A DNA stretch of 64,000 nt from Alphaproteobacteria bacterium (lineage in GTDB: Bacteria; Pseudomonadota; Alphaproteobacteria; UBA8366), in the NCBI GenBank assembly GCA_028281325.1, contig JANQKC010000026.1:1-64000 (forward strand), read 5' to 3'. A program made the translations under genes and the position numbers. Of the stretch, positions 1-64,000 are shown one piece after another. The notes under the pieces are model-generated. The model searched no databases and was not told the DNA's origin. It saw only the letters and a list, made by a program, of their open reading frames with translations. Within the stretch, counting starts at the first letter, position 1. Each line of letters opens with the position of its first letter.

Positions 1-92
1 AAAACAACCGTCGTGACATCCAAACCTCCATCTCAGATAAAGGTTTGAATCACATTTCAGACCCAGCCGGAATCCCTAATTGAGTACAGACC

Positions 93-668
93 CTAGATCT
101 CGTCCAGCTCGGTATCCCAATACAGGAAGTCGCGCCAACTCTCGTGCAGGAAATTCGGCGGGAAGGCCCGGCCGTTTTCCTGCAATTCCCAGACGCTCGG
201 CGTCCGGGGTTGCCGCAGCAGGCTGACCGCGCTGTCGCGCAACAAGCCGCCGCCCTTCTTCAGGTTACACGGCGCGCAGGCCGACACCACATTCGCCCAC
301 GTCGTGCGCCCGCCGAGCGCGCGCGGCACCACGTGATCGAATGTCAGCTCCTGGGCCGGGAAACCGCACCCGCAATACTGACAGACGAACCGGTCGCGCA
401 GGAACACGTTGAACCGGGTGAAGGCGGGCCGGCGAGCCTGCGACACGTATTCTTTCAAGGAAATGACACTGGGCAGCCGCAGTTCGAAGGAGGGCGAGCG
501 GACGACCTGTTCGTAATGCGACACCACATGCACGCGGTCGGTCACCACCGCCTTCACCGCCTCCTGCCAGCTCCACAGGGACAACGGGAAGTAGCTCAGC
601 GGCCGAAAGTCGGCATTCAACACAAGCGCCGGGCAATCTTTAGCGGCAAGGTTCACGGTCGATCGCAC
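93..668 (-). CDS. HNH endonuclease family protein
   Basis: ORF with CQYCG...LTFDHVVPRALGG...NVVSACAPCNLKKG, a typical HNH motif with paired CxxC. Confidence 0.9.
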   Translation of the reverse strand: MRSTVNLAAKDCPALVLNADFRPLSYFPLSLWSWQEAVKAVVTDRVHVVSHYEQVVRSPSFELRLPSVISLKEYVSQARRPAFTRFNVFLRDRFVCQYCGCGFPAQELTFDHVVPRALGGRTTWANVVSACAPCNLKKGGGLLRDSAVSLLRQPRTPSVWELQENGRAFPPNFLHESWRDFLYWDTELDEI

Positions 669-813
669 CCCTTATCCAGACTGCGCCGTCCGGCAGCTTC
701 CGGCCCATAGAGTCGGAGCCCGTGACGAACGACGCCATTCTGATAACCGAAATCGACGACTCCGACAAGATGCCGCCACCGGTTTCTCACTAAACTTCAT
801 CGCCTTGTCACAT

Positions 814-867
814 TCATCCACAGATTATTCACAGCTTATCAACAGCTTCTCCAGCCCCTTATCAACA
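814..867 (+). promoter_or_regulatory. Cluster of four DnaA-box-like 9-mers (TCATCCACA, TTATTCACA, TTATCAACA, TTATCAACA)
   Basis: Read directly at 814, 825, 836 and 859; all on the same strand, spaced 11, 11 and 23 bp. Confidence 0.55.
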
Positions 868-1464
868 CGGCCGATAGCCGCCCCGCAACGCCCCGACCGA
901 CGCCGGCGGGGTCAGCACGGTCACCGTTTCCCGCGGGGGCACCGAGACCGCGTCGCCATATCCCTGGTGCGTCCAGGGCAGGACCTGTCGGTCGCGCCAT
1001 AGACATGGGTGCCCCGCATGGGAAAGGAAAGTGCCGTCCGGGAGGTCGTCCAGCGTTGCCTGCCAAACCTTCTGCCGCCGCGTATAGGGTTCGACCCGCT
1101 CGCGATGAAGCCGCGCGTCCATTTCCGGCGCGCGCGGCACATCCGCCTCCCCGTTGCCATCGCGCCAGGCCGCCTGCCACTTGTAAAAATCCTGCCGGCG
1201 GCATTCGAAACAGGGCCGATGCCCCGCCGCGATGGCGACCGCCTCGTCGTGAAAGAACAGTTCCGTGTACCGGCTTGGCGTCATCGGTACCCGATGCCGG
1301 CCGCGAAAGGACAGGCGGCAGATGATCCAGGCCTTGTGCTTCCACCGGCTGACGCCGAGCCGCCGGTTGTCGTCATGCAGGATGCCGCGGTTGCCCATGA
1401 AGCCGCCGCGCGCCGCCACGGCGACGATCTCGCCGGTCGGCGTCACGCGGTTCTGCAGCGGCAT
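862..1464 (-). CDS. Conserved hypothetical protein
   Basis: 200-aa ORF, continuous protein-like composition, FECRRQDFYKWQAAW; function not recognised. Confidence 0.7.
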   Translation of the reverse strand: MPLQNRVTPTGEIVAVAARGGFMGNRGILHDDNRRLGVSRWKHKAWIICRLSFRGRHRVPMTPSRYTELFFHDEAVAIAAGHRPCFECRRQDFYKWQAAWRDGNGEADVPRAPEMDARLHRERVEPYTRRQKVWQATLDDLPDGTFLSHAGHPCLWRDRQVLPWTHQGYGDAVSVPPRETVTVLTPPASVGALRGGYRPC

Positions 1465-1479
1465 GGCTCGTTCCGTCGG

Positions 1480-2145
1480 TTAGGGTTGTCCGAGCACTTG
1501 GTTGAGGAATTCGGCGCCCCGCACCAGGCCGTTCTGATCGATCCCGTGGCCGACGCCGGGACACTCGATCGTGTCCACCGAAATGCCGGCGGCGGTCAAT
1601 CCCGCTTCCGCCTCGGCCATCGACTCGAAGGGCACCACTTCGTCCGCCGTGCCATGCGCCAGCAGGACGGGCGGGCGGGTTTGGATTTCCTCGGCGAGAA
1701 GGTCCGGCGCGATCAGCCGGCCCGAGAAGCCGACGATGCCGGCGATCTGTTCCCCGCGGCGCGGCCCGACGAACAGGCTCATCATCGTGCCCTGGCTGAA
1801 CCCGACCAGCGCCAGCTTGCTGTCGTCCAGGCCGGTGCGTTCCAACTCGGCGTCGATGAAGGCCTCGAGCGCGGGCGCGGCGGCCCGGACACCGCCCAGC
1901 AGCGACTCCGGCGTGCGGTCCTGCACGCTGAACCACTGATACCCCATCGGCGCCATGTCGCAGGGAAAGGGCGCGTTGGGTGACGCGAAGGCGGCGTTCG
2001 GCAAGACCTGCGCCCAGTGCGGCGCGAGGCCGATCAGATCCTGCCCGTCGGCGCCCAGCCCGTGCAGCAGGATGACCAGTTGCTGCGGGTCGCCCCCGGC
2101 GGCAGGGCCGAATCGCGGCCCATCGAGTTCCATCAGTCCGGCCAT
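1480..2145 (-). CDS. Phospholipase/carboxylesterase family alpha/beta hydrolase
   Basis: LVILLHGLGADGQDLIGL, GFSQGTMMSL, HGTADEVVP, GVGHGID; ATG at 2145 chosen inside the longer ORF. Confidence 0.9.
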   Translation of the reverse strand: MAGLMELDGPRFGPAAGGDPQQLVILLHGLGADGQDLIGLAPHWAQVLPNAAFASPNAPFPCDMAPMGYQWFSVQDRTPESLLGGVRAAAPALEAFIDAELERTGLDDSKLALVGFSQGTMMSLFVGPRRGEQIAGIVGFSGRLIAPDLLAEEIQTRPPVLLAHGTADEVVPFESMAEAEAGLTAAGISVDTIECPGVGHGIDQNGLVRGAEFLNQVLGQP

Positions 2146-2187
2146 GGTTTTCTTCTTTCGGTTTAAAGGCGCAGGCAGTCGCGCGGT

Positions 2188-2262
2188 CAGGGTGCGCCCT
2201 TGTAATAATGCCACAGGAACACCGCCGCAACGCCGCGAAGAAACCACCGCGGCGCGACGAAG
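2188..2262 (-). pseudogene. Orphan C-terminal tail of an AlkA-like DNA glycosylase
   Basis: Minus strand translates VFVAPRWFLRGVAAVFLWHYYKGAP*, matching the end of the intact gene at 3367 (..WRPLRGVAALFLWHYYKGAP*); 28-nt identical core gcgcccttgtaataatgccacaggaaca at 2194-2221 and 3374-3401. Confidence 0.8.
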
Positions 2263-2357
2263 ACTTCAGGGGCGGCTCAGGGCTTCCCGCATCGCCCAAC
2301 CGTCGGCGGGCCGGATACTACCGCCCAACAACGCTTTCTCGTCCCGGTCCGACGCGT

Positions 2358-3122
2358 TCACCCTCGATCGGTCGGACGTTGTCGGGTCCGCCACCACAGC
2401 GATGCGATGAATATCGTGACAAACAGACCGATGTAGTATTCCCGCAGTTCGACGCTGCGAAAATGCTGGGCCGGCAACCACCGGGCGATTCGAATCGCCA
2501 GATAAATCGTCGCCGTGGGCAGACACGCCACCGTCGGAAACGCCCACCAAATCCGCCCCTCGAACCAGGGCTTCTTCCGGATCAGCATGATCAACGGGCC
2601 GATGAACCCCATCACCACGATCCATAACTCCAGCAGCCTTCGCGGCGCCCGGTTCAACCAAGGATACGTATTGTGGAGGTTGGTCTCTTGCTGCTTGTTG
2701 TGTTCCAGGAAGAACTCCGGCGAGTCCCATCCGAAGTACCACTGCCCCCAACTCGCCTCCTCAAGGGCAAAATACAAGGCGCCCAAGGCCCATATGACGA
2801 GCCATGACGCCAACCATGCGTCCTGACGACAGACGCGTTTGGCGGCCAAGCATCCCAGAACGAAGCCCGGCAACAAGACCACCACCGTCCCATGCTCGGC
2901 GAGCCCGCCGCCGGCATCGTCATGATCCTGCCGAATGATCATGTCCGCGAAGTCCGGCGCAACGAACATGGATATGAGCAACAGGATGGCGAGGGCTGGC
3001 GGAAAATAGAGCCACAGCCAGCGCGGAAGATCTTGATGTTGATTCACAAATAGAAGCCCAGCATGATTCTTCGGAAGCCCGAAGGTCATTATTGAATTTC
3101 GAATATATTTCGCGTTTTTCAA
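2358..3122 (-). CDS. Multi-spanning membrane protein of unknown function
   Basis: 254-aa ORF with several hydrophobic segments; ALEEASWGQWYFGW motif; start uncertain. Confidence 0.7.
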   Translation of the reverse strand: MKNAKYIRNSIMTFGLPKNHAGLLFVNQHQDLPRWLWLYFPPALAILLLISMFVAPDFADMIIRQDHDDAGGGLAEHGTVVVLLPGFVLGCLAAKRVCRQDAWLASWLVIWALGALYFALEEASWGQWYFGWDSPEFFLEHNKQQETNLHNTYPWLNRAPRRLLELWIVVMGFIGPLIMLIRKKPWFEGRIWWAFPTVACLPTATIYLAIRIARWLPAQHFRSVELREYYIGLFVTIFIASLWWRTRQRPTDRG

Positions 3123-3366
3123 TCCCAGGTCGGCCGGATAGAGCGAGACCGTCGAACGTTCCCAGACCGTGGAGATTGGATTTATGAAACATGAATCCTG
3201 AGATCACACTGTACTTTGGCGCTCTCGACGAGTCCGTTTACTTTTTTACCATGCGATCAAATTGGCGTGATGCAACGCGGCGCTGGCCGGATCATCAGGT
3301 TGGTCCGCCGTATTCATGCAGGAGATTCTAAATCCGCAAAGGCATCCAACCATTCATCTCACCGGT

Positions 3367-3975
3367 CTAAGGGGCGCCCTTGTAATAATGCCACAGGAAC
3401 AAGGCCGCGACGCCGCGCAAGGGCCGCCACGGCTCGACGATCGGTTCGGAGGCGGCGCGCGACGGCCGTTCGTCCAGGTCCTTGAGCCGACGCAGGGCCT
3501 CCTGGATGGCCAAGTCTTCCGCCGGCCAGATGTCGGCCCGCCCCAACGCGAACAGCATGTAGATTTCCGCGCTCCACCGGCCGATGCCGCGCAGCGCGGT
3601 CAGCGTCTTGACAACCTCGTCGTCCGGGGCGTCGCCCAGCGCATCCGCGTCGAGGCGGCCGGTGACGAATTCCTCCGCCAAGCCCTTGCCATATTCCACC
3701 TTGCGGCGGCTCAGCCCGGCGCCGCGCAGCACCGCGTCCTCCGTCGCCAGGAAGACGTCCGGCGTGAAGGGGTCGACCGCCTCGATCACCCGGCTACGGA
3801 TCGCGGCGGCGGCCTGGGCCGACACCTGCTGGCCGATGATGATGTTGAGCAGCGCCCCGAAACCGGGCTCACGGTTGCGCGGTTCCGGATAGCCGACCAG
3901 CCTGACCGCCTTCTTGATATCGGGGTCGGCCTTGCCGAGCGCGTCGAGCGACTCGCGGATGAAATCGGGCGTCAT
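3367..3975 (-). CDS. DNA-3-methyladenine glycosylase II family (AlkA-like, HhH-GPD)
   Basis: LLNIIIGQQVSAQAA, LTALRGIGRWSAEIYMLFALGRADIWPAEDLAIQEAL. Confidence 0.92.
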   Translation of the reverse strand: MTPDFIRESLDALGKADPDIKKAVRLVGYPEPRNREPGFGALLNIIIGQQVSAQAAAAIRSRVIEAVDPFTPDVFLATEDAVLRGAGLSRRKVEYGKGLAEEFVTGRLDADALGDAPDDEVVKTLTALRGIGRWSAEIYMLFALGRADIWPAEDLAIQEALRRLKDLDERPSRAASEPIVEPWRPLRGVAALFLWHYYKGAP

Positions 3976-4016
3976 GCCGATTGACTTACCCCATGCCCGG
4001 CGGTAGGGCCAGGGGC

Positions 4017-4895
4017 ATGAGCGTGACTGCTGACATCGTGACGCGATTCGCCCCGAGCCCGAGCGGCCGGCTGCATCTCGGCCATGCCTACAGCGCGTTG
4101 GTCGCGTGGCGGGCGGCGCGGAAAAACGGCGGTCGCTTCCTGCTGCGGATCGAGGATATCGACCCCGGCCGCTGCCGCCCGGAATTCGACGCGGGAATCC
4201 TCGAAGACCTGGCCTGGCTCGGCCTCACCTGGGAGGAGCCGGTGATGCGCCAGTCGCAGCGGATGAACGCCTACGCGGCGGCGCTGTCCACGCTAGAGAA
4301 GCAAAATCTGCTGTATCCCTGCTTCTGCACACGGAAGGACATCCAGCGCGAGATCGACGCGGCCGGGCACGCGCCGCATCCGGCCGGCCCCGACGGCCCG
4401 GTCTATCCCGGCACCTGCCGTCGGCTGGGAGAGGACGAGCGCGCCGCCCGGATCGCCGCGGGCGAGGCCCATGCGATCCGGCTGCGCATGGACGACGCGG
4501 TCGCGGCGGCCGGCCCCCTCGCCTTTCACGACCGGACCGCCGGCACGGTGCCGGTGGACGCCGCCGTCTTCGGCGATGTCGTGCTCGCCCGCAAAGACGT
4601 GCCGACGAGCTATCACCTCGCCGTGGTGGTCGACGACGCGGCGCAGGGTGTGACGCTGGTGACGCGCGGCGAGGACCTGCTGCCCGCCACGCATGTGCAT
4701 CGGGTGTTGCAAACCTTGCTGGATGTGCCGGAACCGGATTACGCGCATCACGCGCTGCTGACCGACGGCGACGGCCGCCGCTTCGCCAAGCGCGACCGCA
4801 GCCTGACGCTGCAGGCGATGCGGGAGACGGGCAAATCGGCGGCGGATGTGCGCGCGGAAGCCGGGTTCCCGGACGATCCGCCGGCGGCCGGTTAG
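4017..4895 (+). CDS. gluQ: Glutamyl-Q tRNA(Asp) synthetase
   Basis: RFAPSPSGRLHLGHAYSAL, RIEDIDPGRCRPEF, YPCFCTRKD, RFAKRDRSLTL; short GluRS paralog without the anticodon-binding domain. Confidence 0.93.
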   Translation: MSVTADIVTRFAPSPSGRLHLGHAYSALVAWRAARKNGGRFLLRIEDIDPGRCRPEFDAGILEDLAWLGLTWEEPVMRQSQRMNAYAAALSTLEKQNLLYPCFCTRKDIQREIDAAGHAPHPAGPDGPVYPGTCRRLGEDERAARIAAGEAHAIRLRMDDAVAAAGPLAFHDRTAGTVPVDAAVFGDVVLARKDVPTSYHLAVVVDDAAQGVTLVTRGEDLLPATHVHRVLQTLLDVPEPDYAHHALLTDGDGRRFAKRDRSLTLQAMRETGKSAADVRAEAGFPDDPPAAG

Positions 4896-4907
4896 GGCCG
4901 CACGCCC

Positions 4908-5234
4908 CTAAGGGCGGAACATCCGCGCGCGCCGCCGGTTCGCCCCCATGAAGATGATCGCGCCGACGACAACGAAGAAGACCGTCAAGATCGCGATGGC
5001 CTGCCACACCGGGCGCTGCAGCAACGGCACGGCCACCCAATCCCACAGGTCGGGGTAGAGATAGCGTTGTACGATCGCCTGCGTCGTGTTCAGGCTTTCG
5101 CTGTCGAGCGTGAACCAAAGCTGCCCGGCGGCCTGGGTCATGTCGTTGCCGGCAAACCACAGCCCCGCGCCAAGCGCGAGAAGCATCACGCCCAGAATGG
5201 CCAAAACCTGTCCGAAAATCCGAATAGCCCGCAT
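4908..5234 (-). CDS. Small membrane protein, unknown function
   Basis: 108 aa, N- and C-terminal hydrophobic helices. Confidence 0.65.
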   Translation of the reverse strand: MRAIRIFGQVLAILGVMLLALGAGLWFAGNDMTQAAGQLWFTLDSESLNTTQAIVQRYLYPDLWDWVAVPLLQRPVWQAIAILTVFFVVVGAIIFMGANRRRARMFRP

Positions 5235-5357
5235 GGGCCGCTCATCCCCCGCCGAAAGAGGGCGAAACTATCACGCGGCGGCAAGTCAGGCCACCACCCC
5301 CGGCACCGCTTGCCTGACCCGGCCCGCTTGGGTAATGTCCCCCTCGCCTTCGAGGCC

Positions 5358-5447
5358 GGAGGGGTGGCCGAGTGGCTGAAGGCGCACGCTTGGAAAGCGT
5401 GTAGGCGTTAACGCGTCTCGCGGGTTCGAATCCCGCTCCCTCCGCCA
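5358..5447 (+). tRNA. tRNA-Ser (anticodon GGA)
   Basis: GGAGGGG acceptor pairs with TCCCTCC; anticodon loop cTTGGAAAg; long variable arm; gggttcgaatccc T-arm; encoded CCA. Confidence 0.95.
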
Positions 5448-5558
5448 CCTTCTATTTTCATTTAAATCAATGCCTTAAATGACATCCACTGCATATGTCA
5501 CACACTCTAACTGGTCTTACGTGATACTAATGTGCGAGAAGCATTTTCTGCCTTGCAT

Positions 5559-6077
5559 CTAGCGAACCGCTTTACCTTTTCGGTCTCGGCACTCAGCAGC
5601 AGTAAGATTGAAGACGACAAAACCCTTGGGAAGCTCGCATTTGGAAAGCTCCTCTAGGTCGCCCCTTGATTCACTAAATACGTCGCGGGAGCGTTCGAGC
5701 GCTCGGCAAGTGTTTCCCTGATACGACCACTTCGTGACAGTACCGTCCACCAGAGTGAAGCTAGTAGTGCAGTAATCGTGGTACGGGATGTGGGTGTATC
5801 CACCGGTCGTGGTGCCATAATAAGGTATGTTTCCGACCATGCCTTGGTGCGATTGAGTGTTTAGTATTGGCACGGAGCCTCTGCTCTCTTGATGAAATGT
5901 AAGGATGCGAGTGCCACTCCCGGAATCGTAGGTCCGATGCGGTGCTCCCCAACTGGAAACTAGTGCCGCCTCACTGTGTCCAACCCAAGCGTTGAGTATC
6001 TTTTCGTATCCAGCTCGAGTGGCACATGCTGCCAATGCCAACGTTGCTGCAATTGCGACAATAGTTTTCTGTGTCAT
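5559..6077 (-). CDS. Putative lipoprotein, unknown function
   Basis: Signal with lipobox LALAAC; lower-GC segment next to the tRNA. Confidence 0.65.
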   Translation of the reverse strand: MTQKTIVAIAATLALAACATRAGYEKILNAWVGHSEAALVSSWGAPHRTYDSGSGTRILTFHQESRGSVPILNTQSHQGMVGNIPYYGTTTGGYTHIPYHDYCTTSFTLVDGTVTKWSYQGNTCRALERSRDVFSESRGDLEELSKCELPKGFVVFNLTAAECRDRKGKAVR

Positions 6078-6459
6078 CGTTTTCGTTCCTTCCCTTCCTT
6101 CTTTCTACCCGGCAAACTCAATGCCTCGTCCCTTCAGTCACCCCTAGCTCTTCGCCAACCCGCAACATCCGTTTTCAGGCGACCGCACCGTACCGCCCGA
6201 CATGCAACTTAGCACTGCGGTAATTATCGGTATTTTCCATCACATGATAGTATCACCCGCAAAACACACTGGCCAGAATGTTCCGGCTATGTTCTGTTTA
6301 GCCGATCTCAAAACCGCAGCCGACCGATGATGACGTGCTAGACGTTCTTGTCCCGCCACTCTTCCAGGCTAAGAAAACCCCGTGCTTCCCGAAGCGTGCT
6401 CGTCTGGTACATTCGACACACGGCGCGCTTGGGAGCCTGAAGCGATGCGTCGTGCAGTC

Positions 6460-7236
6460 TCACGCGGCGGTCTTCCGGATCGCCCAGAGTGCCGGGACCA
6501 CCGGGCCGACCATCAGCGCGACTTCCTCGAACTGTCTGGCGACATATTGGTCCATCGCCTCTTTGAGGTCCGGATGCCGTTTCGCGAGCGCTGCGGCGCG
6601 CTTGGGAATGGTCTTGAGCGAAAGCGCATTGAACGCCCTTCCAGCGGGGCTTCGCGTCCGCCGCGCGACGATCGTATCGCCGAAACGCGTCAGCCCGGCC
6701 TCCATCGCGTCCCGTTCGAGACAGCCCTCATAGGCCGCCGATGGGGGCACGCCGTCTTCCAGATATCCATCGCCGATGACGATCCAGCCGCCCTCGCGCA
6801 CGACCGCGCGCAGCATGCCTATCGTCTCGGCGGGATCGCCGAGCACCGGTCCGACCGCGATCATCAAAACGGCGTCGAAGCGCGCCGGTTCGGCCAGCGA
6901 CTCGCGCAGATCGGCCGCGACGAATCGACAGCGCCGTTGCAGTCCCGCTTGCTCGGCCGCCTGCCGCGCAATCTCGATGAACGGCGGATGAGCGTCTACG
7001 CCCGTAACCTCGGCGTCGAAAGCCCGCGCCGCCCGGATCGCGATGTCGCCTCGGCCGCACCCAAGATCCAGGACAGTCCCGCCCCTCGGGAAGCCGACCT
7101 CTTTCAGCATCTCAACAACGTCGTCTTCCGCGCCGCTCAATGAGGGCAAGTCCTGAAGCAGATAGGGCAAATGCGGCAGCAGGCATTCCGGCGCCTCCAT
7201 CGCAAAAGCCACTTCCTTCAACAAGGTCTTCGTCAC
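6460..7236 (-). CDS. Class I SAM-dependent methyltransferase
   Basis: GGTVLDLGCGRGDIAIRAARAFDAEVTGVDAHPPFIEIAR; GTG start at 7236 proposed. Confidence 0.85.
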   Translation of the reverse strand: MTKTLLKEVAFAMEAPECLLPHLPYLLQDLPSLSGAEDDVVEMLKEVGFPRGGTVLDLGCGRGDIAIRAARAFDAEVTGVDAHPPFIEIARQAAEQAGLQRRCRFVAADLRESLAEPARFDAVLMIAVGPVLGDPAETIGMLRAVVREGGWIVIGDGYLEDGVPPSAAYEGCLERDAMEAGLTRFGDTIVARRTRSPAGRAFNALSLKTIPKRAAALAKRHPDLKEAMDQYVARQFEEVALMVGPVVPALWAIRKTAA

Positions 7237-7481
7237 GGTGTTTCTCCGTTCGCTGCTCAATTCTTCCGATGCACATCGGTCCATGACCGTCCGGGGGTCG
7301 CGTGATGCTCTAATCGTTGCGGATCGACTCGCGTTGACTCTTGCCGAATTCCGCGACGCCGCAAGCTGGCGCCCCGGAACCGACACCTCAGGCGACCACA
7401 CCGTCATCGCCCGCCCGACCCGATCACCATGCGCCGACAAGCAAACCTGGCGATCGGATCGGGGCCGGTCGAAAAAAGGCG

Positions 7482-8255
7482 TCAGCGCGCGGTATAGCCG
7501 CCGTCGATCACAAGCTCCGAGCCGGTTACGAATTTGGATTCGTCCGAAGCAAGATAGACGATGCCGGCGGCGATATCGTCCGGTTCACCGACAGAACCGA
7601 CCGGATGCCGGGCGCCCAGTTCCTTTTTGAACTCTTCCGCCGTGAACCCCAGGCTCTTGCCGAGGTCTTCCACCAGCGGGGTCCAAATGTAGCCTGGATG
7701 GACCGAATTCACCCGTATGCCCTCTTCCGCGTAAAGAAGCGCATCGGTCTTGGTCATCAGCCGGACCGCGCCTTTCGAGGCGTGATACGGCGGGATGTCG
7801 GGGGCGCTGATGATACCGTAAATCGACGACAGATTGATAATGCTGCCGCCGCCGGCGTCACGCAGATATTTGATGGCGTGCTTGGTGCACAAGAACACGC
7901 CGCGCACGTTGATGGCCATGACCTTTTCCCAGTCATCGACGCTGATCGAATCGGTCGGATCGGTCGTCCCGGCGATGCCCGCATTGGCGACGATGGTGGT
8001 CAGCGAGCCGAAGGTGCGGGCTACATCCTGATAGACCGCTTCGACCTCTTGCTCGCTGCTCACATCGAGGTGCCAGTACCCCGCCGCGCCCCCGGCTTTC
8101 TCGATCGCCGCGACAACCTTTCGACCCTCATCATCCTGGATGTCGGTAACGGCGACTTTTGCGCCTTCCTTGGCCATCATGATGCAAGCCGCCGCGCCGA
8201 TGCCCACAGCGCCGCCCGTGACGATGGCAACCTTTCCGTCCAGTCTACCCATCAA
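7482..8255 (-). CDS. SDR family oxidoreductase
   Basis: GKVAIVTGGAVGIGAA, NAGIAG, YHASKGAV, IDGGYTAR. Confidence 0.95.
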   Translation of the reverse strand: MMGRLDGKVAIVTGGAVGIGAAACIMMAKEGAKVAVTDIQDDEGRKVVAAIEKAGGAAGYWHLDVSSEQEVEAVYQDVARTFGSLTTIVANAGIAGTTDPTDSISVDDWEKVMAINVRGVFLCTKHAIKYLRDAGGGSIINLSSIYGIISAPDIPPYHASKGAVRLMTKTDALLYAEEGIRVNSVHPGYIWTPLVEDLGKSLGFTAEEFKKELGARHPVGSVGEPDDIAAGIVYLASDESKFVTGSELVIDGGYTAR

Positions 8256-8765
8256 TACAACTCCCTTATAAGAAGGCGATCCCTTTCGCCGTTAAAACAG
8301 TCACTTGGGCTGCAAGTCCGGCTTCACAGAAGCCCTGGCGCCAACGTCACGCACACCTGCTTCCCTTATGCGTCACCGGCCGGAACAGCCACGTCGTGAT
8401 GCGAGCCTAGAGAACCCGGAACGACCGCCCGTTGATGACGATCAAGCGCCGGACGATTTTTTGCGCGAAAGAACCGTCGCACCCATCAAAAGGTCAGTGC
8501 GTAAGCGCTTGACCGCGATGCAAGACCCGTCAGGCGACTGCCGCCGCGCCTGCCTCGTAACCGCGGCGGACGCCGGACGGACGGAAAAGTTCGTACCGCC
8601 GCCATCCGGCGCGGCCACGTCAGGGGACGGCGGGGTGGCAATTCCTGCGTTTGTTGAACACCATACCGGCAGTGGTTTCCCGTGGGCGCTTCGCCAAGTC
8701 GCTGAGCGACGGTTGACGCTCCCACCGTGGATGTCGCTTTTTTTAACGGACAGGGAGGGTTGAGG

Positions 8766-9158
8766 ATGTCGAATTCTGAGTTGGTTGCGCTCGTCGGTTT
8801 CGCCGCCGCCGCCGTCGCAATGCTGCTCATCACCCAGACCAAGGAACGGGTTGCCGCACCGGCCTGGCTCGTGCCGGTGGTAGTCGTCGTGCCCTTTGCG
8901 GTGTGGACCGGCCTCGCCATCGCCGAGGAAGGGCTTTTCGGCTTCCTGCCGATGTTCAAGGAATCCCATTGGGGACTGCAGGTCTGGTTCGACCGCCTGA
9001 TGAGCGTGACCGCGGCCTTCTTCCTGCTGCAAAACCGCGCGCGGGCGGCCGGCATGAAGTCGGAGGTCTGGGTGATCGTCGTCATCTTCACCGGCAGCAT
9101 CGGGCTGCTCCTGATGCTGGCGCGGACGGTCTACCGGGAGCGTAAGACGGCAGCCTGA
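8766..9158 (+). CDS. Small integral membrane protein, unknown function
   Basis: About 130 aa with four hydrophobic segments. Confidence 0.65.
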   Translation: MSNSELVALVGFAAAAVAMLLITQTKERVAAPAWLVPVVVVVPFAVWTGLAIAEEGLFGFLPMFKESHWGLQVWFDRLMSVTAAFFLLQNRARAAGMKSEVWVIVVIFTGSIGLLLMLARTVYRERKTAA

Positions 9159-9342
9159 AACCGATGCGGCGTGGCGGCCAGCCGCCCGCCAATTGTCCAA
9201 GCCTTCGGGTCCGCGTTGCGCCGACGAAAAGTCGGCGAACCACGGCGGGTTAACGTGTCCTTGCCGAAACGAATCGTCTATATGAAGCCCTAACGCGCTC
9301 CACGCCCGTCGGCGTACTTGCGCCGCTGATAGGGAAACCCGA

Positions 9343-9756
9343 ATGAACCTGCAACTTGCCCCTTTCTGGACGGGCCTGTCTCAGTTCTTGCTCTTCTTCG
9401 TTGCCGCCGTGGCGCTGACGCTTGTCTTCGTCGTCATCTACACCCGCGTGACCCGGCACAACGAACTGGACCTGATCAAGCAAAACTCGATGGCCGCCGC
9501 GCTGGCGTTTTCCGGCAGCCTAATCGGATTTGCCTTGCCGCTGGCCTCGATCATGATCCATACGCCCACGGTCATACAGGTGGTGATGTGGGGATTGGTC
9601 TCGCTGATCGTGCAGATATTGGTGTACCTGCTGCTTCGCCTGCCTATGCCGCGGCTTTCGGAACGCATCGACGACGGCGAGACGGCCGCGGGGGTTTGGC
9701 TGGGCGCCTGTTCGATCGTCGGCGGTATTTTGAACGCCGCCGCCATGACGCCTTGA
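9343..9756 (+). CDS. DUF350 domain-containing membrane protein
   Basis: NSMAAALAFSGSLIGFALPLAS ... ERIDDGETAAGVWLGACSIVGGILNAAAMTP, typical of DUF350. Confidence 0.85.
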   Translation: MNLQLAPFWTGLSQFLLFFVAAVALTLVFVVIYTRVTRHNELDLIKQNSMAAALAFSGSLIGFALPLASIMIHTPTVIQVVMWGLVSLIVQILVYLLLRLPMPRLSERIDDGETAAGVWLGACSIVGGILNAAAMTP

Positions 9757-9831
9757 AGCAGGATCGCCGCGGCGGCGTCAGACCCACCGCCGCCTAAACC
9801 GAGCCGGGACGATCCCCGCGCCGCGCCGAAA

Positions 9832-10554
9832 TCATCGCAAGACCAGATAGGCTCCAAGAACGATCAGTCCCCATAAGATGACCTTGCGGAACATGGTCTC
9901 GTCCATCGCGCGGCGGAGGCGCGTTCCGGCGGCCATGCCGGCAAAGGCACCGAGTGTCGCCGCAACGATGCTCACCGGGGAAACGCCTTCGAAGTCACCG
10001 GACAGCCCCAGAGCGCCGATGAGCGCGAAGGCCGACACGGAAAACGACAGCCCCATTGATTGAATGAAGGCATCTCGGCGAAGCCCGAGTGACTGCAGAA
10101 ACGGCACGGATGGCATCGACGAGACGCCGGTCAACGCCGTCACGATTCCGGTTACCGCGCCGGAAAGAGGGCCGAGCCAAATCTCGGTTTTCCGGGACAG
10201 ATGAACAACCGAGCCGCGCAGGCTGTAGGCGCCGTACACCACAAGCAGCGCACCGAGAATGGTGATGGCGATATCGGCGTGTGCACTCATGACGCCGGCG
10301 AGAACAAGCGTTGCGGCGCCCGTTGCCAGAAGCGTTGGCCAAAACCGCTTCAACAAGCTCGACAATTCAGGGCCGGCGACGGCCTGCCAGATATTTGTGA
10401 GCAGAGCGGGAATCACCATGATCGCGGCCGCTTCGACGGGGCTCATCGCCAGCACAAGCAAGCCCATGGCGATTGGCGGCAGGCCAAGACCGACAAGACC
10501 CTTGGAGAACCCCGCAATACCGAGCGCTGCCGCCGCGAATACGAATTCAGGCAC
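9832..10554 (-). CDS. TauE/SafE family sulfite exporter-like permease
   Basis: FSKGLVGLGLPPIAMGLL and GAVTGIVTALTGVSSMPSVPFLQSLGL repeats. Confidence 0.85.
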   Translation of the reverse strand: MPEFVFAAAALGIAGFSKGLVGLGLPPIAMGLLVLAMSPVEAAAIMVIPALLTNIWQAVAGPELSSLLKRFWPTLLATGAATLVLAGVMSAHADIAITILGALLVVYGAYSLRGSVVHLSRKTEIWLGPLSGAVTGIVTALTGVSSMPSVPFLQSLGLRRDAFIQSMGLSFSVSAFALIGALGLSGDFEGVSPVSIVAATLGAFAGMAAGTRLRRAMDETMFRKVILWGLIVLGAYLVLR

Positions 10555-10963
10555 TTGTTCCTTCCTGTCGGTTCACCAGCCGGAGGCCGGCCGCTATCAG
10601 AGTCTCCGGAGCGCTCGCCTCTGTTCAAGCGCACGCCATGGAGATTACGCCACACACCCCATAGGGCTGTCCGAACCACGGACAGCCTGTGTAAGTCGGA
10701 TTCAAAGCCGTCGCAGAGGAAAAGCGTTTGGAAAGATCACCGTCACTATACCGGGATCCCGCGCCCGCACGCCATGCCGCATTCCCGTCTCGCATTTCCC
10801 GCCGTCATTTTTTGTACAAACCGAGGTCTCAAAAGAGACTCGGCGGCGGCGAGATGGACTTCCAAACAACCGCCCCGTCCACCGACGATTTCGGGGTTGG
10901 GAGACAACCGGCGGCGCGGTAGATTAGCGGGATCGGCTTCGAGCCAACGACGAGGGTCCGGTC

Positions 10964-12010
10964 ATGGACGCGGAGATCACGAGACTGACGGCGCTGTCCC
11001 ACGGGGGCGGTTGAGGCTGCAAAGTAGCACCGTCGGTGCTTAAGGACATGCTGTCGAAACTGCCGCCCGCCGCGGCGAATCCGGCGCTGCTCGTCGGGTT
11101 CGAGACCGGCGACGACGCCGCCGTCTACAAGATCAACGACGAGCAGGGCGTGGTCGCGACCACCGATTTCTTCATGCCCATCGTCGACGACCCGTTCGAT
11201 TACGGCCGCATCGCGGCGACCAACGCGCTGTCGGACGTCTACGCCGTCGGCGGCACGCCGATCATGGCGCTGGCCATCGCCGGCTTCCCCGTCAACAAGA
11301 TGTCGCAGGAACAGATCCAGCAAGTGCTTGCCGGCGGCACCAGCGCCTGCGCCGATGCGGGCGTGCCCGTCGGCGGCGGCCATACCATCGATGCGCCCGA
11401 GCCGATCTACGGGCTGGCGGTGGTCGGCCTCGTGCGGCCCGACCGGATCAAGCGCAATTCCGACGCCCGGGCCGGCGACATGCTGATCCTGGGCAAGGGG
11501 CTGGGCGTCGGCATCCTCGGCGCGGCCCTGAACAAGGACGAACTCGACCCCGACGGCTACCGGGAGATGCTGGAGAGCACGACGAAGCTGAATGCCATCG
11601 GCGCGGATCTGGCGGGGATGGACGGCGTGCACGGCGTCACCGACGTCACCGGTTTCGGGCTCGGCGGGCATCTCTTCGAGATGTGCGAGGGGGCCGGCCT
11701 CGCCGCCACGCTCGTGTGGGAAAAGCTGCCGATCCTGCCGAAAGCGCTACACTACGCCAGGGCCGGCTACAACACGGGCGCGGCCAACCGGAACTGGCAG
11801 AGTTTCGGCGAGCACGTCACCGTACCCGGCGACATGGAGCAATGGCAGAAAAACATGCTGATGGACCCGCAGACCTCGGGCGGCCTGTTGGTGTCCTGCC
11901 CGCCCGACCGGGCGGACACGGTGACCGCCCTCTTCCATGAGCAGGGCTACGCCTTCGCCTCGGTGGTCGGGGAAATGACCGCGGGCGCGCCGCACGTCAC
12001 GGTGCGCTGA
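10964..12010 (+). CDS. selD: Selenide, water dikinase, selenoprotein with Sec at codon 17 (TGA at 11012-11014)
   Basis: Reading through TGA gives MDAEITRLTALSHGGG-U-GCKVAPSVLKDML..., continuous with the 11036..12010 ORF (SelD motifs TTDFFMPIVDDPFDYGRIAATNALSDVYAVGG). Confidence 0.93.
11012..11040 (+). promoter_or_regulatory. Bacterial SECIS-like element downstream of the SelD UGA
   Basis: TGA ggctgcaaagt AGCACC gtc GGTGCT: perfect 6-bp stem with a 3-nt loop starting with G, apical loop 17 nt after the UGA. Confidence 0.75.
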
Positions 12011-12015
12011 GCCGG

Positions 12016-14442
12016 TCAGGCAACCGCCCCAAGCTGTTCGGCCGAGGCGAGCGTTTCGACCGGCTCCCATTTCAGATCGCCGGCATAGCGGTAGGCGAGC
12101 CGCCCCTCCCCGTCCATCGCGAACAGATGCAGCCAACGGTTATCGAACAGCGCGCGAACCTCCGCGTGGCGGCCGAGGATGTCGGTCATCGCCTCTCGCG
12201 GCGCTTCGATACAGATCGACAGGCGCAGCGGCTCGTGCACGGCATCCTCGCCGTCATGCACCGACTGCCAGGGCAAGCCGGCGCGCAGCACGCCGCCGTT
12301 GCCCTCGACGACGCCGATGCCGCCGACCACATTGTGCAGCAACTTGTTGCCCGAGCCGAAGGTGTCGGGCGCCACGGTCGAGCCGTAATACTGCAGGCTG
12401 ATCCAGCTCGCGACGACGACCGGCGCGGTCATGATCAGTTCCAACACGCCGAAACCGTTCTCGCCGTCCTGCTTCCAGTCGTAATCGTGCAGGAAGGCCC
12501 GGCCTTCCAGGCTGCGGCCGGCGGTGCGCCCGCGCGGCGCGGCGATGAAGGCCTTGCAGCCGGCGAGCGCCCATTCCGGCCGCACCTCGGCCCAGTCGCG
12601 GGCGCGGGACGGGATGTCGTCCTGGTCCACCGCGCGGGGCAAGCGCAAGGCGCGCTCGCCCCGGGTGACCACGCCGGCCGCCGCGAGCCATACGCGCGCC
12701 TGTTCGATGTCCGCGGCATGGTCCGGCGCGGGCATGTCCTGATCGTAGAGCGTGACGGCGTCCGTCGTCGTGTCGTGCAGCGCCCCGACGAACAGCGTGT
12801 CGTCGGGCACGGCGATCCCGCGATCCACCAACCCTTGGCGGACCGTCGGATCATTGAGCAGCGAGGCGAGCAGCCGGGCATTGACCTCGCCCGAATAGCC
12901 GCCGCACGCGCCGCAGTGAAGGCCGCTCGCATGCGGGTTGTTGACGACGTTCGCGCCATGCCCGGCCAGCAGGACGAGGCGCGCGAAACCGTCGGTCAGC
13001 GACATGGCGCGCAGGACGGTTTCGGCGGCGCCGATCCGGGTGTCGAGGTCGAGCGGCGGATCGAAACGCGGCGCGGGGTCGTCCGGCGTCTTCATCGGAT
13101 TGAGCCCGAGCGCGTCGCGGACCAGCTTGCCGACATAGACCGGCCCCATCGCCTCGACGAAGGCGAAGGAGGAGACGGCGGCGAGCTTGAAACGGCCCCA
13201 GGCCCGTTTCGCCCGCGCCTTGTATCGCGCCGCAAGGTCCGTGGCCTCGGTCTCCGGGCCGGTCGAAGATGATTCCACGGTCGGGTTGAGCAGCACCGGC
13301 AGGCGCAGTTCCTCGACATCGGACGCGAAGGCCCGGTGCTTGGCGAAGACCCCGAAGAAACCGGCGAAACCCAGGGTGCGGATGCACGGGTCGACGGCTT
13401 CGAGCGCACGGCGGAAAACCTCGGACCGTACGTCGATACAGAAAGCCGCCTGCAAAGCCGGCCGCGAGTCGCCCGATTGCGGAATCGGCGCGGCGAGCGT
13501 CTCGGCGAGGCCGCGCTGCGCGGCCCGCTCGAGCGCTTCCTGCAGGATCGCGTCGACGATTTCGGCACCAGTCGGCTCGACCGGCTTTTCATGCGCATCC
13601 CGCGTCTCTTTCCATTGCGCGGCGATCACCGTTTCCTGCTGCGCGAACAACGCTTCCTCCCACATCAAGCGAATCGCCAGGAAGTCGATGATCGTCGTAT
13701 CCGTGCCCTCCGCAAGTTCGGCGCGCCACAGCGTATAGCGCGCCACCTGTGCCCAGCCGCCGAGCGACAACAGGAGTTGGTGGAAGTAGGTCGCCCGCGC
13801 TTGGTCGCCGAGACCGAGCCGCCGCGCGGCGCGGGCGATCATCTTAATCGGGTCTTCCGGCGCGTCGGCGACGAAGGCGGCGAAGCCCTTCAGCCCCATC
13901 AGTTCAGGCGTCAGGTCATGAATCGCATGCGCGCGGAAGGCGGCCCAGGCGCGCTTCCCCTTTGGCGCGGCCCAAAGGGCCTGCCCCTTGTCGAGATAAC
14001 CGCCCGCCCAAGCGCCGAACCGCTCCGCGATCAGGCCCGGCCAGTCCGTGCCCTCCACCTCCGCGACCAGATCCGCGACGGTCGGCAACGCCCGGGGCGC
14101 GGATCGCGTCTCTGCCGATGCGGCCTTCAAGGCGTCGACATCGGCGGGTTTGTCGCCCTGGGCGCAGGCCGCCAGCGCGGCGGCAAGATCGGCGTTTGTG
14201 ATCTCGCCCGACGCGATGCGGTCGAGATACCGCTCGCGCGGCATGGCCACAGGAATACCGCCGACCCGCGCCAAGCGCGCGCCCACATCGGCCAACGTCT
14301 CCTGCGTCTGACCCAGAAACGGATTGACCGCAACATAGGACGCGAGCGGCCAAAGCGGCGGGATTTGCCGCGCCGCTGCATCGGCGGCGGTCTCGAAACC
14401 CGAAAGGTCGTCGGAGGGGATGGAGGAGTCGGGTGTCGTCAT
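12016..14442 (-). CDS. dabA: DUF2309 protein, inorganic carbon transporter subunit DabA
   Basis: [32 protein letters not shown] and [24 protein letters not shown], which carry the C/D/H/C set of DabA. Confidence 0.93.
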
Positions 14443-16013
14443 TTCGGTTTCCTCTCGACGATAAGGGCGTTCGACCAATTGCCGACCATCCGGTCGAACA
14501 CAGCGTTGGCGTAAAGCCCGTTGGAAAGATGTACGCGTAATCCCGCGGCCGCCGGATGAGACGCCCAGAGCGGGAACATCGCCTGGGCGACCGCCACGAC
14601 GCCGAAACTGACCACGGCAAGGACCATCAGGGTCCATTCGAGACCGCTCGGCGCGGGCGTCGCCGGCAGCGTGCCGGCCGTCAGCCATTCCGCGCCGGTC
14701 TGCAACGCGAAGTAACTGACCGACGCCGCCAGCGCGTAGAGCGCGGTTCGCTGCGTCAGGGCGCGCGGCGCTTGGTCCGCGAACCCTTGCGCCAGCAGAT
14801 AGGCGATACCGAAGATGAGGATCGCGCCAAGCGCGATGGCCTGCGGCGACTTGGCCTCCAACCCGAAGATGAAGGCGGTCGCGGCGTAGATCCCGAGCGC
14901 CAGCATGAAGGCGCGCGCCACCGCCTTACCGTCGGGGATCGCTACCGGACCGGGCCGCCGGATCGCCGCGACCACATCCACGGCCGTCCCCGACGCGAGG
15001 AAGGCATGCGCCTTGTAGAGCGAATGGGCGACGATGTGGAGCAGCGCCAGCGGGAAAAGGGCCAGGCCGCATTGCATCGTCATGAAGCCCATCTGGGCAA
15101 TGGTCGACCATGCAAGCGAGGTCTTGACGGCGGGTTGGGTCAGCATCGCGAGCCCACCCAACACCGCGGTGAAGCCGCCGATCATCACCAGCACCGCGAG
15201 CACGCCCGGCGAGAGCAGCATCACATCGGCGAAGCGGATCAAAATGAAACCACCCGCATTGATCACCCCCGCGTGGAGCAGCGCGGAAACCGGCGTCGGC
15301 GTTTCCATCACCTCGGTCAGCCAGCCGTGAGTCGGGAACTGGGCCGATTTGAGCAGCGCGGCGAGCGCAATCAATCCGGCGGCCCCGCCCACTCCGGCCG
15401 GCGCCGCGCCCTCGCGCGCGGCGGACAGCATTGCCGCGATGTCGGTGGTGCCGTAGCCGACGAACAGAAGAACGGCCGCGCCGATCAGCGCCGCGTCCCC
15501 CATCCGCGCGACGACGAACTTCTTACGGGCGGCCCGGATGGCTTGGATGCGGTCGGTGTAGAAAAGCAGCAGCTTGTGCAGGAACAAACTGGTCGCGATC
15601 CAGGCGACAACGAGATGAACGAGATTGCCCGCCTGAACGAGCAGCAGCACAGCGGCGAGCGTCGCCGCCATCCAACCCAGGAATGCGCCCTGCCGGGCCT
15701 CGCCATCGAGATAGGACGCCGAATAGCGCACCACCACCCAGCCGACGAAGGCGACCAGGATCAGCATGGTGACGCTCACCACATCGATCCGCGCCGATAT
15801 CCCGACGCCGCCAACGCCCAAGAGCGAACTGGTCCCGGCGCCGTGGATCATCAGAAACCCGGCGGATGCGAGGGCGACGGCAAGCGCGATCAGCGCCGCG
15901 GCTTCGGTAAGTTTCGGCACGAGGGCCGGTCGACGGCCGGGCCGGGCCAGGGCGACCATCGCCGCGAGCAGCAGGACGGCGGGCGCGATCAAGGGGATCA
16001 AGTCATACGGCAT
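14439..16013 (-). CDS. dabB: NADH dehydrogenase subunit 5-like proton-conducting subunit DabB
   Basis: NuoL/MrpA-like core ([50 protein letters not shown]); 4-bp ATGA overlap with dabA. Confidence 0.92.
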
Positions 16014-16070
16014 GAAGGGTCGTCTCCGGCGCGTTTCAAAACAGCGCCGTTTCTACGTCACCCTCTAACT

Positions 16071-16116
16071 CAAGAAAAATACATTGTTCTTGGATTAATG
16101 TTCTGTTTAATAGAAC
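16071..16116. promoter_or_regulatory. Candidate LysR operator between dabB and the divergent regulator
   Basis: CAAGAA-N10-TTCTTG (16071-16092) and GTTCT-N7-AGAAC (16100-16116). Confidence 0.4.
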
Positions 16117-16119
16117 GAT

Positions 16120-16995
16120 ATGGCAGAGTTGAACTACAATCACTTGCGCTATTTCCAGGCGGTCGCGCATGAGGGCAACCTGACCCGCGCCGCGGCGCGG
16201 TTGAACGTGTCGCAATCCGCTGTCTCGACGCAGATCCGCCATCTTGAGGAACGGCTGGGCCAAACCCTGTTCGAGCGGCGCGGGCGGTCCCTGTATCTCA
16301 CGGAAGCCGGGCGGATCGCCCTCGACCATGCCGACGCCATCTTCGCGACCGGACAGGAGCTGCTCGCCACCCTGCAACAAAGCGGCGCGCAACGGCAGGC
16401 GCTGCGCATCGGTTCGCTCGCGACGCTCTCCCGCAATTTCCAGCTGACCTTCCTGCGCCCCGTGCTCCGCCGGCCGGACGTCGAGGTGATCCTACGTTCG
16501 GGCAGCGCCGCGGAACTGTTCAGCGCGCTGGCCGCCCTGCATCTCGATCTCGTGCTGACCAACCAGCCGCCGCCCGCCGATGCGCTGACCTCCTTCGTGG
16601 TTCAACGTCTCGACGAACAGACGCTCAGCCTGATCGGCGTCCCCGGGCTATGCCCGCCGGACCTTTCCCTCGCCGACCGACTCACCCGCTCGGCGCTCAT
16701 CCTGCCGACCGCCGCCAGCAGCTTGCGAATGGGCTTCGATGCACTGATGGACCGGCTCGACGTCCGGCCGCAGATCGTGGCGGAAGTCGACGACATGGCG
16801 ATGATGCGCCTTCTGGCGCGGGAAGGGATCGGCCTCGCCGTGTTGCCGCCGATCGTCGTGCGCGACGAACTCGCCAACGGCGCGCTGATCGAAAGCGCGC
16901 AACTGCCGACCCTGACGGAGACCTTCTACGGCGTGTCGGTCGAACGACGGTTTCCGAATCCCCTGCTCGCAGAACTGATGCACGACCCGGCATAG
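16120..16995 (+). CDS. LysR family transcriptional regulator, divergent from dabBA
   Basis: LNYNHLRYFQAVAHEGNLTRAAARLNVSQSAVSTQIRHLEERLGQTLFER. Confidence 0.93.
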   Translation: MAELNYNHLRYFQAVAHEGNLTRAAARLNVSQSAVSTQIRHLEERLGQTLFERRGRSLYLTEAGRIALDHADAIFATGQELLATLQQSGAQRQALRIGSLATLSRNFQLTFLRPVLRRPDVEVILRSGSAAELFSALAALHLDLVLTNQPPPADALTSFVVQRLDEQTLSLIGVPGLCPPDLSLADRLTRSALILPTAASSLRMGFDALMDRLDVRPQIVAEVDDMAMMRLLAREGIGLAVLPPIVVRDELANGALIESAQLPTLTETFYGVSVERRFPNPLLAELMHDPA

Positions 16996-17014
16996 CCGCC
17001 AGCATTGACTTGAG

Positions 17015-17122
17015 ATGCCAAAACTCTGGGCGCGAATCGACAACGGCAAGATGGCTGCGGGGACTTGGCTGGGCCCTTGTTCGATCGTCGGCGGCATCTT
17101 GAATACCGCTACGGCGCCCTGA
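17015..17122 (+). pseudogene. Orphan DUF350 C-terminal tail
   Basis: MPKLWARIDNGKMAAGTWLGPCSIVGGILNTATAP* vs MPRLSERIDDGETAAGVWLGACSIVGGILNAAAMTP* of the gene at 9343..9756. Confidence 0.8.
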
Positions 17123-17198
17123 AGCGGCGGGACTGCGAGATTGTCTGCTCAGTCCTACTTGAACCGGGCAAGGGCGGTCCATAGCGTCGGCGGAAGTC

Positions 17199-17218
17199 AA
17201 TCCTTACTCCCTCCGCCA
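17199..17218 (+). other. tRNA-Ser 3'-end-like fragment (possible att remnant)
   Basis: AATCCTTACTCCCTCCGCCA vs tRNA AATCCCGCTCCCTCCGCCA; last 12 nt identical. Confidence 0.4.
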
Positions 17219-17382
17219 GCGCTGATTCTCAAAGGGCATCGGTTTGTTTTGTGGTGGCTACGACCCGCCCAGCGCATCCGAACGCTAATCTTGTGCGATG
17301 CTGAGCTTTACAATTCCCACCACTTTATATTGTATATTTACGCCACGTTCATTTTCTTGCTTATCGAGGAAAGAGCCAAAAA

Positions 17383-17868
17383 TTGTCAAAAGTTTTAGCG
17401 ACTTCTTTCGCCACCATGGCGCTAATTCTGCTTGGCGCATGCTCGTCTCCATTGCAGGTAGACCGCATGACCGACCAATCGCTCGCGGAGGAACCGAAAA
17501 CCCTGGCTCTCCTAACCCGCACTGCGTATGACGCAGACGTGCGGCGTTATTTGTCGAGGCGCGGTTTCAAGGTGAAACGGTATGCCACGCGCAAGAAGAT
17601 CGAGGAGGAAGTTTCGTCCACTCGGAAAGAGATTTTTAAGGAAGCGGAAACCAAGTACGGCCTTTCAGTTTACCCAGGCAATCAGGTCGATTATTGCGTC
17701 GTAAGCGCTGGCCGCCAACTTGGCAGGGCGGTTTTCGAGGTCACGGACCTGACCACAAACGAGGTGATAATCTTCGCCGAAGCGGGCGGCTGGACATCGC
17801 CCTGCGCATATCACCGGGACATCGTTTGGGACAAGCTCGCAAGCGCCCTTGCCGACCAGTGGAAGTAA
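17383..17868 (+). CDS. Putative lipoprotein, unknown function
   Basis: Signal peptide with lipobox LLGAC; locally lower GC. Confidence 0.65.
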   Translation: MSKVLATSFATMALILLGACSSPLQVDRMTDQSLAEEPKTLALLTRTAYDADVRRYLSRRGFKVKRYATRKKIEEEVSSTRKEIFKEAETKYGLSVYPGNQVDYCVVSAGRQLGRAVFEVTDLTTNEVIIFAEAGGWTSPCAYHRDIVWDKLASALADQWK

Positions 17869-18008
17869 CGACTCCCCCCTGAACAAGCCACGGCGAACAC
17901 CTCCGAGCGCGATGGCGGATGCCCGGGCCGGAAGCGCGGTCTATACATAAAATTGCCCTTTAGTGGTTTCCCACATTGAGGATCGATCCTCATAAGAGGC
18001 AGAGTCAC

Positions 18009-18473
18009 ATGAGCGACAGTGTTGCCCACTCGGTGCGCCAGCTTACCGCGACAGACATCGGATTGATGCGGAGCCTCCTCGACCTTTTCGGGGACGCGTT
18101 CGAGGAGATTGAGACCTATACCGGGGCGCAGCCCGGCGACGGCTATCTCCAGGCGCTGCTCGGCGGCGATAGTTTCTTTGCCGTGGCGGCCCTGAACGGG
18201 GATGAGGTGGTCGGCGGCTTGACCGCCTATGAACTGAAGAAGGCCGAACAAGCGCGCAGCGAGATTTATATCTACGACCTGGCGGTCGCGGCGGCGTACC
18301 GCCGGCAGGGCATCGCGACGCGACTCATCGAGCAGGTGAAGACAATCGCCGCCGCGCGCGGGGCCTATGTCATCTTCGTGCAGGCTGACTATGTCGACCC
18401 GCCCGCCATCGCCCTGTATTCGAAACTCGGCGTCCGAGAGGAAGTCCTGCACTTCGACATCAAGGTCCCGTAA
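18009..18473 (+). CDS. AAC(3)-I-like GNAT acetyltransferase
   Basis: [29 protein letters not shown]...[34 protein letters not shown] matches the AAC(3)-I family signature. Confidence 0.85.
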
Positions 18474-18494
18474 GCGCACCGCCCATCCATCGTT

Positions 18495-18530
18495 AAAAAA
18501 ACGCAAAGGGCGGACCAACGTGGTCCGCCC
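18495..18530 (-). terminator. Rho-independent terminator for katG
   Basis: GGGCGGACCA-acg-TGGTCCGCCC perfect 10-bp stem; on the minus strand followed by tttgcgttttttt. Confidence 0.8.
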
Positions 18531-18564
18531 AGAGCGCTCACAGGGTGGGTAACGCCTTTTCGGA

Positions 18565-20781
<2,217 letters not shown>

Positions 20782-20877
20782 TCACGTCCTGCGTTAAATT
20801 GAGGTGCCCGAAATACGCATGTGCATCTAGACCGATAAGGTAAGCCCTAACGTTAAATAAGAAAAATAGTTTAAAAT

Positions 20878-20923
20878 GATATTTTTTATCGCTTTTACCG
20901 ATTAATAGAGATAGAATGATATC
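20878..20923. promoter_or_regulatory. Candidate OxyR binding region
   Basis: GATA-N5-TATC at 20878-20890 and GATA-N6-TATC at 20910-20923 in the katG/oxyR intergenic region. Confidence 0.4.
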
Positions 20924-20948
20924 CTCAACAAACGAGCGGCATCCGAAC

Positions 20949-21872
20949 ATGAATACACGGGATCTTGAGTACCTCGTCGCGGTCGCCGAGGAATTGCATT
21001 TCGGCCGGGCCGCGGAGCGCTGCAACGCCAGCCAGCCGGCATTGAGCGGCCAATTGCAGAAGCTGGAAGACCGCCTCGGCGTGAAGATTTTCGAGCGGAC
21101 CAAACGCCGCGTCCAACTGACGGATATCGGCGAGCAAATCCTTGTTCGGGCGCGGGAAATCCTACAGCATGTCGACGCGCTGGAAATGGTCGCCGCCGCC
21201 CATAAGGGCCCGTTCGTCGGCACCTGCGCACTCGGCATGCCGCCGACGATCGGCCCGTACCTCACGCCGCTCCTCCTCCCTGCGATTAAGCATTATCTGC
21301 CGGATCTGCATCTCGATCTGGTCGAGGATTTCACCGACAATCTCGAAAAACAGCTTACGGCGGGCGATTTGGATATCGCGGTCCTTGCGACGAGTCCGAT
21401 GCAGAAGAACCTGTCGGAAATTCCTCTTTATGACGAGCCGTTCTGGGTGGCGATACCGAACGGCCATTCCCTGGCGCGGCACGACGCCATCGATATCGAG
21501 CAAATCGAACCCGGCGAGTTGCTGCTTCTCGCGGACGGCCATTGCCTGCGGGATCAGGTCTACGAGGCGTGCAATCTTAAACGGGGCGGCGGGGGCGACG
21601 GCCGAGGTCCGAAGACCCAGAAGACCAGCCTCGCGACCATTCTTTCCCTTGTCGGATCCGGCGAGGGCATCACCCTCGTACCGGCGATGAGCCTGTCCGG
21701 CGCTTGGGTCACCGATTCAGGCATCGCGCTGCGGCCGGAACGGAGCGGAACGGCGGGACGAACCGTCCGTCTGGCCTATCGAAATGGCTACCCGCGCATG
21801 GCGTTGGTCGAGAAACTGGCGGATATCGTGGCCGGGATCGTGCCGAACACGGTCCACCCCGTCCGGCGGTAA
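20949..21872 (+). CDS. oxyR: LysR family hydrogen peroxide sensor OxyR
   Basis: MNTRDLEYLVAVAEELHFGRAAERCNASQPALSGQLQKLED; GHCLRDQVYEAC with two Cys nine residues apart; divergent from katG. Confidence 0.93.
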   Translation: MNTRDLEYLVAVAEELHFGRAAERCNASQPALSGQLQKLEDRLGVKIFERTKRRVQLTDIGEQILVRAREILQHVDALEMVAAAHKGPFVGTCALGMPPTIGPYLTPLLLPAIKHYLPDLHLDLVEDFTDNLEKQLTAGDLDIAVLATSPMQKNLSEIPLYDEPFWVAIPNGHSLARHDAIDIEQIEPGELLLLADGHCLRDQVYEACNLKRGGGGDGRGPKTQKTSLATILSLVGSGEGITLVPAMSLSGAWVTDSGIALRPERSGTAGRTVRLAYRNGYPRMALVEKLADIVAGIVPNTVHPVRR

Positions 21873-21959
21873 CAACGGTCGCGAACGGCCCTCCGTTGTT
21901 TCCCCCACCAACCTAAAACGCTAGCCTGCCGGATCGGACTTCGGCCTAATACGGTTTTC

Positions 21960-22889
21960 ATGAAGGTGACGACGATCATCCTGCTTGCCGTTCTCGCGGC
22001 GCTCGTCCTGGCGGCCTTCTGGTTGTGGACGCCGGATAAGCCGCGCGCCGATCTGGAGCGTGACTATCTGGCCAATCCGGCCGATATGGTCGACGTCGGC
22101 GGCGCGGTGCTTCATGTCCGCGATGACGGGCCGAAGACAGCGCCGGCGGTGATCATGCTGCACGGTTTCGGCGCCAGCCTGCATACGTGGGAGCCCTGGG
22201 CCCGCACACTATCCCGGACCCACCGGGTGCTCCGGCTGGACTTGCCCGGTTCGGGGCTGTCCCCGCCCGATCCCGAAAACGACTACCGCGACATACGGGT
22301 TATCGCACTGCTGCTCCGGCTCATGGATCAAAAGGATATCGCGCAAGCGACCTTGATCGGCAATTCGATCGGCGGCCGTATCGCCTGGCGGACCGCCGCC
22401 GAGCATCCCGGGCGCGTCGACAAACTGGTGCTGATCGCGCCCGACGGGTTCGCCAGCCCCGGCTTCGATTACGACAAACCCTACGACGTACCGGCACTGA
22501 TGAGCCTGATGCGCCACGTACTCCCGAAACCGTTGTTGCGCCACAACTTGGCGCAGAGTTACGGCGATCGGTCGGCGCTGACCGACGCGACCGTCGACCG
22601 CTATTACGACCTGATGTTGGCGCCCGGTAGCCGGCAAGCCCTGCTCGACCGCCTGGGACAAACGGTGCTGACGGATCCACGGCCCGTGCTGAAAACGATC
22701 GCCACCCCGGTCTTGCTGCTATGGGGCGAAAAGGATGCGCTGATCCCCGTCGGCAACGCGCAGGACTACCTCGACCACCTGCCGGATGCGCGGCTGGCGT
22801 CATTTCCGCATCTCGGCCATGTACCGCATGAAGAAGCGCCGGAGAAGACGCTGTTGCCGGTCATCGATTTCCTGTCCGAAGCCGAATAA
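21960..22889 (+). CDS. Alpha/beta fold hydrolase
   Basis: VIMLHGFGASLHTWEPWA, LIGNSIGGRIAWR, GEKDALIP, HLGHVPHEE. Confidence 0.93.
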   Translation: MKVTTIILLAVLAALVLAAFWLWTPDKPRADLERDYLANPADMVDVGGAVLHVRDDGPKTAPAVIMLHGFGASLHTWEPWARTLSRTHRVLRLDLPGSGLSPPDPENDYRDIRVIALLLRLMDQKDIAQATLIGNSIGGRIAWRTAAEHPGRVDKLVLIAPDGFASPGFDYDKPYDVPALMSLMRHVLPKPLLRHNLAQSYGDRSALTDATVDRYYDLMLAPGSRQALLDRLGQTVLTDPRPVLKTIATPVLLLWGEKDALIPVGNAQDYLDHLPDARLASFPHLGHVPHEEAPEKTLLPVIDFLSEAE

Positions 22890-22934
22890 GGCCGCAACCG
22901 CAAACGCGCGTCGGGAATCCGCCGTGAGCCTTCG

Positions 22935-23456
22935 TCAGCTTTTGCCATGGCGGGCAAGATGCCGCCGAAACGCATTGGCCAGATAAGCGCGATCGTTCGG
23001 TCCGGCGAGAATACCCTGCCTTTTCCCGGCCGCATCGAACAACAGCAGCGTTACATGGCCCACGCCATGGGCCGAGGCGAGCCGGCGGCCTTCGGGGCTT
23101 CGAATGTTGGCGACGACGAATTGCAGCCTGTCGTCGCCGACTTCACACACCGCGTCGCGCGCCTCGCGCTGCAACGCGGTGCATTGGGGGCATTGTGGAT
23201 CGTGGATCTGGACGACCGTCGGGTTGCCGTTGCCGATCTGCGTCAGGTCTTGCTCGCGCATGGTCGCGCGCACCTTGCCGATGAGCAGCCATCCCCCACC
23301 GCCGACGGCAACGGTCGCGATGGCGCCATTGCGCAGTTTCCGCAAAAATCCTCGTCGTGCGGCATCGTTCGGGGCGTTTCCAGCGGTCGACCGCTGCTTG
23401 CGCGTCGCCCCGTTCGGGCGTTTGCTTTTGCGCTTCTGCCGTTTCACCGATTCCAT
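22935..23456 (-). CDS. Membrane-anchored thioredoxin-fold protein
   Basis: One N-terminal hydrophobic helix, then NGNPTVVQIHDPQCPQCTALQREAR (CxxC). Confidence 0.7.
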   Translation of the reverse strand: MESVKRQKRKSKRPNGATRKQRSTAGNAPNDAARRGFLRKLRNGAIATVAVGGGGWLLIGKVRATMREQDLTQIGNGNPTVVQIHDPQCPQCTALQREARDAVCEVGDDRLQFVVANIRSPEGRRLASAHGVGHVTLLLFDAAGKRQGILAGPNDRAYLANAFRRHLARHGKS

Positions 23457-23769
23457 CCCCCTTTGAACGGATAACCAAGAACCCGCGCCATCCGAGCGAC
23501 TGCGGACCCGTAACGACCTCATTCTAAGGGTCGGACCAGGTTCACGTCTGTTCTCTCTTTTTCACGTTGTCGTGACGCCGGTATCCCGGCAGAACCGCGG
23601 ACCGCGTCAATCGCCGGCGCATGGCCTGATGCAAATCGACGCACGGCGCGAAATCGAGCCTATTTGGGTAATTATCTCGCCCCATTACCCCTTTAGGGAT
23701 GTCCCCATCGGCGGAAATTCCGGATACATTCAGGCCGGTCACGAGGTTTTCCTCAACGATTTCGGCGCC

Positions 23770-25350
23770 ATGACCCAAAACAACCTTTTCGTTATCGGCC
23801 TGGATTCTGCGGATAAGGACCTAATCGAGCGTTGGGCCGCGTCCGGGGATCTTCCCGTATTCCGATCTCTGCTGGACAGCGCGGTCCAAGGCGACATCGA
23901 TAACCCATACGGACTAGAAGCCGGCGGCTGTTGGCCCGCTTTCTATTTCGGACGGTCTCCGGCGGAAACGAGCCAGTTCGACGGCGCGCGTCACTTCGAC
24001 CGCGACCGCTACGACCATGTTTCCTTCCGCCCCGACGCGACCCGGCATGACGCGATTTGGACGACGTTGAGCCGGGCCGGCAAGCGATGCGCCGTGATCG
24101 ACGCGCCCTATAGTTTCCCGACCGGCGATATCGACGGTCTGAAGGTCGTCGACCGCGGCGCCCATGTACCGGCCGGCGGCGGCGATTACATGGAGTTCCG
24201 GACCCATCCGCCCGCCTTGGCCGCGGAGATCGAAAACCTCTTCGGTCCGGACCCGGCCGGCGGACATTCAAGCGACTTTTTCCCGGTCGATACCGCCGAA
24301 CAAGCCGCCATGTTCCGGGACACCTATCTCGCCCGGATCGACAACAAGACCGACATGACGCTGCACTATTGGCGCGATCAGCCGTTCCAGTTCTTCCTGA
24401 CGGTGTTTACCGAAGCGCATTGCGCCGGCCACCGTTGCTGGCATATCCACGACACGGCAAGTCCCGATCACGACCCGGCCATCGCGGCGGAAATCGGCGA
24501 TCCGCTGAAGGACATCTACATCGCGCTCGACCGCGCGGTCGGCCGGATGATCGAGGCGGTGCGCGACGACGCCCGTGTCGTCGTCTACCTCAGCCATGGC
24601 ATCGGTCCCGGCTATAGCGGCACCCGGCTGCTCGACCGGATCCTCGCCCGGTTGGACAGTTTCGGCACCGAAACGCAGTCCAGCCCCGCCATGGAACTGG
24701 TCCGTGGCATTTGGCGCGGCATGCCCGACGCCGTCCGGCGGCCGTTGAAACCGCTGCGGGACCGAGTCTCACGGGACGGGTTTCAGCCGAACCGGAAAAA
24801 CCGGCGCTTCTTCGAAGTCTTCGCCAACGACCGGACCGGCGGTGTCCGAATCAACCTGGCCGGCCGCGAATCGCACGGCATCGTCCAGCCCGGCGAAGAG
24901 TACGAAGCGGTCTGCACGCAATTGATCGCCGATCTCCGCGACATGAAAAACGCGGAAACCGGCGAGCCGCTCGCCGCCGAAATCCTCCGGGCGCGCGATC
25001 ACTATGCCGGCGACTGCCTCGATTACCTGCCCGACATCCTCGTGACCTGGAACCGGTCGCACCCGATCAACGCGGCCACGTCGCCGAAAATCGGCACAAT
25101 CGACAAGACCGGCTTGCTGCTGACCCGGTCCGGCGACCATCGGCCGACCGGCCGTTTCTTCGGATTGGCCGACGATTGGCCGCCGCAACGCCTGAACGCG
25201 CCGGTCGACGTAAAGGATTTTGCCCCGACCTTCGCGGCGCTTCTTGGCGAGTCCGCGCCGACCGGCGGCAAAATCATCTCCGCGCTCTGCCCGGAACCAG
25301 CCACGGATACCGACGCGGCGCCGAAACCGAAATCGGCGTTGGCAGGATGA
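23770..25350 (+). CDS. Alkaline phosphatase superfamily (phosphodiesterase-like) protein
   Basis: NLFVIGLDSADKDLIERW...; VVVYLSHGIGPG...; DHRPTGRFF; ATG at 23770 proposed. Confidence 0.75.
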   Translation: MTQNNLFVIGLDSADKDLIERWAASGDLPVFRSLLDSAVQGDIDNPYGLEAGGCWPAFYFGRSPAETSQFDGARHFDRDRYDHVSFRPDATRHDAIWTTLSRAGKRCAVIDAPYSFPTGDIDGLKVVDRGAHVPAGGGDYMEFRTHPPALAAEIENLFGPDPAGGHSSDFFPVDTAEQAAMFRDTYLARIDNKTDMTLHYWRDQPFQFFLTVFTEAHCAGHRCWHIHDTASPDHDPAIAAEIGDPLKDIYIALDRAVGRMIEAVRDDARVVVYLSHGIGPGYSGTRLLDRILARLDSFGTETQSSPAMELVRGIWRGMPDAVRRPLKPLRDRVSRDGFQPNRKNRRFFEVFANDRTGGVRINLAGRESHGIVQPGEEYEAVCTQLIADLRDMKNAETGEPLAAEILRARDHYAGDCLDYLPDILVTWNRSHPINAATSPKIGTIDKTGLLLTRSGDHRPTGRFFGLADDWPPQRLNAPVDVKDFAPTFAALLGESAPTGGKIISALCPEPATDTDAAPKPKSALAG

Positions 25351-26408
25351 CGCCCATGACGGACCAGCCCAAAACGCCACGCGTCTCCATCATCATTCCC
25401 GTCCATAACGGCGAGGCGTTTATTCACACCGCCTTGGATTCGGCGCTCGCACAGACCGAGTCGAACGTGGAAGTGATCGTTGTCGACGATGCCTCGACCG
25501 ACGGGACCTGCGCCGTCGTCGAGCGGTACTGCCGCCAAGACCCCCGCGTCCGCCTTATCCGGAGCGAGCGCCAGAGCGGTCCCGCGCGGGCGCGCAATAC
25601 CGGTTTCGACGCGGCACGCGGCGAATGGCTCGCCATCCTCGATGCCGACGACTGGTATACCGAAGACCGCTTGAGCCGATTGCTGACGGAAGCCGAGTTG
25701 GAGGATTTCCCCTTCGTCGCCGACAATCAATTCTTCATACGATCCGAATACGCGGTCCCGCACCGGCGGCTCGTCCGACAGGGCCGGGGCAGGTCCCGGC
25801 CGATCGACGCCGAGGCGTTGCTGGAGCATGACCGGCTCGGCAAGACGGCGAGCATGGGGTTGTTGAAGCCGATGATCCGCCGCCAACTGCTGATCGACCA
25901 CAATCTCCGTTACGACGAGAGTTTGACGGTCGGCGAGGATTTCATCTTCCTGCTCGATTGCCTGCGCTGCATCGGACCGGCGCTGCTGATCCTGGAGCCG
26001 CTTTACTATTATCGAATCCATCAGAAATCGATCAGCACCTCGCCGAGCGTGGACCGAATCATTCCCCAACTCGATGCGTTGAACCGGCAGATCGAGCATT
26101 TCGACGCGGAATGCTATCCGGGAACGCGACGACGACTCGATAAACGCCGGAAGAAACTGGTGCAGTACATTCGATACAAATCAATCGTCGAACCGTTGCA
26201 GCATGGCGACCTTGCCGGTGTGTTTCGACGCTTGGCCGCCGATCCCGGCGCGACCCTGCTGCTGCTCCAATCTTCCTTCCGCCATTTGGAGCGGGCAATG
26301 CGGGTGGTCTTCGCGCAACTCCAACAATTGCGCCATCGGCAACGCAACCGTCCCCGGCACAGCGGTCCGACACTCCCCGTCTCGCCCAAGGCGACGAGCA
26401 AGACTTGA
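25347..26408 (+). CDS. Glycosyltransferase family 2
   Basis: RVSIIIPVHNGEAFIHTALDSALAQTESNVEVIVVDDASTDGT, LAILDADDWY; ATGA overlap with the upstream gene. Confidence 0.92.
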   Translation: MTPMTDQPKTPRVSIIIPVHNGEAFIHTALDSALAQTESNVEVIVVDDASTDGTCAVVERYCRQDPRVRLIRSERQSGPARARNTGFDAARGEWLAILDADDWYTEDRLSRLLTEAELEDFPFVADNQFFIRSEYAVPHRRLVRQGRGRSRPIDAEALLEHDRLGKTASMGLLKPMIRRQLLIDHNLRYDESLTVGEDFIFLLDCLRCIGPALLILEPLYYYRIHQKSISTSPSVDRIIPQLDALNRQIEHFDAECYPGTRRRLDKRRKKLVQYIRYKSIVEPLQHGDLAGVFRRLAADPGATLLLLQSSFRHLERAMRVVFAQLQQLRHRQRNRPRHSGPTLPVSPKATSKT

Positions 26409-26681
26409 GCAAAGTCCCGCCGCCATACCGATGTCGACCCAAACCGTTCGGGGTTATGGACGGGCCATCGCGGAACCCTAGCCGAATTTTCTCAGGCGCT
26501 ATACGATCTTTCGGAGAACTTATCTCAAAGAAGTAGTGCCGATGCACATTGGACGTACCTCGAATACAGCCGATACGGTAAGGCTGACAAAAGGAACACA
26601 ACACGCCGGACGGTTGGTAAATGGCCGGACCGGCGATTGGGAAAGGTCAGGACCGTGACGGTCACTCGGACGACGACACAT

Positions 26682-27395
26682 ATGGCCAAGATGGCTGCTT
26701 GGGCGGTTTTCGCCGGTTTCCTCCTCGTATTCGGCGCCTTCCTGCCCGGCCCTGCTGGCACGGCATACGCCATGACGATCGATTTCGAGACGGACGACAA
26801 CGGCGCGCCGCTGTCCCCCGGCGCCTTCAACGGGGCGACCGCCTTCGACGGTTTCGGCATCACCATCTCCAGCACCGGCTCGCTTAGCCTGTTCAACAGC
26901 AATTGCGGACCGGATTTCGGCGTGGCATGCACCGGCGGCGACGACGACTTGGGAACGGGTCCCAGCTTCGGCACGCAGCCGCAGGGTAATGTGCTGATCA
27001 TTCAAGATCCCAGCGTGGCGCCGACACCGGGTGATTCGGGCGGCGGCGGCTCGATCACCTTCGATTTTGCCAACCCGACGACGCTGACCCAGGTCACCCT
27101 GTTGGACAACGACACCGACGAAGGCATCTTCCTTGAGTTGTTCAAGGAAGGCGTCGGCGCACCGACGGTCGTTCCCGCGGCTATTGGCGGCGACAACATC
27201 CTGCAAGTCATCGCCTTCGGCGCCGAAGCGGTCGGCATCGTCAAACTGGTTGTCAATTTCCCCGGATCGGGCGCCATCGCCTCGCTGTCCGTGACCGCGG
27301 TACCGCTTCCGGCCGCGCTGCCGCTGCTGCTATCCGCGCTAGCATGGCTCGGCTGGATCGCCCGCCGCAAGCGAACGGCCACTGCCGCCGCGTAA
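26682..27395 (+). CDS. VPLPA-CTERM sorting domain-containing secreted protein
   Basis: C-terminal VPLPAALPLLLSALAWLGWIARRKR tripartite sorting signal; N-terminal signal sequence. Confidence 0.85.
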   Translation: MAKMAAWAVFAGFLLVFGAFLPGPAGTAYAMTIDFETDDNGAPLSPGAFNGATAFDGFGITISSTGSLSLFNSNCGPDFGVACTGGDDDLGTGPSFGTQPQGNVLIIQDPSVAPTPGDSGGGGSITFDFANPTTLTQVTLLDNDTDEGIFLELFKEGVGAPTVVPAAIGGDNILQVIAFGAEAVGIVKLVVNFPGSGAIASLSVTAVPLPAALPLLLSALAWLGWIARRKRTATAAA

Positions 27396-27502
27396 GTTGT
27401 TTCGAACTCGACTCCCGGGATGCGCCATCCACCGCCGATGCGCATCCCGCTAGCGAACGTCAAGACGACCCGGTAAACTCTCCGTCGTATTCCTAAGATG
27501 CC

Positions 27503-27521
27503 GCCCGCACATTCTGCGGGC
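27503..27521 (+). terminator. Probable intrinsic terminator hairpin
   Basis: GCCCGCA-cattc-TGCGGGC followed by gctttcgcttt. Confidence 0.5.
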
Positions 27522-27553
27522 GCTTTCGCTTTAACGACCAGCGGATTTCCGAC

Positions 27554-28231
27554 ATGACGACTCTCAAGCTCGTGACATTCGACGTCTACATGGCCCTGCT
27601 GGACATCGACGGCAGCCTAACCCCGGTTGTTATGGATGTGTTGGACCTGCCGCGGGAGTCGGCAACCTCCTTCGTTCAAAGCTGGCGGGCCAAGCAAATG
27701 GAAAGGGCCGCGATAAGCAATTCCCTGGAACGGGAACGCACGTCATTCCGCGACGCGACCGGCATGGCGCTGGATTACGTCGCGGCCCGGAACGACGTCG
27801 CGATCCAGGCCGATACCCGGGATGCGCTGATCCTGGCCTGGGACGAATTGCAGCCATGGCCCGAAGCGAACGCAGCCGTCGCAGCGGTGAAGGCCAAAGG
27901 CTGCGCGACCGCGATTTTGTCGAATGGCGATCAGGACATGCTGGAGGCGGCCGCCCGGACCTTCACCGCCGGCTTCGATCATATTTTGTCCTCGGAAACG
28001 GCCGGCAAATACAAACCGCATCCTGCGGTCTACGACCTGCCGACGACGGTTCTCGGCATCGACAAGGGCGACGTGCTGCATGTCGCGGGCAGCGCCAACG
28101 ACGTCCTGGGCGCCGTCGCCGCCGGCATGACCTGCGCCTGGTCGAACCGGCACGGCGACCGGATCCTCGACCCACGCTATCCGCCGACGCAGGAGCTACC
28201 GGACCTGAGCGGCGTGGCGGACCTACTCTAG
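27554..28231 (+). CDS. HAD superfamily, haloacid dehalogenase type II-like
   Basis: LVTFDVYMALLD, AILSNGDQDML, KYKPHPAVYDL, HVAGSANDVLGA. Confidence 0.85.
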   Translation: MTTLKLVTFDVYMALLDIDGSLTPVVMDVLDLPRESATSFVQSWRAKQMERAAISNSLERERTSFRDATGMALDYVAARNDVAIQADTRDALILAWDELQPWPEANAAVAAVKAKGCATAILSNGDQDMLEAAARTFTAGFDHILSSETAGKYKPHPAVYDLPTTVLGIDKGDVLHVAGSANDVLGAVAAGMTCAWSNRHGDRILDPRYPPTQELPDLSGVADLL

Positions 28232-28263
28232 ATCCTCCAATCTCCTATGAATCAGGGCGTACC

Positions 28264-30063
28264 CTATCGGCCGTCGATCATGCCTACTTCGACCGCCTTG
28301 ATCTGCAACGCGAGGTATTTCGAATAAATCCGGCACTGGGCGAGGCTACCGGCGATGAACCACAAGCCGTCCTGCGCCGTGCGCTTGTACAGGTTGCGCA
28401 ACTCGCCGTCTTCGCCGATGCCCCAAATCTCGCCGACCGCGTCCGCCACCGCGTCGCCGAGCAGGCGGCGCACGAGTTCCTGCTGGGTGAAGTAGCCGGT
28501 CGCGAGGACAATTAGATCGGCCGGTACGACAGCGCCGTCATTCAGCACCGCGCCTTCGGCCGCGAAGCGCTCGATCGTGTTGAACTGCAACAAGCCGATC
28601 TCCCCGTCGATGATCAGACCGGAACAGCCGCAGTCGAGATAATAGCCGCCGCCGCGCCGCCGATACTTCATCTGATGCCCGGTCTTGTCCTCGCCGAGGT
28701 CGTACTTGAACCCGCGCGCGATCAACGCCTCGATCAGGTCCTTGTCCAGTTCCACCATCTTTTCGACCGCAAGCTGGTAACCGCGCACCAACAGAGGATA
28801 GGTCGACGACGCGGCCAGCAGATCGCAATCCTCGAGCGGCGGGTCTTCATCGTAGAGAGCGTAGTTCAGCTTGGCGCTGGGATCGACGCTGACCACCGTG
28901 GTCGACCCGCGTTGGATGATCGTCGTATCCACGCCGTGGCTGTGCAGGTCTTGCGCCACATCGTGACCGCTGTTGCCGGTGCCGAGCACGAGCGCCTTCT
29001 TGCCGGTCCACGCGGACCCGTCGGTGAAACCATGCGAATGAACGACCTCGCCGGCGAAATCCTCCAACCCGGGCAAAGTCGGAATTTTGGGAATGCCGCT
29101 GACGCCGTTCGCGAAGACGAGATGCCGCGGCCGCATGACGCGTTCCGTGCCATCCGATCGACGGACCGTCGCACGCCAACAGCTGGCGTCATCGTCATAC
29201 GCGCCATGGACGAATTCGGCGCCGGTCCAGAAGTTGATCTCGAGCGCGCCGGCATAATACTCGAACCAGTTGGCCAGCATGTCCTTCGGGATGTATTTCG
29301 GCCAGGTCGGCGGAAACGGCATATAGGGCAGGTGATTGACGTGGATTTGGTTGTGCAGCGCCAGCGAGTGATACCGCTTGCGCCAATTGTCGCCGATGCG
29401 GTCGTGCTGGTCGACCACCAAGGTATCCACATCGAGCTGCCCGAGCCGTGCCGCGACCGCGAGGCCGGCCTGCCCGCCGCCCACGACAAGCACCGTCGGA
29501 TCGCGGTCCGCGTAGGCTTGACGCTTGACCCGTTGGTCCAACCAGTTGTCGCCGCCGAAGTTGCGCGAATAGGCTTCGCCGGTGGGCCGACGCTCGCCGA
29601 CATGCTCCTCGAACCCCTTCAACTCTTCGAGCGTGGTGAGAAAGACCCAGGCCCGCAATCCGTCGCGGGGCGGCACGCCGGAGTCCGCAATCAAGCGCAC
29701 CACGCCGTTGCCGCGGCCAATAGCCGTCTCGAACTCGAAGATCGCCTCGATCACGTCAATACCGAGCCGCGCAACCCGGCGCGGCGGCGTCCGGCCCGCG
29801 GCAAGAGCGAACCCGCGCGCTTTCGTGGACCGTTGAGCGGTCACCAACGCGCCGGCGATGTCCGCGGCCCCTTCATGCGGGGTGATATGCCAGGTGAAGG
29901 CGACGAGATCGCGCCAATGGCTGTCGGGTTGGAACAGCGCGGCGACCGCGCTTGCGTCTTCGGCCTGAAGCGCCGCGTCGAACGCGGCGAGCCAGTGCGA
30001 CGCGAGCGCCGCCGTATCGGTGGCGTGCCGTTCGCCCGGCTCGGCGTGGTCAAGGTCGTTCAT
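28264..30063 (-). CDS. Flavin-containing monooxygenase with N-terminal NTF2-like domain
   Basis: VLVVGGGQAGLAVAARLGQL, ALVLGTGNSGHDVAQDL. Confidence 0.9.
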   Translation of the reverse strand: MNDLDHAEPGERHATDTAALASHWLAAFDAALQAEDASAVAALFQPDSHWRDLVAFTWHITPHEGAADIAGALVTAQRSTKARGFALAAGRTPPRRVARLGIDVIEAIFEFETAIGRGNGVVRLIADSGVPPRDGLRAWVFLTTLEELKGFEEHVGERRPTGEAYSRNFGGDNWLDQRVKRQAYADRDPTVLVVGGGQAGLAVAARLGQLDVDTLVVDQHDRIGDNWRKRYHSLALHNQIHVNHLPYMPFPPTWPKYIPKDMLANWFEYYAGALEINFWTGAEFVHGAYDDDASCWRATVRRSDGTERVMRPRHLVFANGVSGIPKIPTLPGLEDFAGEVVHSHGFTDGSAWTGKKALVLGTGNSGHDVAQDLHSHGVDTTIIQRGSTTVVSVDPSAKLNYALYDEDPPLEDCDLLAASSTYPLLVRGYQLAVEKMVELDKDLIEALIARGFKYDLGEDKTGHQMKYRRRGGGYYLDCGCSGLIIDGEIGLLQFNTIERFAAEGAVLNDGAVVPADLIVLATGYFTQQELVRRLLGDAVADAVGEIWGIGEDGELRNLYKRTAQDGLWFIAGSLAQCRIYSKYLALQIKAVEVGMIDGR

Positions 30064-30172
30064 GAATATCCTTTCGCGCGGCGGCGGCGGCAACCCGATC
30101 TGGCATGCGTGGATTTTAGTCGAGTTTCACCGGCAAACGCCAATGACCGGTGCCGCGCCGCCGCCGCGCGGC

Positions 30173-31768
30173 TTAGATATCCAGAACGATCCGTTCCGAC
30201 ACCGCGCGCGACACGCAAGGATAGATGCGCTGGCCCGCCGCGCGCTCGGCATCCGACAACACGCTGTCGCGGTGATCCGCTTCTCCGTCCAGCAAGCCGA
30301 CCGCACAGGTCCCGCAGGTGCCGGACCGGCAGGAGTATGCCGGGTCGGCCCCGGCATCGATCAGCGCATCCAGCAAAGTCTGATCCGCGCCGACCCGGAC
30401 CGTGGTTTTCGACCGGGCGAGCGCGACATCAAAGGCCACGTCGTCGGGCGCGGTCCCCACGGGTGCGAAACGCTCGGATCGGATGCGATCCCGCGCAATG
30501 CCGAGCCCGGCCGCCGATTGATAAACGACGTCGATCAAGCGACCGGGGCCGCAGACATAGATCACCGCATCGTCAGGCGCGTCGGAAAGCAGGGCGTCGA
30601 TATCGATCCGCCGGCCTTCGTCGCTGGGGTAGATGCTGACCGACCCGTGCAAGGCCAATTCGAGCTTGCCGCGGTAGGCCATCGCCTCGCGCGACCGCGC
30701 GGCGTAATGCAGATGAAAAACGCGGCCGTCTTCACGCAATTGCTGCGCCATTGCCTTCAAAGGGGTGATTCCGATGCCGCCGGCGATCAGGATCGCCGGG
30801 CGGTCGTCCGAATGCAGGGCAAAGGTATTGCGCGGGTCACTGGCGCGTATCCGCATGCCAAGCGCATAGCCGTCGTGGATCGCGCGCGATCCGCCCGTTC
30901 CCTCCGGATCGCATTGCACGGCGATCTCATAGGCGTCCCGCCGGCTCGGATTGCTGCTGATCGAATAAGAGCGCGTTTTCGTGCCGCCATCGGCGGACGG
31001 CACGGGGACGTCGATATGCGACCCCGCCCGAACCGCGGGCACATCGCTGCCGTCCGGCCGCCGCAATTCATACGCGCGAACCCGTGGCGTCAGTTGCCGG
31101 ATGCCCGTGATGACGAGATCCAACGGTCCCTCGCCGATGACGGACGGTTCCGACATCACCGTCGCCGGCCCTGCCGACCGGGTCGATTCAAGCTCGGCGA
31201 GCCGAGCGCGAAGCGGGGCGGCCATGGCCTCGACCTCCGCTTCGGTGAAGCGGGGCGTGATATGCTGCGGGCAGTTCCAGTCGAACGCCTCGACGGTCAT
31301 CACGACGGCGCGCTCGACCCGGGCGCGATAGGTCGGGATTTCCAGCTTGCGGATAAGGTCGGGATCGCCCGCCGCATCGACGATGCGGACCCGGGCCCAG
31401 ATCTTGAGACGCCGGCGGTTCGCATAATCCATCAGGATCAACGAAACCTTGTCGTTGGCGTGCAGGTTGCCGACGCTCAGATACTGCACGTTGCCGCGGA
31501 AGTCCGCGTAGCCGATCGTGCGGTCATCCAGCACCTTAAGAAACCCGGCGGGCCCGCCCCGGAACTGAACATAGGGCCAGCCAGCCTCGGAAACCGTCGC
31601 CTGATAGAAACCGTCGCGCGCTTCGATGAATTCGATCTCATTCCCAGTCAGCGTATCGCGCGGGTCGTCCGCCAATTCGTGCGCCGCGTTGACGGCCCGG
31701 CTGCCATAGCGTTCCTGCGCGGCCTTGACCGACGGCGTGAAGGTAAGGGTTGCGAATTTACGGGGCAT
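30173..31768 (-). CDS. PPOX-like flavin domain fused to a PDR/VanB-type ferredoxin reductase
   Basis: N-terminal YVQFRGGPAGFLKVLDDRTIGYADFRGNVQYLS; then RSYSISSNP, AGGIGITPLKAMAQQL and a 2Fe-2S SCRSGTCGTCAVGLL. Confidence 0.88.
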   Translation of the reverse strand: MPRKFATLTFTPSVKAAQERYGSRAVNAAHELADDPRDTLTGNEIEFIEARDGFYQATVSEAGWPYVQFRGGPAGFLKVLDDRTIGYADFRGNVQYLSVGNLHANDKVSLILMDYANRRRLKIWARVRIVDAAGDPDLIRKLEIPTYRARVERAVVMTVEAFDWNCPQHITPRFTEAEVEAMAAPLRARLAELESTRSAGPATVMSEPSVIGEGPLDLVITGIRQLTPRVRAYELRRPDGSDVPAVRAGSHIDVPVPSADGGTKTRSYSISSNPSRRDAYEIAVQCDPEGTGGSRAIHDGYALGMRIRASDPRNTFALHSDDRPAILIAGGIGITPLKAMAQQLREDGRVFHLHYAARSREAMAYRGKLELALHGSVSIYPSDEGRRIDIDALLSDAPDDAVIYVCGPGRLIDVVYQSAAGLGIARDRIRSERFAPVGTAPDDVAFDVALARSKTTVRVGADQTLLDALIDAGADPAYSCRSGTCGTCAVGLLDGEADHRDSVLSDAERAAGQRIYPCVSRAVSERIVLDI

Positions 31769-31850
31769 GACATGTTCCTTTGCGGGAGAACGGAGCGGGC
31801 GCATGGCAACGAATGCCGGCACCCGCCCCTGGATGAAAACCGAGTGGGGT

Positions 31851-32399
31851 TCAGGCCGCCTGGCGTTCCAGGGCAACCTTGGGAAAGTCGATATCCACGC
31901 GCGCGGCCTTACCGACCAGATTGGTCAGGATGTTCATGCCCACATGGGTGATGATCTCGACGATCTCGGCGTCGCCGTACCCGGCTTCGCGCACCGCGTC
32001 GAGTTCGGCCTGGGTCACATCGCCGAGATGCGTGTTCAGCGCCTGCGCAAACGCGACCGCGGCCGCAGCCTTGGCGTCCTGCGAGGTGCCGGCCCGGTTG
32101 GCTTCGATCTCGGCGTTGGACAAACCCGCCTTCCGGCCCATCGCCGTATGCGCGGACAGGCAGTATTCGCAGGAGTTCCCCTGCGCGATCGCCAAGGCGA
32201 TGCGCTCGCGGGTCTGTGGGTCCAACTGGCCAGCCTCGGCGATGCCGTGCAAACCGAGGAAGGCTCGCAACGCATCGGGCGACTGCGCCAAGACCTTGAG
32301 GAAGTTCGGAACGACGCCCAGCTTGCTGTCGATCGCGTCGAACAACGCTTTCTGATCGTCATTCGCGGTTTCCGGGGTAACGGCAGGTATGCGGCTCAT
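31851..32399 (-). CDS. Carboxymuconolactone decarboxylase / AhpD-like protein
   Basis: REIRIALAIAQGNSCEYCLSAHTAMG-type motif (read as RERIALAIAQGNSCEYCLSAHTAMG). Confidence 0.9.
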   Translation of the reverse strand: MSRIPAVTPETANDDQKALFDAIDSKLGVVPNFLKVLAQSPDALRAFLGLHGIAEAGQLDPQTRERIALAIAQGNSCEYCLSAHTAMGRKAGLSNAEIEANRAGTSQDAKAAAAVAFAQALNTHLGDVTQAELDAVREAGYGDAEIVEIITHVGMNILTNLVGKAARVDIDFPKVALERQAA

Positions 32400-32539
32400 G
32401 ATGAAATTCCTTTCCGTGTTTTTGAGCTTGAGAGCACGGGACGGTCATGTCCGTCCGACACGGGAAAGATCGTTTATTTGCATTTATGTTTGAATACGTG
32501 TAATTTTCAATTAACTATTCCGTTATATGGAATAATAAA

Positions 32540-33439
32540 TTGGATCGTTTCCGGGAAATCCAGGTTTTCGCGTCGGTGGCCGAACAGGGCGGATTCGCCG
32601 CCGCCGCCCGCGCCTTGGCGATGTCGCCGCCGGCCGTGACCCGCGCCGTTTCCGCGTTGGAAGAACGCATCGGCACGCGGCTGCTGGTGCGGACGACGCG
32701 GTCGGTTCGGCTGACGGAAAGCGGCGCCCGCTTCGTTCAGGATTGCCGCCGCATCCTGGACGAACTGGCGGAGGCCGAAGAAGCGGCCGTCGGTTCCCAT
32801 GCCGCACCGCGCGGCGAGTTGCGGGTGACCGCGCCGGCCCTGTTCGGGCGACTGTTCGTGACGCCGATTTTGGGCGACTTTCTCGATCGATACCCGGCCG
32901 TCACCTGTCAGGCGATGTTCGTCGACCGCATCGTCAACTTGATCGACGAAGGGCAGGACATCGCCATCCGGATCGGCAACCTGCCGGATTCGTCCCTCAC
33001 CGCCATTCGCGCCGGGACGGTGCGCCGTGTCGTCTTCGCCACGCCCTCCTACCTGAAAGAACACGGCGTACCGCGGCATCCACGCGACCTAGCGCATCAC
33101 CGGCTTGTTCAATCGCTTGCAATCGACAGCGCCCGCGAATGGTCGTTCCTCGCCGACGGATCGCCCCTGTCGGTCAAGATCGACCCGCGGCTTCGGGTCA
33201 ACACCAACGACGCGGCCATCGGCTTGGCGGTGCAGGGGTGGGGCGTATCGCAAGCGCTTTCCTATCAGGTCGCCCACGATCTCGCCGCGGGCCGGCTGCA
33301 AACGATACTCGGCGAGTACGAATTGCCGCCGCTGCCGATCCACGTGGTTCACCAGGAAGGGCGGATGGTCTCGTCCAAGGTACGGGCCTTCGTCGACTTC
33401 ATGGTCGAGCGGCTGCGCGCGGACCGGTCGCTGAACTAG
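32540..33439 (+). CDS. LysR family transcriptional regulator
   Basis: MDRFREIQVFASVAEQGGFAAAARALAMSPPAVTRAVSALEERIG; TTG start. Confidence 0.93.
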   Translation: MDRFREIQVFASVAEQGGFAAAARALAMSPPAVTRAVSALEERIGTRLLVRTTRSVRLTESGARFVQDCRRILDELAEAEEAAVGSHAAPRGELRVTAPALFGRLFVTPILGDFLDRYPAVTCQAMFVDRIVNLIDEGQDIAIRIGNLPDSSLTAIRAGTVRRVVFATPSYLKEHGVPRHPRDLAHHRLVQSLAIDSAREWSFLADGSPLSVKIDPRLRVNTNDAAIGLAVQGWGVSQALSYQVAHDLAAGRLQTILGEYELPPLPIHVVHQEGRMVSSKVRAFVDFMVERLRADRSLN

Positions 33440-33451
33440 GCGCGTGTCGCC

Positions 33452-34672
33452 TTACCAGGGCGGCAAATTGCGCCATTCGTGATCGGCGCCGAGGACGGCT
33501 TTCTCCGCATCGTAGCTGTAGAGCCAGTGCTGCTGCGGCGTGATCTTGTCGCCGTATTTCTCCTGGTTCCGGCGGAACCGGTCGTTGCGCCGGGCGACTT
33601 CATCGGGATCCTCAACGTGATACCAGCCTTCGGCGGCGCGGGAATGTTGCACCATGCGGTTGGCCCGGTCGAACCGAAGCCTCTCATACCGCGCCAACGC
33701 CTGCCGCGGATCGTCCGCGCCGAGTTGCAGGCTGCGCGCCAGGACCCAGGCGTCCTCGATCGACTGCACCGCGCCCTGTGCATGATAGGGCAGCATCGCG
33801 TGCGCGGCGTCCCCCATCAACGCGATCCGGCCGGACACCCATGTCTCCAGCGGGTTGCGGTCGTACAGGGCGGTGACGAAGGGTTGCTCGGTCGCCTCGA
33901 TCAGCTTGCGCGGCCGGTCGTACCAGCCCTCGAACCCGGCGAGCACCTCGTCTTTGCTGGCTTTCTGCGACCAGGATTCGCGCTTCTCGTTGTTGGCTTG
34001 CCCCAGGGCGAGCCAGTTCAACTGCCGCCCGCCCGAGACATAGTAGTAGACGAAGGACAGCTTCGGTCCCATGTCCACATAGGCCGAGACAGGAATGTCG
34101 AGATGGGCGATATCGGCCGTATCGACCACGCCACGCCACGTCACGTAGCCGGAAGCGCGCGGCGGGTCCGGTTTGAAGACTTGTTCGCGCACCACCGAAT
34201 GAATGCCGTCCGCGCCGATCACCACGTCGCCCTCGTGACGGCTGCCGTCCGCGCACTCGACCCAGACAGCCTCGCCATCCTGTCCGACGGCGGTGACCCT
34301 GGTGTTCGTCATGAGGCGGCTGCGGTCCAACGGCTTCGTCAGCGCTGCAATCAGATCGGACCGGTGCGCATGGTAGTAGGCGTAGCCGTATCTCTCCCGC
34401 ACCAGGGACTTTAGTGCGGTGCGCAGGATCAGCTCGCCCGTGTCCCACACGGTGTATTTGTGAAAATCCGGCTCCGCGCAGAACCCGGTCAGGTCATCCG
34501 CCAACCCCAGCATCTCTAGAATTCGGACACCGTTCGGGCTGAGCTGGATGCCCGCGCCGACCTCCTTGAAAGCCGCCGCCTGTTCCAACAGGACGAAATC
34601 GAGCCCGGCCTTCTGCATGCCGAGCGCAAGGGCCGATCCGCCGATGCCGGCCCCGATGACGATGATCTTCAT
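33452..34672 (-). CDS. FAD-dependent monooxygenase (3-hydroxybenzoate 6-hydroxylase / salicylate hydroxylase-like)
   Basis: MKIIVIGAGIGGSALALGMQKAG, GADGIHSVVREQ, RIALMGDAAHAMLPYHAQGAVQSIEDAW. Confidence 0.92.
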   Translation of the reverse strand: MKIIVIGAGIGGSALALGMQKAGLDFVLLEQAAAFKEVGAGIQLSPNGVRILEMLGLADDLTGFCAEPDFHKYTVWDTGELILRTALKSLVRERYGYAYYHAHRSDLIAALTKPLDRSRLMTNTRVTAVGQDGEAVWVECADGSRHEGDVVIGADGIHSVVREQVFKPDPPRASGYVTWRGVVDTADIAHLDIPVSAYVDMGPKLSFVYYYVSGGRQLNWLALGQANNEKRESWSQKASKDEVLAGFEGWYDRPRKLIEATEQPFVTALYDRNPLETWVSGRIALMGDAAHAMLPYHAQGAVQSIEDAWVLARSLQLGADDPRQALARYERLRFDRANRMVQHSRAAEGWYHVEDPDEVARRNDRFRRNQEKYGDKITPQQHWLYSYDAEKAVLGADHEWRNLPPW

Positions 34673-34978
34673 GGTGGATACTTCCGCCTCGTTGTTAAAG
34701 TCCGCCCCGGCATCCCCCACCGACCACGCTACGCCCGACGATATCATAACAGCGGCGCGGCGTTTGAAGCGCCGACGCCGGCTGCCTACGGTTACCCGCA
34801 ACATCGGTTGCGAGTCATCGATGGCGCAGCGCTGCGACCGGCACCAAGATTGTCTTCGGGCCGCCGGTCTGATCGCCATCCTACGGCCTACCCCGACCGA
34901 TTGCCGTATCTAGGCGGCCTTCCCACGGCGCCGGGGCGATGCCGCCGCATCGCATCTAAGCCTTCGGCAAATCCGGCC

Positions 34979-35857
34979 TCAGGCGGGATTCTCACCCGTT
35001 GCTTCAAATATCCATTTCACGAATGCACGAACACCGGGAGCCTGTGCCCGAACTTCCGGATATGCGAGAAAGTAAGCTGCCCGCGGTGGCGCAGCGAACG
35101 ACGGGCCGAAGGGTGCGATCAACCGGCCTTCCTCCAGTTCTTCCGCCGCAAGAAAGTCGCTTTCCAAAACGACACCCAATCCTCTAACGGCCGCATCAAT
35201 GGCAATCGCCGAATTCTCCATCCACAATTGATGGCCGACGGCAACATCCTCCAAACCATGACGCTGTAGCCAAGCCGGCCATTGCAGGCGGTTGCGAGCG
35301 TGAATAAGCGCATGTCCAGCCAACCCGGACGGCTCATCGCCAACCAAACCCGGGCGGCAAAGCGGTTGCACCGTTTCTTCGATCAAAGGCACAACGGTCA
35401 GCCCGGATTCCGTCGGCATGCCGTAGACGACGGCAACGTCGTAATCGGTCCGCAAGGGCGACGCGGAATAAGCGGATTCGATAGAAATGCGGAACTCGGG
35501 CGCGATACTTATGAAATCGTTCAAACGCCTCACGAGCCACTTGCTCGCAAAGCTTGGCGCACAATGTATCGTAAGGGTGCCGTGCGCCACGCCGGTTCGC
35601 GCCTCTTCTACCGCGACGCCGATCAGTTCGAGTGCCGCGCCCAACCGCTCCGCCAACGCAGCTCCACGCTCGGTCAGGGCAAGCCCTTGGCGCCCACGAC
35701 GAAATAGGCGGAATCCGAAGTCACTTTCCAAATTCGCGATGCGATGACTTACGGCCGATGGCGTTACATTGAGTTCGTCCGCCGCAGCGGAAAAGTTGCC
35801 GTGCCGCGCCGCGACCTCAAATACCTGCAATCCAGCCAGACGCGATCGAAAATCCAT
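34979..35857 (-). CDS. LysR family transcriptional regulator (GcvA-like)
   Basis: AGLQVFEVAARHGNFSAAADELNVTPSAVSHRIANLE. Confidence 0.92.
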   Translation of the reverse strand: MDFRSRLAGLQVFEVAARHGNFSAAADELNVTPSAVSHRIANLESDFGFRLFRRGRQGLALTERGAALAERLGAALELIGVAVEEARTGVAHGTLTIHCAPSFASKWLVRRLNDFISIAPEFRISIESAYSASPLRTDYDVAVVYGMPTESGLTVVPLIEETVQPLCRPGLVGDEPSGLAGHALIHARNRLQWPAWLQRHGLEDVAVGHQLWMENSAIAIDAAVRGLGVVLESDFLAAEELEEGRLIAPFGPSFAAPPRAAYFLAYPEVRAQAPGVRAFVKWIFEATGENPA

Positions 35858-35918
35858 CGCAGCAACTTGTGAATTTTACTCATACTCAGATGAAAATATA
35901 CCGTTTGTCAGAAATTCA

Positions 35919-35936
35919 AACCAGATGTATCTGGTT
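35919..35936. promoter_or_regulatory. Candidate LysR operator palindrome
   Basis: AACCAGAT-GT-ATCTGGTT perfect 8-bp arms in the divergent intergenic region. Confidence 0.55.
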
Positions 35937-35985
35937 ATCCATCTGAATTTTCAAGATCAATTCCTTTTTGACACCGAGGCACAAC

Positions 35986-37269
35986 ATGAAAATTGCTCAT
36001 AGCAGAAAGGATTCCTTCGGCAACCCAATCGCGCCCGGACTCCCCTACGCGCGCGGAAGCATCCTGCCAAACACCGAGGCCGACCTGCGCAAGCTGCGCG
36101 TCGCCTGGGAGCACATCCGACGCCGCCGCGCCGAACTAGGATCCGATAGCGTCTACCTGCTGAGCGGACTCGAACGGAAACTTGAACTACCCGAGGTCGA
36201 CGCCGCATTGCTCGACGACGAAATGGCCTCGGCGCTCTACACCGATTCTGTCCGCGAATTGGGACTGGCGCATATGGGCGGCAGTGACAAAAAGCATGAC
36301 ATCCTGGTGACCAATCGCCTAACGGCCGGGCTGCTGTTGGCGGGCGACGTGCTGATCAATGACGGCGCCCTGGTCATCGGCGTATCGCCGCGCTACAGCC
36401 ATCCGGCCGTGGTCCGCGCGGTGGCGCACGGCCGGGGCGACTTCCATGATTCGGTCGGGCTCGCCGGATTCAAGGCGGCGGTGGACGAGTTCGGAACGCC
36501 CAAGGTTGTTTTCCTGACCCGGCTGGCGGTGAGTTATGAAATCCTCCCCACCGACGAAATCCAGGAGATCGTGCGGATCGCGCATGACCTGGGCGCCACG
36601 GTCGTGCTGGACGATGCTGGTGGCGGACGCGTCGGCCCGGCCATCTTCGATCAACCGCGGAGCCTGGAACTCGGCGTGGACGTCGCCGCGACCGGTCTGG
36701 ACAAATACGGCACCACGGGCCCGCGCCTGGGTGTGGTCGGCGGACAGGCGGATATCGTCGCGAAGATGCGCACCCGCGCCTACGAGATGGGCAACGAGGC
36801 GCGGCAGATGCTGCTGCCCGCCGTCGCCGCAAGCCTGCGGCAGTATTCGCACGCAAATGTGCGCGAACTGGTCGACAACACCATGCAAGTGGCCGACGCG
36901 CTGGAAAGACAGCTCGGCGCGGAAGCGTTGTTCCGGACGCCCGTGACTGTGCAGTTGACCGGCGAAGCCATCCTGGAAACCGCGATGGCGCGGGCCGGCA
37001 TCAACGAGGCGCCGATCGTGCCCTACGAGGCGACGGCCGGACTGGCGATGATCCTGCTCCGCGACCATGGCGTCGTAAGCGTTCATTTCGCCGGCATCCC
37101 GCCCGGTACCGCGGCATTGATGATCAAGTTCCTGCCGACCGATACGCTGGCGCGCTTTGGCGGGCCGGAGAAATTAGCGAAGGCGGTCGACGACAGCTTC
37201 GACACATTGGCCGCAACGCTCGGCGATCAAACGGCTTATCGGGACTTGTTGCTGGGCGCTGCTTCCTAA
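35986..37269 (+). CDS. PLP-dependent fold-type I enzyme (SelA/aminotransferase-like), substrate unknown
   Basis: VVLDDAGGGRVGPAIF ... VAATGLDKYGTTGPRLGVVGG. Confidence 0.7.
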   Translation: MKIAHSRKDSFGNPIAPGLPYARGSILPNTEADLRKLRVAWEHIRRRRAELGSDSVYLLSGLERKLELPEVDAALLDDEMASALYTDSVRELGLAHMGGSDKKHDILVTNRLTAGLLLAGDVLINDGALVIGVSPRYSHPAVVRAVAHGRGDFHDSVGLAGFKAAVDEFGTPKVVFLTRLAVSYEILPTDEIQEIVRIAHDLGATVVLDDAGGGRVGPAIFDQPRSLELGVDVAATGLDKYGTTGPRLGVVGGQADIVAKMRTRAYEMGNEARQMLLPAVAASLRQYSHANVRELVDNTMQVADALERQLGAEALFRTPVTVQLTGEAILETAMARAGINEAPIVPYEATAGLAMILLRDHGVVSVHFAGIPPGTAALMIKFLPTDTLARFGGPEKLAKAVDDSFDTLAATLGDQTAYRDLLLGAAS

Positions 37270-37371
37270 GGCGATGATGATTGCCACCGCCATGAGACGG
37301 CGGTGCCGCCAATGCGCTATATAGAAACGCATTACAGGAAGCACACCCAACAACGACAAGGAAGACAAACC

Positions 37372-38238
37372 ATGCATTGGACCGAACGACGGGAGCGGTT
37401 TCGCACGCTCCTCGCCGGAGACAGCTGCGTTCATCCCGGTTCGGTATTCGACCCCATCTCCGCCCGCATCGCCGAAGACCTGGGCTTCGAAGTGGGCATG
37501 TTCGCGGGCTCGGTCGCCTCGCTGACCGTCCTCGGCGCGCCGGACATCATCATCCTCACCCTGTCGGAGTTCGCCGACCAGGCCTACCGGATTTGCCGGG
37601 CCGGCAATCTGGCCCTGCTGGTCGATGCGGACCATGGCTACGGCAACGCGATGAACGTGAAACGGACCGTGGAAGAGTTGGAAACCGCCGGCGTCGCCGC
37701 GCTGTCGATCGAAGACACCGACCTGCCGCAACCGCATGGCACCGTCGGCAGTTCCCGCATGATCCCGATCGAAGAAGGCGTCGGCAAGATGCGCGCCGCC
37801 TTGGAAGGCCGCCAGGACCCGAACCTCGTCATCGCCGGACGCACCAGCGCCGTCGCGATCACCGGCATCGACGACGCGGTCGCGCGCGCCAAGGCCTATG
37901 AAGCCGCCGGCGTGGATGCCCTGTTTTTCGTCGGCGTGAAAACGAAGGCCGAGTTGGAAGCCCTGCGGTCGGCGGTCGACCTGCCCTTTATCCTGGGCGG
38001 CCGGGGACCGGAGCTGTCCGATCTCGACTATCTGGCCGGCCAAGGCGTCCGGGTCTGCCTTCAGGGTCATCAGCCTTTCATGGCCGCGGTCCAGGCCGTG
38101 CACGACACGCTGAAAGCGTTACGCGACGGCGCCGAACCGGGCGACCTGAAGGGCGTCGCCTCGGGCGACCTGATGAAGTCGGTGACCCGCGACGCGGACT
38201 ACGATCGCTGGATGCGAACCTTCCTCGGCGAGTCCTGA
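37372..38238 (+). CDS. Isocitrate lyase / PEP mutase family (oxaloacetate decarboxylase-like)
   Basis: SVFDPISARIAEDLGFEVGMFAGSVAS, LLVDADHGYGNAMNVKRTVEELE, ALSIEDTDLPQ. Confidence 0.88.
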   Translation: MHWTERRERFRTLLAGDSCVHPGSVFDPISARIAEDLGFEVGMFAGSVASLTVLGAPDIIILTLSEFADQAYRICRAGNLALLVDADHGYGNAMNVKRTVEELETAGVAALSIEDTDLPQPHGTVGSSRMIPIEEGVGKMRAALEGRQDPNLVIAGRTSAVAITGIDDAVARAKAYEAAGVDALFFVGVKTKAELEALRSAVDLPFILGGRGPELSDLDYLAGQGVRVCLQGHQPFMAAVQAVHDTLKALRDGAEPGDLKGVASGDLMKSVTRDADYDRWMRTFLGES

Positions 38239-38311
38239 CCGGAACCCGAACGACCGAGAGGACCCGGCGGGCAGGCGTCCGCCGCGGTCCTCAACAGCCG
38301 GCGCTTGGCAA

Positions 38312-40402
38312 CTAGGCGGCGCGAACCTGAACGAGGAAGTTCTCCACCTCACCCTGCAGCGCTTCCGACTGCCGGGATAGTTCGCCGGCCGCCGACAAGA
38401 CCTCTTCGGCCGCAGACCCCGTTTCGGATGCGGACTTGGTCACTTCGGAAATCGTGTTGCTGACCTCCTCGGTGCCCGACGCGGCTTGCTGCGTATTCTC
38501 AGCGATTTCGCGCGTCGCCGACCCTTGTTGACCGACCGCGGTCGCGATCGTCTCGGCGATACCGTTGATCTCCTTGATGGTGCCGCCGATTCCGGCGATC
38601 GCCGAAACCGCATCGTCGGTGACCGATTGCATCTCGTTGATCTGAGCGGCGATTTCTTCGGTCGCCTGCGCGGTTTGATTCGCCAGGTTTTTCACCTCGG
38701 CGGCCACGACCGCGAAACCCTTCCCGGCTTCGCCGGCTCGGGCGGCCTCGATCGTCGCGTTCAACGCGAGCAGGTTGGTTTGCTCCGCGATATCGCTGAT
38801 CAGGTTCACAACCTCGCCGATCTTCTGCGCCGAATTGGCCAGACTCTGCACGGTCTGGTTCGTGTGTTCGGCCTCGCCGTTCGCCCGAGTGGCAATCTCC
38901 GTGGATTGACCGACCTGACGATTGATCTCGCTGACCGACGCCGACAATTCGTCGGCTGATGACGCCACCGCATGCACGTTCGCGGTGGCCTGCTCCGACG
39001 CGGACGCGACCAGCGCCGCCTTGCGGCTCGAATCCTGCGCCAAATGCGTCATCGATTCCGATGTCGACTGCATCTGCGTGGAAGACGACGACACCGCCTG
39101 AACGATTCCAAGCACACGCGATTGGAAGTCGTCGGCGAGCGCCTTCATGGCTTCGCGCTTTTCCTGTTCGGCGCGCTTCTCTTGATCGCGTTGCTCCGCC
39201 TCCATCTCCTTCATCTTCTTGCCATTCTGCTTGAAGACTTCGACCGCTTGCGCCATCTCGCCGATTTCGTCGCGATTGGCCAAGGCCGGCACGTCGACAT
39301 CGTAGTTTCCTTGCGCAAGATCGGTCATCGCGGCCGTCATGACGCCCACGGGCCGGGTGATGCTGCGGACGATCAAGTAACCGAGCAAGCAGCTCGCAAG
39401 CAGCGTCAAGCTCCCGAAGATCATCAAGACCTGTTGCGCCCGGGTCGCGCTTTCCTTGATCCCCTGCAGGGTCGCGATGAGATCGGCGCCGATACGGTTT
39501 TCAATGCCGCTTATAAGATCGATCTTCTTGGTGATCGTCGCAAACCAATCAGCGGGTTTGATGCCGCCGGTGCTCGCCGTTTGAACGCTATCCACCGCGA
39601 TCTTCCGCATCCGCTGGACCTCGGCTACCGCAGGGTCGGCCATCGCTTTGTCATAAGCCGCGCGTTGATCCGGACCGGCGTAGATTTGCAGTTGCGAATC
39701 GTAGATCCGCTGCGCCTCCATCTGCTTCAACATCGCCTCGATAACATGCGGCGAGAAGAACCCATCGGCGAAGCCGGCCGATCCCATGGCGCGCTCCTGA
39801 CCGGCATGTTCCTTCATATGCAGGACCGCCGTGTAGGCGATGATGGCGCGTGACACATCACCGTTCGATCCGATCAAAGCCATCTGATCGACGACGGCGA
39901 GCAGCTTATTGATCGTTTCGGTATAGACCTTGAACGTCCGCGTCATGTTCGTGGACTTGCTATTGATCTTCCCGCGGTGATCCATCAGCGCGGCAACGGC
40001 CGCGAAGGCGGTGCTCGACGATTTCGCCAGGCTGCCGCCGAAACGCTCAAGGTCCGCGGTCTTCATCGCTTCGCGGAATTCGCCTTGCCGTTCGTCGGTT
40101 TGCCGTTGCTGTGCGGGAAGCGCATCGGCGTGTTGTTTGCCTTGGCTCTTCAAGAAGGTCACCGCCATGCCGCGCTCGTTCTGCAGTTCGAACACAAGCG
40201 CGCTAATCGCCGGCGCGAGGTTTCCTAAGGTCAGCAAGACGGTTGCATCGGATTTACGCGCCCAGTCCTCCCGCATTTCCGAAACGCCGAGAAATATCGC
40301 CAGGAGGAACGGCATCGCAAGCGCGATATATATGCGTTTGCCGATATTCAGATTGCTCATTAGCCCAAAGATCTTCATTGAAGTCATCCTGCTTTCCGTC
40401 AT
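38312..40402 (-). CDS. Methyl-accepting chemotaxis protein with NIT-like sensor and HAMP domain
   Basis: [19 protein letters not shown] (NIT-like), HAMP segment, [32 protein letters not shown]. Confidence 0.92.
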
Positions 40403-40460
40403 CTCTCAAGTGAATCCATTGCCGCGGCGGGTGTCCATGCAGTCGTCACGGCGCCGCCGT

Positions 40461-40895
40461 CTAGGCCGGCCGCTTGGGCACTCCCTGGTCGCCGGCCGCT
40501 TGCGTTCGTGGTTCCGTCAGCTCTGGGTGCTGCAGCAGGTCCATCGCCTGCTTCAAGGATTCCAATTCCTCTTTTGACACCGATTCCGGTCGGTCATGGA
40601 TGGCCTCCAGCGCCACCAAGGCCCGAAATAGTTTGACCTTCAATTTGTCCGCGTGGCTCTGTTCAAACGTGTGTTCGTCGCCAGACAACGTGTCGATGAG
40701 GGTGAGGATCGCCTCCGAGGCCCGCTTCCGGGCGGTCGGGAAGGTCGCGGTCAACCCTTCGATCGCGGACTTCAATCGCTCCTCACGGTTGGGGTGAAGA
40801 AGCACCTTCTCGAACGCCGGCTTTTCATCCCGCGTGGCTGGCGCGACGGTCTCCGATGAAACCGGCGGCTTTCGCTTCGGCATTACATCAGCCAT
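40461..40895 (-). CDS. Hypothetical protein between two MCP genes
   Basis: 145-aa acidic helical ORF, same strand as the flanking MCPs. Confidence 0.6.
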   Translation of the reverse strand: MADVMPKRKPPVSSETVAPATRDEKPAFEKVLLHPNREERLKSAIEGLTATFPTARKRASEAILTLIDTLSGDEHTFEQSHADKLKVKLFRALVALEAIHDRPESVSKEELESLKQAMDLLQHPELTEPRTQAAGDQGVPKRPA

Positions 40896-40964
40896 GTCCA
40901 ACTCCTTGTGTGCGGCACGGGGTTCCAAACCCTGGCCATCCGCCCCACCAACACGAATCGACGA

Positions 40965-42317
40965 TCACGACCTGACACTCGTTAGAAACCGGTCGACTTC
41001 CCCGCGCAGCTTGTCGCCTTGCTGCGACAACTCATCCGCGGCGCCCAACACTTCCGCCGCCGACGATTGCGTTTCCGTGGTCGCGTTGCTGAGGTCCGAT
41101 ATGCTTTTGGAAACATCCTCGGCGTTGCTGGCCGCTTCCGAAACATTGCTGGCGATCTGCTGGGTCGACGCCCCTTGCTGTTCAACCGCCGCGGCGATCT
41201 CCGAGGCGGCCATGCTGATTTCCTCGATGATGCCGCCGACCTGCTCGATCGCTTCCACCGACCCTTGAATCTCGAACTGCATCGACTTGATTTGCTCGGC
41301 GATCTCCTCGGTCGCGCTCGCCGTTTGATTGGCAAGGCTTTTCACTTCCGCCGCCACCACGGCAAAGCCTTTGCCCGCTTCGCCCGCGCGCGCCGCCTCG
41401 ATCGCCGCGTTAAGCGCCAACAGATTCGTTTGTTCGGCAACGTCACTGATCAAACGAACGACCTCGCCGATTTTCTCGCCGGACGACGCCAGGTTTTGGA
41501 TCGATTCATTCGTTTGTCCCGCAGTCTCCACCGCCCTTTTGGAAATCTCGGTGGAATGCGCGACCCGCTTGCCGATCTCGGTGACGGACGCCGATAACTC
41601 CTCGGTACCGGAAGCCACGGCTTGAACCATGGAGCACGCCTGCTCGGACGCGGTTGCGACCTTGGTCGAATGCTCGCTCGTCCGGTCGGCGACCCCCGCC
41701 AGCGATTCGGCGGATGCCCGCATCTCGTCGGCCGCCGAGGAAACCGTGTCGACGACCTGTTTGACGTTGGATTCGAACTCGCCGGCCAATTCGTTCTGAC
41801 GGGCCTGCTGGTTCGATTTCCGATCCGCGGAATAGGCGCCAAGCGCCAAACTCATATCCAGGAAAAGGACCTTCGTCACCGCGCGGAACATCTCGCTGCG
41901 GTCTTTGCCGCGCCATTTCGCCGGCTTGAGCAGCAGCTCGGAGATCTTGCCAAGAATGAATCGGTAAGCCGCCATGTAGGCGCCGGGATCGAGCCCGATC
42001 CGCGCATGCGCGATACCGATTCGTTGAATCTGCGCCCGGTAGGCGTCATCGAATTGGCAGGTGAACAAAAGCCGCCAATGGGCAGCCTGGGCATCCTTCA
42101 GCCGCGCGACCGTGGCGGCGTCGCCGAAGTTCTCCTGGAGGTCCGGGAACTTCGCAACATGCGCGTAGAACGCGTCGAGCAAATCCGGAAGGTTTTCTTC
42201 GAGAATCGGCAGGAATTCCGCCAATTGCGTGCGCGTGCTCTCGTCGATTTCCAAGAAGGCAAGTTTGTTTCGCCAGGCGCCTTCAGACGGGCCTGTTTGT
42301 TCATTCGCGCTCGGCAT
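40965..42317 (-). CDS. Globin-coupled sensor methyl-accepting chemotaxis protein
   Basis: Protoglobin-like N-terminus ([50 protein letters not shown]) plus MCP signalling domain. Confidence 0.9.
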
Positions 42318-42828
42318 TCTTCCCCCAATACCACCACTAGTCTACGTGACTCTATTTAAAGTTGCTGCACTTCCGTTTATTCCCGCGGCGCGCGCAGCCC
42401 GACATAACGAATTCGAAGTGTATTGTTCCTATTGTTAATTTTGATTTAAACGTGCATCTAAATGATCTTCATTCTTGCTACGGTTATTCTGATGTGCCGG
42501 ATGAACTGCTTCTAATTCCTGACGAAATGCGACACGTATGGTGTGTGGTCCGGTGCGCATGCCGGTGGGCAGGCCGAGGTTGACAGGCCGCAAGAGAATT
42601 GAGAGACAAATATTTCTCCTTATAATTGCAACAACAGGCCGACTTAGCCATTGAAAGAGGTTTTTATAGTGCCTCGTGCAACCACCTCCGGTGTCTGAAA
42701 ACGCAAATCAATCATCGGTTGGCTCGATCTATCCGTTGCGACCCGGGCGGACGGATATATATGGTGACCTGACGCCATTCCCGGCATTCGCAGCGCAGGA
42801 CAGGACCGTGACAAAGACCAGATCACCA

Positions 42829-44058
42829 ATGCCGGATTCACCCGTGTTCGAAGACCTCGATCCGCGCCCGTCGCTCCTGATGGGGCCGGGGCCGGTGAAC
42901 GTCCACCCCCGCGTGCTGCGCGCCATGTCGATGCCGATGCTGGGCCAGTTCGATCCGCAGTTCACGCAATACATGGACGAAACCATGGCGCTGGTGCGGC
43001 GGATATTCCGGACGGAGAACCAGTGGAGCTTCCTGATCAACGGCACCGCGCGCGCGGGCATCGAGGCGGCGTTGAGTTCGCTCATCACGCCGGGGGATAC
43101 GGTCCTGGTGCCGATCTTCGGCCGGTTCGGGCATCTGCTGACGGAAATCGCCGGCCGATGCGGCGGCACTGTCGTCGCCCTCGAAACCGACTGGGGCACC
43201 GTGTTCCCGCCCCAGGTCATCGGCGCGGCGGTCGAGGAACACAAGCCGCAATTGGTCGCGATGGTGCATGGCGACACGTCGACCACGATGGCGCAGCCCC
43301 TGGACGAGATCGGGCCGATCTGCCGCGCCCATGACGCCCTGCTCTTCGTCGATACCACCGCGACCATCGGCGGCATGCCGTTCGAGGTCGACGCGTGGCA
43401 GATCGATATCGCGTCCGCCGGCCTGCAGAAATGCCTGTCGGGCCCACCGGGATCGGCGCCGATCACGTTCAATGCGCGCGTCGTCGACCGTCTGAAACAT
43501 CGCAAGCATGTCGAGGCCGGAATCCAACCGCCGGGCTTCGAACCCGGCGACGGCCCCCGCATCCAATCGAACTATTTCGACCTGCCGATGCTGATGGACT
43601 ATTGGAGCGAGGCGCGGCTCAACCACCACACCGAGTCCACGTCGATGCTCTACGCCGCGCGGGAATCGCTTCGCGTCGTTCTGGAGCAGGGACTCGAGAC
43701 CGTGTGGGCCCGTCACCGTCACGTGAGCCAAGGGCTTCGCGCCGGCCTGGAGGCAATGGGCCTTAGCTTGTACGGCGACCCGCAATACCGGATGGATAAC
43801 GTTACCGGCGTCTACATCCCGGAATCGGTCGCGGGCGATGACGTCCGAACCGCAATGCTGGAGGATTTCGGCATCGAAATCGGCACGTCGTTCGGCCCGC
43901 TGCACGGCAAGATCTGGCGTATCGGCACCATGGGGTACGTCTGCCGGCGGCAAAGCGTGCTGTCCTGTCTCGCCGCGCTCGACGTCACGCTACGCCGATA
44001 CGGCTACGACGCGCCCCCCGGCGCCGGCGTCACCGCGGCCATCGAGGTACTGGGATAA
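42829..44058 (+). CDS. Alanine/serine/ureidoglycine-glyoxylate aminotransferase family
   Basis: LLMGPGPVNVHPRVLRAMSMPMLGQFDPQF, VDTTATIGGMPFEVDAWQIDIASAGLQKCLSGPPG. Confidence 0.85.
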   Translation: MPDSPVFEDLDPRPSLLMGPGPVNVHPRVLRAMSMPMLGQFDPQFTQYMDETMALVRRIFRTENQWSFLINGTARAGIEAALSSLITPGDTVLVPIFGRFGHLLTEIAGRCGGTVVALETDWGTVFPPQVIGAAVEEHKPQLVAMVHGDTSTTMAQPLDEIGPICRAHDALLFVDTTATIGGMPFEVDAWQIDIASAGLQKCLSGPPGSAPITFNARVVDRLKHRKHVEAGIQPPGFEPGDGPRIQSNYFDLPMLMDYWSEARLNHHTESTSMLYAARESLRVVLEQGLETVWARHRHVSQGLRAGLEAMGLSLYGDPQYRMDNVTGVYIPESVAGDDVRTAMLEDFGIEIGTSFGPLHGKIWRIGTMGYVCRRQSVLSCLAALDVTLRRYGYDAPPGAGVTAAIEVLG

Positions 44059-44253
44059 TCCTCCACGGCGATCGAATCGCCGGAAAGTTGCTTAATCCTT
44101 GATCAACCGGCCCTGTTACCGGGATACTTCCTGAGCAGGATACGATGCGGCCCGACGGATCGCTTTGACGTCAGAGCCATCGCTGCACGGCAAAATGGCC
44201 CAAACGCCTTGTTTTGCCTGCGCCGCCGCATCGAAGAAGGCCACCCTCGACAA

Positions 44254-44268
44254 TGGCACGCATCTTGC
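44254..44268 (+). promoter_or_regulatory. Sigma-54 (RpoN) promoter upstream of the ABC ATPase genes
   Basis: TGGCACG-CATC-TTGC, exact -24/-12 consensus and spacing; ATG at 44321. Confidence 0.75.
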
Positions 44269-44320
44269 GCAATTCCCTGTAATTCCCCCGATCACGACGG
44301 GGTGCGCGCAAGGAGCGGAA

Positions 44321-45394
44321 ATGCCGGCCATCAACAGCCAAAACGCCAATACGGAGACGCCGCAGCGGCCCCTCCTGCAAGTGCAGAACCTTCGCAAGTA
44401 TTTTTCCACCAAACGGGCCCTGCCCGCCTTCGGCGAGTCCCCGCCCGTCCGCGCCGTCGACGGCATCTCCTTCGATGTTCAGAAGGGCGAGACCCTCGGC
44501 GTCGTCGGCGAGTCCGGATGCGGCAAGTCGACCATGGCGCGGCTGCTGATCCGCCTGATCGACCCCGACGAGGGCACGGTCATCCTCGACGGCAAGACGA
44601 TCGGCGGCCCCGGTGGCCTGCCGATCCGGGAAATGCGCAGCCGGGTCCAAATGGTATTCCAGGATAGCTATGCGTCGCTGAACCCGCGCCTGCCGATCGA
44701 AGAGTCGATCGCCTTCGGACCGATCAGCGCCGGCGTCCCGCATGACGAAGCCAATGAACGGGCCATCGCGATCCTGGCGAAAGTGGGTCTCGAACCGCGC
44801 CTGTTCGTCCATCGGTACCCGCACGAACTGTCGGGCGGTCAGCGGCAGCGGGTGAACATCGCGCGCGCCCTCGCGCTCGACCCCCGGCTACTGATCCTCG
44901 ATGAAGCGGTATCGGCGCTCGACAAGTCGGTCGAGGCGCAGGTGTTGAACCTGCTGAGCGACCTCAGGAAACAACTCGACCTCACCTATATCTTCATCAG
45001 CCACGACCTCAATGTCGTGCGCTACATCAGCGACAAGGTGATGGTGATGTATCTCGGCGAGATCGTCGAGATCGGCGATGTCGAGCAGGTCTACGAGGAC
45101 CCGCGCCATCCCTACACCAAGGCCCTGCTGATGGCACAGCCGACGATGGACCCGAACCGGCGCACCAAGGAAGCGCCGATCACCGGCGACCCGCCCAACC
45201 CGATCCGGCCGCCGTCCGGCTGCCGTTTCCACACCCGGTGCCCCTTCGCGGAGCCGGTCTGCGCGGAAAAGGTGCCGCCGCTGATCCGGGACGGCGAAGG
45301 GACCCGCCGTGTGGCCTGCCATCTGTGGCAAGAGAAGTCGGGTCATTCGAAAGCCGGCAGCGATATGGCCAAGGAGCTGTCCTATGCCGGATGA
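44321..45394 (+). CDS. Dipeptide/oligopeptide-type ABC transporter ATP-binding protein (DppF-like)
   Basis: GESGCGKSTMARLL, LSGGQRQRVNIARALALDPRLLILDEAVSALD. Confidence 0.93.
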   Translation: MPAINSQNANTETPQRPLLQVQNLRKYFSTKRALPAFGESPPVRAVDGISFDVQKGETLGVVGESGCGKSTMARLLIRLIDPDEGTVILDGKTIGGPGGLPIREMRSRVQMVFQDSYASLNPRLPIEESIAFGPISAGVPHDEANERAIAILAKVGLEPRLFVHRYPHELSGGQRQRVNIARALALDPRLLILDEAVSALDKSVEAQVLNLLSDLRKQLDLTYIFISHDLNVVRYISDKVMVMYLGEIVEIGDVEQVYEDPRHPYTKALLMAQPTMDPNRRTKEAPITGDPPNPIRPPSGCRFHTRCPFAEPVCAEKVPPLIRDGEGTRRVACHLWQEKSGHSKAGSDMAKELSYAG

Positions 45395-46391
45395 CCGCGA
45401 TATTCTGCTCGACGTCCGCGACCTGCATGTGAAATTCGTCTCGCGCGAACGCACGGTTCACGCGGTCAACGGCGTATCCTTCGAACTGGAGCGCGGCGAA
45501 GTCCTCGGCATTCTCGGCGAATCCGGCTCCGGCAAGAGCGTGACGCTGCGGTCGATTCAAAAGCTGCTGCCGCCTCGCAACGCCGTCCTCAGCGGGTCGA
45601 TATGGCTTGACGGCGAAGATGTCCTGACCATGCCCCGCAAACAGCTCGCGGAGTTGCGCGGCTCGGACGTCTCGATGATCTTTCAGGAACCGGCCACCGC
45701 TTTCGACCCGGTCTATACGATCGGCGACCAAATCTGCGAAACGATCGTGCATCATGAAGGCATCAGCCAAAGCGAGGCCCGGGCCCGCGCGCTTGAGCTG
45801 CTCGAACTCGTGCGCATTCCGTCGGCCAAGCAACGGCTCGATACCTATCCGCATGAAATGTCCGGCGGCATGCGGCAGCGGGCGATGATCGCGCTGGCCT
45901 TGTCCTGCCGGCCGAAGTTGTTGCTCGCGGACGAGCCGACCACGGCCTTGGACGCCACGGTGCAGATCCAAGTGCTGCTGCTGCTCGCCCAACTGCAGGA
46001 AGAACTGGGCCTCAGCATCATCTTCGTCACCCATGACGTGGGAGTGGCCATCGAGGTGTCGTCGCGGCTCGCCGTCATGTATGGCGGCCAGATCGTCGAG
46101 ACGGGTCCGCTTGCGGAAGTCGTGCAATCGCCGGTGCATCCGTATACGCAAGGGTTGCTGGCCTCGACCATTCACAGCGCCTCGCGCGGCCATCGCCTGG
46201 AAGCGATCCCGGGGTCGCCGCCCAATCTCGAAGCGCCGCCCACGAAATGCACCTTCGCGCCGCGCTGTCCCTATGTCGAGGCCGCCTGCACGGCGGCGGT
46301 GCCGCAATTGGAACCGCTCTCCGACCACCGGGCGGTCCGCTGCATCCGCAGCGAAGTGGGACAGGCCTCCGCGGCCTTCGCCGGAAATTAA
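45384..46391 (+). CDS. Dipeptide/oligopeptide-type ABC transporter ATP-binding protein (DppD-like)
   Basis: GESGSGKSVTLRSI, MSGGMRQRAMIALALSCRPKLLLADEPTTALD. Confidence 0.93.
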   Translation: MPDDRDILLDVRDLHVKFVSRERTVHAVNGVSFELERGEVLGILGESGSGKSVTLRSIQKLLPPRNAVLSGSIWLDGEDVLTMPRKQLAELRGSDVSMIFQEPATAFDPVYTIGDQICETIVHHEGISQSEARARALELLELVRIPSAKQRLDTYPHEMSGGMRQRAMIALALSCRPKLLLADEPTTALDATVQIQVLLLLAQLQEELGLSIIFVTHDVGVAIEVSSRLAVMYGGQIVETGPLAEVVQSPVHPYTQGLLASTIHSASRGHRLEAIPGSPPNLEAPPTKCTFAPRCPYVEAACTAAVPQLEPLSDHRAVRCIRSEVGQASAAFAGN

Positions 46392-46407
46392 ATTGCGCTA
46401 GAGGTTG

Positions 46408-47793
46408 TTAGATCGGGGGCTTGCGGCCCAGATCGCCGCGCGCAGTTTCGAAGGCATGCCCGGCCCGCAGGACAACATCATCCTCGAACGCCTTGCCGGC
46501 GAGCTGGAACCCGATGGGCAACCCCGAGTCCGCGAACCCGGCGCAGAGCGTCACCGCCGGCTGCCCCGTCACATTGAACGGCATGGTCGGATAGGGTTTG
46601 CCGAAGAAGGGGAAGGACCGCTGTGAATCGGCGAAGGATTCCGCTGGCCCGTATTGGTTCGCGGTCAGCAGGATATCCACATCGGCCATCGCCGCCGACA
46701 TGGCCGTGGTCAACCGCTGACGCATGCGCTGCGCTTCGACATAGTCGCGCGCGCTGATGAACGCGCCGAGCCGCGCCCGGTCGCGGAAGTATTCGCCGTA
46801 TCTCTCCGGCGTCTCCGCCAGCGACCGGCGATGGATGGTATAGGCTTCGCTCAGAATGATAAGACGGCCGCAGGCGTGACAATCGCGGATGTCCGGCAGA
46901 TCGATATCCTGCACGGCCATTCCGGCGCCTTTCAGATGATCGACCGCACTCTCCAGCGCCGCCAGCGTTTCGGCGTCCACACCGTCGAACCAGGCGCGCG
47001 CGACGCCGACCCGCAACCCGGCGGCGGGTTTCGCCAAGGATGCGGCGAAGTCCGGCACCGGGGTGTCGACGGAGCCCGCGTCCTCGGGATCGTAACCCGA
47101 CAACGCCTGCATCATGTGGGCGCAGTCTTCGACCGTGCGCGTCATCGGTCCGGCGTGATCCAGCGTCCAACTCAGCGGATAGATGCCCCGGCGGCTGATC
47201 CGCCCGTAGCTCGGCTTCAGCCCGACGATCCCGCACACGCCCGCCGGGCCGCGGATCGATCCGCCGGTGTCGGACCCCATCGCGCCGGCGCACTGACCCG
47301 ACGCGACCGCGGCGCCGGAACCGCTCGACGAACCGCCGGGTATGTGATCCAGGTTCCAAGGGTTCCGCGCGGGCGGCCACGGCAGGTCGAAGGAGGGGCC
47401 GCCGAAGGCGAATTCATGCGTCGCCAGCTTCCCCACGATAACGGCGCCCGCCGCCTTGAGTTTTGCCACCGAGACCGCGTCTTCGGCGGGCACGTTGTTC
47501 TCCAGCAGCCGCGAATGACAGGTCGTCCGAACGCCCGCCGTGGAGTAGATGTCCTTCAGCGCCAAGGGCACGCCATGCAACGGCCCCTTCCAGCCGCCGG
47601 CCGCGATCTCGCGATCCGCATCGTCGGCCGCCGCCAAGGCGTCGTCGTTCAGAACGGTGATGAAGCTTTTCAGCGCCTCGTCGGTCGTATCGATCCGCGC
47701 CAGGCTCGCCTCCACCAGGTCCCGGCTTTTCAGGTCGCCCGCGCGGATGCGGTCGCCCGCGTCCGCGATCGTGAGGTAATGCAGGTCCGTCAT
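46408..47793 (-). CDS. Amidase (amidase signature family, AtzE/GatA-like)
   Basis: GPLHGVPLALKDIYSTAGVRTTCHS, IPGGSSSGSGAAVASGQCAGAMGSDTGGSIRGPAGVCGIVGLKPSYGRISRRG. Confidence 0.93.
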   Translation of the reverse strand: MTDLHYLTIADAGDRIRAGDLKSRDLVEASLARIDTTDEALKSFITVLNDDALAAADDADREIAAGGWKGPLHGVPLALKDIYSTAGVRTTCHSRLLENNVPAEDAVSVAKLKAAGAVIVGKLATHEFAFGGPSFDLPWPPARNPWNLDHIPGGSSSGSGAAVASGQCAGAMGSDTGGSIRGPAGVCGIVGLKPSYGRISRRGIYPLSWTLDHAGPMTRTVEDCAHMMQALSGYDPEDAGSVDTPVPDFAASLAKPAAGLRVGVARAWFDGVDAETLAALESAVDHLKGAGMAVQDIDLPDIRDCHACGRLIILSEAYTIHRRSLAETPERYGEYFRDRARLGAFISARDYVEAQRMRQRLTTAMSAAMADVDILLTANQYGPAESFADSQRSFPFFGKPYPTMPFNVTGQPAVTLCAGFADSGLPIGFQLAGKAFEDDVVLRAGHAFETARGDLGRKPPI

Positions 47794-47999
47794 CGGACCA
47801 CCCGCGACGACGGCTCCTGGAAGACCAATGCCGGTTCGTCCGCCATGGCCGGGTCTTCGGGCAACCGGGCGAGCAGCGTTTGCAGGCCGATATACCCTTC
47901 GCGCATACGCTCCTTCTCGGCGGGGTCGAGCGTCAACCCCGCCGCCTCGGCCAGTTTCTCGAACGCCTCGGCGGTAATCTCGGGCTTATCACTGCTCAT
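47790..47999 (-). CDS. DUF4089 (AtzG/GatC-like) small subunit
   Basis: MSSDKPEITAEAFEKLAEAAGLTLDPAEKERMREGYIGLQTLLARL; overlaps the amidase start by 4 bp. Confidence 0.8.
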   Translation of the reverse strand: MSSDKPEITAEAFEKLAEAAGLTLDPAEKERMREGYIGLQTLLARLPEDPAMADEPALVFQEPSSRVVR

Positions 48000-48010
48000 C
48001 GGTTCTCCCC

Positions 48011-48910
48011 TTAAAGCTTGACGTCCATCGCGGTGCGCAGGCCGTCGCTCATGAGATTGAAGCACATGCCGGTCACGAAGATCATGACGCCGGGCAAGGC
48101 GGCGTTGACCGGCGCGACATAGATCGACTGGCGCAGCGTGTTCAGCATCAGGCCCCAATCCGCCTCGGGCGGCGTGACGCCGAGACCGAGAAAGCTCAGC
48201 CCCGACGCGATGATGATGCTGACGCTGACCAGGCTGGACGCGTAGATCAACACCGGCCCCAATACATTGCCCAAGACATGGACGCGCAATATTCGGAAAG
48301 TGCCCGCCGGGGTCGCGCGCGCCGCCGCGACGAAATCCAGGTTCCGCACCTGCGTCGTGACAGTTTCCGCGACACGGCAGATCGGCGGCACGAAGATCAA
48401 GGTCAGCGACAGGACCGCGTTCAGGATACCGCCCCCCAACGCCCCGGATATCGCGATGGCGAGCAGGATCGACGGAAAGGCGTAGAAGACGTCGGTCGTC
48501 CGCATGATGATCATGTTGACCCGCCCGCCGACAAACCCGGCGATGATGCCCAAGGTGCCGCCGACCACCAGCGCCGTGAAGACCGGCGCGATCGCGGTAA
48601 ACAACGAGACCCGGCCGCCATAGATCAACCGGGTCAGCATGTCGCGGCCCAGTTCGTCGGTGCCCAGCAGGAAGCCGTCCGTCCCGATCGGGGCCAGCCG
48701 TTTCAGCATGCTCGTCTTGTAAGGATCGTGCGGCGCGATCCAGGGCGCGAAAACCGCCGCGAGCAGGATGATCATCACGATCACGGCGCAAACGATGGTG
48801 ATGGGATCGTGGCTCAGCCGCGTGAAGACGCTGCCCCAATACCCCCGGCGCGCGGCCACGAAGGCCGGCGCTTCGGTGCGGTCGTCGACGGGCGTGGCGG
48901 TTGTGGTCAT
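48011..48910 (-). CDS. ABC transporter permease (DppC-like)
   Basis: ELGRDMLTRLIYGGRVSLFTA..., FVAAARATPAGTFRILRVHVLGNVLGPVLIY. Confidence 0.93.
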   Translation of the reverse strand: MTTTATPVDDRTEAPAFVAARRGYWGSVFTRLSHDPITIVCAVIVMIILLAAVFAPWIAPHDPYKTSMLKRLAPIGTDGFLLGTDELGRDMLTRLIYGGRVSLFTAIAPVFTALVVGGTLGIIAGFVGGRVNMIIMRTTDVFYAFPSILLAIAISGALGGGILNAVLSLTLIFVPPICRVAETVTTQVRNLDFVAAARATPAGTFRILRVHVLGNVLGPVLIYASSLVSVSIIIASGLSFLGLGVTPPEADWGLMLNTLRQSIYVAPVNAALPGVMIFVTGMCFNLMSDGLRTAMDVKL

Positions 48911-48942
48911 GGCAATTCGTTTCCCAAATTCACTGTTATCGG

Positions 48943-49893
48943 CTACCGCTTGATCCGCGGATCGAGCGTCGCCTGCACGATATCAACGGTCAGGTTCAAG
49001 GCGACGAAGATCAAGGCGAGCGCCAGGATCGTGCCTTGCAGCACCGGGATATCGCGCGAGAAGATCGCGTTGTTGAGAAGCAGGCCCGTGCCGGGCCAGG
49101 CGAAAACCGTTTCGATCAGGATCGAGCCGCCGAGCAGATAGCCGAGCTGCAGCCCCATCACGGCGAGCACCTGCGGCGCCGCGTTCTTGGTGACATGCTT
49201 GATCACCTTAGCCTCGCTCAACCCTTTCGAGCGCAGCGCCTCGACGAACTCCATGTTCAGCAGTTCGGCCACCGCGCCACGCACCGTTCGCGTCACGATG
49301 CCGGCCGGAATCACCGACAGCGCGATGACCGGCAGGACGAGATGCTGGAAATTCTCGGCGGAGAAGGTGAACTCGGTCGACCCGCTGGCGGTCATGCCGA
49401 GCGACGGCAGGACGGCCAACTCGACCGAAAAGATAATGACCAGAACGATGGCGAGCCAGTAATGCGGCACGCTGACGCCGGTGATCGCAAGGGCGGTGAA
49501 CATCCGGTCGGCCGGACGGCCGTGGTAGTAGCCCGCCAATCCGCCCAGCACGACACCGACGATAAACCCGAGCATCGCCCCGCCGATCGCGAGGATCAAA
49601 CTGTTGACCAGCGACGGCCCCAACTCGACCAAGACCGGACGCCCGGTGACGATGGACGTGCCGAAATCGCCGATCAGGGCCTTGCCGAGCCAGACCGCGT
49701 ATTGCACCGGCAACGGCTTGTCGAGGCCGTATTCCGCCTTGATCCGGTCGATGACTTCCTGCGGCGCATCCTCCGGCAGGATCGAACTGAGCGGATCGCC
49801 GGGGCCGATGTAAACGAGCGAGAAACAAACGACGGTCACGCCAAGCGCGATCGGAATGACGTAAAGCAGACGTCGCAGAATATAGATAAGCAA
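48943..49893 (-). CDS. ABC transporter permease (DppB-like)
   Basis: MLIYILRRLLYVIPIALGVTVVCFSLVYIGPGDPL..., LRSKGLSEAKVIKHVTKNAAPQVLAVM. Confidence 0.93.
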   Translation of the reverse strand: MLIYILRRLLYVIPIALGVTVVCFSLVYIGPGDPLSSILPEDAPQEVIDRIKAEYGLDKPLPVQYAVWLGKALIGDFGTSIVTGRPVLVELGPSLVNSLILAIGGAMLGFIVGVVLGGLAGYYHGRPADRMFTALAITGVSVPHYWLAIVLVIIFSVELAVLPSLGMTASGSTEFTFSAENFQHLVLPVIALSVIPAGIVTRTVRGAVAELLNMEFVEALRSKGLSEAKVIKHVTKNAAPQVLAVMGLQLGYLLGGSILIETVFAWPGTGLLLNNAIFSRDIPVLQGTILALALIFVALNLTVDIVQATLDPRIKR

Positions 49894-49973
49894 TGCCGGT
49901 CTCCCCTACTGAAACCAGTATCGAGAAATCCCGGCCGGCGGCGCGCTACCGCACCACCGGCCGGATCGAAACG

Positions 49974-51635
49974 CTATTTCTCGATCGAGATCGGCGTCAG
50001 GTCCTGGAACCAGCTCTTGGCTTGCACGAAGCCCTTCACATGCGGGGCCAAGGCGCGCGGGTTCACGTCATGCGTGACCCAAATCCATTGCGCGTTGTCG
50101 ACCGCATGCTCGTGAACTTGGCGCAGGATCGCATTCTGCTGCTCCTCGTCGAAGGTGTTCGCCGCCTTGGCGAGCATCTCGTCGTAGAAGGGTTCCTTCA
50201 GCATGCCCCAGTTCGACCCCGCGGGCGAAATCCGCGAGCTGAGGAAGAACCGCTCGAACCCGCTATACGGATCCTGCAACGCATGGCTGACGATCACCGC
50301 GTTCACGTTTTTCGACGTGGCGATCTTGTCGTCGGCCGGCTTCCGGTGGAAGGCGGTCAACGCATTCCATTCCATGACCTCGGCCTCGACGTTGAAGAAG
50401 CACTCGTTGAGGTTCGCCTGCAGGAATTCGAACATCGGCAAGGGCTGCATCTGGCCCGATCCGCTCGTCGAGATCGCGATCTTGACCGTCAGCGGCTTCT
50501 CCGCGCTGTGGCCGGCGTCGGCCATCAGCTTACGAGCCTCGTCGGGCTTGTAGCCAAGCTTGAACGTCGGGTTGCCGAACCACGTGTCACCCGGCGGCAC
50601 ATGTCCTTCGGCCGGCACGCTGAGGCCGCCCAGCATCTTGTTCATGCCCTGACGGTCGATACAGAGATTGGCCGCCTTACGGACGCGCACGTCGTTCCAC
50701 GGCGAACCTTTGATCCGGCTCGGCTTGATCGCCCAGTTATGCGGATACGCATTCGTGACGATCTGCATCCCGGCGGATTTCAGGCGCGGCACCGCATCCG
50801 GCGGCGGCGCTTCGACGAAGTCCACCTGCCCCGACAGCAACGCGGCGACGCGGGCCGACGGTTCCGGGATCGGGCGCAGGATCACGCGATCCACCTTCGG
50901 CACCCGCTTCGGGTTCCAATAGTCCTTGTTGGCCTCCATTTCGACCTTGGCGCGCTGCGTCTGGCTGACGAATTTCCACGGCCCGGTCCCGGACGGGTTT
51001 TTCGCGAATTCCGCCCAACTGCCCACCTTCTCCCAATGTTCCTGACTCGACATGAACCAGAAACTGACCTGGTAGGGCACATAGGCGCTCGGCTCTTTGG
51101 TCAGGATTTCGACGGTATGGTCGTCGATCTTGTTCACCTGATCCAGCGCGGGAATGCGAACCGCAACCAAGGCCGCCTGTTTCGCTTCATACTGCGGCGC
51201 CTTCGTGTCTCGAACTTTCTGGAAATTCCAGACCACGTCATCGGCGGTGAAATCGCTGCCGTCGTGGAACTTTACGCCTTTGCGCAGATTGAAAATCCAA
51301 CGCTTGCTGTTCTCCGGGTCGACGGACCAACTCTCCGCCAGTCCGGGCATCAGGCCGGCCGATTCCTTGTCCTTGGACAGATCCCAAAGCACCAAGGTGT
51401 CGTAAAGCATGTAGCCCATGAACCGGAATCCTTCGAATCCCTGGTCGGGCTGGCCGATATTGATTGGAATGTCCGAAGCGGTCATCGCGACCCGCAGCAC
51501 CTTGTCGGCCGCCTGAAGCGAGTGCGTGCCAAGCCCGGCCGCCGCGGCAACGGCAAGGATACCCAACGACGCCGTCCGCAGCCGGCGGACAAAGGTCGGC
51601 TTCTTTTTTAACGGGGGTCTCACTGGAGACATCAT
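49974..51635 (-). CDS. ABC transporter substrate-binding protein, family 5
   Basis: Signal peptide; LAESWSVDPENSKRWIFNLRKGVKFHDGSDFTADDVVWNFQKV. Confidence 0.93.
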   Translation of the reverse strand: MMSPVRPPLKKKPTFVRRLRTASLGILAVAAAAGLGTHSLQAADKVLRVAMTASDIPINIGQPDQGFEGFRFMGYMLYDTLVLWDLSKDKESAGLMPGLAESWSVDPENSKRWIFNLRKGVKFHDGSDFTADDVVWNFQKVRDTKAPQYEAKQAALVAVRIPALDQVNKIDDHTVEILTKEPSAYVPYQVSFWFMSSQEHWEKVGSWAEFAKNPSGTGPWKFVSQTQRAKVEMEANKDYWNPKRVPKVDRVILRPIPEPSARVAALLSGQVDFVEAPPPDAVPRLKSAGMQIVTNAYPHNWAIKPSRIKGSPWNDVRVRKAANLCIDRQGMNKMLGGLSVPAEGHVPPGDTWFGNPTFKLGYKPDEARKLMADAGHSAEKPLTVKIAISTSGSGQMQPLPMFEFLQANLNECFFNVEAEVMEWNALTAFHRKPADDKIATSKNVNAVIVSHALQDPYSGFERFFLSSRISPAGSNWGMLKEPFYDEMLAKAANTFDEEQQNAILRQVHEHAVDNAQWIWVTHDVNPRALAPHVKGFVQAKSWFQDLTPISIEK

Positions 51636-51766
51636 CTAACTACTCCCTGAGATTGATTTTAGACTGTCGGATTCCCTCCCGAGGTATCTTGTTTTTCTTG
51701 TGTGCGCGGGAAAACGGCGCACTTGTGCGCAACCTTCTAGAGAGTCGCTTCATTCTAATCATGTTT

Positions 51767-51781
51767 GCAGCAAGCGTGCCA
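51767..51781 (-). promoter_or_regulatory. Candidate sigma-54 promoter upstream of the substrate-binding protein operon
   Basis: Minus strand TGGCACG-CTTG-CTGC, one mismatch to TGGCACGNNNNTTGC, correct GG/GC spacing. Confidence 0.5.
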
Positions 51782-52207
51782 TGCCTTTGTCTATTCCGAC
51801 GCGCATGGCAAAATTTCTAAATTTCCCTTTATATTCAATATATTGCATACTATCGCGCGCCCAATCCGGAATCCTGAATGCGGCCGGCGCCGCTTTCCCG
51901 CACGACACAACGCCTAAAATTTGAACTGCGCGCCCGGATTTCCCGAGGATTGCTCAAATTCAAAGCAGAAGGGTCCCGGCCGTGACTCCGATGCATGGAT
52001 CCTTGGAAACCCGACCATGAAACTCTGCACCGCAGCAGTCGGTTTTAGGCATTCGGGCGGACTGTGGTAACGTAATAGCGTGACAGCGTTTCCTGAATTC
52101 GCCATCGCCGCACTGTCTTGCGATTGTTCTTATGGTGCCGCGCGACGGTCTCGCCTACCGGCTTCGTCCGACCAGCCGAAATCAACAACAAAGAATCGCA
52201 ATACCCC

Positions 52208-52981
52208 ATGAGCCGACCGGATATCAGCAACCGTACGCTCGGCAGCCTCGTCGCGGGATTGGCCGTGGTGATTTTGATCTACGCCGTCGCGCGGACTTTT
52301 CTGCCGGACACTCTCAAGACACCGGGAAGCCCGGTCCTCTATCTGTTCGGCGTCGTCGGTGCGCTCCTCCTGCTCGTTTCGATGGTGTTCGTGCTGGTCA
52401 AACGCGCCGGACGCGGCGGCTCACCCCCCTTCTGGATGAACGCCCATATCGTTGCGTCCTGCCTTGGCACGGTGATGGTGGTCATTCACTCCGCCGGCTA
52501 TTTGCGGCGGCCGCCGGCGTTGCTGTTCCTCGCGCTGATCGGATTGATCGCGCTGGGCGTCTATGCGCGCATCTGGCTCAGCCGCCGGGTTTCCGACACG
52601 TTCGGCGAGAAATACGGGCATTTCGCGCCGTTGCCCCCGGATCGACGCGAGGAACTTCGGACCGTGATCGACCAAAAGGCCGAGCTGCTCCGCTACCTCG
52701 ACCCGGCGGCGCGCGAGGGCACGTTCTCGCCGACGCTCTCACACTGGCTGCGTCATCCGGTGATGTCGGCGGCATACGCGAAACTGGTCCGGGCGGAACG
52801 CGAGATCATCGGCACGCGGCGCATGGTGCCGCCACAGCAGGCCTATTGGCGGGCGGCGCATCTTGCGCTCGCCTATCTTTTCGTAATCGGGTTGATCATT
52901 CACGTGATCACCGTGACCTTCTTCGCCGGATACGTCGCCGACGGCGGCGACATAACATGGTGGCATATAACGCAATGGTAG
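52208..52981 (+). CDS. Membrane subunit, probable cytochrome b-type anchor of the downstream oxidoreductase
   Basis: Several TM helices with histidines (MNAHIVASCLGTVMVVIHSAGY; YWRAAHLALAYLFVIGLIIHVITVTFFAG); directly upstream of and overlapping the next gene. Confidence 0.65.
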   Translation: MSRPDISNRTLGSLVAGLAVVILIYAVARTFLPDTLKTPGSPVLYLFGVVGALLLLVSMVFVLVKRAGRGGSPPFWMNAHIVASCLGTVMVVIHSAGYLRRPPALLFLALIGLIALGVYARIWLSRRVSDTFGEKYGHFAPLPPDRREELRTVIDQKAELLRYLDPAAREGTFSPTLSHWLRHPVMSAAYAKLVRAEREIIGTRRMVPPQQAYWRAAHLALAYLFVIGLIIHVITVTFFAGYVADGGDITWWHITQW

Positions 52982-55959
52982 ATGGCATGCAGGGCAGCGG
53001 CAGCGGCCGCCTGTCGTTGATGATCGACCTAGAACGCTGCATCGGCTGCAAAAGCTGCGAAGTCGCGTGCAAGCAGGAACACGGGCTCGGCCCGGGCGAG
53101 TACCGCAACAAGGTGGTCTGGCTCGGCAACGAGACCGCACCGGCGCTCGACTTCCTGACCGTCACCTGCCAGCACTGCGACCGCCCAGCCTGCCTGCGCG
53201 CCTGCCCGGTCAATCCGAAGGCGATCGAGAAAGACCCCGTCACCGGCGTGGTCAAAGTCAACGAGGACCGCTGCACCGGCTGCGGCGAGTGCGTCATCGC
53301 CTGCCCCTACGGCGCGATGGGCTATGACGCCGCGGGCCATCACGCGGTGAAATGCGACCTGTGTTCCGACCGCCGCGCGAACGGCCAAGGCCCCGCCTGC
53401 GCCAGCGTGTGCCCCGGCCACGCGATCAGCTTCGGCGAACGCCAGGACCTGGTGGCCATGGCGTTGGAAGAAGACCGCACGATCCGCGACAACGATCACT
53501 TCCTGATGGGCCCGGGCACGGTCTATCTGGACCGTATCCCGCGCCCCGAGTCCGACGCCTTCGGCGCCTTGGCGCACGATCAGGACCCGATCGCGGACCG
53601 CACGCCGCCCGCCTTCATGGACTCCGCCGCGGCCAAGGAGTCGGTGGCGGACGTCGGCGCGGAGTATCCCTACGGCCAGCCGCGCGCGGACCGCACCGCC
53701 GACCGGATGGAACCCGGCGGCTGCAACCTCTGCTTCAACTGCTGCAGCACCCAGTTCCATTTCAAGGGCGACCGGTTGGTGCGGATCACCGGCAACGACA
53801 CCGACCCGGTCTTGAAAGGCAAGGTCTGCCCGAAGTCGCAATTGACGCTGCAGCTCTACCACAACGACAAGCGCCTGACGCAACCGCTCAAGCGGGTCGG
53901 CGCGCGCGGCGAGAACAAGTTCGAGCCGATCGGCTGGGACCAGGCGCTCGACGAGATCGCGGAAAAAATGAAATCGGTGCGCGACGAGTTTGGCCCCGAG
54001 GCGCTGGCCCTCTACGTCGGCACGCGGACCGGCATCCTGACCAAGAACGGCTATTCGCGGCTGTTCGCCCAGATGTGGGGCACGCATAACTTCGAAGGCA
54101 CCGACCCCTTCTGCGCCGCCGGGAAGAACCTGTCCTACATGATGACCCAGGGCACCATCGGCAGCGGCAACAGCTATACGCCGGAAGACATCGGCAGCGC
54201 CGAACTCTACGTCTATGTCGGCGACAACCAGGGTGAGACGCGGCCGGTCTATTTCGGCATGGTCAACGACTGGCGCATCCGCAACAAGGCGAAGATGGTC
54301 GTCGTGGACCCGCGCCTGACGGTGACGGCGAGCAAGGCCGACCGCTGGCTGCCGATCCGGCCCGGCACGGACATGGCGCTCGGCCTCGCCCTGTCGCACC
54401 ACATTCTGACCAACGACCTGCACGACCGCGCGTTCTGCGACGACTGGGTGTTGGGGTGGGAGAACTGGCGCGACCAGATCATCGAGAAGGGCTATACGGC
54501 AGACTGGGCCGCGCCGATCACCGGCATCCCGGCGGACGACATCCGCCGGCTCGCGGAGGAGATCGCGGGCGCCGACGGCTGCGTGATGTTCGCCAGCCGC
54601 GGCGTCAACCAGCACACCAACTCGGTGCAGTCCAACCGGACGCTGATGTATGTGATGGCGATTACCGGCAATTGGGGCCGCCAAGGCGGCGCGTTCTTCA
54701 ACATGTCCGCCGGCCCGCCCGTGGCGGCAAACGCACCGGCCGACCGCCGCCCGGCCATCGAGAAACCGATGATCCGGAAAAGCCCGGTGGGCTGGACCGA
54801 GGCCATGCGCCAGGGCAAACCATATCCTTTGAAGGCGATGATCGCCTGCAACAACCCGCTCGGCCAATGGCCCAACCAGGACGAGTCGCGCGACGCCCTG
54901 TTGGCGCTCGACCTGTTGGTGCATATCGAACTCTTCCCGAACGAAACCACCGCCTTCGCCGACTACGTGCTGCCCGCTGCGGCCGGGATCGAAAAGGGCG
55001 AAATCGGCCGGTCGAACGACGATCGCCGCGTCGTCTGGATCGACCGCATGATCGATCCGCCGGGCGAGGCCAAGCCCGACGGCTGGATCTGGATCGAACT
55101 GGGCAAGCGGTTCGGCTTCGACGACGTGTTGCAGGAGAAGTACAAGGACTCCGCCGTCTTCTGGGACGAGATGTGCATCGACAATGACCATCTGCGCGGC
55201 GTCACGCAGAAGCGGCTGCATTCGACACCCTATCGCTGGGTACGGTTCCCCGTCGCGACTGAGGACGCACCGGAACAGGATACCCTATATCTCGAAGGGA
55301 CCACCGCCGTCGGCAAACCGGAAGGGACGCGCTTCCCCACACCCAGCGGCAAGCTCGAATTCTGGACGCCGGACCTGGAGGAGAAATTCACGACGCTCGG
55401 CCTATCCGCCGTGCCGGAATTCTATAGCGAGCGCGAGCAGTTGATGGACCTGCCCTATTTCCAACGGACCGAGGGCGACGATACGGCGAGCGTTCTGTCG
55501 CCCTTCTATAAGGTGCCGACCCATGCCAACAAGGGCGAGATCGTGGCGCCGGGGAACCAGTCGCCGGGTATCGAATTACGGGCGCAGGGCTTCGACACCG
55601 AACTGGTCACGGGCCGGCCGCCAGCGCCGCATTTCCATAGCTGGACGCATTACTTCTGGCAGGCGCAGGAGATGTGGCCCGATCTCTACGTGCAGATCCA
55701 CCCGGACCGGGCGAAGGAGCACGGCATCGAGGACGGCGCGCGGGTCCGCATCGAAACGTCGCACGGGGAGATCGAGGCGGTCGCCTGGCTGCATGCGGGG
55801 ATCCGGCCGACCGCGGTCTTCATCCCCATCGGTTGGGGCGAACGGCAGCCGTTCCATCCATGGCGGTCGGTCAACTTCCTGACCGACAAGACCCAACGCG
55901 ATCCGATCTCGGATCAGACCAACCTGAAGACGTTGTTATGCCGGATTTCGCCCGCGTAA
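52957..55959 (+). CDS. Fusion of a DmsB-like 4x[4Fe-4S] ferredoxin and a molybdopterin oxidoreductase catalytic subunit
   Basis: N-terminal CIGCKSCEVACKQEHG, CQHCDRPACLRACP, CTGCGECVIACPYGA; then CNLCFNCC...GKVCPKSQL and molybdopterin-binding domains in a single frame; start is the first plausible ATG. Confidence 0.88.
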   Translation: MVAYNAMVDGMQGSGSGRLSLMIDLERCIGCKSCEVACKQEHGLGPGEYRNKVVWLGNETAPALDFLTVTCQHCDRPACLRACPVNPKAIEKDPVTGVVKVNEDRCTGCGECVIACPYGAMGYDAAGHHAVKCDLCSDRRANGQGPACASVCPGHAISFGERQDLVAMALEEDRTIRDNDHFLMGPGTVYLDRIPRPESDAFGALAHDQDPIADRTPPAFMDSAAAKESVADVGAEYPYGQPRADRTADRMEPGGCNLCFNCCSTQFHFKGDRLVRITGNDTDPVLKGKVCPKSQLTLQLYHNDKRLTQPLKRVGARGENKFEPIGWDQALDEIAEKMKSVRDEFGPEALALYVGTRTGILTKNGYSRLFAQMWGTHNFEGTDPFCAAGKNLSYMMTQGTIGSGNSYTPEDIGSAELYVYVGDNQGETRPVYFGMVNDWRIRNKAKMVVVDPRLTVTASKADRWLPIRPGTDMALGLALSHHILTNDLHDRAFCDDWVLGWENWRDQIIEKGYTADWAAPITGIPADDIRRLAEEIAGADGCVMFASRGVNQHTNSVQSNRTLMYVMAITGNWGRQGGAFFNMSAGPPVAANAPADRRPAIEKPMIRKSPVGWTEAMRQGKPYPLKAMIACNNPLGQWPNQDESRDALLALDLLVHIELFPNETTAFADYVLPAAAGIEKGEIGRSNDDRRVVWIDRMIDPPGEAKPDGWIWIELGKRFGFDDVLQEKYKDSAVFWDEMCIDNDHLRGVTQKRLHSTPYRWVRFPVATEDAPEQDTLYLEGTTAVGKPEGTRFPTPSGKLEFWTPDLEEKFTTLGLSAVPEFYSEREQLMDLPYFQRTEGDDTASVLSPFYKVPTHANKGEIVAPGNQSPGIELRAQGFDTELVTGRPPAPHFHSWTHYFWQAQEMWPDLYVQIHPDRAKEHGIEDGARVRIETSHGEIEAVAWLHAGIRPTAVFIPIGWGERQPFHPWRSVNFLTDKTQRDPISDQTNLKTLLCRISPA

Positions 55960-55975
55960 CGCGGACATGATCTCG

Positions 55976-58900
55976 TCAGGCCGGCGCGGCCGGTTGAGCG
56001 GCGGCGGCGTTGACGGATGCGACCGGCCGCATGCGGGTCAGGATCAGGAAGGCCTGAGGCACGAAGAAGAAAGACACCACCGTCGACAACAAGACGCCGC
56101 CGGCAATCGTCGTCGCGAAGGGTGGCCACATGCCGCCGTCCGACAGGATGAGCGGGAAGAAGCCGCCGAAGGTCGTGATCGTCGTCGATGTGATATGCCG
56201 GCTGGTCTCCAGCACACCTTGCTTGATTGCCTCGACATCACCAGCGACCGCCCGCGGGTCCCGTTTGAGCCCGGTGAGGATAATGATCGCCGCGTTGATC
56301 GCCACGCCGACCAATCCCAATAGCGCAATGATCGGCTGGAAGCCGAACGGAAAGCCGCCGAGGGTCAGACACAGCAGCCCAAGCCCCATCGACAGGAAGG
56401 CAACGAAGAAAACCACGCCGCTGAGACGGAAGGAATTGAAGGTCAGCACGACCGTGGCGATCATCAACAGGACGATCAGCGTCACCGAACTCAACAGATT
56501 GCCGATCGCGTCGGACCGCGCCTCGGCATCGCCGCCGAACTCATAGCGGTACCCCGGCGGCAGCGTGTAGCCGGCGGCTTCCCACAGGGATTCGAATTTC
56601 GCGATCGCGGTGGACGGAAGTTGCCCGGCCTGAACATAGCCCGATACGATGTTCACCCGGCGTCCTTGGTATCGCTCCAGCGTGCTGGCTTCCGGCTCCA
56701 GCACGATATCGCCCAATGCACGGATTGGCGTCGCTTGAAAATCCACCGATCCGCCCGGCGCCTCCCGCGACAGGATATTCAGCGAGGCCAGTTCGTCGAA
56801 GCGCGCGCGCTGTTCGTCGTCCAAGCGCACCCGGATCGGCAGTTCCTCGGTTCCCTCGACAATCGTGCCGCCGATGGTGCCTTCGAGCTGACTGTCCAGG
56901 TCCCGGGCAATATCGACCAGCGACAAACCCGCCTGCCGCGCCTGATCCTCGTCGGCGTTGAGCCACAATTTGGGTTCACCCCCCGGTATACCGGCAAAGG
57001 TGTGGGTGACCTCGGGCACTTGCGCGAGCAAGGCCCGCGCCTTCTCGCCGATCCCCTGAAGCACGCGCAGGTCCTTGCCGTAGATGCGCAGTTCGATCGG
57101 CGCATGTGTCGGCGGCCCTTGCAGCAGTTGCCGGACGACGATCTGCGAGTCGGGAAAAGCGGCGCTCAACTGCCGCTGCACCGCATTGATCTGTTCCTTC
57201 AAACCGCGCAGCCGCGTGGCCGTGACCATGGCTTCGGCATAGTTGGAGACGCCGTCCTGGTTCATCTGCATGTTGTAGTAAAAACTCGGCGCGCTATTGC
57301 CGAGAAACCATGACACGGACTCCACGTCCTCGCGACCCTGGATCAGATCGGTCGCTTTCCTGACGTCCTGGAGCGTGCGCTCGATCGAACTTTGAGGCGG
57401 CAGGCGCATTTCGACATGAAACTGCTTTCGATCCGCCTCCGGGAAGAACTGCGTCGGCAGGGTGGTTGCGCCGACGATACCGAGCAATGGCAGAACCATC
57501 GCCGCCATCATCGAAACAATTGGCGCCTTGAGGCTCCACCCCAACACGGCGTCGAACGCGCCGGCAAGGCGCGGGAGAGTCAGCCCGGCCGCCCAGAAAG
57601 AATTGCGTCCCTCCGCCGCCGTCTTGAGGCCGCCCGGCAGGAAAACGCCGTTGAGCGCCGCGACCACGGTGATCGCCAACAGGAAGGACGCGGTGAGCGC
57701 CGTGATGACCGCCGCCGCGATCGGCCCGACGAACTCACCGGCGCCGCCCGGCATCAAGGTGATCGGCGCGAAGGCGAGGACCGTCGTCACTGTGGAACTC
57801 AACAACGGCAACCAAAGCCGGCTGACCGACACGCCGACTGCATCTCGTGGGCTGAGTCCATCGACCAGGCGGCGGCGGATTGCATCGGTCATCACGATGG
57901 CGGCGTCGACCAGCAGACCGAGCGCGACCATCAACCCGATGACGGACATCTGATGGATGGGGATTCCCATCACATTCAGCACGATCAACGACGTGAGGGC
58001 AGTCAGCGGGATCGCAGCCGTGACGATCAGCGCCGAGCGCCACCCGAGCGTGATGAACAGCACCACGACAACGAGGGCCGCGCCGATCATGAGGTTTTTC
58101 ACCAATGTACCGAACCGGGCCGACGCGTATTCGTTTTGGTCGAAGACGACCTCCAACGCCACGCCGCCCGACAGGTCCTGTTCGAAGGTCTTCAACGCAC
58201 CGCGCGCCGCGGCGGCCCAACTGCTGACCCGAAGGTCCGATTCCATCCGCGCCGCCACGATCACCGCCGGCTTGCCGCCGACCAGCACCAAGTCGTCGGG
58301 CGGCGACGCAAGCCGCCGATCCACGCGCGCGATATCGCCGACCCGCACAATACCGCCATCGGCGTTGCGCCGCACCGGCACCTCGCGCAGCCGGGCCAGC
58401 GTGTTCAGTTCGCCGCGGACTTCCAGCACATATTCGTTGATACCGCCCCGGAACTGCCCGGCCGAAACCTTCGAATCCGCCGCGGCGATGGCGCGCGCGA
58501 TGGACTGCTTGTCGAGCGTCAGGGATTCCGCGATGGCCGAGTCGACGGAGACCACCACTTCCTCGGCGGGCGCACCGTGGATCGTGACCAGTTCCGTCCC
58601 GGGCACGTCACGCAACGTATCCTGCAGATCCTCGGCAATCCGCTTCAGGATCAAGACGTTGGGGGCGCTGTCCGCATCCCAGACTAGCGCCGCCATCATG
58701 GTATAGGCGTAGCCCCGGTCGTCGTCGAAGACGGGCGACGGCACCCCGCCGGGGAAATTCGACTCGGCATCGCTCAAGGCGTCGCGAATACGGGAGAACG
58801 GACCGTCCGTTTCGTAGACATCGTCATCCAATTCGACGGTCACGACCGAGATACCGGTGCGCGAAAAGGACCGGATCTTCTTGATCTCCGACAGCTCGCG

Positions 58901-59107
58901 CAATTCATCCTCGATCTTTTCGGTGACCAGGTTTTCGACACGGTCCGCGCTGGCGCCGGGAAACGGCGTGATAATGGTGGCGAAGCGGTTGGTGATCTTG
59001 GGGTCTTCTTCCTGCGCCATGGTGAAGAACGCCGCGAGGCCGCCCGCCACGATAATGAAGACCGTGAGGACAAGCAGCCGCCTGTAATCGAAGAAGAGCG
59101 TTTTCAT
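55976..59107 (-). CDS. Efflux RND transporter permease
   Basis: FPGASADRVENLVTEKIEDEL, VVVVLFITLGWRSALIV, GLLVDAAIVMTDAIRRRL. Confidence 0.95.
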   Translation of the reverse strand: MKTLFFDYRRLLVLTVFIIVAGGLAAFFTMAQEEDPKITNRFATIITPFPGASADRVENLVTEKIEDELRELSEIKKIRSFSRTGISVVTVELDDDVYETDGPFSRIRDALSDAESNFPGGVPSPVFDDDRGYAYTMMAALVWDADSAPNVLILKRIAEDLQDTLRDVPGTELVTIHGAPAEEVVVSVDSAIAESLTLDKQSIARAIAAADSKVSAGQFRGGINEYVLEVRGELNTLARLREVPVRRNADGGIVRVGDIARVDRRLASPPDDLVLVGGKPAVIVAARMESDLRVSSWAAAARGALKTFEQDLSGGVALEVVFDQNEYASARFGTLVKNLMIGAALVVVVLFITLGWRSALIVTAAIPLTALTSLIVLNVMGIPIHQMSVIGLMVALGLLVDAAIVMTDAIRRRLVDGLSPRDAVGVSVSRLWLPLLSSTVTTVLAFAPITLMPGGAGEFVGPIAAAVITALTASFLLAITVVAALNGVFLPGGLKTAAEGRNSFWAAGLTLPRLAGAFDAVLGWSLKAPIVSMMAAMVLPLLGIVGATTLPTQFFPEADRKQFHVEMRLPPQSSIERTLQDVRKATDLIQGREDVESVSWFLGNSAPSFYYNMQMNQDGVSNYAEAMVTATRLRGLKEQINAVQRQLSAAFPDSQIVVRQLLQGPPTHAPIELRIYGKDLRVLQGIGEKARALLAQVPEVTHTFAGIPGGEPKLWLNADEDQARQAGLSLVDIARDLDSQLEGTIGGTIVEGTEELPIRVRLDDEQRARFDELASLNILSREAPGGSVDFQATPIRALGDIVLEPEASTLERYQGRRVNIVSGYVQAGQLPSTAIAKFESLWEAAGYTLPPGYRYEFGGDAEARSDAIGNLLSSVTLIVLLMIATVVLTFNSFRLSGVVFFVAFLSMGLGLLCLTLGGFPFGFQPIIALLGLVGVAINAAIIILTGLKRDPRAVAGDVEAIKQGVLETSRHITSTTITTFGGFFPLILSDGGMWPPFATTIAGGVLLSTVVSFFFVPQAFLILTRMRPVASVNAAAAQPAAPA

Positions 59108-60279
59108 CGGCCCGTGCCCTGGGTCACCGCTTGTTCGGGGGCATTCCGGAATCGGACCACCTGCCCCGGAACGAACCGAAACGGGCTTGAGAGCACGACG
59201 CGGTCGCCCGCCTGCAACGTGCCCCGCACGTAGACGCGGTTCTCTTCGATATGGACAATCTCGACGTCCTTTCGCTGGATACGGCCCAATCCGGCTTCGC
59301 GATCCTGCGGATCGGGCAACACCACATAGACGGACCAAAGACCGCGCAGGCTCTCGTTGATCGCCGTCGCGGGGACCCAGATTCCCGTTTCGCGAATCTT
59401 CTCGTCGAGGGACAAGCGCACCAGATCGCGCGGCACGAAACCGGGATCCCGGTCGATCCGCAATATCACCGTCACCGTCCGCGTCTGCGCGTTCACATCG
59501 GAGATGATCCGGGTCACCAGACCGTCAGCCGACAAGGCGCCGGCGGTCACGGTATAGCGTTCGCCAACGTCGACCCGGTCGCGCAGCGCGATCGGCACGC
59601 CGATGCGCGCCTCCAGAACGCCGAGTTCGTTCAACCGGAACGCGGCCTGGCCGGCATCAACGACCGATCCTTCATCGAAGAACCGCCGGACGATCTGCCC
59701 GGCGAAGGGCGCCGTGAGAACCGAATCCTTGAGATCCGTGTCGACGGCCCGCAACGCCGCGTCGATCTGCACGAGTTTCGCGCGCAGGCCGTCCCGTTCG
59801 GCGCGGATATCGTCCAAGGACTGCTGGGTCGAGAACCCCTTGGCCGCAAGCTTGGCCGTCCGGCTCATCGTGGAGTCCGCACGCACAAGCTGCGATTCCG
59901 TTTCTCGCCGCTGCCCGAGCAGCTCGGCACGTCGATTGGTCAATTGCTCCGTATCCAGACGGGCGAGCGCCTGTCCGGCCTGCACGCTATCGCCTTCATC
60001 GACGCTCAGCGCGACGATCTTTCCGCCAAGTTCGAACCCCACGTCGGACGTGCGTTGCGGTACGATCCGCCCGGCGAACTTGCGCTGCGCGACGAAGGTA
60101 TCCTGCTCGCGCGCCGTCATTACCGCGACGGGCAATGGATCGGCCGCCTTGGCGCCCTCCCCGGATCGTAGCGAGAACAGTCCGGCGGCCCCGATCACCG
60201 CGGCGGTCAGCACGACGCCGACAGCGGCAATGCGGATCATGGGCCCGGATGGTTTCCGTTTGGACGGAGACGCTGTCAT
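59104..60279 (-). CDS. Efflux RND transporter periplasmic adaptor subunit
   Basis: GRIVPQRTSDVGFELGGKIVALSVDEGDSVQAGQALARLD; ATGA overlaps on both sides. Confidence 0.95.
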   Translation of the reverse strand: MTASPSKRKPSGPMIRIAAVGVVLTAAVIGAAGLFSLRSGEGAKAADPLPVAVMTAREQDTFVAQRKFAGRIVPQRTSDVGFELGGKIVALSVDEGDSVQAGQALARLDTEQLTNRRAELLGQRRETESQLVRADSTMSRTAKLAAKGFSTQQSLDDIRAERDGLRAKLVQIDAALRAVDTDLKDSVLTAPFAGQIVRRFFDEGSVVDAGQAAFRLNELGVLEARIGVPIALRDRVDVGERYTVTAGALSADGLVTRIISDVNAQTRTVTVILRIDRDPGFVPRDLVRLSLDEKIRETGIWVPATAINESLRGLWSVYVVLPDPQDREAGLGRIQRKDVEIVHIEENRVYVRGTLQAGDRVVLSSPFRFVPGQVVRFRNAPEQAVTQGTGR

Positions 60280-60968
60280 CGTTCATGCTCCACTGCTTGC
60301 CCAACGCTGAATTTCGTACGCGGCGCGCTGACGCGCGGATCATTGAATCCGCCCAACATCGAATAGCTGCCGATTCGAACGGCCTGCATGATCGTTTTCG
60401 CGTCACGGACGAAGGGCTCGGCGCGACCGTCCACGGCCAACGTGGTCAGGCCGTGAACGAAGGCCCAAGCGGAGATCGCCAATTCTTCGATGCGCGACTC
60501 CGGCAACAGGCCGGCGGCGGCGCACCGTTTGAGAACGGTCCGCAATTCGTCGAAGGCGGCCTGTCCCGCCGCTTTCATCGATGCCCAATCGCCATCGGCG
60601 AACAGCGGGCCGAACATCAAGCGGAAATGCGCGGGCCGGTCGCAGCCGAACTTTACATACGCCATGCCGATAGCGAGGAACTGCTCCTCCGGGTCATCGG
60701 GATAAGCGGCGGCGGCCTCCGCCGTTGCGGACCGAAGCGCCTCGAATGCGCGCTCCGCGACCGCGGCCAGCAATGCGGTTTTGTCGGGGAAATGACTATA
60801 GGCGGCGTTATGACTGACACCGACCCGGCGCGCGATATCGCGCATGCTGCAATCCCAATTGCCGCGTTCGCTGATCATCTCCGAGACCGCGTCGACGAGC
60901 GCGTGCTCCAGATTTCCATGGTGGTAGGTCTTCGATCGTCTCGTCGACTTACGGGTCGGCATCGCCAT
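60276..60968 (-). CDS. TetR/AcrR family transcriptional regulator
   Basis: HHGNLEHALVDAVSEMISERG...SMRDIARRVGVSHNAAYSHFPDKTALLAAVAERAFEAL. Confidence 0.93.
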   Translation of the reverse strand: MAMPTRKSTRRSKTYHHGNLEHALVDAVSEMISERGNWDCSMRDIARRVGVSHNAAYSHFPDKTALLAAVAERAFEALRSATAEAAAAYPDDPEEQFLAIGMAYVKFGCDRPAHFRLMFGPLFADGDWASMKAAGQAAFDELRTVLKRCAAAGLLPESRIEELAISAWAFVHGLTTLAVDGRAEPFVRDAKTIMQAVRIGSYSMLGGFNDPRVSAPRTKFSVGQAVEHER

Positions 60969-60973
60969 TCTCC

Positions 60974-61020
60974 AATCTTGACAGCATCAAGATAGCGCGA
61001 ATATTGACGCTGTCAAGATT
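60974..61020. promoter_or_regulatory. TetR operator region (paired inverted pseudo-palindromes)
   Basis: AATCTTGACAGC ... N23 ... GCTGTCAAGATT perfect 12-bp inverted repeat directly upstream of tetR. Confidence 0.7.
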
Positions 61021-61175
61021 GATTTCGATCCTCCAAGACGTATCGCGTATCGACCCGGCTACGCCCCATACGGTAAGCGACGGCCTTGGCGGCCAGACCC
61101 AAATACGGCTGAAACAAGCGTCATGCGCCCTCCGATGAAGACGCAAAGTGGCCCCGATGGTTTAAAAAATGTAAT

Positions 61176-62132
61176 GTGAACCTCATGAGCCGACGCCTGC
61201 CACCCCTGAATGCCGTACGCGCGTTCGAAGCGGCCGCGCGGCATATGAGCATTTCGAAAGCCGCCGACGAGTTGCACGTCACGCCCGCCGCGATCAGCCG
61301 CCAGGTCAAACTTCTCGAAGATCATCTCGGCATACAGTTGTTCAGGCGGCTCAACCGGGCGCTGCTGTTGACGCATGCGGGACAGGCCTGCCTGCCGGGT
61401 TTGCGCGACGGCCTCGATCAGATTTCCAACGCGGTCGACCGGCTGCGCGACGTCGACGCGCAAATCGGCCTGACCGTCAGCAGTTCGGCGTCGCTCGCCG
61501 CGAAATGGCTGGTGCCGCGCCTGCACCGCTTCCAGGACCGGCATCCGGATATCGACGTCCGCGTCGCCGCGTCGCATAAGCTGGCGGATTTCTCGCGCGA
61601 CGAGATCGACATCGCCATCCGCTTCGGCGCGGGGAATCATCCCGGCCTGCGCGCCGAACGCCTGATGGGCGAGGAGGTTTTCCCGGTCTGCAGTCCGATC
61701 ATCATCACCGACGAGACGCCGCTGCGAACGCCCGCTGATCTGGCGCACCACACCCTGCTGCACGACGAAGGGTATCTGCACTATGCGGATGAAGGGAACA
61801 AACTGCACGAGACCTTCCCGACATGGTCGAGTTGGCTCGCGGAGGCCGGCGTCGACGATATCGACACGGCGCGCGGCCCCCGGTTCAGCCTGTCGAGCAC
61901 GGCGATCCAAGCGGCGGTCGAAGGGCTGGGCGTCACGCTCGGCCGCAGCGTGCTGGTCGAGTCCGACCTGTCGACGGGCTTGCTGGTGAAACCCTTCGAC
62001 GTCGCCGCCCGCTCGACATTCGCCTATTTCATCGTGTCGCCGGACAAGGCGATGGAACGCGACAACGTGGTCGCCTTCCGCGACTGGCTGTTCGACGAAG
62101 CGGCCGATCGCGCAATCGCGACTGTTAGGTAG
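61176..62132 (+). CDS. LysR family transcriptional regulator (GcvA-like)
   Basis: LPPLNAVRAFEAAARHMSISKAADELHVTPAAISRQVKLLED. Confidence 0.93.
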   Translation: MNLMSRRLPPLNAVRAFEAAARHMSISKAADELHVTPAAISRQVKLLEDHLGIQLFRRLNRALLLTHAGQACLPGLRDGLDQISNAVDRLRDVDAQIGLTVSSSASLAAKWLVPRLHRFQDRHPDIDVRVAASHKLADFSRDEIDIAIRFGAGNHPGLRAERLMGEEVFPVCSPIIITDETPLRTPADLAHHTLLHDEGYLHYADEGNKLHETFPTWSSWLAEAGVDDIDTARGPRFSLSSTAIQAAVEGLGVTLGRSVLVESDLSTGLLVKPFDVAARSTFAYFIVSPDKAMERDNVVAFRDWLFDEAADRAIATVR

Positions 62133-64000
62133 AGCGCGCCGACCCGGCGCTTTGCCGCGACTGCCGGTGCTGCATCAGCAACTGCCCGACGCCAAGCGCC
62201 GCCCCACCCGCATTCAGCCAAGCCATGTCCATGAACAGCAGGATCGCCGCCGCAAGAAGGACCGCGCGGCTGGCGATACCCAGCGTTACCCAACCTTGGC
62301 CGATGGCCGCCATCGAAACGAGGAAGATGCCCAGGCCGCAGACCAGCAACCGATAAAGGCTCTCCCCCAGCGTCCCTTCGAGCAGCAGCAGTTCGGGATG
62401 ATAGACGAAGAGATACGGCACGATGAACGCCGTGATCGCGAGGCGGCAGGCCATGACCGCGGTATGCAGCGGGTCCGCCTTGGACAACCCCGACGCGCCG
62501 TATGCCGCAAGCGCCACCGGCGGCGTGATCGAACTCAAGACGCCGTAATAGAAGATGAACATATGCGCCGCCACGATCGGCGCGCCCAGATTACCGATCG
62601 CCGGCGCGACGACGATCACGAGCAGCAGATAGGCCGCCACGGTCGGCAGCCCCATGCCCATCACCAACGACGCCAGCATGACCAGGAAGAAAGCCAGGAA
62701 AAGCGAGGTGGACGCCATGTCGGTCACCAGGATGGAAATCCGCACCCCGGCCGCGGTGAGCACCAGCAGCCCGACGATCGTACCGATGACATAGGTCGCG
62801 GCGACAAGGCTCAGCGCGTTTTCCGCGCCCTTGTCGAACCCGTCGACGATGGCCCGACCGAGCGGCGCCAGCCCTGTCGCCAACGTCTCCTCCGACGGCG
62901 GCGCGCCGGCGGCCCCTTTGAGCAACACACCGACGAGGCCGAGAAAGGCGACCCCGGCGGTCATGGCCCAAAGGTGGTCCTGCACCAACCCGCCGACGGA
63001 CAGGAATCCGGACCAATCCGCAATGGCCAAGGAAAAGGGCAGGATGACAGGGAATCGCCGCAAGGTCGGGTGAACCAGGCACGCCGCCGCGACACCGACC
63101 AAGGCAACACGCAACACTGCCGTTTCGCCGAAGACAGGAAGCACGACGCTCAGGCCGAGCAGACCTGGCAAGGCGGCAGCGATGACGCACAACGCCAGGA
63201 GTCCAAGCCCGAACAGGCTGACCGCGATGATGCCGCGCCGGCCCCATTCGCCTTTCGCCTCGCGCAAGGCGCGGACGAGATCGACCAGCACCAGCAGCGC
63301 GACCGTCGCCTTGAACCCGGCCAGGCCCGGCGTCTCGCCGCCGATGATGCTGACCAACAGCATCAGGATCGGGATGAGCAGATAACCGCCGGCGCGGACC
63401 TGGTCGCGGATGACCGGAATCTCCGAACTCGGCAAACGCGCCAAGCCCAGACGCCGCGACTCGAAGTAGATCGCGCAGGACAAGCTGCCGAAATACAGCA
63501 CCGCGGGGATCAACGCGTAGAGCATCAGCTTTGCGTAGGACACGCCGATGATCTCGGACATGATGAACACGCTTGCGCCCATAATCGGCGGCACGATCTG
63601 ACCGCCGCAGGACGCGACCGCCTCGACCGCCCCGGCGAAGACCCGCGTGAAACCGGTGCGGATCATCAACGGAATGGTGAAGGCCCCCGTGCTCACCACA
63701 TTCGCCATCGTGCTGCCGGAGACCATGCCGAACATCGAACTGGCAGCGACGGCGGCCTGCGCCGGTCCGCCGCGATACCGCCCGGTCAGCGCGAAGGCGA
63801 GCCGGATGAACACCTGACCCGCGCCGGTGCTCTCCAACAGGCCTGCGAACAGAATGAAAATGAAGATGAACTGGCTCATGATCGCCGCGATCGTTCCGAA
63901 AGTCCCTTCGGAGGTCAGCCACAGATAGGCGGCCATGCGATCATGGCGCTCGCCCTGAAACGGATAGATCGACGGGTCGAGCAAGCCGCGCACGTCCGGC
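62125..64000 (-). CDS. TRAP transporter large (fused) permease, 5' end truncated by window edge
   Basis: GMVSGSTMANVVSTGAFTIPLMIRTGF, GGQIVPPIMGASVFIMSEIIGVSY, LVMGMGLPTVAAYLLLVIVVAP; reading frame open to the window edge. Confidence 0.92.
   Translation of the reverse strand, partial: PDVRGLLDPSIYPFQGERHDRMAAYLWLTSEGTFGTIAAIMSQFIFIFILFAGLLESTGAGQVFIRLAFALTGRYRGGPAQAAVAASSMFGMVSGSTMANVVSTGAFTIPLMIRTGFTRVFAGAVEAVASCGGQIVPPIMGASVFIMSEIIGVSYAKLMLYALIPAVLYFGSLSCAIYFESRRLGLARLPSSEIPVIRDQVRAGGYLLIPILMLLVSIIGGETPGLAGFKATVALLVLVDLVRALREAKGEWGRRGIIAVSLFGLGLLALCVIAAALPGLLGLSVVLPVFGETAVLRVALVGVAAACLVHPTLRRFPVILPFSLAIADWSGFLSVGGLVQDHLWAMTAGVAFLGLVGVLLKGAAGAPPSEETLATGLAPLGRAIVDGFDKGAENALSLVAATYVIGTIVGLLVLTAAGVRISILVTDMASTSLFLAFFLVMLASLVMGMGLPTVAAYLLLVIVVAPAIGNLGAPIVAAHMFIFYYGVLSSITPPVALAAYGASGLSKADPLHTAVMACRLAITAFIVPYLFVYHPELLLLEGTLGESLYRLLVCGLGIFLVSMAAIGQGWVTLGIASRAVLLAAAILLFMDMAWLNAGGAALGVGQLLMQHRQSRQSAGSARST

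What the first reader, a model, noticed from the sequence alone, without database searches (positions are those of the whole stretch)
42829..51781. Convergent two-arm nitrogen-scavenging system with sigma-54-type promoters on both arms
A Dpp-type ABC transporter is split: ATPases on + (44321-46391), and permeases plus SBP on - with an amidase and AtzG-like DUF4089 subunit. Upstream of the ATPase arm is an exact TGGCACG-N4-TTGC (44254); upstream of the SBP arm is TGGCACG-N4-CTGC on the minus strand (51767-51781). A glyoxylate aminotransferase-family gene lies upstream of the + arm. This suggests an RpoN/NtrC-controlled uptake and hydrolysis pathway for an amide- or ureide-type nitrogen compound of unknown identity.
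Basis: partly seen in the sequence, partly recalled or inferred. Interest (0 to 1): 0.7.

Follow-up and report, generated by a model that had tools for sequence, protein, structure and literature searches.

The report
Sigma-54-controlled amide-nitrogen uptake island
A block of eight kilobases, probably acquired from another bacterium, carries an importer and a two-part amide-splitting enzyme, each strand switched on by the nitrogen-starvation type of promoter; the kind is known, but the compound it scavenges is not, and the neighbouring aminotransferase is not part of it.

Summary
The DNA observations hold. Convergent arms carry Dpp-type ATPases (+, 44321-46391) and SBP, two permeases, a small subunit and an amidase (-, 46408-51635). 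The two sigma-54 boxes are the two best matches in the whole 64 kb. They are real by footprinting: in relatives the box recurs in 15 of 21 SBP leaders and 4 of 4 ATPase leaders that head an arm, against 1 of 18 and 0 of 15 internal gene starts (the 1 is itself a first gene). The genome has RpoN and NtrBC/NtrYX. The interpretation needs two corrections. First, the aminotransferase is ureidoglycine-glyoxylate aminotransferase (HpxJ/PucG family) but is not part of the system: a sister species keeps it beside the same right-hand operon without the 8-kb block, it lacks a sigma-54 box, and none of the module's relatives carry it. Second, the small subunit matches no Pfam DUF4089 model; its predicted fold resembles GatC, and it precedes 49 of 57 close amidase homologues. 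Best reading: a probably horizontally acquired, nitrogen-regulated importer plus GatC/GatA-like (AtzGE-type) amidase that takes ammonia from an imported amide or ureide. Sigma-54 control of Dpp-type transporters is already published: a variant of a known kind. Substrate unknown; direct NtrC control not shown.

The parts
44254..44269 (+). sigma-54-type -24/-12 box of the ATPase arm, TGGCACGCATCTTGCG, about 67 bp before the start codon
   Evidence: (17.5 bits, p=0.005); counterparts in L001, L003 and L004 at 39-46 bp
44321..45394 (+). DppF/OppF-type ABC ATPase
45384..46391 (+). DppD/OppD-type ABC ATPase, overlapping the preceding gene by 11 bp
   Evidence: ORF
46408..47793 (-). amidase-signature hydrolase, GatA/AtzE-like, with putative triad K80, S155 (cis-Ser), S179
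47790..47999 (-). 69-aa GatC/AtzG-like small subunit, 4-bp ATGA overlap with the amidase
48011..48910 (-). OppC/DppC-type permease
48943..49893 (-). OppB/DppB-type permease
49974..51635 (-). family-5 solute-binding protein of unknown ligand
51766..51781 (-). sigma-54-type -24/-12 box of the SBP arm, TGGCACGCTTGCTGCA, about 146 bp before the start codon
   Evidence: (17.1 bits, p=0.005); counterparts in L001, L005, L006, L009, L041, L043, L058, L089-L092, L096, L097, L142, L143
44060..52105 (.). approximate extent of the block absent from the sister species G001
   Evidence: edges approximate to within about 60 bp
42829..44058 (+). ureidoglycine-glyoxylate aminotransferase; neighbour, NOT part of the module
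   Evidence: HpxJ 3nnk 498 bits, PucG 3isl 468 bits

Best explanation
The 8-kb block between the aminotransferase gene and the molybdopterin-oxidoreductase operon is a probably horizontally acquired nitrogen-scavenging module. A family-5 binding protein captures a small amide- or ureide-type compound. Two OppB/OppC-type permeases and two Dpp-type ATPases import it intact. A cytoplasmic Ser-cisSer-Lys amidase, probably held in active form by a GatC/AtzG-like 69-residue partner, hydrolyses a carboxamide or carbamoyl group and releases ammonia. Both arms start at sigma-54 promoters, so the two halves of one transporter are switched on together, most plausibly by NtrC or NtrX under nitrogen limitation. 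Shown by sequence: gene content, layout, conserved boxes, conserved gene pair, presence/absence relative to the sister species. Inferred: enzyme activity, heterodimer, ammonia as product, the activator, the substrate class.
For: Sigma-54 boxes conserved at the heads of arms and absent at internal genes (SBP leaders 15/21, ATPase-arm leaders 4/4, PermB 1/18, DppD 0/15; in Stella, where the arm starts with another amidase pair, the box precedes that pair). Same convergent layout in Filomicrobium L001 and the same with inserts in Stella L003/L004; these and the window form a 100/100 clade. Block absent in sister species, whose own SBP lies outside that clade. rpoN present; dusB-ntrB-ntrC-ntrY-ntrX cluster. 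Small subunit: top nine fold matches are all transamidosome chains, GatC first, best probability 0.99; found before 49 of 57 amidases of 45% or more identity and in 0 of 92 reverse-strand controls (24 small-subunit sequences were used to build the profile). Triad motifs present. Relatives add asparaginase, isochorismatase-family hydrolase, a second amidase, Asp/Glu racemase. Precedent: PMC12316311 lists Dpp-type transporter COGs and hydantoin racemase as sigma-54 targets; PMC13207237 reports atzE and dpp genes down in an rpoN mutant.
Against: No NtrC-type dyad in either leader, so the activator is a guess. Small-subunit fold matches are above the usual E threshold (best 0.09), the small subunit hits no Pfam family, and the sequence profile against PDB found GatC only at E=0.15 among noise. 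The amidase scores below every NCBIfam cut-off, so its reaction is not assigned. The SBP is most similar to haem, agrocinopine and dipeptide binders at only 114-136 bits, which does not identify a ligand. Six of 21 SBP leaders lack the box (two of them because SBP is not first in the arm). Gain versus loss of the block is inferred from one sister species and one tree.
Confidence: 0.72

Rival explanations
1. One reading: aminotransferase, transporter and amidase form one ureide pathway, as in Klebsiella hpx, with ureidoglycine aminotransferase taking the product of uptake and hydrolysis.
For: The aminotransferase is a ureidoglycine-glyoxylate aminotransferase by sequence. [quoted passage not shown] The genome holds dispersed allantoate amidohydrolase-like, PuuE-like and AllFG-like genes.
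Against: Sister species has the aminotransferase without the block; no sigma-54 box before it but a sigma-70-like TTGAGA-16-TATAAT at 42599-42626; none of the module's relatives carries it; in same-family genome G009 the orthologue sits in its own allantoin-to-oxamate cluster with a different transporter.
Confidence: 0.12
2. An ordinary dipeptide or oligopeptide importer with an unrelated amidase next to it.
For: Transporter proteins belong to the Dpp/Opp/Nik superfamily; family-5 binding proteins often bind peptides.
Against: None of the transporter proteins reaches any NCBIfam Dpp, Opp, Gsi or Nik cut-off (SBP 100 bits against 1005 for DppA). Amidases of this type recur beside this transporter clade in several genera, with sigma-54 boxes.
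Confidence: 0.1
3. The sigma-54 boxes are chance matches and the arms are expressed from other promoters.
For: No genome-wide enrichment of the pattern; two hits are what shuffles of the window give.
Against: Conserved in leaders of arm-heading genes across genera, absent from internal starts; also in rhizobial plasmid relatives L142/L143; no sigma-70-like site in either leader.
Confidence: 0.05

Closest known systems
AtzG-AtzE (1-carboxybiuret hydrolase complex, Pseudomonas sp. ADP) and the related HpxX-HpxY of Klebsiella (the latter from own knowledge)
   Same: Small non-catalytic subunit gene directly before an amidase-signature hydrolase gene; both related to GatC-GatA (PMC6219798)
   Different: Amidase below the AtzE cut-offs (304 against 461; 297 against 426 bits); no AtzH next to it; partner not matched by Pfam DUF4089
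GatC-GatA of the tRNA amidotransferase
   Same: Best PDB match of the amidase (293 bits) and best fold of the small subunit
   Different: No GatB gene in the block; below the GatA cut-off (328 against 481); sits with a transporter
DppABCDF/Opp/Nik peptide and nickel ABC importers
   Same: Domain architecture of all five transporter proteins
   Different: No subfamily cut-off met; ATPases split off on the opposite strand with their own sigma-54 promoter
Rhizobial sigma-54-preceded SBP-BCFD-Asp/Glu racemase-RpiR clusters (R. johnstonii 3841 pRL12, A. tumefaciens plasmid)
   Same: Homologous transporter (SBP 51-53%) and a sigma-54-type box in the SBP leader
   Different: Single operon, racemase and RpiR regulator instead of the amidase pair
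Klebsiella hpx / Bacillus puc ureidoglycine aminotransferase
   Same: The neighbour at 42829-44058
   Different: Not a part of the module

Membership tests
sigma-54-dependent transcription unit | GG and GC at -24/-12 with the right spacing, in the leader | tested here: met
sigma-54-dependent transcription unit | RpoN encoded in the genome | tested here: met
sigma-54-dependent transcription unit | upstream enhancer site of a known activator (NtrC) | tested here: inconclusive
   none significant in the window; p=0.01 and 0.03 in L041 and L043
AtzE family amidase | NCBIfam AtzE score above cut-off | tested here: not met
AtzE family amidase | Ser-cisSer-Lys triad | tested here: met
   (K80, S155, S179 by motif)
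AtzG / DUF4089 | Pfam DUF4089 match | tested here: not met
AtzG/GatC-like partner subunit | GatC-like fold and gene directly before the amidase | tested here: met
   fold match is by rank and probability, E=0.09
AtzG/GatC-like partner subunit | needed for solubility or activity of the amidase | not testable with these tools
   needs co-expression
Dpp dipeptide importer | NCBIfam DppA/B/C/D/F cut-offs | tested here: not met
ureidoglycine-glyoxylate aminotransferase (neighbour) | full-length similarity to HpxJ/PucG above other aminotransferases | tested here: met
   498 and 468 bits, next best 300
ureidoglycine-glyoxylate aminotransferase (neighbour) | allantoin-pathway context of orthologues | tested here: met
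   orthologue in G009 beside a polysaccharide-deacetylase-family (PuuE-like) gene, Asp/Glu/hydantoin racemase, M20, AllG and a CoA-ligase-domain (AllF-like) gene

The most novel reading that the evidence does not exclude
The window, Filomicrobium and Stella carry a distinct, mobile variant in which one ABC importer is split into two convergent arms, each with its own conserved sigma-54 promoter, serving an uncharacterised GatC/GatA-type amidase that acts on a nitrogen compound not yet known to be a bacterial nutrient.
Probability: 0.3. Interest if true: 0.55.

Novelty: new variant of a known kind. Interest (0 to 1): 0.36.

Why it matters
It ties a widespread, unassigned GatC/GatA-type amidase pair (found from Alphaproteobacteria to Chloroflexota) to nitrogen-starvation control and to a specific importer. 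That gives a concrete handle, the binding protein and the amidase, for identifying an organic nitrogen source that bacteria scavenge. It also shows how a neighbouring purine-pathway gene can mislead annotation when an island has landed beside it.

Tried and rejected
Aminotransferase as a module member: rejected. Motif count alone as evidence: rejected, not above chance. Pfam DUF4089 for the small protein and its relatives: no match. PDB profile search for the small subunit: GatC only at E=0.15 among calmodulin-like noise; the fold search did better. NtrC enhancer scan: nothing in the window. Rfam: nothing. Ligand from SBP sequence: only distant haem, agrocinopine and dipeptide binders. Canonical urate pathway: no OHCU decarboxylase. 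Papers on this cluster itself: none found in the searches made.

Full report
What is there. On the + strand two ABC ATPases (44321-45394, 45384-46391); converging on them from the - strand a family-5 binding protein, two permeases, a 69-aa protein and an amidase (51635 down to 46408). The two 3' ends lie 16 bp apart. None of the proteins reaches an NCBIfam cut-off for a named Dpp, Opp, Nik, GatA or AtzE subfamily, so the parts are relatives of known kinds without an assigned function.

Sigma-54 boxes. On their own they would be unconvincing: shuffles of the window give two such matches on average, and across the 5.12-Mb genome the pattern is rarer than its reversed control. Three results make them convincing. 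With a 16-column matrix they are the best two of the whole window. Each beats all 200 shuffles of its own leader. And in relatives the box stands before the gene that heads an arm and not before internal genes: SBP leaders 15 of 21, ATPase leaders 4 of 4, against PermB 1 of 18 (the one being L009, where PermB is itself first) and DppD 0 of 15, at p of 0.01 or less (0.025 for one ATPase leader). In the two Stella genomes, where the arm begins with an extra small-subunit/amidase pair, the box stands before that pair. Rhizobium and Agrobacterium plasmid relatives show it too, Haematobacter does not. The genome encodes one RpoN and a dusB-ntrB-ntrC-ntrY-ntrX cluster. No NtrC-type dyad was found in the window's leaders, so the activator remains inferred.

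The amidase pair. The amidase keeps the lysine, cis-serine and serine motifs of the amidase-signature family. The 69-aa protein matches no Pfam family. A model from 24 relatives (mean pLDDT 80) has transamidosome chains, GatC first, as its first nine PDB fold matches, best probability 0.99, E 0.09. A profile of the family finds it directly upstream of 49 of 57 amidase genes with at least 45% identity and in none of 92 reverse-strand controls; 24 small-subunit sequences were in the profile's training set, and a few loci are held twice. AtzG is an obligate, non-catalytic partner of AtzE, and that pair is thought to descend from GatCA (PMC6219798); the same relation is the simplest reading here.

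The aminotransferase. It is a ureidoglycine-glyoxylate aminotransferase by sequence (HpxJ 498 bits, PucG 468 bits, next best 300). In same-family genome G009 its orthologue lies among a polysaccharide-deacetylase-family gene of the PuuE type, an Asp/Glu/hydantoin racemase, an M20 amidohydrolase, AllG and an AllF-like gene, which fits an allantoin-to-oxamate route. In this genome counterparts of several of those genes are scattered over other contigs. In the sister species G001 the aminotransferase (93% identical) is followed within about 140 bp by the same molybdopterin-oxidoreductase operon that stands to the right of the module here; the 8-kb block is missing. The gene has no sigma-54 box but a sigma-70-like site, and no relative of the module carries it. 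It is a neighbour.

Origin. The window's binding protein groups with Filomicrobium (82% identity) and then Stella, both forks fully supported, while five genomes of its own family, the sister species among them, carry more distant homologues outside that clade. Exactly those four genomes share the convergent split layout. Horizontal acquisition is the simplest account; loss in the sister is not excluded.

Function. Relatives of the module add other enzymes that release or handle nitrogen: a second amidase with its own small subunit, asparaginase, isochorismatase-family hydrolases nearest to RutB, M20 hydrolases, luciferase-like monooxygenases, and in rhizobia an Asp/Glu racemase with an RpiR regulator. 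That fits an amide or ureide substrate but does not name one. A published survey already lists the Dpp-type transporter COGs and hydantoin racemase among sigma-54 targets in Proteobacteria (PMC12316311), and an rpoN mutant of Bradyrhizobium lowers dpp genes and atzE (PMC13207237). The finding is therefore a variant of a known kind, with an unknown substrate as its open question.

Noticed in passing
G000:C9:24987-26350 (L160): Orthologue (77%) of the M20 amidohydrolase of the G009 allantoin cluster, with a sigma-54-like box (TGGCCCGGGTATTGCT, 14.5 bits) within about 85 bp upstream.
   Followed up: partly
L101, L102 (G008, G009): Compact allantoin-to-oxamate-type cluster around the aminotransferase orthologue; in L102 with an NMT1-type ABC transporter.
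   Followed up: partly
window 38394-42732 and 55956-61160: Two further segments without a match at this locus in the sister species: methyl-accepting chemotaxis-type genes (assigned by reading) and an RND efflux pump with its membrane-fusion protein.
   Followed up: partly
window 53026-55956: Single 977-aa frame with ferredoxin-type 4Fe-4S domains followed by molybdopterin oxidoreductase domains.
   Followed up: no
L006: Contig labelled Solirubrobacterales carries a transporter/amidase cluster that groups with Thalassobaculum and has a sigma-54-type box; possibly misbinned.
   Followed up: no
L008-L031 (mostly Chloroflexota/SAR202): The amidase with its GatC-like small subunit is common in SAR202-type Chloroflexota, mostly without the linked transporter.
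   Followed up: partly
G000:C24:193626 and G000:C24:205908: The only other exact TGGCACG-N4-TTGC matches in the genome; what they precede was not examined.
   Followed up: no
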